DNA from: Hyphomonas sp. | GTDB lineage: Bacteria; Pseudomonadota; Alphaproteobacteria; Caulobacterales; Hyphomonadaceae | Reading direction: 5' to 3' | NCBI GenBank assembly: GCA_013791775.1 | Contig: VMTE01000038.1 | Coordinates: forward strand, 1-32,983 | Length of the DNA stretch: 32,983 bases | Part shown: positions 1 to 32,983 of the stretch, one piece after another | Position numbering within the stretch: the stretch's first letter is position 1 | Layout: each line of letters starts with the position of its first letter | Program-made: the position numbers and the translations under genes | The notes under the pieces: model-generated | Seen by the model: the letters and a program-made list of their open reading frames with translations, nothing else | What the model was told of the DNA's origin: nothing | Database searches by the model: none

Positions 1-140
1 CTCCTACCGGAACCTCGCTCTTGTCCATGCCGACTGCCGCCGCGCGGCAAAACAGGGACTTGCTTGAGCCGTGTGCGGGGAAACTTGCAAGCACGGTTCT
101 GAGGGGGCGGGCCGGTGGCAACACCGGCCTGCTACCCGAC
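1..140 (+). mobile_element. Group II intron, 3' end (partial)
   Basis: This is the 3' part of a bacterial group II intron; the ribozyme core and its reverse transcriptase/maturase would lie upstream, outside the window. Domain V is canonical at 66-99 and a domain VI hairpin follows at 110-129. The probable intron end is the AC at 139-140, after the tail CTACCCGAC, with A134 well placed as branch-point adenosine. Immediately downstream the reading frame becomes the C-terminal part of an ArdA protein, so the intron interrupts that gene. Bases 1-65 are probably the end of domain IV and show no gene. The exact 3' boundary is inferred from the AY rule and from the resumption of protein homology. 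Confidence 0.88.
66..129 (+). ncRNA. Group II intron domains V and VI
   Basis: Domain V folds as an 8-bp lower stem (66-73 with 92-99), a two-base bulge (A90 G91), an upper stem (74-79 with 84-89) and a GAAA tetraloop at 80-83. The catalytic AGC triad is at 67-69. This is the standard architecture of the family. Domain VI is a perfect 8-bp hairpin (110-117 with 122-129) with a GCAA loop. The G-run at 103-107 could pair with CCC at 135-137 to form the base of domain VI and leave A134 unpaired for lariat formation. The pairings are read directly from the sequence; the intron class cannot be assigned without the upstream part. Confidence 0.88.
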
Positions 141-487
141 ATTACGAAGGCTTCGAAGGCGCGCACCTTTCCGAGTACGCCTCGTTCGAGACCGTGTGCG
201 AGCTTGCCGAATTCATCGGCGAGCATGGCGAACTTGCCTCCCGCATCTATGGACACTACGGCAACGACCTTGAACAGGCGCGCGCCGCGTTCGAGGATTA
301 TGCAGGCGAATATCGCAGCGCGGCTGACTTTGCCGAGGAGCTTCACACCGAACTCGGCACGCAGGTCCCCGAGAGCCTCAGCTACTATATCGACTGGCAG
401 GCACTCGCCCGCGACATGGCGCTCAATGGCGAGATCATGGTGTTCCAGACCGGCTTCGACGAAGTCCATGTCTTCTGGTCGCGGTAG
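141..487 (+). CDS. ardA: ArdA-family antirestriction protein, 3' exon
   Basis: This is the C-terminal part, about 115 residues, of an ArdA antirestriction protein, a DNA-mimic protein that blocks type I restriction enzymes when a mobile element enters a new host. The reading frame resumes at YEGFEG just after the intron end and runs through the acidic, Asp/Glu-rich body (segments such as ELAEFIGEHGEL and DYAGEYRSAADFAEEL) to the typical C-terminus FDEVHVFWSR. ArdA proteins are about 165-180 residues, so some 50-60 N-terminal residues should lie beyond the intron, outside the window. The codon split at the junction fits phase-1 insertion, with the 5' exon supplying the first base of an Asp codon. 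Function therefore depends on intron splicing. The formal open frame starting at 71 reads through intron RNA and is not a real N-terminus. Confidence 0.85.
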
Positions 488-501
488 GGGAGGGCACGGA
501 C

Positions 502-714
502 ATGACCCCCGAAACCACCCAGCACCGGTTCACCCTCGAAGAACTGCAGCAGGCGGACGAATGGTCCGAGGGCTTCTGCCTCGTCTGCCGCGCACCGCGT
601 AACGCCTGTGAGCCGGACGCGAGCGGCTATCAATGCGATGAATGCGGCGAGCCCGCCGTCTACGGCCCGCACTGGATCGCCATCGCAGGCCTGTTTGCGG
701 AGGGCGAAGCATGA
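502..714 (+). CDS. Small zinc-ribbon protein of unknown function
   Basis: This 70-residue protein contains two CxxC knuckles, CLVC and CDEC, about 17 residues apart. That is the pattern of a small zinc ribbon. No other domain is visible. It begins 14 bp after ardA, and its stop overlaps the start of the next gene (ATGA), so it is translated as part of the ardA-to-parB run. I do not recognise a named family. A nucleic-acid or protein-binding accessory role in the mobile element is possible, but only the metal-binding pattern is seen. Confidence 0.7.
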   Translation: MTPETTQHRFTLEELQQADEWSEGFCLVCRAPRNACEPDASGYQCDECGEPAVYGPHWIAIAGLFAEGEA

Positions 715-1184
715 CGTTCGCTCAAGGCTTCCAATCTTTTGTCTGCCCCGACGATGTCATCAGCTGTGAGGCCGGGCCCTTCACCGTCTTGGCGCAGATT
801 GTGCCGGACGATTGTCCGGACGCACCGGATCAGCGCCAGGACGGCTTCTGGCCCTCGCTCTATGCCGATGCGCCGGGGTTCATCGGCCCCGGGCCAAACC
901 ACCGCCAGCGGTTTGCCGAGGCGCAGGCCAAGGCTGAAGCCGTCATGGAAGGGTGGCGCAAAGGTGAATGGTTCTACTGCGGGATCGTGCTGTCGGTTGC
1001 GCTGGAGGGCGTGGTGCTCGCATCTCACGCGGCCAGCCTTTGGAGCATCGAGGCGAACTTTCCGGGAACGGATAACAGCTACCTCACCGAGGTCGCGAAC
1101 GAACTGCTCCCGGAGGCCATCGCTGTGGCCCGTGAAACGCTCGCGCGGATCGCCCGCCATGCCGACACTCGGGAGCGCGCATGA
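711..1184 (+). CDS. Hypothetical protein of the element backbone
   Basis: This 157-residue protein is of unknown function. The start at 711 is preferred over the longer frame from 642: it overlaps the preceding stop as ATGA, has a GAGGGCG ribosome-binding site just upstream, and the extra N-terminal residues would be Arg-rich shadow sequence. The protein is acidic and soluble-looking, with no signal peptide or membrane segment. Its C-terminal third (EVANELLPEAIAVARETL) looks helical. It ends in another ATGA overlap with the next frame, which indicates translational coupling. No function is proposed. Confidence 0.65.
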   Translation: MTFAQGFQSFVCPDDVISCEAGPFTVLAQIVPDDCPDAPDQRQDGFWPSLYADAPGFIGPGPNHRQRFAEAQAKAEAVMEGWRKGEWFYCGIVLSVALEGVVLASHAASLWSIEANFPGTDNSYLTEVANELLPEAIAVARETLARIARHADTRERA

Positions 1185-1435
1185 TGCCCGACATCTTCGA
1201 ACAGCTGCTCGGCTCGCGCCCGTCGCTGACGCTCGACATCGAGCAGGGCTTTGTCACCGCTATCTGGGTGGAAGGCCGCTGCCCGAATGTGAAGATCCGG
1301 GATTTCGATCTCGGCGCCAGTGCAGCCGATGCTTCGCTCGACACCTTCGGCGCGCCGTTCGTGCCGATCAACTGGCACCTGCCGCCATGGCGGCTGGGCC
1401 TCGCCCTCGCACCCCCACACCTGTTTCCATTCTGA
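1181..1435 (+). CDS. Small hypothetical protein
   Basis: This 84-residue protein is unknown. It starts in an ATGA overlap with the upstream gene; 1184 is an alternative ATG one codon later. It ends at the Shine-Dalgarno sequence of the parB-like gene. The sequence alternates hydrophobic and charged residues in a way compatible with a small beta-rich fold (LTLDIEQGFVTAIWVEGRCPNV) and has a Pro-rich hydrophobic tail. It lies inside the tightly packed ardA-parB run, which supports it being real, but it has no recognisable domain. Confidence 0.55.
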   Translation: MMPDIFEQLLGSRPSLTLDIEQGFVTAIWVEGRCPNVKIRDFDLGASAADASLDTFGAPFVPINWHLPPWRLGLALAPPHLFPF

Positions 1436-1446
1436 GGAGTTACCCC

Positions 1447-3216
1447 ATGTCACAACCTGCTCTGATCCATATCGAGCTCAGCAAGCTCAGCATTTCCAAA
1501 CTCAACATGCGCCATGGGCGGAAAGCTCCGGATGTCTCCGACATCCTGCCGTCGATCCGCGAGAAGGGTATCCGCCAGACGCTCCTCATCCGGCGTGAAG
1601 GCGAGACCTATGGCATCGTCGCCGGACGCCGCCGGTTCTTTGCGCTCCAGCAGATTGCGAAGGAGAGCGGCACCGATCCGCTCGTGCCCTGCGCTGTGAT
1701 GGCGGAAGGCGATGTGGCGTCAGCCATTGAGGCCTCGATCATCGAGAATGTCGCCCGCCTGCCTGCCACCGAGATGGAGCAGTACACGGCCTTCCGGAAA
1801 CTTCACGACGAAAGCCGGACCGTAGAGGAGATCGCGGGCTTCTTTGGTGTGACCGAACTGAATGTCAGGCGGGTGCTGGCGCTGGCTGCGCTCAGCGCAC
1901 CAATCCGCAAGCTATACGCCGATGAGGAGATCGACCGCGAAACGGTTCGGGCGCTGACGCTCGCCACACCTGCGCAACAGGCGGACTGGCTCAAACTCTG
2001 GAACAGCGAGACCGAGCGCGCCCCGATGGGGCGGGCCTGCCGCGCGTGGATCACCGGCGGGAGCGCGATCACAACCGATAAGGCGCTGTTCGACCTCGCC
2101 GGTTACACCGGCGCGGTGATTGCCGACCTGTTCGGCGAGACGGCAGTGTTTGCAGACGCAGCCGCGTTCTGGGAGGCACAAGGCGCCGTGATCGCTGGTC
2201 GCGTCGATAGCTACCGCCAGCGCGGCTGGGCAGATGTGATCCTGTTGGAACGCGGCGCATACTTCCAGCGCTGGGACTATGTCCAGACGACCAAGAAGCA
2301 GGGCGGCAAGGTCATCGTTGAGCAGCGTCACGACGGCACGGTGACGTTCCATGAAGGCTGGCTGAAAGCTGCCGAAGCCCGCAAGGCCAGGACGGCCACG
2401 GTCAGTGGCGAAACCGCCCCGGAAACAGATATGCGGCCCGAGATGTCCGGCCCGATGGCGGACTATATCGGCCTGCACCGGCACGCCATTGCGCAGGCGA
2501 GCCTGATCCGGAACCCGGCTATCGCAATGCGCCTGATGGCGGCCCATGCGCTGTGCGGATCATCGCTCTGGAACGTGCGGCTGCACATGCCGGGCGCCGT
2601 GAAGGAATTGACGATTGCCAGCGTCGAGAGTGGCGCAGCAGCAGCGGAAGTCGGAACCGCTCGTGAACACACCGAGACGCTGTTCGAGGCCCTCGGGGCC
2701 CCGGTCCCGCGCCGGAGCGGAGACGCCTATCACTTGTGCGAGATGATTGCGGCCTTGCTGGCCATGTCCGATGCCGAAGTGGTGCAGGTGATGGCGCTGG
2801 CGATGGCGGAGACGCTTGAGTCCGGCGGGCCCGCTGTCGAGGCTGTGCTGCATGCCTGCGGCACTGACCCGGCAGGGTTCTGGAAACCGGATGAGGCGTT
2901 CTTCGATCTGCTGCGCGACAAGCGGGTGATCACCGCTTTCATCGCCAACGCTGTCTCGCCTGAGGCTGCGGCCGAGGTCGAGGACGCCACCGCCAAAGCG
3001 CAGAAGGCGCAGCTGGCAGAAGCGCTCGTGTCCCGCGAGACCTTGCTCGACAGCGCATGGATGCCGGGTTGGATGCATGTGCCACCCGACCGCCATATCG
3101 AGGGCGCAGCCAGTCCGCCTGCTGATGCCTGGAACCGGATTGCCGGACTGTTCGAGACGAATACCGAGCAGGAATCCGGCGCCGGACCATCGTCTGCTGA
3201 AGCCAACGCTGCCTGA
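1447..3216 (+). CDS. ParB/RepB/Spo0J-like nuclease-domain protein
   Basis: This 589-residue protein has an N-terminal ParB domain: residues about 1-110 include the GRRR box (VAGRRRFFALQ) and the ENVARLP segment, followed by a helix-turn-helix region (TVEEIAGFFGVTELNVRRVL). ParB proteins of this type bind DNA and act in partition or regulation of plasmids and integrative elements. It is about twice the length of a chromosomal ParB. The roughly 380-residue C-terminal part has no domain I can name and is typical of large ParB-like proteins on mobile elements. The start at 1447 is set by GAGGAG at 1434-1439 and by loss of homology upstream; the open frame extending back to 739 is a shadow. No parA is adjacent. 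The gene ends 30 bp before a strong terminator. Confidence 0.85.
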   Translation: MSQPALIHIELSKLSISKLNMRHGRKAPDVSDILPSIREKGIRQTLLIRREGETYGIVAGRRRFFALQQIAKESGTDPLVPCAVMAEGDVASAIEASIIENVARLPATEMEQYTAFRKLHDESRTVEEIAGFFGVTELNVRRVLALAALSAPIRKLYADEEIDRETVRALTLATPAQQADWLKLWNSETERAPMGRACRAWITGGSAITTDKALFDLAGYTGAVIADLFGETAVFADAAAFWEAQGAVIAGRVDSYRQRGWADVILLERGAYFQRWDYVQTTKKQGGKVIVEQRHDGTVTFHEGWLKAAEARKARTATVSGETAPETDMRPEMSGPMADYIGLHRHAIAQASLIRNPAIAMRLMAAHALCGSSLWNVRLHMPGAVKELTIASVESGAAAAEVGTAREHTETLFEALGAPVPRRSGDAYHLCEMIAALLAMSDAEVVQVMALAMAETLESGGPAVEAVLHACGTDPAGFWKPDEAFFDLLRDKRVITAFIANAVSPEAAAEVEDATAKAQKAQLAEALVSRETLLDSAWMPGWMHVPPDRHIEGAASPPADAWNRIAGLFETNTEQESGAGPSSAEANAA

Positions 3217-3245
3217 GTTCTTCGTCTCCTCTCAGGCAGCATGGA

Positions 3246-3278
3246 GCCGCCCGGTGCTTGCCGCCGGGCGGCTTTTTT
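3246..3278 (+). terminator. Rho-independent terminator after parB-like gene
   Basis: A 9-bp GC-only perfect stem (3246-3254 with 3264-3272) with a 9-nt loop is followed by six T at 3273-3278. It lies 30 bp after the parB-like stop codon and closes the ardA-parB transcription unit. The intergenic stretch beyond it, up to 3477, shows no convincing gene. Confidence 0.9.
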
Positions 3279-3477
3279 GCGCGGGGGTCTCTGCGCGGAT
3301 CAGGGGGACCAGGGCTCAAAACGCGTAACATAATGATCGAGACTACGTCTTACTTCCGAGTGATCAAGCAACACGCATTGCAACGGAGCATCTGTTCATT
3401 GCCACAACCCGCCTCTCGTGGGCAGGCCAATATCCTGAACATCTGTTTGCGAACGATCTCAACAGCAGAAACAGGCA

Positions 3478-3927
3478 TTAATCAGGGATTCGTGTGGGAC
3501 ATGATTCAGGTCTGCTTTCGTCGAGGAGGTGATTGATCAGTGCGCAATCAGATGTCTCGTCGCCGGTGCACTCCTCGAGAATATCTTCAAGTCTCTGCTC
3601 TAAGAATTGAAGAGCAACAATCCGTGCACGGATATTGTGCTGGTGTCTGGCTGCGAGGGTTTTGATGCTGGCGCAGCTTGACATGCCGTCATTTAGCCCC
3701 AGCAGGGATCGCACGTCGCCCACTGTAAATCCCAGGCCACGCGCCTGAAGGATAAAGCGCAAACGGGCTTGGTCCGCGCCTGAATATAGCCGATGCCCAC
3801 GAGCTGAGCGGTCAGGTTCGCGAAGTAAACCGATCTTTTCATAATAACGAATGGTTTCAAGGTTGCAGCCTAACCGGCTCGCCAACTCGGCCCGCCTTAG
3901 CGTCGCTCTCGACGATGTGATGTCCAT
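3478..3927 (-). CDS. merR: MerR-type mercury-responsive regulator
   Basis: This 149-residue MerR-family activator/repressor has an N-terminal winged-helix region (ASRLGCNLETIRYYEKIGLL), the family signature with YYE, and a long dimerisation helix. Metal-site cysteines are C85 (at the position that marks divalent-metal sensors), C120 and C128. C120 and C128 are separated by seven residues, one fewer than in Tn501 MerR and equal to CueR spacing. The adjacent divergent merTPA genes make mercury the likely inducer. The start at 3927 is chosen because homology begins at MDITSS; the longer frame to 4116 would run through the promoter and into merT. It probably represses its own divergent transcription and twists the merT promoter when bound to Hg(II). 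Confidence 0.88.
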   Translation of the reverse strand: MDITSSRATLRRAELASRLGCNLETIRYYEKIGLLREPDRSARGHRLYSGADQARLRFILQARGLGFTVGDVRSLLGLNDGMSSCASIKTLAARHQHNIRARIVALQFLEQRLEDILEECTGDETSDCALINHLLDESRPESCPTRIPD

Positions 3928-3941
3928 GCCGAATTCTCCGC

Positions 3942-3972
3942 TTGCGTCTGTACCAACTACAGACCGTAACAA
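3942..3972 (+). promoter_or_regulatory. mer promoter and MerR operator
   Basis: The -35 box TTGCGT (3942-3947) and -10 box TAACAA (3967-3972) are separated by 19 bp, the over-long spacer characteristic of MerR-activated promoters. Between them sits a perfect 7-bp inverted repeat, GTCTGTA (3946-3952) and TACAGAC (3958-3964), with a 5-bp centre. Predicted transcription starts near 3979, upstream of merT. The box lies 15 bp from the merR start, so one operator can control both directions. Confidence 0.85.
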
Positions 3973-4006
3973 GAAGAAGAACAGAAGGCCAATGGGATCG
4001 GCAGAG

Positions 4007-4381
4007 ATGTCAGACAAGACGACCAGTTCTGGAAATGATCGCAGATCAAGTTGGCTTACCGCAGGTGGCATTCTTGGGGCCGTCCTCGCCTCATCGTGTT
4101 GCATCCTTCCGCTCATGCTGATCAGCGCCGGGGTGTCTGGTGCTTGGATCGGTCAGCTGACGGTGCTTGAGCCCTACAAACCGGCTTTCATGCTTATCGC
4201 GGCTGGGTTTCTTGCTGCTGGCTTTTGGGAAGTTTATTTTCGGAAGGGTAGGCATTGTGAGGATGGCAGCTACTGTGCCCGTCCCGCTTCCTCTCGGATA
4301 AAGCAGATCGCTCTTTGGGGCGGCGCATTCATCGTAGTTGCGGCTCTGACCATCGATACTTGGGCGCCTCTATTTTATTGA
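4007..4381 (+). CDS. merT: Mercuric transport protein MerT
   Basis: This 124-residue inner-membrane protein with three predicted helices imports Hg(II) from periplasmic MerP to cytoplasmic MerA. The vicinal pair C31-C32 lies in the first helix (SSCCILPLM), and a second cysteine pair, C84 and C90, lies in the cytoplasmic loop between helices 2 and 3 (CEDGSYC), both as in the MerT family. The length fits the family (about 116 residues). The start at 4007 begins MSDKTT and lies downstream of the predicted transcription start; 3992 (MGSAE) is an in-frame alternative. It is followed 15 bp later by merP. Confidence 0.9.
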   Translation: MSDKTTSSGNDRRSSWLTAGGILGAVLASSCCILPLMLISAGVSGAWIGQLTVLEPYKPAFMLIAAGFLAAGFWEVYFRKGRHCEDGSYCARPASSRIKQIALWGGAFIVVAALTIDTWAPLFY

Positions 4382-4396
4382 GCAAGGAGAGCACGG

Positions 4397-4717
4397 ATGA
4401 AGCGAACATGGATAGTTGCCGGATTGGCCGGATTGGCGGTTGTCGGCGGAATGGCGCTTGCTGGCGCGCAGTCCCGGCAGACGGGGGTCGCAGAAGCTCA
4501 GCAGACGACGGCCCGCTTTTCCGTTGAGAACATGACCTGCGCCACATGTCCCATATCGGTGAAAAAGGCGATGATGCGCGTGGATGGCGTCAAGTCTGTG
4601 AAGATCGATTTTAGGACGAAGACCGCGGAGGTTGTTTATGATCCGGCGGCCACGTCACCGGAAATGATTGCCGCGGCTTCAACCAATGTCGGGTATCCGG
4701 CGGTCCGGACCAGTTGA
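4397..4717 (+). CDS. merP: Periplasmic mercury-binding protein MerP
   Basis: This 106-residue protein has an N-terminal signal sequence (hydrophobic run about residues 5-23, ending AGAQS) and one heavy-metal-associated (HMA) domain with the motif MTCATC, cysteines C48 and C51. MerP captures Hg(II) in the periplasm and hands it to MerT. The start has a good ribosome-binding site, AAGGAGA at 4385-4390. It is slightly longer than typical MerP (about 91 residues) because of a linker between the signal sequence and the HMA domain. Confidence 0.9.
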   Translation: MKRTWIVAGLAGLAVVGGMALAGAQSRQTGVAEAQQTTARFSVENMTCATCPISVKKAMMRVDGVKSVKIDFRTKTAEVVYDPAATSPEMIAAASTNVGYPAVRTS

Positions 4718-4899
4718 TGATCAGAGCGCATAATGTGATTTGCGCTGCTCGGTGCGTGGAAGGCCGACACCCAGATCGGGTCGTACCGTGAGAGCTGTTC
4801 CGGTGACTTCGAAACCGCTCTGCGCGAACCGTTACTCATGGAACAACCCGGCTTCGCGCTATCCCCCGGTTCACGACACCAAGGTCCAAGGAAAGCTGA

Positions 4900-6324
4900 A
4901 TGAGAGACGATTGTTGCCCGCTGAAGAATGAATACGACCTGGCCGTGATTGGTGCCGGGTCGGCTGGCTTCTCCGCCGCCATAACGGCCGCAGAGGGTGG
5001 TATGCGTGTCGCACTTATAGGTCACGGCACGATTGGCGGCACTTGTGTAAACGTCGGATGCGTGCCCTCCAAGACGATGATCCGCGCCGCTGAGGCGCTG
5101 CATGGCGCGCAGTCGGTTCATCGGTTCCAGGGCCTCTGGGGAGACGCGCAGGTTTCAGACTGGGCGGCTTTGATCGCAGCAAAGGACGATCTCGTCGCGA
5201 CCCTTCGGCAGAAGAAGTACGCCGATCTTCTGCCCGGCTACAACGGCGTGACTTACATAGACGAAGGGCCAGCCCGGCTCGTCCCCGGCGGTGTCGAGGT
5301 CGGCGGGCGCAAGCTCACGGCATCCAGGGTCATTGTTGCGACGGGCGGCCGGCCCACAATGCCCGACATCCCCGGCATTTTTGATGTGCCCACGCTCGAC
5401 AGCACATCGCTGCTGGAGCTCGACCGGCTGCCCGAGAGCCTGATCTTCCTTGGCGGCGGCTATATCGGTGTGGAACTCGCACAGATGATAGCGAGGATGG
5501 GCACACGCGTCACGATCGTTTGCCGTTCGCGCGTGTTGCCGCGCACCGAACCTGAGGTGTCCGAAGCCCTCGCGCATGTATTGCGCGATGAGAATATCTC
5601 GGTTGTTGAAAACGTGACCTATGAAGGCGCACGACTGCAAGGCAGCCGTGCAGTCTTGACGGTGATCATGGACGGCGCCGTGCGCGACCTGACGGCCGAT
5701 TACCTTGTTGCGACGACCGGGCGTACGCCCAACACGAAAGGGTTGGGACTCGAAGAGATGGGTGTTGAGACCGATCCGCTTGGTGCAATCAAGGTTGGCG
5801 AAGACATGGCCACAACTCGTGCCGGCATATACGCTGCCGGCGACGTGACCGACCGGGATCAATTCGTCTATATGGCCGCTTATGGCGCCAAGCTGGCGGC
5901 GCGAAATGCGGTACTGGGAGGGAAGGAATGCTACGACAACGCCGCGATGCCGTGGGTGGTATTCTGTGATCCGCAGATTGCTGGTGTCGGTCTGACCGAG
6001 GCGCAGGCTTACGCCGCGGGCTATGATGTCAAGACCAGCGTGCTTCCGCTTGAGAATGTTCCTCGGGCGCTCGCGGCACGCAATACCACAGGGCTGATCA
6101 AGTTGGTCGCAGACCGGGCTAATGACCGGTTACTCGGTGGTGTGATCATGGCGCCGGAAGGCGGTGATAGTATCCAGACACTTTCACTGGCACTGAAGTT
6201 CGGCATGACGACAAAGTCGCTCGGCGAAACGATTTTCCCTTATTTAACGACAGTCGAGGGGTTCAAGCTGGCGGCGCAGGCTTTCGACAAGGATGTCGCG
6301 AAACTCTCCTGTTGCGCGGGCTGA
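4900..6324 (+). CDS. merA: Mercuric reductase MerA, no NmerA domain
   Basis: This 474-residue flavoprotein reduces Hg(II) to volatile Hg(0) with NADPH. It has the FAD-binding GAGSAG motif at about residues 18-23, the redox-active pair C49/C54 in TCVNVGCVPSK, the NAD(P)-binding GGGYIGVE, the second FAD motif ending YAAGDVT, and the C-terminal dimerisation domain. The C-terminal vicinal pair C471-C472 (LSCCAG) receives mercury from the partner subunit and separates true MerA from other disulfide reductases. The N-terminal HMA domain (NmerA) is absent; an unusual Cys pair C5-C6 is present instead. The start has AAGGAAAG upstream. A 182-bp gap after merP holds no convincing gene. Confidence 0.95.
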   Translation: MRDDCCPLKNEYDLAVIGAGSAGFSAAITAAEGGMRVALIGHGTIGGTCVNVGCVPSKTMIRAAEALHGAQSVHRFQGLWGDAQVSDWAALIAAKDDLVATLRQKKYADLLPGYNGVTYIDEGPARLVPGGVEVGGRKLTASRVIVATGGRPTMPDIPGIFDVPTLDSTSLLELDRLPESLIFLGGGYIGVELAQMIARMGTRVTIVCRSRVLPRTEPEVSEALAHVLRDENISVVENVTYEGARLQGSRAVLTVIMDGAVRDLTADYLVATTGRTPNTKGLGLEEMGVETDPLGAIKVGEDMATTRAGIYAAGDVTDRDQFVYMAAYGAKLAARNAVLGGKECYDNAAMPWVVFCDPQIAGVGLTEAQAYAAGYDVKTSVLPLENVPRALAARNTTGLIKLVADRANDRLLGGVIMAPEGGDSIQTLSLALKFGMTTKSLGETIFPYLTTVEGFKLAAQAFDKDVAKLSCCAG

Positions 6325-6450
6325 GTCGCCGATTGGCACGCATTTCCTTTTTGCCGGTCAGTCACACCGCTCCACAAAGCGGCCGGGAGCATCACCGGCA
6401 TCAATCGCGAAGTCTCAGACCGGCACAAACCCGCCGGCGTCCAATCCGGC

Positions 6451-6909
6451 TCATTCGGGGTTGCCCGGACGTGCGATTCTGGTGTCCAGGCAATCAGCGC
6501 CCTCGGTCCCTGTGTTGCAGATCGACATGATACGGTAGCTTCCGTCGCGGCCTTGCTTGACCTCGAACGCGACAGTGTCGCCTTCGGAAAATCCAGTGAG
6601 GTCGACATCACCTGCGATGTCGAAACCCATAGTCATCGCGCCCATGCCAACGCCGTCAATGGGGCCGTGATCGATGGTCAGGAAGTCCGATTGGCCCGCC
6701 ACGGATTTGATCGTGCCCGTCGCACGGCCGATCCGCTCGCCGGCGCTGGACAAGTCAGAACTGGCCATCTCCGTCGGCGCGGTCTCGGCCGCCATCTCCA
6801 TCGGCGCCTCCGCTGCCATTGTTTCGGCCGGGCGGGCTTCCTGAGGGTTGCCGCAGGCGGCGAGGCTGAGTGCGGCGAGGCTCGCGGTGATCAGGTTCCG
6901 GGTGTTCAT
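6451..6909 (-). CDS. cusF: CusF-like copper-binding lipoprotein
   Basis: This 152-residue protein has a lipoprotein signal (LSLAAC, lipidated C19), a low-complexity linker rich in Ala/Glu/Met (residues about 25-52), and a C-terminal CusF-like small beta-barrel domain with IDHGPI and MGAMTMGF. CusF proteins bind Cu(I)/Ag(I) in the periplasm and deliver it to the Cus pump. The aromatic tryptophan of E. coli CusF is not visible at the equivalent site. The Met-rich linker may add metal ligands. It is the last gene of the minus-strand efflux operon and its start overlaps the cusA stop (ATGA). An Asp-Cys-containing tail (SICNTGTEGADC) may form a disulfide. Confidence 0.82.
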   Translation of the reverse strand: MNTRNLITASLAALSLAACGNPQEARPAETMAAEAPMEMAAETAPTEMASSDLSSAGERIGRATGTIKSVAGQSDFLTIDHGPIDGVGMGAMTMGFDIAGDVDLTGFSEGDTVAFEVKQGRDGSYRIMSICNTGTEGADCLDTRIARPGNPE

Positions 6910-9900
6910 GTCAGGTCTCCTTTTGTTTCAGTTAGGTCAAGGTGGGCGTCATCCGTGCTGGCTCCGGCGCGCGCGGAAAGCTGGAACCCGGTCCGGATAT
7001 AGTAGATCGCCGGGATGACGATCAGGGTGAGGATCAGGGTCGAGGCCATGCCGCCCAGCATCGGCAGGGCAATCCGGCGCATGACGTCTGAACCCAGCCC
7101 TTCGGTCAGGAAGATCGGGGCGAGCCCTACCAGCAGCGTAAATACGGTCATCAGCTTCGGCCGGACGCGCATGGCGGCGCCGCGGCTGATGGCGGCAAAG
7201 AGGTCGGCATGTGTCCGGGGCTGGGCTTTGCGCACTTCGCCGTCGATATAGAGCAGCATGATCACGGCGGTTTCCGCCGCGATGCCGCCGAGCGCGATGA
7301 ACCCGACGGCCACGGCGACAGAGAGGTTGTAGCCTGCGAGCCAGACCGCCCATATGCCGCCGATCAGACCGAAGGGCAGGCTTGCCATGATGATCAGTGT
7401 CCGGTCGAGCCGCCCGAAATGCAGCATCAGGAGCAGGAAGATCAGCGCGACTGCGGCCGGGATCGCGATAGCGAGCCGGGCATTGGCTTCTGCAAGCTGT
7501 TCGTACTGGCCAGAGAAGGTCACGGCATAACCGGCGGGCAACTCGACTGCTGCGGCGACGGCTTCGCGTGCTTCGGTGACATAGCTACCCATGTCGCGCC
7601 CGGCGATATCGACGAACACCCAGCCGGTGAGCCGGGCATTCTCGGAGCGGATCATCGGCGGGCCCTCGCTATAGGCGATGGCCGCGAGTTCCCCGAGCGG
7701 GACGTGTGCGCCCGTTGGAGTGGGTACGAGGACCGTTTCGAGGTCGCCGGCGTCTTCGCGGAAAGGCCGGTCATAGCGCAGGATGATGTCATAGCGTTCC
7801 CGGCCCTCGACGGACTGGGCGAGCCGCATGCCGCCGAGGGCGCTTTGCACCACGGCCTGAAAGGTACCCATGTCGATATTTCGCCGGGCGAGTTCGGCCC
7901 TGTCGGGCGTGATCTCGAGAAATTTGCCGCCGAGCACCCGGTCGGCAAAGGCTGACCGCGTGCCGGGCAGTTGCGAAACTACGGCTTCGATATCTCGGGC
8001 GATGCGCTCGATCTCCGCGAGGCTGTCGCCGGTGACTTTCACGCCGATAGGCGTGCGCACGCCAGTCGAGACCATGTCCATGCGGATCTTGATCGGGTAA
8101 CCCCAGGAATTGACGAGGCCTGGCATCTGGAGGCGTTGGTTGAGTTCGTCCTGCAGGGCTTCCGGCGTCAGGCCGGGCCGCCACTCCTCTTTCGGCTTCA
8201 GGTGGACCCAGGTCTCGATCATGGTCAGCGGCGCGGGGTCGGTGGCCGTGTCGGCGCGGCCGGCCTTGCCGAAAACGCGCTCGACTTCCGGCACGGTCAT
8301 GATGACGCGGTTCGTCTGGCCGAGGATTTCGCGCATCTTGGTCGCGGAGGCGCCGGGCAGGGTGATCGGCATGTAAAGGAGTTCGCCCTCGTAGAGCGCG
8401 GGCATGAATTCCGAACCCAGCCGCTGGACGGGAACAATGACGCTGGCAGTGAGTGCAAGTGCAAGGGCAACAGTTACCCACTTGAACCTCAGCGCGAGGT
8501 GCAGGACAGGTTTGTAGACCCATATGAAAAATACATTCAGCGGATTGGCTTCCTCGCGCCGGAACTTGCCGCGCATCAGGTAGAGCATCAGCACTGGCAC
8601 AAGGGTCACCGACAGGATGGCTGCAAACGCCATCGCGTAGGTCTTGGTGAAGGCGAGCGGGCTGAACAGGCGGTAGCTTTCACCGGTCAGCGCAAAGACC
8701 GGCAGGAACGACACCGTGATGATCAGCAGCGAAAAGAAGATACCGGGGCCGACTTCCTGCGCCGCCTCAATCAGGGCTGCGCGGCGCGTCCGTGCATCGA
8801 TCCGGTCGCCGAGTTCGGACAATCTGCGGCTCGCGTTCTCGACGAGCACGATAGAGGCATCAACCATGGCGCCGATGGCGATGGCGATGCCGCCGAGGCT
8901 CATGATGTTGGCGGTGACACCCTGCAGCGACATGATGAGGAAAGCGCCGAGCACGCCGAGCGGCAGGGCGATAACCGCGACCAGGGACGAGCGTACATGC
9001 AGGAGGAAGACAAGGATCACCAGCGCGACCACGATGCCTTCCTCGATGAGTTTCTCCTTGAGGTATGCAACGGCGCCTTCGATGAGCGGGGCGCGGTCAT
9101 AGACCGTGACGATCTCGACGCCGTCCGGCAGGCCGCGCTGGAGTTCGGAGAGCTTGTCTTTCACACGGCCGATGACCTGCAAGGCGTTCTCGCCATCGCG
9201 CATGATGACGATGCCGGCGACAGTCTCGCCCTCACCGTTCAGTTCCACAACGCCGCGCCGAAGGGCCGGGCCTTCGATGATGCGTGCGACGTCCCGCAGG
9301 AGGACGGGTGTTCCGTCCGCTGCATATAAAACCACCTGCTCAAGATCAGCACGTTCATCGATATAGCCTGACGAACGGATGATGAACTCGGTTTCAGCCT
9401 GTTCGAGAACGCGTCCACCCACCTCGCTTGACGCGGCGCGCACTGCATCCCTGACCCACCCGAGTGGCAGGTCGTAGCGGCGCAGCGCATTGGGATCGAT
9501 CAGGACCTGGTATTCGCGGACGAAGCCTCCTACCGATGCAATCTCGGCGACGCCTTCCACGCCGGCCAGTTCGAGCTTCAGGAACCAGTCCTGGAGGGAG
9601 CGAAGCTCGGCAAGATCAGTGTTTCCCGTCTTGTCGACCAGCGCATACTGGTAAACCCATCCCACGCCGGTCGCGTCCGGCCCTATCCTGGGGACCGCGC
9701 CTTCGGGCAGGGCCGGGCCCAGACGCGAGAGCGCTTCAAGGACGCGCGAGCGGGCCCAGTAAAGATCCACATCGTCCTCGAAGATCACGTAGACAAAGCT
9801 TGTCCCGAACATCGAGGTGGCGCGGACGTCCTTCGTCTTCGGCAGGCCGAGCAGGTTCGTCGAGAGCGGATACGTGACGAGGTCTTCGACAATCTGGGGG

Positions 9901-10115
9901 CTCTGACCCGGAAAGTCGGTGCGGATTATGACCTGCGTATCGGTGAGATCGGGAATCGCATCGAGCGGCGTGCGTTCTACGGCCAGCCAGCCGGCAACCG
10001 CCAGTGCGGCGGCGAGGATGAGGACGATAAGCTGGTTGCGGACCGACCAGGAAATCAGGCCCGCGACCCACGAACGGGATGGATCGCGGCCAGAGAGATC
10101 TTCAGGCGCGCTCAT
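6906..10115 (-). CDS. cusA: CusA-type Cu(I)/Ag(I) RND efflux pump
   Basis: This 1069-residue inner-membrane RND transporter of the heavy-metal (HME) group has twelve expected transmembrane helices in the usual 1+5+1+5 arrangement and two large periplasmic loops. The N-terminal DLTDTQVIIRT matches the monovalent-cation (Cus/Sil) branch better than the Czc branch. Proton-relay positions are retained: Asp in GAMVDASIV (TM4), Glu in GGIAAETAV (TM10) and Lys in RPKLMTV (TM11). A methionine in RMDMVSTG fits a substrate-pathway Met of E. coli CusA. It pumps cuprous or silver ions from the periplasm or cytoplasm through CusB and CusC, driven by protons. It overlaps cusB and the cusF-like gene by ATGA. 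Long open frames on the opposite strand here are shadows. Confidence 0.94.
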   Translation of the reverse strand: MSAPEDLSGRDPSRSWVAGLISWSVRNQLIVLILAAALAVAGWLAVERTPLDAIPDLTDTQVIIRTDFPGQSPQIVEDLVTYPLSTNLLGLPKTKDVRATSMFGTSFVYVIFEDDVDLYWARSRVLEALSRLGPALPEGAVPRIGPDATGVGWVYQYALVDKTGNTDLAELRSLQDWFLKLELAGVEGVAEIASVGGFVREYQVLIDPNALRRYDLPLGWVRDAVRAASSEVGGRVLEQAETEFIIRSSGYIDERADLEQVVLYAADGTPVLLRDVARIIEGPALRRGVVELNGEGETVAGIVIMRDGENALQVIGRVKDKLSELQRGLPDGVEIVTVYDRAPLIEGAVAYLKEKLIEEGIVVALVILVFLLHVRSSLVAVIALPLGVLGAFLIMSLQGVTANIMSLGGIAIAIGAMVDASIVLVENASRRLSELGDRIDARTRRAALIEAAQEVGPGIFFSLLIITVSFLPVFALTGESYRLFSPLAFTKTYAMAFAAILSVTLVPVLMLYLMRGKFRREEANPLNVFFIWVYKPVLHLALRFKWVTVALALALTASVIVPVQRLGSEFMPALYEGELLYMPITLPGASATKMREILGQTNRVIMTVPEVERVFGKAGRADTATDPAPLTMIETWVHLKPKEEWRPGLTPEALQDELNQRLQMPGLVNSWGYPIKIRMDMVSTGVRTPIGVKVTGDSLAEIERIARDIEAVVSQLPGTRSAFADRVLGGKFLEITPDRAELARRNIDMGTFQAVVQSALGGMRLAQSVEGRERYDIILRYDRPFREDAGDLETVLVPTPTGAHVPLGELAAIAYSEGPPMIRSENARLTGWVFVDIAGRDMGSYVTEAREAVAAAVELPAGYAVTFSGQYEQLAEANARLAIAIPAAVALIFLLLMLHFGRLDRTLIIMASLPFGLIGGIWAVWLAGYNLSVAVAVGFIALGGIAAETAVIMLLYIDGEVRKAQPRTHADLFAAISRGAAMRVRPKLMTVFTLLVGLAPIFLTEGLGSDVMRRIALPMLGGMASTLILTLIVIPAIYYIRTGFQLSARAGASTDDAHLDLTETKGDLT

Positions 10116-11920
10116 GGACGGACACCTTTCATCGGGTCAGGCCAGGCGACAGGTTCAGACGGTCCATCTGTGTACGGATTGTGCGGGTCTGCACCCTCCT
10201 GCAGCCAGAGCCGGCCGGTACCAGTGTCCCGGAACAAGATGAGGCCGGCCTCGCGGTAATGGACCGGCGCGCCGTCCAGAAGCCAGGGTTCGATCGCGGT
10301 CGTCAGCCGGGCGAGATTATCCGCCAAGGCGGAGCCATCATCTGCCGTCTTCGCGGCGCGAAGGGCGGCCTCTGCCTCTTCGAGAATAGGCTCAAGCCTT
10401 GTCTGCGCAAAACGCGCGCGCAGCGTTTCGCCGAGTAAGAGAGCGGGGTCCACGAAGCGCGCATCGATCCGGTAGTTATCCGTGAGGGCTTCATGGAAAT
10501 ATAGAGCCATGTCCGTAAAGTGATCGATATTCGCAAGTGTCGCCGCATCGACCGGAAGTTCAGACAGCGGCGTATCCGGTCCGGCCGTGACAGCGGCGGG
10601 CCCCTGCAGCTTGGCGAGACCTTCACGGAGGTTGGCCTCGCTGTCGAGCAGGAACTGGCCGCTGGCGACGACTTCGTCACCAGCGCTCAGGCCAGACAGG
10701 ATCTCGGTGCGGCTATTGGCTCGGATCCCGGTCGTAACGGCGCGGCCCGTGAACCGGCCCTCTCCAAGTGCGATGATCACCTGCGCACCGCGGCTGTCCT
10801 GCAGCACTGCTTCGCTGGGCACAGACAGGCGGGTCTCACCCGGGATATCGATGGCAATGTCGGCATAGGCCCCGGGGCGAAGGTAACCGGCAGCATTGTC
10901 GATCTCTATTCGAACCTGGGCAGTGCGGGTTTTCGGGTCGATGGTCGGATAGATATAGTCGATCACGCCGGTACCGGGCGCCTCTGGCGCGCTGGGGAAG
11001 GACAAGCGAACCGGGAAACCGGTCTCGATCAGCGACAGGTCCGTTTCCGGAATCGCCGCCATTATCCAGACGCCCGCATAAGATTGCAGGCGCAGGATTG
11101 GCGTGCCGGGTTTGATATAGTCGCCTTCTCGCACCTCAAGGGCCGCGACAGTCCCACCAGCTTCCGCATAGACGGGCACCCGCTCGATGACCGCACGGGT
11201 CTCGGCCACGCGGTTGATCGCGGCGTCCTGCATGCCGAGCGAGCGCAGGCGCTGGCGCACGGCGGCAATCCGCTTGTCGTTGCCGATGGCGAAGGCGTTG
11301 AGGAAATCTTTCTGCGCGGCGATCAGGTCAGGGCTGTAGACGCGGTAGAGCAGGGCGCCCGGTCGAACCGCGTCGCCTTCAGCGCGCACGGTTAAAGTAT
11401 CGATCCAGCCTTCGAGACGTGCGACGGAGACGTTTTCGAGACGGTCATTGGTCTCGACCGTGCCGAACGCGCGCAGCGAGCGCCCGAAGGCCGCAGTCTC
11501 TGCTCTGACCGTCCGTATTCCCATCGTCTGGATCATTTCCGGGGAAACGATGACACCAGGTTCGGCGGCTTCATCTGCATAGACCGGTATGTAGTCCATC
11601 CCCATGAAGTCTTTCTTGGGAATGGGCGAAGTGTCCGGCTGACCCATAGGGTTCTTGTAATAGAGGATATCACCGCGCCCCGCGCTTGCGGTGTTCCCGC
11701 TGACCGGCACGAGGTCCATGCCGCAGATCGGACAGGAACCGCCTGCGTCTGTCGAGATATAATGCGGATGCATAGGACAGGTGTACGAGGCCGCCTGAGC
11801 GTCAGTTGAAGTCCCTGCGCCCGCAGAGCTGCCCTGGGAGCGCACGCCAGAGGCATCGCTGCAGGCGGCAAGCAGCGCGGCGGAAGCCGCAACGGTGAGG
11901 AGGAGAAGGCGGCGGTTCAT
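10112..11920 (-). CDS. cusB: CusB-type periplasmic adaptor with extra metal domains
   Basis: This 602-residue membrane-fusion lipoprotein (LLAAC, C20) links the RND pump to the outer-membrane channel. Domains in order: a heavy-metal-binding domain at about 46-73 (YTCPMHPHYISTDAGG followed by CPICGMDLVP), a second Met segment at about 86-115 (NPM and FMGMD) equivalent to the metal-binding N-terminus of E. coli CusB, then the barrel-sandwich, alpha-hairpin and beta-barrel adaptor core to about 435. A C-terminal DUF3347 domain (about 465-600) starts IDHFTDMALYFHEAL and includes the GLILFRDTG/WLQEGADPHNPY region. It is about 200 residues longer than E. coli CusB because of the added end domains. 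It overlaps both neighbours by 4 bp. Confidence 0.92.
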   Translation of the reverse strand: MNRRLLLLTVAASAALLAACSDASGVRSQGSSAGAGTSTDAQAASYTCPMHPHYISTDAGGSCPICGMDLVPVSGNTASAGRGDILYYKNPMGQPDTSPIPKKDFMGMDYIPVYADEAAEPGVIVSPEMIQTMGIRTVRAETAAFGRSLRAFGTVETNDRLENVSVARLEGWIDTLTVRAEGDAVRPGALLYRVYSPDLIAAQKDFLNAFAIGNDKRIAAVRQRLRSLGMQDAAINRVAETRAVIERVPVYAEAGGTVAALEVREGDYIKPGTPILRLQSYAGVWIMAAIPETDLSLIETGFPVRLSFPSAPEAPGTGVIDYIYPTIDPKTRTAQVRIEIDNAAGYLRPGAYADIAIDIPGETRLSVPSEAVLQDSRGAQVIIALGEGRFTGRAVTTGIRANSRTEILSGLSAGDEVVASGQFLLDSEANLREGLAKLQGPAAVTAGPDTPLSELPVDAATLANIDHFTDMALYFHEALTDNYRIDARFVDPALLLGETLRARFAQTRLEPILEEAEAALRAAKTADDGSALADNLARLTTAIEPWLLDGAPVHYREAGLILFRDTGTGRLWLQEGADPHNPYTDGPSEPVAWPDPMKGVRP

Positions 11921-13134
11921 GGTTGCACCAGAAGGGCGTTGATACGCGACGCGGCCCCCGCCCTGCGCGCCTCTTCGGCGGCAATGTCTGCACGCAGTTT
12001 AAGGATCGCGATCTCGCCGTCGATGATCGGGGCATAGGTGCCGGCGCCGGACTCGTAGATCGTCAATTGAGCGGCGATCTCGTCGTCCACGGCGGCGATG
12101 TTTTGCGCGAGGACCGCAATCGTTTCTTTCGCAGCCTTCCAGGCCGCTGTTTCGGCAGCGTACCGGGCGGCAGCGCTGCGGGCAGCAGCCTGATACTGCA
12201 TTTCGGCGCTCGCCCGGTCGGCTTGCGCGGCCCGCAGTCGCGGCGCCTGACTGCGGCCGGACCAGAATGGAACGCTGAAGGTCACCATGCCTGAGACCCA
12301 GTCATCACCCGCAAAGTTGGCGCCCGCGTCGCGCTGCTGATAGGTCAGCTGCGCGCCCCAGTTGGGTTTCCAGGCCGCCTCTGCGCCGTCGATGGCGTAG
12401 CCTGCGACATCCATCCCGGCCTCGGCGACCCGGACGGCGTGAAAGTCGCGGGCCTCGCCGCTCCAGCTGGCAGGCTCGACCGGCGGCGCGGGGGTAGTCG
12501 GCACGAGACCTGTCAGGTCGACAAGGCGCGCATCGATTTCAGCCTCACGCTGCTTCAGGACGACGAGCTCTCGGGCGACGCGGGTGCGTTCAGCCTCGAT
12601 CTCGGCGAGCCGGAAAACGGCTGGACGCCCAGCATCGATTTCGGCCGCGGCAACCTCTGTCAGTTCGTCATACTTTACGCGGCGGCTTTCTGCGAGTTCC
12701 TGCTGGCCGGCGATGCTTTGCTTCTCGTGAAGCAGTGCGACGAGTTCGCCGTGCAGCATCGCCAGCTGGGCGTCCCGAAGCCGATCGGTTTGCACAGCCA
12801 TGGCGCGTGCCTCGCCGGATCGCGCCTCGCGGCCCGCACGGCTGGGAATGGCCTGGCTGACACCGACGGCCTTGTTGGTCGGGAGGAAAGCGTTGAACGA
12901 CGGATCGAAGACCGGGAAATTGTTGACGCCGAGCGAGACCACGGGATCAGGCAGGGCGGTCGCAGCGACGGCCCGCTCGCGGCCCGCTTCAGCTCGTTGA
13001 GTGAGGGCTTCTAACGATGGATGCTGGCGCAGACGCGCATCGAGTTCTTCAAGCGATTGAGATGCGGCCGGCAGTGCGACTGCCGCGAGCGCCAGGGCTG
13101 CGAAGAGCAGCCCGTTTCTGAGTGGGGAATACAT
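11917..13134 (-). CDS. cusC: CusC-type TolC-family outer-membrane channel
   Basis: This 405-residue outer-membrane efflux protein has an N-terminal signal peptide (to about residue 26, AASQS) without a lipobox cysteine, followed by the two long coiled-coil repeats of the family: heptad-rich segments such as SGEARAMAVQTDRLRDAQL and ERTRVARELVVLKQREAEI. Pro-rich turns separate the halves. It forms the outer-membrane exit duct of the CusCBA tripartite pump. It is the first structural efflux gene and overlaps cusB by 4 bp. E. coli CusC is a lipoprotein; this one appears not to be. Confidence 0.88.
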   Translation of the reverse strand: MYSPLRNGLLFAALALAAVALPAASQSLEELDARLRQHPSLEALTQRAEAGRERAVAATALPDPVVSLGVNNFPVFDPSFNAFLPTNKAVGVSQAIPSRAGREARSGEARAMAVQTDRLRDAQLAMLHGELVALLHEKQSIAGQQELAESRRVKYDELTEVAAAEIDAGRPAVFRLAEIEAERTRVARELVVLKQREAEIDARLVDLTGLVPTTPAPPVEPASWSGEARDFHAVRVAEAGMDVAGYAIDGAEAAWKPNWGAQLTYQQRDAGANFAGDDWVSGMVTFSVPFWSGRSQAPRLRAAQADRASAEMQYQAAARSAAARYAAETAAWKAAKETIAVLAQNIAAVDDEIAAQLTIYESGAGTYAPIIDGEIAILKLRADIAAEEARRAGAASRINALLVQP

Positions 13135-13199
13135 GGGAGTCGCGCCTTGATGGTTTGAGACGAGGGGCTAGACACCGCGTTTGCGCGGGCCGCACAGTC

Positions 13200-13625
13200 T
13201 CAAATCAAAAGGCGCTGCTTCAGGGAAATCGGTGTGCGGAGTGGGAGCGAGACATTTGGCGGCGGCCCCGTGGCGAGAGTGGGGAGCTGCGGCTCAAAAC
13301 CCGCAAACCCCATGTCCGGAGCCATGGCAACCGCAGTTTCTGGGGTGCTGGCGGTCAGAACGCCAGAGTAATCCGGCGCCTGCACGGCCATCATCAGGCT
13401 GTCGCAATCAAGGCATCCCGGACAATCCAATTGGCTGGACGACGCATTCGCGACGCTATCGGGGACCTGCGCGGCGGTGTCATGCGTGTCGCCGTGGCAG
13501 GGCAGTTCTGCGCGTTCTACCGCAACCAAAGCTACTTTATGCCCGGTCAGGCAGCACGCCATAACCGGCTGGGCCGCGAAGGTCGCGACGACCAGCGTGA
13601 TTAGGAGGCGGGTTAACCGATGCAT
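13200..13625 (-). CDS. Cys-rich exported protein, possible metal binder
   Basis: This 141-residue protein with an N-terminal signal peptide (about 1-23, ending VMA) begins its mature part with a Cys pair, C24-C25. Further cysteines occur in PCHGD and in the cluster DCPGCLDCD. This resembles the small periplasmic proteins that precede copper-resistance operons (CopL/DUF2946-like), although I cannot assign a family with confidence. It lies 65 bp upstream of cusC on the same strand, so it is probably the first gene of the efflux operon. A TTTGAGAC/GTCTCAAA inverted repeat (13154-13161, 13197-13204) spans its end and the gap to cusC. It may sense or buffer copper/silver. Confidence 0.65.
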   Translation of the reverse strand: MHRLTRLLITLVVATFAAQPVMACCLTGHKVALVAVERAELPCHGDTHDTAAQVPDSVANASSSQLDCPGCLDCDSLMMAVQAPDYSGVLTASTPETAVAMAPDMGFAGFEPQLPTLATGPPPNVSLPLRTPISLKQRLLI

Positions 13626-13632
13626 GCAACCA

Positions 13633-13661
13633 ACATAAGCCGGGTTTCGTTAATATTTCAA
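13633..13661 (-). promoter_or_regulatory. Possible sigma-70 promoter of the cus operon
   Basis: Read on the minus strand, a TTGAAA -35 box (13656-13661) and a TTATGT -10 box (13633-13638) are separated by 17 bp, just upstream of the Cys-rich gene at 13625. Transcription would start almost at the ATG, giving a very short or absent leader; there is no clear Shine-Dalgarno sequence. No CueR-type dyad is evident, so copper control may act elsewhere. The call rests on hexamer match and position only. Confidence 0.35.
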
Positions 13662-13677
13662 CGCCGGATGCCTGCTG

Positions 13678-13923
13678 TTACAGCAACGTGATGCAGTCTT
13701 TCGTTGTTGGATGCTGAAAGGGCTCCAAGCTATCCTCGACCGAAGCAAACAATGAATGCGCGCTTTGGTTCCGGCTGATCTGTTTGGGAAACTCAATATC
13801 TAACTGCAAAGTTCGTCCAAGCGACTTGCCTACGTCGATGACGTAGCGCAGCTGCAGCCTGTCATAAAAACAACAATCAATTGTCCGACGCGGCGTAGGG
13901 GATGCAGGTCTGTCCCCGCACAC
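13678..13923 (-). CDS. Possible Rof-like protein or remnant (weak)
   Basis: This 81-codon frame contains TIDCCFYDRLQL, which fits the I-x-C-x-F-[HY]-D-x-L-[EQ] start of the Rho-binding antiterminator (Rof) family. The rest does not match clearly and codon use is less GC3-biased than in neighbouring genes, so it may be a decayed gene or chance. The first dozen residues (MCGDRPASPTPR) are probably not coding. It lies between the cus operon and the folded segment upstream of the DUF736 gene. Confidence 0.25.
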   Translation of the reverse strand: MCGDRPASPTPRRTIDCCFYDRLQLRYVIDVGKSLGRTLQLDIEFPKQISRNQSAHSLFASVEDSLEPFQHPTTKDCITLL

Positions 13924-14295
13924 TGCATCCCCCGGACCTCGAAGCGCAGCAGTGTAGCGCTATGTGGTCCACGTCGTTCAGCTGAACAGATTTTCGGCAA
14001 ATATCAAGGCTGCCGAAGCGATTCCGAGAACATCGACAGATTCACGTTTCGGATAGGCATTATAGCCGGACAAGCTGATCGAGCCAATGCTCTCAGCCGC
14101 AGTTGATAGGCATTTTTCCCAGCACGATTAGAAGTTCGTTGCCGTACTGACTTTCGCCGGCGGTCCAAAGATGCAGACAGCGCCAACTATAGATGACATC
14201 AAGCAGGGCCACAGTTCGAACAGACTCGGTTTCTCATCGAGATGTCGCTGTGCGTTAGACGTTTTGTGGCTCTCAATCGTTTCCGGAACCTGCCT
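13924..14295. other. Region with no convincing gene
   Basis: This stretch has lower GC than its surroundings and several short open frames on both strands, none with a good ribosome-binding site, GC3-biased codons or a recognisable protein. It separates the metal-resistance cargo from the resumed conjugation backbone and may contain the cargo insertion boundary. I see no terminal inverted repeat or duplicated target site in it. Confidence 0.5.
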
Positions 14296-14301
14296 CTCGC
14301 G

Positions 14302-14512
14302 GACCCCTTGTTCCCGTCTCTTGCCGTGTGACCTGGACGACGCGGGTCCGCCCCGAAACCGGCGCTTCCGGAGAATTTTCCCCTGCGCTTCGCGCATTCC
14401 TCGCGGCGCAAAATTCTCCTGCGGGCCGGTGCTCCGCTGCGCTGCGCCCCTGACGGGTTCAGGCCGGCCCCGCGCCGTCCGGGCGGTCCGGCGTCGACGG
14501 GGACAAGGGGTC
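14302..14512. other. Strongly folded segment upstream of DUF736 gene
   Basis: Nested inverted repeats enclose about 210 nt. The outer arms 14302-14318 and 14496-14512 match at 16 of 17 positions. A second pair, 14336-14353 and 14481-14498, matches at 15 of 18. Inside lie two hairpins: GGAGAATTTT (14370-14379) with AAAATTCTCC (14410-14419), and GGGCCGG (14423-14429) with CCGGCCC (14464-14470). The layout is an outer stem enclosing two arms. It ends 36 bp before the DUF736 start. It could be a structured RNA leader, an origin-like DNA structure or a protein-binding region; the sequence does not decide which. Confidence 0.55.
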
Positions 14513-14548
14513 TCCGGGACGACGAGCAGAAACGAAAGGAACTCCCAA

Positions 14549-14872
14549 ATGGCCAACGCACTCGGATATGTCAGCGAAACCAAGACCGGCTTCGAAGGCG
14601 CCCTCGCAATGATGAACCTTACGAGCCCGATCCGCATCGAGAAGAACGCGGAAAAAGGCGCCGAAGGACAACCGGACTACCGCATCTTCGCCGGTGAAAC
14701 CTCGACTGAAATCGGCGGCGGCTGGCTCAGGAAAGCGAAAGCATCGGGACGCGAATACGTCTCGATCACCCTCGCAGACCCGCAGATCGGACCCCGCAAG
14801 ATCTACGCAAACCTTGCGCCGGTCAAAGGCAAGAAAGGCCGCCACGTGATCCTCTGGAACCCGAAGGACTGA
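14549..14872 (+). CDS. DUF736 family protein
   Basis: This 107-residue DUF736 protein is a family commonly found in alphaproteobacterial conjugative plasmids and integrative elements near the transfer genes; its biochemical role is not established. Landmarks are the MANALGYVSE start, PDYRIFAG, the SGREYVSITLADPQ core and the C-terminal HVILWNP. AAAGGA at 14535-14540 serves as ribosome-binding site. The open frame extends upstream to 14171 through the folded segment, but homology begins at 14549. It is monocistronic, with a strong terminator 23 bp after the stop. Confidence 0.9.
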   Translation: MANALGYVSETKTGFEGALAMMNLTSPIRIEKNAEKGAEGQPDYRIFAGETSTEIGGGWLRKAKASGREYVSITLADPQIGPRKIYANLAPVKGKKGRHVILWNPKD

Positions 14873-14895
14873 GCCTTGTAAACCATTGCCCGCGA

Positions 14896-14928
14896 GCCGC
14901 CCCGGAGACTTCTCCGGGGCGGCTTTTT
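14896..14928 (+). terminator. Rho-independent terminator after DUF736 gene
   Basis: A perfect 13-bp GC-rich stem (14896-14908 with 14911-14923) with a very short loop is followed by five T at 14924-14928. It isolates the DUF736 gene from the downstream helix-turn-helix/TraF unit. Confidence 0.92.
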
Positions 14929-14943
14929 GCATGTTTGGTTCCT

Positions 14944-14980
14944 GGAGGGAGAAAATGCGCGGGGCCCATTTTCTCCCTCC
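14944..14980. repeat. Perfect 14-bp inverted repeat
   Basis: The arms GGAGGGAGAAAATG (14944-14957) and CATTTTCTCCCTCC (14967-14980) are exact reverse complements around a 9-nt GC-rich centre. There is no T-run after either arm, so it does not look like a terminator. It sits between the DUF736 terminator and the helix-turn-helix gene at 15042. An operator, RNA hairpin or DNA-processing site are all possible. Confidence 0.8.
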
Positions 14981-15041
14981 AAAGCGGTGCAGTTCCGGCC
15001 AATCCTTTGCGGCGCCGGGCAAGAAGAAGGAGCACCGTACA

Positions 15042-15284
15042 ATGACGAAACAGAGATATGATAAACGCGGAGACGAGGACTGGCCCGAGCTTCTGAGCGT
15101 GACGGAAGCCGCGAAGTTCCTGCGGCTGACGCGCTCTACGCTCGACCATTATCGCTGCGAGGGGCGCGGTCCGATTTACCGTAAACATGGTGCGCGGGTC
15201 TTCTATCCGAAGCCTGATCTGATCCGATGGTCGGAGCGCAATGCCTATGCCTCAACTTCAGAAAAAATCAGGGACACCAAATGA
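15042..15284 (+). CDS. Helix-turn-helix DNA-binding protein
   Basis: This 80-residue protein has a MerR/excisionase-like helix-turn-helix (HTH_17 type): LLSVTEAAKFLRLTRSTLDHYR followed by a wing segment (GPIYRKHGARVFYP) and DLIRWSERN. Such proteins occur immediately upstream of traF in alphaproteobacterial conjugative elements and may regulate transfer genes or act in excision. AAGAAGGAG at 15023-15031 provides the ribosome-binding site. Its stop overlaps the traF start (ATGA). The perfect inverted repeat at 14944-14980 lies just upstream and could be its own operator, which is a guess. Confidence 0.82.
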   Translation: MTKQRYDKRGDEDWPELLSVTEAAKFLRLTRSTLDHYRCEGRGPIYRKHGARVFYPKPDLIRWSERNAYASTSEKIRDTK

Positions 15285-15781
15285 GGTCGGGCTACGCACT
15301 GGCGCTTGTGCTCGGCGGATCAGCGGCCCTGTTCGGTCTGGTGTTCGATCCGGCTGAAAGACTGATCTGGAACCGGACAGGCAGCGCGCCGAAAGGGCTC
15401 TACTGGCTGAGCGGCGCCCCATTCACCAAAGGCCGATGGGTCGCTGTGTCAGCCAGGAGCGCTGATGCGGACTGGGCCGAAGCGCGAGGGTTTGTTGGCA
15501 AGGACTGGCCGCTCTTGAAGCAGATTGCCGGGGTTCCGGGCGACTCGATCTGCCGGAACGGGATTGAGGTTTTGATCAATGGCGAGCTGGCGGCGATGGC
15601 GCAGGAAGTCGATTCCGGAGGGCGTTTGTTGCCTGCCTGGGAAGGATGCGAGCGATTGAAAGCGGGGGAGTATTTCCTGCTCGCGCCACATGCCAGTTCG
15701 CTCGACGGACGGTATTTTGGCGTGACCGTGATTGACGATCTGGACGGCGTCGTCCGTCCTCTGATGATCTCCGGAAACTGA
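15281..15781 (+). CDS. traF: TraF-like S26 family signal peptidase
   Basis: This 166-residue inner-membrane serine peptidase of family S26, TraF type, has one N-terminal transmembrane helix (about 5-22). The nucleophile is in NRTGSAPKGLYWL (S35) and the general base in LLKQIAGVPGD (K80), positions close to S37/K89 of RP4 TraF. The C-terminal SLDGRYFG box is also conserved. TraF processes and cyclises the conjugative pilin. The pilin gene (trbC) and other mating-pair genes are not in this window. The start at 15281 overlaps the preceding stop. Confidence 0.87.
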   Translation: MRSGYALALVLGGSAALFGLVFDPAERLIWNRTGSAPKGLYWLSGAPFTKGRWVAVSARSADADWAEARGFVGKDWPLLKQIAGVPGDSICRNGIEVLINGELAAMAQEVDSGGRLLPAWEGCERLKAGEYFLLAPHASSLDGRYFGVTVIDDLDGVVRPLMISGN

Positions 15782-15999
15782 CAGGACCACAGAGCCATGC
15801 AAAGCGCTGCAGGGCGGAGCAGGCGTCTCCAAAGCGGACCCGGTAGGGCGAGATTAAAGCTGTGGCACCTTGTGCCCCCTAACGCCTTGTCTGCACATCT
15901 CTTTTTTGGCGTCCTTTGCACAGCATTGCAGTGCACGGGTCTGGCGCATGGTGTCGATTCCGCTGGCATTTCGAGGGTGCACAGTGCGGGAGCGGTGTT
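15782..15999 (+). other. Relaxase upstream region, candidate oriT
   Basis: This 218-bp gap between traF and the relaxase gene contains no convincing gene. It includes GTGCCCCCT near 15870, one mismatch from the GTGCGCCCT nick core of RSF1010-type oriT, repeated GTGCAC elements (around 15938 and 15978) and a T-rich patch. The position directly upstream of a relaxase gene is common for oriT. The relaxase is not of the RSF1010 type, so the nick-core similarity may be chance. Confidence 0.3.
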
Positions 16000-17925
16000 T
16001 TGAGCGAGGAGACGCCGTTCACGCCTCGGCTCGGGCGCGCCGGCGATCAGGGCGCCTCGTCCATCCGGCGCAGCGGGCGCAGGCTGGGCAAGACGGCTCG
16101 CAGGCTCGCAAAGCCCACCAAGCCTGCCTTCACCGGCGCCCGCTTCGGCGCGGCCCGGTCTACGGGATCACGCGGCGTGCGGCTGGCGCATCTCTCTAGG
16201 GTGCATATGCGGCGCGTCATCGTGAAGGTTCATATCGCGCGCCCGGGCCGGTCAGGGCCGGGGCTTTACCGCGCGCATGTCGGCTACCTCCAGCGCGACG
16301 GCGCGGGCCGGGACGGGACAAGCGGTCTGCTCTATGACCGAGACTCGGAAGGCGTTGATCCGGCGGACTTCCTGGAGCGCAGCGAAAACGACCCGCACCA
16401 GTTCCGGATCATCGTTTCGCCGGAAGACGGTGCGCGCATGGGCGACCTCAAGGCGGCAACGCGCGAGCTCATGGCGCAGATGGAGCGCGATACCGGGCGC
16501 CGTCTCGACTGGGTCGCCGTTGATCACCACAATACCGGTCATCCGCACACGCATATCGTGATCCGTGGCCGCGATGCCCGCATGCGTGATGTGGTCATTG
16601 CGCGCGACTACCTGACGCGCGGCCTGCGCGCAGCGGCGGAAGATCTTGCAACACAGCGCCTGGGACCGAGGCGCTCGCTCGAGATCGCCGAGGCGCGCAG
16701 CAGGGAAGTCAGCCTTGATCGCTGGACCGGGCTCGACCGCGAGATTGAGGCCAAGCTTGAAGGCACCCGCATTGACATGCCCGAAGCCAGCGGGAGCCGC
16801 GCGCGGTTTGATCGCGCGTTGCAGGTCGGCCGGCTCCGGCACCTCGAGACACTGGGATTTGCAAGGCCGGTTGGACCTCAGGCCTGGGAGATGACAGATG
16901 GCTGGCAGCAACAGCTGAAGCGGGCCGGCCAGCGCGGCGACATCATCCGCACGCTGGCCGCAGAATACAGCGGCCGCGAACAGGGCTTGCGGTTCGTCGA
17001 AGATCTTGGCTCTGAAGCTTCCCGGGTTACGGGGACCGTCAAGGCCTACGGTCCCGAGGATGAACTGCGCGATACGCGCTATCTCCTTATCGAGGATTTT
17101 GACGGCAGGGTCTGGCATGTGCCGTCAGGCGCAGCAGACATGACCGCGCCGCCGCGCCCCGGCGCGGTCGTCGAGCTCTCAAAAGCGGCCGTAATCGCGC
17201 GGCCTGCAGACCGGGCCATTGCGGCCGTTGCAGACGCAGCGGGCGGCGTCTGGTCTGAAGAGCTTCATGTCCGTCACGACCCGGGCTCGAGCCCGGAATA
17301 CCGCCTGTCGCTCAAACGGCGGCTGGAAGCTTTGCGCCGGGACGGCATCGGCGAGCGGCTTGGCACAGGCGAATGGCGGATCGATGAGGGCTTCGTCGAA
17401 CGGGCTGCGGGGTATGAAGCGCGCCGCGCCGGCGGCGTCCGGCTGGCAGTCCTGTCCTGGGTGCCGCTGGAACAGCAGGTCGGCCTGAATGCCGAGACCT
17501 GGCTCGATGGAAATGATCCGGGCGGCGCTCGGGGATCCAAGCGGCTCGGAGAGCTCAGGCAGCAGCGACAGGCATGGCTGCGCCAGCAGGGGCTTCTTGG
17601 TGCGGGTGACGACAAGCTCTCGGCCGATCAGCGTGCCCGCCTCAGAAGCCTTGAGCTCAGCCGGCGAACAGCCATTCTCGCGGCGCAGTCGAGTCGGACA
17701 GCACTGGCCCTGCAACCGGGTGACGCGTTTGACGGCAAGCTTGAGGGTCATCTGGATCTTGCGTCCGGCCGGATGGCGATCATCGGCAATGCGAAGCAGT
17801 TTGCGCTCGTCCCCTGGCGCGATGCGCTGGGCCGCCAGATCGGCCGGGAGCTGAGCATCCGCCAGACGGCGACAGGGCTCAGCTGGAGCCTCGGTGCGGA
17901 GCGCGGGCGCGGCCTGTCTCGCTGA
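16000..17925 (+). CDS. VirD2/TraI-like conjugative relaxase (DUF3363)
   Basis: This 641-residue relaxase would nick oriT and pilot the transferred strand. The N-terminal part is basic (RRSGRRLGKTARRLAK); the relaxase domain carries the histidine triad motif in HHNTGHPHTHI (about residues 175-188), and the C-terminal half is the DUF3363 region (FDGRVWHVPSGAADM and onward). The start is probably TTG at 16000: GGGAG at 15988-15992 is spaced seven bases before it, and the protein then begins MSEETPFTPRLGR, the usual start of this family. The open frame back to ATG 15916 lacks a ribosome-binding site. It is followed by the coupling protein, with a 114-bp gap. Confidence 0.9.
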   Translation: MSEETPFTPRLGRAGDQGASSIRRSGRRLGKTARRLAKPTKPAFTGARFGAARSTGSRGVRLAHLSRVHMRRVIVKVHIARPGRSGPGLYRAHVGYLQRDGAGRDGTSGLLYDRDSEGVDPADFLERSENDPHQFRIIVSPEDGARMGDLKAATRELMAQMERDTGRRLDWVAVDHHNTGHPHTHIVIRGRDARMRDVVIARDYLTRGLRAAAEDLATQRLGPRRSLEIAEARSREVSLDRWTGLDREIEAKLEGTRIDMPEASGSRARFDRALQVGRLRHLETLGFARPVGPQAWEMTDGWQQQLKRAGQRGDIIRTLAAEYSGREQGLRFVEDLGSEASRVTGTVKAYGPEDELRDTRYLLIEDFDGRVWHVPSGAADMTAPPRPGAVVELSKAAVIARPADRAIAAVADAAGGVWSEELHVRHDPGSSPEYRLSLKRRLEALRRDGIGERLGTGEWRIDEGFVERAAGYEARRAGGVRLAVLSWVPLEQQVGLNAETWLDGNDPGGARGSKRLGELRQQRQAWLRQQGLLGAGDDKLSADQRARLRSLELSRRTAILAAQSSRTALALQPGDAFDGKLEGHLDLASGRMAIIGNAKQFALVPWRDALGRQIGRELSIRQTATGLSWSLGAERGRGLSR

Positions 17926-18039
17926 AGCTCTGCATAGCCTTGCGGCGTGCTGCACGCATTGGCGTGCTTTGCGGATGGCGGCGCGCCCCGAAGGCAGCGC
18001 AGTTTGGCGCTGTTTTGAGTTTGCATGGAAGGACCCGCC

Positions 18040-20001
18040 ATGACCGGCACAAAGATCCTCATCGGCCAGATTGCAGTGGTGTTTATGCTGATCCTCGGGG
18101 CGGTGTGGCTTGCGACCCAGGTGACCGCCGAGGCCTTGGGGCTCCAGCCAGCACTCGGTTCGCCCTGGTTCCTTGTCGGGGACGCTCCGGTCTACAAACC
18201 ATGGCGGCTGTTCCAGTGGTGGTATGCCTATGAAGGCTACGCGCCGGAAGTGTTTGCGCGAGGGGGATTGATCACCGTGTCAGGAACCGGGCTCGGCATC
18301 CTCGCGGCGATCACCGGATCAGTCCTGCGCAGCCGGCACGAACGCAATGTCACGACCTATGGCTCGGCGCGCTGGGCAAGGCGGCAGGATCTGAACCGGG
18401 CCGGGCTGCTGGGCGGCGACGGCGTGTTCCTGGGGCGCTGGCAACAGGACTACCTGCGTCATGCGGGGCCGGAACACGTCATGGCGTTTGCGCCGACCCG
18501 GTCGGGGAAGGGCGTCGGCCTTGTGGTGCCAACTCTGCTCTCCTGGACAAGCAGCGCTGTCATCCATGACATCAAGGGTGAGAACTGGGAGATCACCTCC
18601 GGCTGGCGTGCGCGCTTCTCGCGCTGCGTGCGGTTTGATCCGACCGACCGCCGGTCCCCGCGTTACAATCCTCTGATGGCGGTGCGGCGCGGCGAGCACG
18701 AAGTGCGTGACGTGCAGAACATCGCCGACATCCTCGTTGATCCGGAGGGCTCACTGGAACGCCGCAACCATTGGGAAAAGACCGGGCATTCCCTCCTGGT
18801 CGGCGTGATCCTGCATGTACTCTATGCCGAAGAAGACAAGACACTCGCCGGATGTGCGCGGTTCCTGTCCGATCCGGCGCGGTCTTTTGCTGTCAGCCTG
18901 CGCGCCATGATGACGACGGCGCATCTGGGGCCTGAAGGCGTTCATCCGATTGTCGCGCAGGCGGCGCGCGAGCTCCTCAACAAATCCGAGAATGAGCGCT
19001 CCGGCGTCCTGTCGACGGCGATGAGTTTCCTGTCTCTCTACCGCGATCCCGTCATTGCCGAAGTGACGAGCCATTCGGACTGGCGGATCGAGGATCTCGT
19101 GGAGGGCAGCGCGCCCTTGTCGCTCTACCTCGTTGTACCGCCCTCTGACCTCTCCCGAACCAAGCCGCTGATGCGCCTGATCCTCAACCAGATCGGGCGC
19201 CGGCTTACCGAGGAGCTTCCTTCAAAGGGGCAGCGGCAGCTCCTGTTCATGCTGGATGAGTTCCCGGCCCTCGGACGGCTCGACTTCTTCGAGAGCGCGC
19301 TGGCATTCATGGCGGGATACGGGATCCGCGCTTACCTGATCACGCAATCTCTGAACCAGATCGAGAAAGTCTACGGGCCGAACAACTCGATCCTCGACAA
19401 CTGCCATGTGCGCATCGCCTTTGCGACGAACGATGAACGCACGGCGAAACGCGTTTCCGACGCTTTGGGCACGACAACAGAACTCCGCTCACAGAAGAAC
19501 TATACGGGCCACCGCCTGTCGCCCTGGCTCTCCCACATGATGGTTTCGCGCCAGGAAACCCAGCGCGCGCTGGTGACGCCGGGCGAAGTCATGCAACTCG
19601 CGGCCACAGACGAAATCGTGATGGTGTCAGGCGTGCCGCCGGTGCGCGCCAAGAAGCTGCGCTATTTCGAGGACGCAAACTTCAAGGCACGGGTGCTGCC
19701 GCCGGCGGCGGTCGGATGGAGCGGGCAGGCAGGAAAGGATGCGTGGTATGCGCGTGTCGATGTACCCATGCCGGAGGCTGAGGCGGCGCGAGGCGGAGAG
19801 GATACCGCTGGGCTTGAACGCAAGCAGACCTGGGAGCCTGAGCACGAGATCGATAATCAAGCTCCGCAACCGGAGCCGGAACCCGGCGTGGACGTCGAGA
19901 AGGACGAGGCGGCAGATCCCGCAGACGACCTCAATCTCAAGGTCGTGCGGCGCGCCGCCGCCGCGGATCGCGGCGATCCTGATTTCCTGCCGGAGTTCTG
20001 A
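18040..20001 (+). CDS. traG: VirD4/TraG type IV coupling protein
   Basis: This 653-residue inner-membrane ATPase brings the relaxase-DNA complex to the type IV secretion channel. Two transmembrane helices lie near the N-terminus (about 5-25 and 75-95). Walker A is at about residue 150 (APTRSGKGVG) and Walker B at about 400 (LLFMLDEFPALG). Family segments YGSARWA, SLNQIEKVYG and NCHVRIAF are present. The C-terminal 70 residues are acidic and variable. The start at 18040 is preferred over the in-frame ATG at 18025 because GGAAGGA at 18027-18033 is its ribosome-binding site. The CopG-like gene follows 5 bp later. Confidence 0.93.
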   Translation: MTGTKILIGQIAVVFMLILGAVWLATQVTAEALGLQPALGSPWFLVGDAPVYKPWRLFQWWYAYEGYAPEVFARGGLITVSGTGLGILAAITGSVLRSRHERNVTTYGSARWARRQDLNRAGLLGGDGVFLGRWQQDYLRHAGPEHVMAFAPTRSGKGVGLVVPTLLSWTSSAVIHDIKGENWEITSGWRARFSRCVRFDPTDRRSPRYNPLMAVRRGEHEVRDVQNIADILVDPEGSLERRNHWEKTGHSLLVGVILHVLYAEEDKTLAGCARFLSDPARSFAVSLRAMMTTAHLGPEGVHPIVAQAARELLNKSENERSGVLSTAMSFLSLYRDPVIAEVTSHSDWRIEDLVEGSAPLSLYLVVPPSDLSRTKPLMRLILNQIGRRLTEELPSKGQRQLLFMLDEFPALGRLDFFESALAFMAGYGIRAYLITQSLNQIEKVYGPNNSILDNCHVRIAFATNDERTAKRVSDALGTTTELRSQKNYTGHRLSPWLSHMMVSRQETQRALVTPGEVMQLAATDEIVMVSGVPPVRAKKLRYFEDANFKARVLPPAAVGWSGQAGKDAWYARVDVPMPEAEAARGGEDTAGLERKQTWEPEHEIDNQAPQPEPEPGVDVEKDEAADPADDLNLKVVRRAAAADRGDPDFLPEF

Positions 20002-20006
20002 GTTTT

Positions 20007-20369
20007 ATGGGTAAGCCGCGCGTGAACATCCGGATCTCGACGAAGCTGCATGCTCAGCTGTGTGAGGCCGCAGGCCGCCCCGGTATGACCAAGACAGCGA
20101 TTGTCGAGGACGCGCTCCGGGCATGGTTTGATCCAGAGTCGCGGTCCGTGTTGGAGGAGCGCTTGCTGGTCCGCATTGATGCCTTTGACCTGCGCCAGGC
20201 AGATATCGAGCGGGATGTGGCGTTCACTTACCAAACGCTTGCTCACTATGTCTATTACTGGCTGACCCGCACCGAGCCTTTGCCCGAAGGCGAACGGGAT
20301 ATTGCCCACGCGCTTGGAAAGAAACGATTTGACCATTTCATCGAGCAGGTGACCCGGAAGGTCCGCTAA
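20007..20369 (+). CDS. CopG/ribbon-helix-helix protein, TrbB-upstream type
   Basis: This 120-residue protein has an N-terminal ribbon-helix-helix motif (RVNIRISTKLHAQLCEAA then MTKTAIVEDALRAWF) and a helical C-terminal part (DVAFTYQTLAHYVYYWL). Proteins of this type sit between traG and trbB in Trb-type conjugative elements and probably regulate the transfer genes. Here trbB does not follow; the backbone ends a few bases after this gene, which marks the scar at 20370-21225. Confidence 0.85.
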   Translation: MGKPRVNIRISTKLHAQLCEAAGRPGMTKTAIVEDALRAWFDPESRSVLEERLLVRIDAFDLRQADIERDVAFTYQTLAHYVYYWLTRTEPLPEGERDIAHALGKKRFDHFIEQVTRKVR

Positions 20370-20473
20370 CGGATAAAGTCAAACTGCAACGCGCAGCTTT
20401 TGCGGCTCAACCTGTGCAGGCTCAAAGGCGCGAGGCCGTCACGACGATCTGCTGCCTGAGGGTAACGACTGCT

Positions 20474-20785
20474 TCATTCTCCCGTGAAGACAGGCCTGCG
20501 CTTGTTGAGGAAGGCGTCGATGCCTTCCCGCGCATCGGCTGTCCGGGCCGTATCTGCAATCGCACGTGCTTCGAGTTCCATCTGGGTTTCGAGACTGTTG
20601 GTGGCGCTGCCGGCGAGGAGCGTTTTGACCGCGCCGAATGCCTGAGTGGGCCCTGCTGCAAACTGCCGGGCGAGGGTGTCGGCGCGCGCCGGGAGCGCGT
20701 TGGCCGCCACAACTTCGTTTGCGAGGCCCCATTCGAGCGCTTCGGTTGCCGAGAGGCGCCGGTTGATGGCCTGGCGGCGAATGCA
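20474..20785 (-). pseudogene. Enoyl-CoA hydratase, C-terminal fragment
   Basis: About 100 C-terminal codons of an enoyl-CoA hydratase/isomerase (crotonase) gene are present. Visible landmarks are RRLSATEALEWGLANEVV, then AGPTQAFGAVKTLL, SLETQMELEARAIA and the C-terminal AREGIDAFLNKRRPVF. The natural stop is intact, but the N-terminal two thirds, including the CoA-binding and oxyanion-hole part, are missing. Homology breaks off near 20785, where an in-frame stop lies upstream. The GTG at 20710 is an internal codon, not a real start. It is oriented against the conjugation genes and marks a recombination breakpoint. Confidence 0.8.
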
Positions 20786-20872
20786 TGGTCACAATGATAT
20801 CGCCGGCTGGATGGGTCAGTCATCGCAAAACCTCTCTCAATGGCGAGGAGTTGGGCTCTGTGGGTGAATCGT

Positions 20873-21167
20873 TCAATCCGTTCGCCGTTTGTGACGATCC
20901 TCCAAGGCTGACTTGCAAGACGGCGTTAGGTGGGCGTTCTTCCGGCTTTGCAGATCGAGGCGATTGCTTTCCCAGACGGTGTGTACTGGTTCCCGACATT
21001 GGCAGAGGTCCAAACCGAACTTGCGATAGCAGGCGTCGTCGTGGATGCGGGCGGCCCGCCCGGTGCGGAAGCGATGGTCGAACCCGTTCTGCTCGTTGCA
21101 ACCAAAGTCCCAGCATGAACTGATCGCGGGCGCCCGCGCCGCCAGTCGTGAAGGAAGGTCCTTGAAA
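20873..21167 (-). pseudogene. Unidentified coding-like fragment
   Basis: A minus-strand frame of about 98 codons without a start codon reads through CWDFGCNEQNGFDHRF, TGRAARIHDDACYRKFG and HTVWESNRLDLQ to a stop at 20873. Its third codon positions are strongly G/C-biased, particularly in the first two thirds, as in real genes here. No family was recognised. The lack of a start, and its place beside a truncated hydratase, suggest a gene fragment left by recombination. A plus-strand frame (20930-21118) overlaps it and is thought to be its shadow. Confidence 0.35.
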
Positions 21168-21199
21168 ATAAAACAGTACAGATGTACTAAAAATACTGT
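21162..21199 (+). promoter_or_regulatory. Promoter and candidate CecR-type operator
   Basis: A TTGAAA -35 box (21162-21167) is 17 bp from a weak -10 TACTAA (21185-21190). Overlapping these are AGTACA-GA-TGTACT (21175-21188), with 6-bp arms, and a wider repeat ACAGTA (21173-21178) with TACTGT (21194-21199). The dyads sit over the likely promoter of the HlyD-ABC-TetR operon, so repression by the TetR protein at 26253 is plausible. Binding is inferred. Confidence 0.5.
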
Positions 21200-21225
21200 G
21201 GTGACCTGAACCGAGGTGGAGCCTC

Positions 21226-22257
21226 ATGCAAGCCCTCAGACGATTTTCAATGAAACGCATTGCCATCATTGCCGCTGTTTTGGTCGCCGCCCTCATCCTG
21301 GGGCGTTTCGTCGTGTGGCCGCGTTTGAGCCCCGCGGGTTCCGGCGCGGACGGCGCGCTCGTGCTCTACGGCAATGTCGATATCCGGCAGGTGGAGCTCG
21401 CGTTTCGGGTGTCCGGCCGGCTCGACGCCGTGAATTTCGAGGAAGGGGACACGGTTTTGGCTGGCGACGTGATTGCGGTCCTGGACACCGCGCCGCTGCG
21501 TGACGGGGTCGCTCAGGCTGAGGCAGAGGCGTCGGTGCGCCGTGCAGAGCTTGCGCGCCTCGAAGCTGGAAGCCGGTCCCAGGAAATAGACCGGGCAAGA
21601 GCCCGGGTGGAAGAGCTGGACGCAAATGTCCTGATCGCTCAGCAGACCTTCGACCGGCAGTCAAAGTTGCGCGACAGTGGCTATGTATCGCAGCAAGCCT
21701 ATGACACGGCGCTCGCCGCATTGGACGCGGCGAGAAAGCGTCTTGTCGCGGGTAAAAAGGATCTCGCTCTCGTGCAGCTCGGACCGCGGGCTGAAGAAAT
21801 TGCAGGAGGCGAAGCGGGCGTCGAAGCAGCCGAGGCAGCCGTTGCTCAGGCTCAGCTGAGACTCGGAGACACAAATCTCATCGCGCCTTCGGACGGCGTC
21901 CTTCTGGCGCGCGTGCGCGAACCCGGCTCGATCGTCGCGGCAGGTGTGCCGGTCGCCACATTGGCCTTGACCAGTCCGGTCTGGGTTCGCGCTTATGTCG
22001 ATGAGACAGATCTCGGCCTGGTCGTGCCAGGTAAGACAGCCGAAGTCTTCACTGACAGCGCGCCCGGCAAGCCCTACCAGGGGCAAGTCGGCTTTGTCTC
22101 TCCCATTGCCGAGTTCACGCCCCGGACGGTCCAGACGCCTGATCTTCGTACTGATCTTGTCTATCAGGTCCGGATCACTATCGACGCACCAGACAGCGGC
22201 CTTCGTCAAGGCATGCCCGTCACGGTCAAGCTCAGCCGCCCGACTGTGGCGGATTAA
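21226..22257 (+). CDS. ybhG: HlyD-family periplasmic adaptor (YbhG-like)
   Basis: This 343-residue membrane-fusion protein has an N-terminal membrane anchor (about 11-28), a lipoyl-like half (VSGRLDAVNFEEGD, about 65-78), a long coiled-coil hairpin (about 95-205, rich in Ala, Glu, Arg), the second lipoyl half (LIAPSDGVLLARVREPG) and a beta-barrel region. It links the inner-membrane ABC exporter encoded downstream to an outer-membrane channel such as TolC. E. coli YbhG works with YbhF/S/R in export of cationic drugs. The start at 21226 has GAGGTGGA at 21213-21220; M at 21250 is an alternative. It is first of five co-directional genes. Confidence 0.88.
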   Translation: MQALRRFSMKRIAIIAAVLVAALILGRFVVWPRLSPAGSGADGALVLYGNVDIRQVELAFRVSGRLDAVNFEEGDTVLAGDVIAVLDTAPLRDGVAQAEAEASVRRAELARLEAGSRSQEIDRARARVEELDANVLIAQQTFDRQSKLRDSGYVSQQAYDTALAALDAARKRLVAGKKDLALVQLGPRAEEIAGGEAGVEAAEAAVAQAQLRLGDTNLIAPSDGVLLARVREPGSIVAAGVPVATLALTSPVWVRAYVDETDLGLVVPGKTAEVFTDSAPGKPYQGQVGFVSPIAEFTPRTVQTPDLRTDLVYQVRITIDAPDSGLRQGMPVTVKLSRPTVAD

Positions 22258-22265
22258 GGGCGCAG

Positions 22266-24017
22266 ATGAACGATGCGTCCCTCAGTTCCCTGAAGCCTCA
22301 GCCCTTCGTCCAGATCAAAAACGTGACAAAGCGGTTCGGAGCAATTGGCCCGGCGGCTCTAGATGATGTGTCTGGAACCATAGAGACCGGCAAGATCACC
22401 GGACTTGTTGGGCCCGACGGCGCAGGCAAGACAACCCTCATAAGACTGCTGACAGGCCTGAGCCGGCCGAGCAAGGGCGACGTGCTCATCGAAGGCGCGC
22501 GCGCCCACATATCTCAGCGTGCCTTGCACCAGATGCTTGGCTACATGCCCCAACGCTTCGGCCTCTACGAAGATCTGAGCGTGATGGAAAATCTTGAACT
22601 GTTCGCCGACCTCAAGGGGCTTTCGGGCGAAGAGCGGGAGGACACTTTCGGCCACCTGCTGAAGTTCACGGATCTTGCGCGGTTCACCGAGCGTCTGGCA
22701 GGCGCCCTGTCTGGCGGCATGAAGCAGAAACTCGGCCTTGCCTGCGCCTTGCTCACCCGGCCTCGGTTGCTGCTCCTTGACGAGCCATCGGTGGGGGTTG
22801 ACCCGATTTCGCGGCGGGAACTGTGGTCGATGGTGGGCGAACTTGTCGACGACAGCATGGCCGTGGTCTGGGCAACTGCCTACCTCGACGAAGCGGAAAA
22901 GTGCGACGATGTTCTTCTGCTCAGCGGCGGCAAGCTTCTCTATGCGGGGCCTCCCGGTGACCTGACGGTGACAATGGCTGGCCGCGTCTTCCTTGCACGC
23001 GTTCCGCAGGAGACGCGCCGCGCCGCCATCGCGCCCCTGCTTCGCGATGCATCCGTGGCCGACGCCATCCTGCACGGGGATGCTATCCGCGTGCTGACGC
23101 GCGAAGGGGCTGATCTTGACCATGTCAGGACGCTGGTGAATGCAGCGGTGGTTCCGGCCGCGCCGCGCTTCGAGGACGCGTTTGTCGACCGGCTGGGCGG
23201 CGGACCGGACGGACGGTCGCCGCTGGCCGAGGCCATGATTGCCCATTCGGACAATGGCGAGGCGGTTATCGAAGCATGCGGCCTTACAAAACGCTACGGC
23301 ACCTTCACGGCAGCGTCTAATATCACGTTCACGCAGAAGCGCGGCGAAATCCTCGGGCTGCTCGGCCCCAATGGGGCAGGCAAGTCGACAACCTTCAAGA
23401 TGCTCTGCGGCCTGACTGAGCCGAGCGAGGGCGAGGGGCGTGTGGCGGGGTTCGACTTGCGCACGGCCGCCGCCGATGCACGCGGGCGGCTTGGTTACAT
23501 GGCGCAGAAGTTCTCCCTGTACGGAGATATTTCAGTGGACCAGAACCTCTCCTTCTTCGCGGGTGTCTACGGTCTCAGCCGTCCGCGTGCCAGGGAACGT
23601 ATCGAAGCGATGCTGCGGGCCTTTGATCTGACGACCCATCGCAACACGGTAGCTGCGCGCCTGCCGCTCGGATTCAAGCAGCGCCTCGCGCTCGCTGCTG
23701 CGCTCTTGCACGAGCCGGAAGTCCTATTCCTTGATGAGCCGACCTCGGGTGTTGATCCCATTACACGCCGAGAATTCTGGTCGCACATCAATGCCTTGAC
23801 GGCGAAGAATGTTGCCGTGCTCGTCACCACGCACTTCATGGAAGAGGCCGAGTATTGCGACCGGATCAACCTGATCTATCGCGGCAGGACGATTGCGGAA
23901 GGCACACCTGAAGCCCTGAAGGCAAGCTGCGCCAATCCGGATGGATCGAGCGTAACTATGGAAGACGCGTTCATTGAGCTGGTCGCGCGGTCGGAAAAGG
24001 AAGAGGCAGCCTTATGA
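22266..24017 (+). CDS. ybhF: ABC exporter ATPase with two nucleotide-binding domains (YbhF-like)
   Basis: This 583-residue protein has two fused ABC ATPase domains. The first has Walker A GPDGAGKTT, signature LSGGMKQ and Walker B LLLLDEP. The second has Walker A GPNGAGKST, a degenerate signature LPLGFKQ and Walker B VLFLDEP, with the ITRREFW segment typical of YbhF proteins. The PDGAGK variant in the first domain and LPLGF in the second are family features rather than damage. It powers the two ABC-2 permeases encoded next. It starts 8 bp after ybhG and overlaps the first permease gene by 4 bp. Confidence 0.92.
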   Translation: MNDASLSSLKPQPFVQIKNVTKRFGAIGPAALDDVSGTIETGKITGLVGPDGAGKTTLIRLLTGLSRPSKGDVLIEGARAHISQRALHQMLGYMPQRFGLYEDLSVMENLELFADLKGLSGEEREDTFGHLLKFTDLARFTERLAGALSGGMKQKLGLACALLTRPRLLLLDEPSVGVDPISRRELWSMVGELVDDSMAVVWATAYLDEAEKCDDVLLLSGGKLLYAGPPGDLTVTMAGRVFLARVPQETRRAAIAPLLRDASVADAILHGDAIRVLTREGADLDHVRTLVNAAVVPAAPRFEDAFVDRLGGGPDGRSPLAEAMIAHSDNGEAVIEACGLTKRYGTFTAASNITFTQKRGEILGLLGPNGAGKSTTFKMLCGLTEPSEGEGRVAGFDLRTAAADARGRLGYMAQKFSLYGDISVDQNLSFFAGVYGLSRPRARERIEAMLRAFDLTTHRNTVAARLPLGFKQRLALAAALLHEPEVLFLDEPTSGVDPITRREFWSHINALTAKNVAVLVTTHFMEEAEYCDRINLIYRGRTIAEGTPEALKASCANPDGSSVTMEDAFIELVARSEKEEAAL

Positions 24018-25150
24018 CTCCGTCACGGCTTCCTGCTCCCTTGCGCCGCACCCTGTCGCTGGCGCGTAAGGAGACCTTCCAGATTATCCGTGATCCGTCT
24101 TCCATTCTGATCGCGTTCGTCCTGCCGCTTATCCTTCTCCTACTCTTCGGATTCGGGATTTCGCTCGATGCCAATTCAATCCGGATTGGCATTGTCGCGC
24201 AGGACGCACGCGCCGACGCGCGCAGCCTTGTCCAGGCGTTTGAAGGCTCCGGCTATTTCGAAACGGTCACGGCCTTTGACCAGGCGGCACTTGAGCCGGG
24301 CCTCGTATCCGGCGATCTGCGCGGGCTCGTCATTATTCCCGCTGACTTTACCGAACGCCTGCGTAGGCGCGATCCGGCGCCCATCGAAGTCCTGACCGAC
24401 GGTTCGCAGCCCAACACCGCGCAGTTCGTCGCAAACTATGCCCAGGGGGTCTACGGCGTCTGGCAGGCACGCCGGATCGCAGACGCGGCCCTGCCAGCTC
24501 CGGCGGCGATCACCCCGCAACCCCGCTTCTGGTTCAACGCCGAACTGACCAGCCGCTACAATCTCGTGCCGGGGTCCACCGCGGTTGTGATGACCATCAT
24601 CGGCACCTTGCTGACGGCGCTGGTCATCGCCCGTGAATGGGAGCGCGGCACCATGGAGGCGGTGCTCGCCACCCCGGTCAGCCGGGTGGAATTGTTACTG
24701 TCGAAGATCGTGCCGTATTTTTTGCTGGGCATGAGCTCTCTGGTGCTGTGCGCCCTGGCGGCTGTGTTCGTTTTTAATGTGCCGTTCCGGGGCTCGGTGT
24801 TTGCGCTTGCCGCCGTTGCCGCAGCGTTCCTGGTGCCGGCCCTTGGTCAGGGACTGCTGATCTCAGCGGCAACCAAGAACCAGTTCGTTGCAGCTCAGCT
24901 GGCGCTCTTCACAGGTTTCTTGCCAGCGACATTACTGTCAGGCTTCATCTTCGAAATCAGCGCGATGCCGCTGCCGATCCGCACGGTCACGACGGTGATC
25001 CCCGCGCGCTACTTTGTCACCAGTTTACAAACATTGTTCCTTGCAGGGGATGTCTGGTCGGTACTGTGGCCTGCAATTCTGAAGATGCTGGCCGTCGGCG
25101 CCTTTTTCCTCGCGCTGACCTGGCTGGCCACGCCGAAGCGGATCGCCTGA
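24014..25150 (+). CDS. ybhS: ABC-2 type permease (YbhS-like)
   Basis: This 378-residue inner-membrane permease has an N-terminal helix (about 35-55, ILIAFVLPLILLLLFGFG), a large extracytoplasmic domain (about 60-185) and a C-terminal block of about five helices with the ABC-2 signature REWERGTMEAVLATPVS. It pairs with the next gene product as a heterodimeric channel for the exporter. It overlaps the ATPase stop (ATGA) and ends one base before the next ATG, so expression of the set is tightly coupled. Confidence 0.9.
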   Translation: MTPSRLPAPLRRTLSLARKETFQIIRDPSSILIAFVLPLILLLLFGFGISLDANSIRIGIVAQDARADARSLVQAFEGSGYFETVTAFDQAALEPGLVSGDLRGLVIIPADFTERLRRRDPAPIEVLTDGSQPNTAQFVANYAQGVYGVWQARRIADAALPAPAAITPQPRFWFNAELTSRYNLVPGSTAVVMTIIGTLLTALVIAREWERGTMEAVLATPVSRVELLLSKIVPYFLLGMSSLVLCALAAVFVFNVPFRGSVFALAAVAAAFLVPALGQGLLISAATKNQFVAAQLALFTGFLPATLLSGFIFEISAMPLPIRTVTTVIPARYFVTSLQTLFLAGDVWSVLWPAILKMLAVGAFFLALTWLATPKRIA

Positions 25151-25151
25151 C

Positions 25152-26252
25152 ATGTGGCGGCGCCTCAGAGCTCTCATCATCAAGGAGATGCTGGCCATCT
25201 GGCGCGATCCGAAGGGACGCGCCGTGATCCTCGTGCCGCCCTTGCTGCAACTCGTCATCTTCGCATTCGCCATGACGATGGAAGTGCGCAATGTCGATAT
25301 TGCCGTGCTCAATCTCGATCACGGAAGCAGCGGCCGGGAAATCGTGGCAGGCATCGAGGGCGCCTCCGCATTCGACGAGATCATTCATTTGCAATCCGTC
25401 AGCCAGATCCGGCAGGCCATCGATAGCCAGCGCGTCATTGCGGTGGTGCATATCGGTCAGGACTTCTCGCGGCGGATCGAGGTGGGTCAGCCGGCAGATG
25501 TCCAGATCATCCTCGATGGCCGCAAGTCGAACGCATCGCAGATCGTAAACTCGTACCTGTCTGCCATCATCGCGCGTGTCTCGGCGGCGGCTTATGCGGG
25601 CGGCGCGCCGCCGGACGCCCTCCGGGTCCGGCATTGGTTCAACCCAAATCTCGAATATGCTTGGTTTACCCTGCCGGGACTGGTCGCGACCATCACCCTC
25701 CTGACCACGATCATCGTGACGGCCCTGTCGGTTGCCCGCGAGCGCGAACTTGGCACATTCGACCAGCTGCTCGTCTCACCGCTGAGGCCGCTGGAAATTG
25801 TGATCGGCAAGTCGGCGCCGGGTCTCATCTTCGGCTATCTGCATGGCACATTCTTCGTCCTTGTTGCCGTGTTCGGCTTCAAGATTCCCTTCGCAGGGTC
25901 CGTGCTCGCGCTTTACGGTTCAATGTTTTTTTATCTGCTGGCAGTGATCGGCATCGGCCTGTTCATCTCGGTGATATCTGATACCCAGCAACAGGCCATC
26001 CTCGGCGCCTTCGTATTTGCCTCGCCTGCGGTCCTTCTGTCGGGCTTCATGTCTCCGGTTGAGAATATGCCGGGCTGGATGCAGCTGGCGACGCAGATAA
26101 ATCCGCTCCGGCACTTCCTCGTCATCACGCAAGGTGTGTTCCTCAAGGATCTGCCGCTGTCCGAAGTGGCCCGCAGTACGGCGCCGCTCATCGTAATCGC
26201 GATGGCGACCCTTCCGGCGTCCGCCTGGCTGCTCAGAAAGAAGACCTCATAG
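25152..26252 (+). CDS. ybhR: ABC-2 type permease (YbhR-like)
   Basis: This 366-residue second permease has the same plan as its neighbour: N-terminal membrane helix after IWRDPKGRAVILVPPL, an extracytoplasmic domain (about 50-170) and a C-terminal five-helix block with RERELGTFDQLLVSPLRP. FMSPVENMP is the usual loop near the end. With the YbhS-like protein, the tandem ATPase and the HlyD adaptor, it forms a complete drug- or lipid-type exporter. The substrate cannot be read from sequence. The TetR gene starts directly at the stop codon (TAG then ATG). Confidence 0.9.
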   Translation: MWRRLRALIIKEMLAIWRDPKGRAVILVPPLLQLVIFAFAMTMEVRNVDIAVLNLDHGSSGREIVAGIEGASAFDEIIHLQSVSQIRQAIDSQRVIAVVHIGQDFSRRIEVGQPADVQIILDGRKSNASQIVNSYLSAIIARVSAAAYAGGAPPDALRVRHWFNPNLEYAWFTLPGLVATITLLTTIIVTALSVARERELGTFDQLLVSPLRPLEIVIGKSAPGLIFGYLHGTFFVLVAVFGFKIPFAGSVLALYGSMFFYLLAVIGIGLFISVISDTQQQAILGAFVFASPAVLLSGFMSPVENMPGWMQLATQINPLRHFLVITQGVFLKDLPLSEVARSTAPLIVIAMATLPASAWLLRKKTS

Positions 26253-26906
26253 ATGCCAAAGCGTGATGATCCTCGAAGTGTCGAAACGCGCGAGCGGCTC
26301 GTTGGAGCCGCGATCGAACTGTTCGGTCTCGCCGGATTCGACGGGACGACGACCCGCGCCATTGCCGATAAAGCGGGCGCGTCCCTTGCCGCGATACCGT
26401 ATCACTTTACGACCAAGGAGAAACTCTATCTCGCGGCCGCGTCCTCAATTGCCGAACAGGTAACGCAAAGACTCGCGCCAGCGCTGAAGGTTCTCGACGC
26501 CGAAATTTACAGCGGCGCGCTCAGCCGAAAGAAGGCAATCACGCTTCTCGAAGAGTCCTTCATTCCGTTTGTGACGATGCTGGCAAGCCGTGAGAGCGAG
26601 AAGTGGGCAAGGTTCATGCTTCGCGAGCAGGCTGCGCCGACGGAAGCATTCGAAATACTCTACGCCAGCGATGTCGGCCGCTTCTTCCGCAATGTCATCC
26701 ATCTAACCGCGATTGCGAGCGGCGATGTTCCGGGGTCCCAGACCGCCCGCATTCGGGGTCTGACCCTCGTCGGCCAGGCGCTGGCTTTCCGCGCCGCGCG
26801 GGCGCTATCCTTGAGAACTCTGGAGCGCGAGGATCTGGGTCCTGAGGAAATCGCGGCTGTCACCTCTTCAATTCGCGAGCATATCCGTCTGTTGCGATAT
26901 CTATAG
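26253..26906 (+). CDS. TetR-family repressor, CecR/DUF1956 type
   Basis: This 217-residue TetR-family protein has an N-terminal helix-turn-helix (AAIELFGLAGFDGTTTRAIADKAG followed by IPYHFTTKEKLY) and a C-terminal all-helical ligand domain of the CecR (YbiH, DUF1956) type, including SEKWARFMLREQAAPT. E. coli CecR represses ybhGFSR. Here it is encoded as the last gene of the same operon, so it very probably controls it, likely through the palindrome at 21173-21199. The helix-turn-helix recognition segment is intact. It converges with the cupin gene 85 bp further on. Confidence 0.88.
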   Translation: MPKRDDPRSVETRERLVGAAIELFGLAGFDGTTTRAIADKAGASLAAIPYHFTTKEKLYLAAASSIAEQVTQRLAPALKVLDAEIYSGALSRKKAITLLEESFIPFVTMLASRESEKWARFMLREQAAPTEAFEILYASDVGRFFRNVIHLTAIASGDVPGSQTARIRGLTLVGQALAFRAARALSLRTLEREDLGPEEIAAVTSSIREHIRLLRYL

Positions 26907-26991
26907 AGGGGTTGGTGGAGCAGACTTTCCTATATGGGTAATTCGATCCGATACTGCCGATGACTAAGACAGTTTCCTGTTCCGGCGCTGT

Positions 26992-27324
26992 TCAATCGCC
27001 ATCAAACAGGATGGTCATGAGCAGGGAAGAGTCCTGAACTCCCAGCAACGAATGGAGCTCGTCATGGTCAAGATAGACCCAGTGTCCGGGCAGCAGCTCA
27101 ATCGTGGTGCCAGTGATCCGCAACTGGACGTGCCCTTCAATGCACTGGAACATGATCTGACCAGCGACCTTATGGGATGGGATTTCCGTTCCGGCCAGGA
27201 GGACGAGCCGTATCGCTTCGAAGTTTGGGGTGCGGACGATGGCGCTGGTTTTTTCCGTGCTCAAAAGGGAGCCGAACGGGCGAAGGTCGACACGCTCGCC
27301 GGATGCTGCATGCTTCAGCGCCAT
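26992..27324 (-). CDS. Small cupin-domain protein
   Basis: This 110-residue single-domain cupin has motif 1 around GTEIPSHKVAGQIMFQCIEG and motif 2 around LLPGHWVYLDHDELHSL, with metal-ligand candidates His and Glu/Gln. Similar cupins occur in denitrification and nitric-oxide-detoxification gene clusters, which fits the nnrU and molybdenum-cofactor genes nearby. GGAG lies upstream of the ATG on the minus strand. Biochemical function is unknown. It converges with the TetR gene and is divergent from the unknown protein at 27641. Confidence 0.78.
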   Translation of the reverse strand: MALKHAASGERVDLRPFGSLLSTEKTSAIVRTPNFEAIRLVLLAGTEIPSHKVAGQIMFQCIEGHVQLRITGTTIELLPGHWVYLDHDELHSLLGVQDSSLLMTILFDGD

Positions 27325-27640
27325 AGCATTGTCTCCATTTGTTTTAATCTGACTGGATTGAAGGATGCGGGCTGCACCTGCGATCCTGTCGGCATAATGT
27401 TGAGTTACCTCTCGTTACATACAGTGAGGCGGTGCGTAGCGCGATCCTTGATTGATGTGATGGGCTGCCGACGCCGCGGAATCACCGGACCGAGGTGTGC
27501 ATTGCCAATTCTCGTCGGCGGTGGTGATTGCGCCTGAGGCAGTGCGCGTCGTGGTCACCTGATTGAGTATGCCCCCAGGAAAATGGTACGCTTTCGCGGA
27601 CTGCGCGTCCCGTTCTTCATGAGCGGAAAGGATTGTGAAA
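27325..27640. other. Intergenic region between divergent genes
   Basis: This 316-bp space lies between the cupin gene (leftward) and the unknown membrane-anchored gene (rightward). Short frames on both strands lack start signals. I looked for an FNR/Nnr-type TTGAT-N4-ATCAA box and found only half-sites such as TTGAT near 27449. Promoters for both genes should be here but no strong hexamer pair stands out. Confidence 0.5.
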
Positions 27641-28183
27641 ATGCTCGCCAAGCCGGCAGGGGGCGAATCTGTCGTCGAGCTGCGGATCGAGAACATCGCG
27701 CTGCTGTTCGATCCGCTTGATCCGTTTCCGACGCCTTCCCGGGACCTCTCACGGGCGACCGAAGAGTTTATCGTCGGGTGGGCGAGAGAATTGCTTCGAG
27801 GCGCGCAGATCAGGCTTGTCCTGCATGTTTCGTCACTGGGAAAGCATGATGCATCTGAAGTGCAGACAGCATTCTCCAATCACTTCCGCCAGCGAGAACG
27901 AGGACTGAAGGGCGATATCAGTGAGCTTTTCCGGGTGGGGCGGACGTCCCTGATGATCGGGCTCGCCACGCTCACGGTCTGTGTTCTTCTTGGACAGGCA
28001 GCCTCAATTCTGCTGGGCCCCGGATCTGCATCTCGCATACTGTCGGAGGGATTGATCATCCTGGGATGGGTTGCCAACTGGCGGCCCCTGGAAATCTTCC
28101 TCTACGATTGGTGGCCTCTCGCGCAGCGGCGGCGGCTTTTCCGGCGCCTGTCGGACGCGCCCGTCGAAGTGAGAACGGACTGA
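27641..28183 (+). CDS. Unknown membrane-anchored protein near nnrU
   Basis: This 180-residue protein of unknown function has an N-terminal soluble part (about 1-105) beginning with a distinctive segment (LFDPLDPFPTPSRDL) and EEFIVGWARELL, then two membrane helices (about 105-128 and 130-150) and a basic C-terminal tail (WWPLAQRRRLFRRL). The start at 27641 (ATG) is chosen over GTG 27635 because GGAAAGGA at 27625-27632 is then correctly spaced. It diverges from the cupin gene. Its location suggests a link with nitrogen-oxide metabolism or its stress, but no motif shows this. Confidence 0.7.
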   Translation: MLAKPAGGESVVELRIENIALLFDPLDPFPTPSRDLSRATEEFIVGWARELLRGAQIRLVLHVSSLGKHDASEVQTAFSNHFRQRERGLKGDISELFRVGRTSLMIGLATLTVCVLLGQAASILLGPGSASRILSEGLIILGWVANWRPLEIFLYDWWPLAQRRRLFRRLSDAPVEVRTD

Positions 28184-28213
28184 TCTTGCCGGCCTTGCCC
28201 GCAGTCCTTGAGT

Positions 28214-29467
28214 TCAATCCAGCCACAATCCGAACGCAGCGGCGCCTGCAAGACAGGCCGCCAGCGACGCGCCGGCGAAGTAGAGTCCGAACTGAAGATT
28301 GCCGGTAAAAAAGGCGAGGACTGACTTGCTGAACATGTTGGCGAGCGCTGCCAGCAGGATTGCAGCGACGGCGAGGCCGGATGGGGGCTGCGACAGGCGG
28401 GTCACGTTCAGGATCACGGCATCGACATCCGCAAAGCCGCTGAGGATGGCAAGCGGCAAGACAGCAATGTCGCCGGCCCAGTTCGTTGCCAGGGCAATGG
28501 ACACATTCAATCCTGCGATCAACAGTGCAAAGCCCGCGACGGACCTCATATCGAGCGGGCTCTTCAGTTCAGGCAGAAGCGGCTGGCCGGCCGGCCCGTT
28601 CCGCGGATGAAACAGATAGAGCGCCCCTGCCGCGCTGACAGCAACAGACGCGCCGAGTACGGGCAGGATTTCGGAAAGCAGGTGAGGCGCGAGAACGCTG
28701 ACCAGCAGACCGATCCGGATCAGCATGACCAGCGTTGAAAGCGATGCCGCGGCTGCTGCATCGGGCGCCGTTGCAGTACCCTTGCGCACTCGGCCGGCCA
28801 GTTCTGCCACCGTCAGCGTGGAGGAAACCAGCGAGCCGATAACCGCGCCGAGTGCGAGTCCGGCCCTCGCACCGAGCACGCGGACCGCAACGTAACCGGC
28901 GAACGAGATTGTTGCGATGAGGATCGTCAGGAACCAAAGCTCTCGCAGGTCAATTAGTCCCCAGGGATCAATGGGTCCCGATGGCAGCAGCGGTAGCGCG
29001 ATGAATGTCATCGCAAGGATCAAGAGGGCAGATCGGATCTCCGGCCATGTCAGGCCTCCCAGCCAGGCATGAAGGCTTTGCTTGAACGCCAGGATGCACA
29101 CGGCCGCGACTGCCGCTGCCGCCGCCTCATGCAGGTATCCAAGCCCGGCGAGACCGCCCAGGGCGAACGTCAGGAGGCCGGCAATGGTGCTCGTCGCCGA
29201 AAAGTCCTCGTCAGCAAGCGTTTCGCGCCATTGAAACGCGCCGAACAGGGCGGAAAACGCAATCGCAATGGCCGCAAATGCAGCAGCGCCAAGGTTTGTG
29301 CCAACGACCGCTGCGATACCTCCAAGCAGTCCGGCGAGCGTAAACGTCCGAAGGCCTGCCGCTCGGGAACCCGGTTCATCACTGCGCTGTTTCCAGCCGC
29401 GCTCAATACCGATCAGCGCGCCGATTGCGAGCGCTGCAGTCAGTCTCTGGAGCAATTCAGGTTCCAC
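28214..29467 (-). CDS. MgtC/SapB and DUF4010 membrane protein
   Basis: This 417-residue polytopic inner-membrane protein has about 11-13 helices. The N-terminal part (about 1-145) is an MgtC/SapB domain with GALIGIERGWKQR and GLRTFTLAGLLGG. The C-terminal part (about 175-395) is a DUF4010 domain including GALIGSLVSSTLTVAELAG-like sequence and GFADVDAVILN. The transported or sensed substrate is not known. The gene converges with the unknown gene at 27641, and 191 bp of apparently gene-free DNA separates it from the TauE/SafE gene upstream on the same strand. Confidence 0.88.
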   Translation of the reverse strand: MEPELLQRLTAALAIGALIGIERGWKQRSDEPGSRAAGLRTFTLAGLLGGIAAVVGTNLGAAAFAAIAIAFSALFGAFQWRETLADEDFSATSTIAGLLTFALGGLAGLGYLHEAAAAAVAAVCILAFKQSLHAWLGGLTWPEIRSALLILAMTFIALPLLPSGPIDPWGLIDLRELWFLTILIATISFAGYVAVRVLGARAGLALGAVIGSLVSSTLTVAELAGRVRKGTATAPDAAAAASLSTLVMLIRIGLLVSVLAPHLLSEILPVLGASVAVSAAGALYLFHPRNGPAGQPLLPELKSPLDMRSVAGFALLIAGLNVSIALATNWAGDIAVLPLAILSGFADVDAVILNVTRLSQPPSGLAVAAILLAALANMFSKSVLAFFTGNLQFGLYFAGASLAACLAGAAAFGLWLD

Positions 29468-29658
29468 GGCGAGGCCTCACTCTTGACCTTGTTGAGGTGC
29501 GAAACGGACACAGAATGCATTGAGGACATGCAGATACTTGTCATAGCAGACGCAAAAGCTGCTGAATCAATGAGAAAGTTGAAGACGCCTGTCAGCAGGC
29601 TCTCAAATATTGAATGACCGCTTGCTGAGCCGTGCCGGTCGTACCGTAACGTAACCAT

Positions 29659-30426
29659 TCATATCATCGCGCCCCATCGCAACAGGAGCTGCGCCGAGAC
29701 ATAGAGGATGAGGATGGCGGTCAGGATACGGATGATATCGGGCTTGATATGATATCCGGCCAGCCAGGATCCCATCTGGCCACCTATCAGAACAGCAAGC
29801 GGCAGGGGCCAATAGGGCAGGGCGAGTGAAAGCAGGGCGAGGTCCTGGAGTTTGAGTACCTGCCCGACGAGGCCCGACAGAGAATTGACCAGGATGAACA
29901 GGCTGCAGGCGGCCGCGATCTGCTTGGCGTTTCCCCAGCGCAGGAAGTAAAGAACCGGGGCAAGGAATATCCCCCCGCCTATGCCGACCAGGCCTGACAG
30001 GATGCCGATCGCCCCGCCGATGCCGGCCGCGAGAACAGCCGGAACGCGGCGCGGTTGAGACGCCGGATCGGATTGTGGGGTTCCCCGCTGCAGGGCAAGA
30101 TGAACCCCCGAAATCAGCAGCGCAGCGCCGAGCAGGCCTACGAACGTTGTCTCGCTGATTGCCAGCCGGCCGCCGATCCAGGCCGCCGGGACCGAAGTCA
30201 TCAGGAACGGTGCGAGCCGCTGGGCGGACAGGTCTCCGGTCCTCGAAAACCGCCAGACGCCGCCGGTCACCACGATCACGTTGCAGACGAGCGCAATCGC
30301 AGGAACCAGTCGGTAGTCCGCGCCGCTGAGCACAAGCAGGGCGTTATAGGTCGAGCCCCCGCCGAAGCCGACGCTCGCATAAAGGATGGCCGTGATGAAG
30401 AACGCTGCGGTCAGCACGATTGGCAT
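29659..30426 (-). CDS. TauE/SafE-family permease
   Basis: This 255-residue inner-membrane protein has about eight helices in two homologous halves. The glycine-rich repeats YASVGFGGGSTYNALL (first half) and GLVGIGGGIFLAPVL (second half) are the TauE/SafE (DUF81) signatures. Family members export or import small organic sulfur anions or related acids; specificity is unclear here. The start at 30426 gives the usual N-terminus within the first helix. It is divergent from nnrU, with a 181-bp gap. Confidence 0.9.
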   Translation of the reverse strand: MPIVLTAAFFITAILYASVGFGGGSTYNALLVLSGADYRLVPAIALVCNVIVVTGGVWRFSRTGDLSAQRLAPFLMTSVPAAWIGGRLAISETTFVGLLGAALLISGVHLALQRGTPQSDPASQPRRVPAVLAAGIGGAIGILSGLVGIGGGIFLAPVLYFLRWGNAKQIAAACSLFILVNSLSGLVGQVLKLQDLALLSLALPYWPLPLAVLIGGQMGSWLAGYHIKPDIIRILTAILILYVSAQLLLRWGAMI

Positions 30427-30607
30427 TGATCGATCTGTCCTCGCGCATCTGCCCGTCTACTCCTAACGGCAGGGCGGGCGCTTCCCCATTACAATCGTCT
30501 GGCGGCGACCGGGAAAATAGCAGACTGCCGGATGATCAATGTCATGCCCCATCGCCTTGAGCTGGTTTAACAATTCCGGGCAGGTTTCGGATCAGGACGG
30601 ACGCAAG

Positions 30608-31297
30608 GTGAACGGATGGGCGGAGTTTGTGGGGGCAGCGATTGTCTTTCTCGCCAGTCACGCTTTGCCCGCCCGGCCCGGCATACGCGTCCGGCTGACG
30701 GCCGCGCTGGGCCGGCGAACCTATCTGGCGATCTACAGCGCCGTGTCGCTGGCGCTCCTCGCCTGGCTCATCCTTGCCGCCGGCAGGGCGCCCTTTGTCG
30801 GTCTCTGGCTGTGGGTCCCGCAGGGGCTCTGGATTGCCAATGCCCTGATGGCCCTCGCGCTCATTCTGGCCGTCGGGGGAACAGCCATCGCCAATCCCTT
30901 CAGTCTTGGCGGCCGTGCGGACAGGCTATACGATCCGGACCATCCCGGTATACTCGCCCTCACTCGGCATCCCTTGCTCTGGGCTCTGGTGCTCTGGTCT
31001 GCGGCGCACCTCATTGCAAACGGGGATCTTGCGCACGTTCTGCTCTTTGGCAGCCTCGGGGGTTTTTCGCTCGCCGGGATCTTCGCCATGGAAAAACGCA
31101 GCCGCAGGCTGGCCGGGGCGCAGTGGGCCGGCCTCAGCCGTGCCACGAGCTTCGTGCCGTTTGCCGCCCTCCTGACGGGCCGGGCGAGCTGGGCCTCGCT
31201 CCTGCAGCCAAGGATGACGCTTGTTCCCTTCGTCTGGGGCGGGATTGTTCTGCTGCACCGTCCCACGATCGGCGTCTCTCCGCTGCCCCCGTTTTGA
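30608..31297 (+). CDS. nnrU: NnrU family membrane protein
   Basis: This 229-residue integral membrane protein of about six helices belongs to the NnrU family, found beside nitrite and nitric-oxide reductase genes of denitrifiers and distantly related to isoprenylcysteine methyltransferases and NnrS-linked proteins. Landmarks are GWAEFVGAAIVFLASHALP, the AAGRAPFV loop and TRHPLLWALVLWSAAH. The start is read as GTG 30608: GGACGG at 30595-30600 is well placed and the family begins with this NGWAEF-like sequence. The ATG at 30539 would add an unrelated N-terminus. It is first of a rightward series to the window end. Confidence 0.86.
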   Translation: MNGWAEFVGAAIVFLASHALPARPGIRVRLTAALGRRTYLAIYSAVSLALLAWLILAAGRAPFVGLWLWVPQGLWIANALMALALILAVGGTAIANPFSLGGRADRLYDPDHPGILALTRHPLLWALVLWSAAHLIANGDLAHVLLFGSLGGFSLAGIFAMEKRSRRLAGAQWAGLSRATSFVPFAALLTGRASWASLLQPRMTLVPFVWGGIVLLHRPTIGVSPLPPF

Positions 31298-31334
31298 GGC
31301 GTTTCAGCCCATGCCAGTAAAAGGAATTGTACGT

Positions 31335-31574
31335 ATGCAGATAGAGTTTCATGGGCGCATCGGGACGCCTTTTGGCGGAGCAGCGCATGTTGATATTGCG
31401 ATGGACGGGCTCGCTGTCTCCGGCCTGAGAGCCCTGCTCGCCAGCCAGTACGGCGTCGACGCCATCTTCCACCGGTCCGTGCGTGCGGCCGTCAATGATG
31501 AGATTGTCACGGAAGATCATATCGTCCAGGCAGGCGATACGGTCGCGTTCATGAGTCCCGTCTCTGGAGGATGA
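31335..31574 (+). CDS. moaD: MoaD/ThiS-like sulfur-carrier protein
   Basis: This 79-residue ubiquitin-fold sulfur carrier has the required C-terminal Gly-Gly (SPVSGG), which is adenylated and thiocarboxylated to provide sulfur to molybdopterin synthase. VNDEIVTEDHIVQAGDTVAFMSP is the conserved end of the fold. The start at 31335 follows AAGGA at 31321-31325; the frame extends upstream without support. Only a membrane-protein gene separates it from moaE, the catalytic-subunit gene, which supports a molybdopterin synthase role over a thiamine role. Confidence 0.86.
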   Translation: MQIEFHGRIGTPFGGAAHVDIAMDGLAVSGLRALLASQYGVDAIFHRSVRAAVNDEIVTEDHIVQAGDTVAFMSPVSGG

Positions 31575-31584
31575 GCTGAGCCCC

Positions 31585-32058
31585 GTGTTCGATATCACGC
31601 TTGCCCGCGCCCTGCATGTTGCCGCCATTGTCCACTGGATTGGCGGGGTCACGTTCGTGACGCTCGTCCTGCTCCCCGGCGTGCACCGCCTCGCCGAACC
31701 GACCGAGCGGGCACGCCTGTTCGAGGCCATTGAGAGTGCTTTTTCCTGGCAGGCAAAGATTTCAGTCACGCTGGCGGGGCTGACCGGTTTCTACATGACC
31801 CACCGGCTCGCGGCCTGGGGACGGTTCCTCGATCCGGCCTTCTGGTGGATGCACGCCATGGTGGCGATCTGGGCGGTTTTTAGCATAGTCCTCTTTGTGC
31901 TCGAGCCGCTATTCCTCGACCAGTGGTTTCAACGGCAGATGCAGAGCCAGCCCGGCGGCACGATGGCAATCGTACAACGCGGGCACCTCGTTCTTATGAC
32001 CTTGTCATTGGTAACTGTCCTGGCCGCCGTGCTCGGATCTCACGGCGCACTTTATTGA
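31585..32058 (+). CDS. CopD-like four-helix membrane protein
   Basis: This 157-residue inner-membrane protein has four predicted helices and conserved-looking histidines: LHVAAIVHWIGG in helix 1, WMHAM in helix 3 and QRGHLVLM before helix 4. The plan resembles CopD/DUF2269-type four-helix bundles that can bind b-haem, which makes haem ligation by the histidines a reasonable inference. It starts with GTG 10 bp after moaD and is followed 16 bp later by moaE, so it is inside the moa operon. A tie to respiration on nitrogen oxides is suggested by context only. Confidence 0.72.
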   Translation: MFDITLARALHVAAIVHWIGGVTFVTLVLLPGVHRLAEPTERARLFEAIESAFSWQAKISVTLAGLTGFYMTHRLAAWGRFLDPAFWWMHAMVAIWAVFSIVLFVLEPLFLDQWFQRQMQSQPGGTMAIVQRGHLVLMTLSLVTVLAAVLGSHGALY

Positions 32059-32074
32059 ACATCGAGGGTTGGAC

Positions 32075-32572
32075 ATGATCCAGGAAAGATCAGAACACAA
32101 TTTGCACGCGGAGCTTGCCGCTTCGCCGATCGATGTCACGGCCAGGCTGGACGACCTGCGCCTGCGCGCGCCGGGCCATGGCGCCGTCGTCTCGTTTCAG
32201 GGATCCGTGAGGTCCGTGACCCGGCAGGGAGAACCGCTTGACCATCTGGTTCTCGACTACCACCCGCGAATGACGCTGGTTTCCCTGCAACGCATCGCCA
32301 GGGCCGGACTGGAAAGGTTTGATGTGAGCGCGGTGTCAGTCGTCCACCGCTGCGGCGCAATGACCCCAGGGGAGGTCATCGTCTTTGTGGGCGTGACCAG
32401 CGATCATCGAAAGGAAGCGTTTCTGGCCGCCGAGTATCTGATGGACCGGCTGAAGTCGGAGGCCATCTTCTGGAAGCGGGAACTCGGTCCATTCGGCGAG
32501 CGATGGATCGAACCTACAGAACGCGACGTTATCGACCTTGAGAGATGGAATGAAAAAGATGCCGGGACTTGA
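32075..32572 (+). CDS. moaE: Molybdopterin synthase catalytic subunit MoaE
   Basis: This 165-residue MoaE is the large subunit that converts precursor Z (cPMP) to molybdopterin using MoaD thiocarboxylate. Active-site lysines are K127 and K134 in DRLKSEAIFWKRE, matching K119 and K126 of E. coli MoaE. GAVVSFQGSVR and DHRKEAF are also typical. ATG 32075 is preferred over TTG 32069 because GAGG (32065-32068) is then six bases upstream. It overlaps the next gene by 23 bp. Confidence 0.93.
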   Translation: MIQERSEHNLHAELAASPIDVTARLDDLRLRAPGHGAVVSFQGSVRSVTRQGEPLDHLVLDYHPRMTLVSLQRIARAGLERFDVSAVSVVHRCGAMTPGEVIVFVGVTSDHRKEAFLAAEYLMDRLKSEAIFWKRELGPFGERWIEPTERDVIDLERWNEKDAGT

Positions 32573-32983
32573 TGAAAGCCTTCCCTTCTATCCGCTGAAT
32601 ATTGCGGTGCTCACCGTCTCGGACACGCGCTCTGAGGAGACAGACACGTCCGGAGGCCTCCTTTGCGACCGGGCCAGGGCTGCCGGCCATGCACTGGTTG
32701 AGCGTGCCATCGTCAGGGACGAAGTTGACGAAATCCGGCAGGTTGTCGGCCGTTGGATCGCCGACCCGGGGATTGATGTTATCCTGACAACTGGCGGCAC
32801 CGGTTTCTCGCCGCGCGATGTGACGCCCGAAGCCCTGAAACCCCTCTTCAGCCGGGAGATGGATGGATTTTCTGTGGTGTTCCATACAGTCAGTCTCGGC
32901 ACGGTGGGAGTTTCCACGCTCCAGTCGCGCGCTTTTGCAGGGCAGGCCGGTGAGACTTTCATCTTTTGTGTTCCGGGTTCGAC
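32550..32983 (+). CDS. moaB: MoaB/MogA-family molybdopterin adenylyltransferase (cut by window end)
   Basis: An open frame from ATG 32550 (or 32559) runs off the end of the window after 144 codons with no stop; the family is about 170-190 residues. The substrate-binding TTGGTGFSPRDVTPEA motif, the NIAVLTVSDTR start of the fold and TLQSRAFAGQAGETFIFCVPGS-like end (split here as TLQSRAFAG and IFCVPGS) identify MoaB. MoaB/MogA proteins adenylate molybdopterin before molybdate insertion. The start overlaps the moaE end by 23 bp, so the two are translationally coupled. Confidence 0.9.
   Translation, partial: MKKMPGLDESLPFYPLNIAVLTVSDTRSEETDTSGGLLCDRARAAGHALVERAIVRDEVDEIRQVVGRWIADPGIDVILTTGGTGFSPRDVTPEALKPLFSREMDGFSVVFHTVSLGTVGVSTLQSRAFAGQAGETFIFCVPGS

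Follow-up and report, generated by a model that had tools for sequence, protein, structure and literature searches.

A group II intron at one conserved codon of ardA anti-restriction genes in Hyphomonas and its relatives

We found the 3′ end of a group II intron joined directly to the 3′ exon of an ardA anti-restriction gene at the start of a 32,983-nucleotide contig of Hyphomonas sp. This whole stretch is hereafter called the window; it is the complete contig C12 of a genome assembled in 51 contigs. The intron is best explained as a mobile, ORF-containing element that homes to ardA and most likely still splices, with ArdA still being made. Judging from the sequences, we assign this reading a probability of roughly 0.85. 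An initial annotation of the same DNA had already placed a group II intron inside ardA. The analysis adds that three ardA genes of this one genome are most likely split, that the same site is occupied in other Hyphomonadaceae, and that a conserved ArdA motif is matched by the exon-binding sequence EBS1 of the intron.

Positions 1 to 140 of the window constitute the 3′ end of the intron, and the ArdA 3′ exon follows from the 140/141 junction. The sole Rfam match in the window at the gathering threshold was RF00029 at positions 64 to 140, at full model length (66.9 bits, E = 2.9e-11, gathering threshold 40), which was the group II search that the initial annotation had suggested. Domain V comprises 34 nt and has the AGC triad at 67 to 69, a GAAA loop and a two-base AA bulge; in domain VI the bulged A at 134 is the seventh nucleotide from the 3′ end. 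The 77 nt were predicted to fold with −51.8 kcal/mol (z = −7.0; none of 200 shuffles was equally good), with A134 unpaired. The annotated succession of domain V, domain VI and a resumed ArdA frame was therefore upheld by the RF00029 match, the fold and the PF07275 match (profile 50-154). A chance domain V-like hairpin was ruled out by the 66.9 bits, the z of −7.0 and the presence of a full intron elsewhere in the genome. The upstream part of the intron is absent from the window because the contig starts, at nucleotide 1, inside the intron. The features of this region are as follows.

2 to 67, forward strand: the C-terminal 21 codons (2 to 64) and stop codon of the intron-encoded reverse transcriptase/maturase, a protein with a C-terminal Cys/His region; assigned by the identity of window 1 to 140 to C16:82114-82253, where a 577-codon frame (80447-82177) ends whose whole protein is above the TIGR04416 cut-off.
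66 to 99, forward strand: group II intron domain V with AGC triad, GAAA loop and 2-nt bulge; RF00029 match and fold.
103 to 137, forward strand: group II intron domain VI with the predicted branch point, the bulged A at 134; RF00029 match and fold.
140 to 141, forward strand: 3′ splice junction, with the intron end GAC at 140 and exon 2 from 141, the second base of an Asp codon; assigned by the end of the RF00029 match at 140, by 5′ exons that end in CAYG before GTGCG and by the uninterrupted site of intact ardA loci.
141 to 487, forward strand: ardA 3′ exon encoding the C-terminal part of ArdA, with the stop codon TAG at 485 to 487; PF07275, 92.9 bits, profile 50-154 (49-154 in the genome search).

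A complete copy of the intron was identified on another contig of the genome (C16:79923-82253, 2331 nt), its end lying one base short of the contig end. It starts with GTGCG and ends with GAC, consistent with the GUGYG 5′ end and AY 3′ end of group II introns, and its domain I-IV core matched RF02012 (group-II-D1D4-7) with 45.7 bits (gathering threshold 34). Between this core and domain V lies an intact open frame of 577 codons (C16:80447-82177; start codon not settled), whose reverse transcriptase/maturase product has RVT_N, RVT_1 and GIIM domains above the Pfam cut-offs and passes TIGR04416 (367.8 vs 300 bits). Its C-terminal Cys/His region is HNH-like, with Pfam HNH_3 and Endonuclease_7 below their cut-offs (E 0.013-0.044). 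The closest solved chain was 6me0_C, which aligned from residue 24 to 571, Cys/His region included. We take the maturase reverse transcriptase of 6me0, 6mec and 8fli to be that of the T.el4h intron of Thermosynechococcus, which differs from the ardA intron in host and target. Values of dN/dS for the intron protein were 0.149, 0.147 and 0.075 in three pairs, indicating purifying selection.

The frame of the 5′ exon stays open through intron nucleotides 1-521 up to a TGA stop, after which the frame of the intron protein follows in the same frame (TGA CAG ATG; L015:3923-4446 corresponds to nucleotides 1-524 of the C16 intron). Such an open exon frame was seen in all three ardA introns considered, and also in 8, 6 and 4 of 2000 shuffles of them; in five related introns, no frame is free of stops. 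Substitutions by codon position in the 521-nt stretch were 13/7/12 and 13/9/11 in two wider pairs, which is not a protein-like pattern, and 9/8/3 in a third pair. A protein-coding role of this stretch is recorded here and not claimed.

RF00029 was detected at four places among the 51 contigs, namely at the starts of C6, C10 and the window and at the end of C16. ArdA (PF07275) was detected at six places: as 3′ exons in the window and on C10 and C6 (profile 49-154), and as 5′ exons on C16, C44 and C46 (profile 1-49). The same intron start, GTGCGACC, comes after all three 5′ exons, and each 3′ exon is preceded by the 3′ end of this intron. The exons share an identical codon phase and meet at profile position 49; both match the family and adjoin on its profile, single exons scoring 40.9 and 92.9 bits. 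Given three 5′ exons with an intron start, three 3′ exons and a full intron on C16, three ardA genes of the genome are most likely split. The reverse transcriptase, domain I and 5′ ArdA exon that the initial annotation had predicted upstream were thus recovered in the same assembly; instead of a missing core, a missing reverse transcriptase or an intact adjoining 5′ exon, the genome holds an intron core, a reverse transcriptase and interrupted 5′ exons. Pairwise dN/dS of the exons was 0.14-0.47, i.e. purifying selection that may be older than the insertion. In this genome the intron interior was assembled on C16 alone, and the copy of the window over 140 nt only. The 3′ exon of the window may belong with the 5′ exon on C44: the intact alleles L101 and L104 resemble both (92 and 90% for the C44 5′ exon, 91 and 90% for the window 3′ exon), but their downstream flank continues unbroken into C10 and not into the window. 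Upstream of a split ardA on C46 lie genes for two long proteins with RHS repeats, one of which has a transglutaminase-like domain (L017:1499-8404).

Every copy in this genome touches a contig end, as would be the case if assembly had wrongly joined one intron to unrelated ardA fragments. We find such an artefact hardly credible. C16, L070 in Hyphomonas chukchiensis and L061, L067 and L068 in Henriciella mobilis all cross a border between an exon and a full-length intron, L070 crosses both borders, and independent assemblies agree.

The host is a marine bacterium, and its ardA is carried by mobile DNA. Transfer genes were examined in the window, where the genes downstream of ardA include the following.

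739 to 3216, forward strand: open reading frame with a ParB_N domain, adjoining ardA (PF02195, E = 3e-8; start unsettled, ATG at 1447 likelier); a block matching it follows ardA on C10.
3851 to 13134, no single strand given: metal-type cargo between the ParB-like and DUF736 genes, encoding MerT-like, pyridine-nucleotide disulphide oxidoreductase, RND pump, membrane fusion and outer membrane proteins; Pfam and comparison with C10.
14171 to 14872, forward strand: DUF736 protein (PF05284), with matching blocks on C6 and C10.
15916 to 17925, forward strand: relaxase-like protein (DUF3363, MobA/VirD2 type; PF11843 and PF03432; NF041267 RlxS at 525.5 bits, below its cut-off of 850).
18025 to 20001, forward strand: type IV coupling protein (PF02534, E = 3e-104).

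The ardA and DUF736 blocks of the window recur in unchanged order on C10 and C6, and the block at the ParB-like gene recurs on C10; for this reason the three split ardA genes are probably carried by three related mobile elements. The cargo, of metal-resistance type, is absent between the matching blocks on C10, which has ~0.1 kb there where the window has ~11 kb.

The intron splits the Asp codon of the conserved motif IHDYEGF: exon 1 ends in CAY G and exon 2 starts with AY TAY GAR GG. This motif ranks sixth for conservation among 171 seven-residue segments (25 distinct ArdA sequences from 34 loci), and the five better segments all overlap one other motif. In a published survey, group II introns showed no preference for conserved sites (PMC2814812). 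The codon phase and the Pfam positions of the exons (1-49 and 49-154) fit exact splicing. The uninterrupted site ATYCAYG-AYTAY was present in 36 of 36 examined intact ardA loci, drawn from 104 full-length matches and several of them near-identical, and the idea that empty ardA alleles are target-site mutants was accordingly unsupported.

A nine-nucleotide hairpin loop at intron nucleotides 266-274 offers CGTGGA, which forms six Watson-Crick pairs with exon bases −6 to −1 (TCCACG). At ATCCACG, the pairing of EBS1 with the intron-binding sequence IBS1 comprises 6 of 7 Watson-Crick pairs for the intron of this genome and 7 of 7 for those of Henriciella mobilis and Hyphomonas chukchiensis; the other common ardA sites, ATCCATG and ATTCACG, give 5-6 pairs plus one GU. 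With loops picked by eye with the flanks in view, in a register common to four intron types with different targets (the Chondrocystis loop falls in another column of the automatic alignment), three rhizobial ardC flanks yielded 7, 4 and 5 pairs, the Agrobacterium intron 5 and the Chondrocystis intron 6, and pairings across intron types 0-4. The weakest case was the ardC flank of pSymA, with 4 pairs plus one GU with its own loop vs 4 pairs with the Chondrocystis loop. A fourth rhizobial copy (L074), with an ardC-like 3′ flank and a 5′ end that was not found, was left out of the comparison. These counts indicate that EBS1 in domain I pairs with IBS1, with covariation across introns with different targets. 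A possible EBS2 at intron nucleotides 154-159, located by eye in the alignment, showed no clear covariation.

Intron DNA matched at E 0.001 in 9 genomes among 150 relatives, the present genome included, several of these matches being short or distant. ArdA was found in 59 of 105 Hyphomonadaceae genomes, with 104 full-length matches in 54 genomes and partial matches made up of 12 5′ exons ending at 49, 8 3′ exons starting at 49-50 and 12 others. One of these others (G159:C222, ArdA 1-50) is a Henriciella MAG contig that carries the intron start, so that the interrupted 5′ exons amount to 13 in 6 of the 105 genomes; all eight 3′ exons begin behind the 3′ end of the intron. Seven of the 12 others were fetched, and the six besides G159:C222 (G153:C69, G029:C359 and G002:C21, C79, C73 and C53) were without an intron match. 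A full-length ArdA match with an in-frame TAG was also noted in a Hyphomonadaceae genome (G158:C16:696-1163). Scanning public genome contigs for the 20-nt intron start returned 15 stretches, from Hyphomonas oceanitis, H. atlantica, H. chukchiensis, Henriciella mobilis and two MAGs labelled Henriciella and Neomegalonema. The 5′ flank was readable in 12 of them and was ardA, confirmed by profile, in 11 and not ardA in one; the remaining three start at the intron itself. Among 385 genomes of the class, the intron protein was found at E 1e-120 or better in the present genome only; ArdA occurred in 11, with no match starting or ending at 49-50 outside the present genome. Viral contigs gave no hits for the intron 5′ end and two distant relatives of the intron protein, and no record in a plasmid collection covered 80% of the intron in one place.

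Several observations bear on whether the intron has moved recently. ArdA copies interrupted at the same codon could stem from a single old insertion in an ardA ancestor, with the elements diverging afterwards and no recent movement, but this is very improbable. In the present genome, the intron 5′ ends (C16, C44 and C46) are identical over 137 nt and the 3′ ends are identical to C16 over 140, 140 and 104 nt. By contrast, the neighbouring exons show differences at 35-50 of 150 and 58-105 of 347 positions (17-33%). Introns of two genera are ~91% identical, and three genomes (G002, G005 and G064) contain both interrupted and intact ardA. In Henriciella mobilis, six contig copies, which their flanks assign to three insertions, show no difference over 2327-2331 nt, and their ardA exons differ at 42 of 150 and 78 of 347 positions; identity between intron copies partly reflects repeat assembly, in which contig copies may share one assembled sequence, and the true value is perhaps slightly lower. 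Moreover, Henriciella mobilis M65 carries an ectopic copy (L065 and L066; M65_S9 and M65_S6) that lies antisense in a photolyase-related gene (PF04244), the first codons of which are read on the partner contig. This copy is identical to the ardA copies over 2331 nt, and its target GTCCTCG resembles the ardA site ATCCACG. The pattern is consistent with a retroelement that was active recently, homing to ardA and occasionally landing elsewhere. Homing would nevertheless seem too infrequent to fill all ardA alleles, since most alleles in the family (104 full-length) are empty although all 36 examined match the site.

The split ardA gene can probably work only if the intron RNA cuts itself out. The initial annotation had left two options, an intron that splices or a lost gene, and we consider splicing the likelier. 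Under the second option the intron would splice too poorly, the three ardA genes would be effectively knocked out and the elements would manage without ArdA. Bacterial group II introns often act as selfish insertions, and two of four rhizobial ardC relatives of the intron have broken 3′ exons. We still regard this outcome as improbable, given that nothing is broken in the domain I core, in domain V, in domain VI (which has its bulged A), at either intron end or in the protein frame, the intron protein appears to be under purifying selection, the codon phase is exact, and none of six translated ardA 3′ exons has a stop. The sense orientation in ardA says nothing for splicing, as site recognition alone yields that orientation.

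Accepting an ardA-homing intron that still splices, we propose the following course. The DNA encoding the ArdA motif I-H-D-Y-E-G-F would be recognised through pairing of EBS1 with the last 6-7 bases of exon 1, and the intron RNA together with its own reverse transcriptase/maturase would insert copies of the intron, by retrohoming, into unoccupied ardA alleles on further elements of that cell. Transfer of ardA-bearing elements, presumably by conjugation, would bring the intron to new hosts. In the mRNA, the intron would excise itself with its maturase and the Asp codon would be rejoined, giving an ArdA with putative anti-restriction activity. A doubtful extension is that the intron acts as a gate on anti-restriction, ArdA being made only where the intron splices, with ardA (ardC in a related lineage) as its home because such genes are common to competing conjugative elements. 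The open 5′ exon frame would then let ribosomes run from ardA via unspliced RNA to the intron protein, so that maturase output would be coupled to ardA translation.

The closest known counterpart is Ll.LtrB of Lactococcus, with Ef.PcfG of Enterococcus. These are likewise mobile introns with a reverse transcriptase/maturase, Ll.LtrB residing in a gene of a conjugative plasmid; homing has been described for them and spread by conjugation inferred (PMC6003770, PMC4256276, PMC5072309). Ll.LtrB lies in a conjugative relaxase gene and lowers relaxase expression and conjugation (PMC6003770), and Ef.PcfG, its homolog, is taken as a sign of lateral transfer between genera (PMC5072309). The target here, by contrast, is ardA, with three paralogous targets occupied in one genome, and the intron protein matches the 6me0 maturase far better than LtrA (E 3e-102 vs 8e-44).

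Four rhizobial plasmid introns (L073, L074, L075 and L076), from Sinorhizobium medicae (CP140906, CP140908 and CP140912) and Rhizobium ruizarguesonis (CP140857), encode a protein ~48% identical and have ardC-like 3′ flanks. The upstream exon was ArdcN in L073 and L076, the two tested with Pfam, and the L073 exons meet at ArdcN profile 72/73. They resemble the ardA intron in an alignable domain I, the same EBS1 loop register and a location inside a conserved domain of another anti-restriction gene, and differ in the gene (ardC), in the phase (0) and in having no open exon frame through the intron. With the broken 3′ exons in L074 and L075, related introns do sit in dead genes. A clade-wide liking for anti-restriction genes was considered and dropped: the rhizobial ardC introns (48%) are no closer than those of Agrobacterium (48.7%) and Chondrocystis (49.5%), whose flanks were without an anti-restriction gene in the translations and annotation viewed. 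A published intron also lies in a counter-defence gene of a mobile element, but belongs to class IIA, and that gene is unrelated to ardA; the term ardA is absent from the main text of that paper. Among the papers listed by searches of open-licence literature, no title or abstract opening described an ardA or ardC intron.

Of most interest is that a single conserved ArdA motif has served repeatedly as the insertion site in an anti-restriction gene. With the intron in an anti-restriction gene that mobile elements carry, the survival of an incoming element under restriction could hinge on splicing. Because occupied and empty ardA alleles coexist in the same genomes, this question is testable in environmental bacteria.
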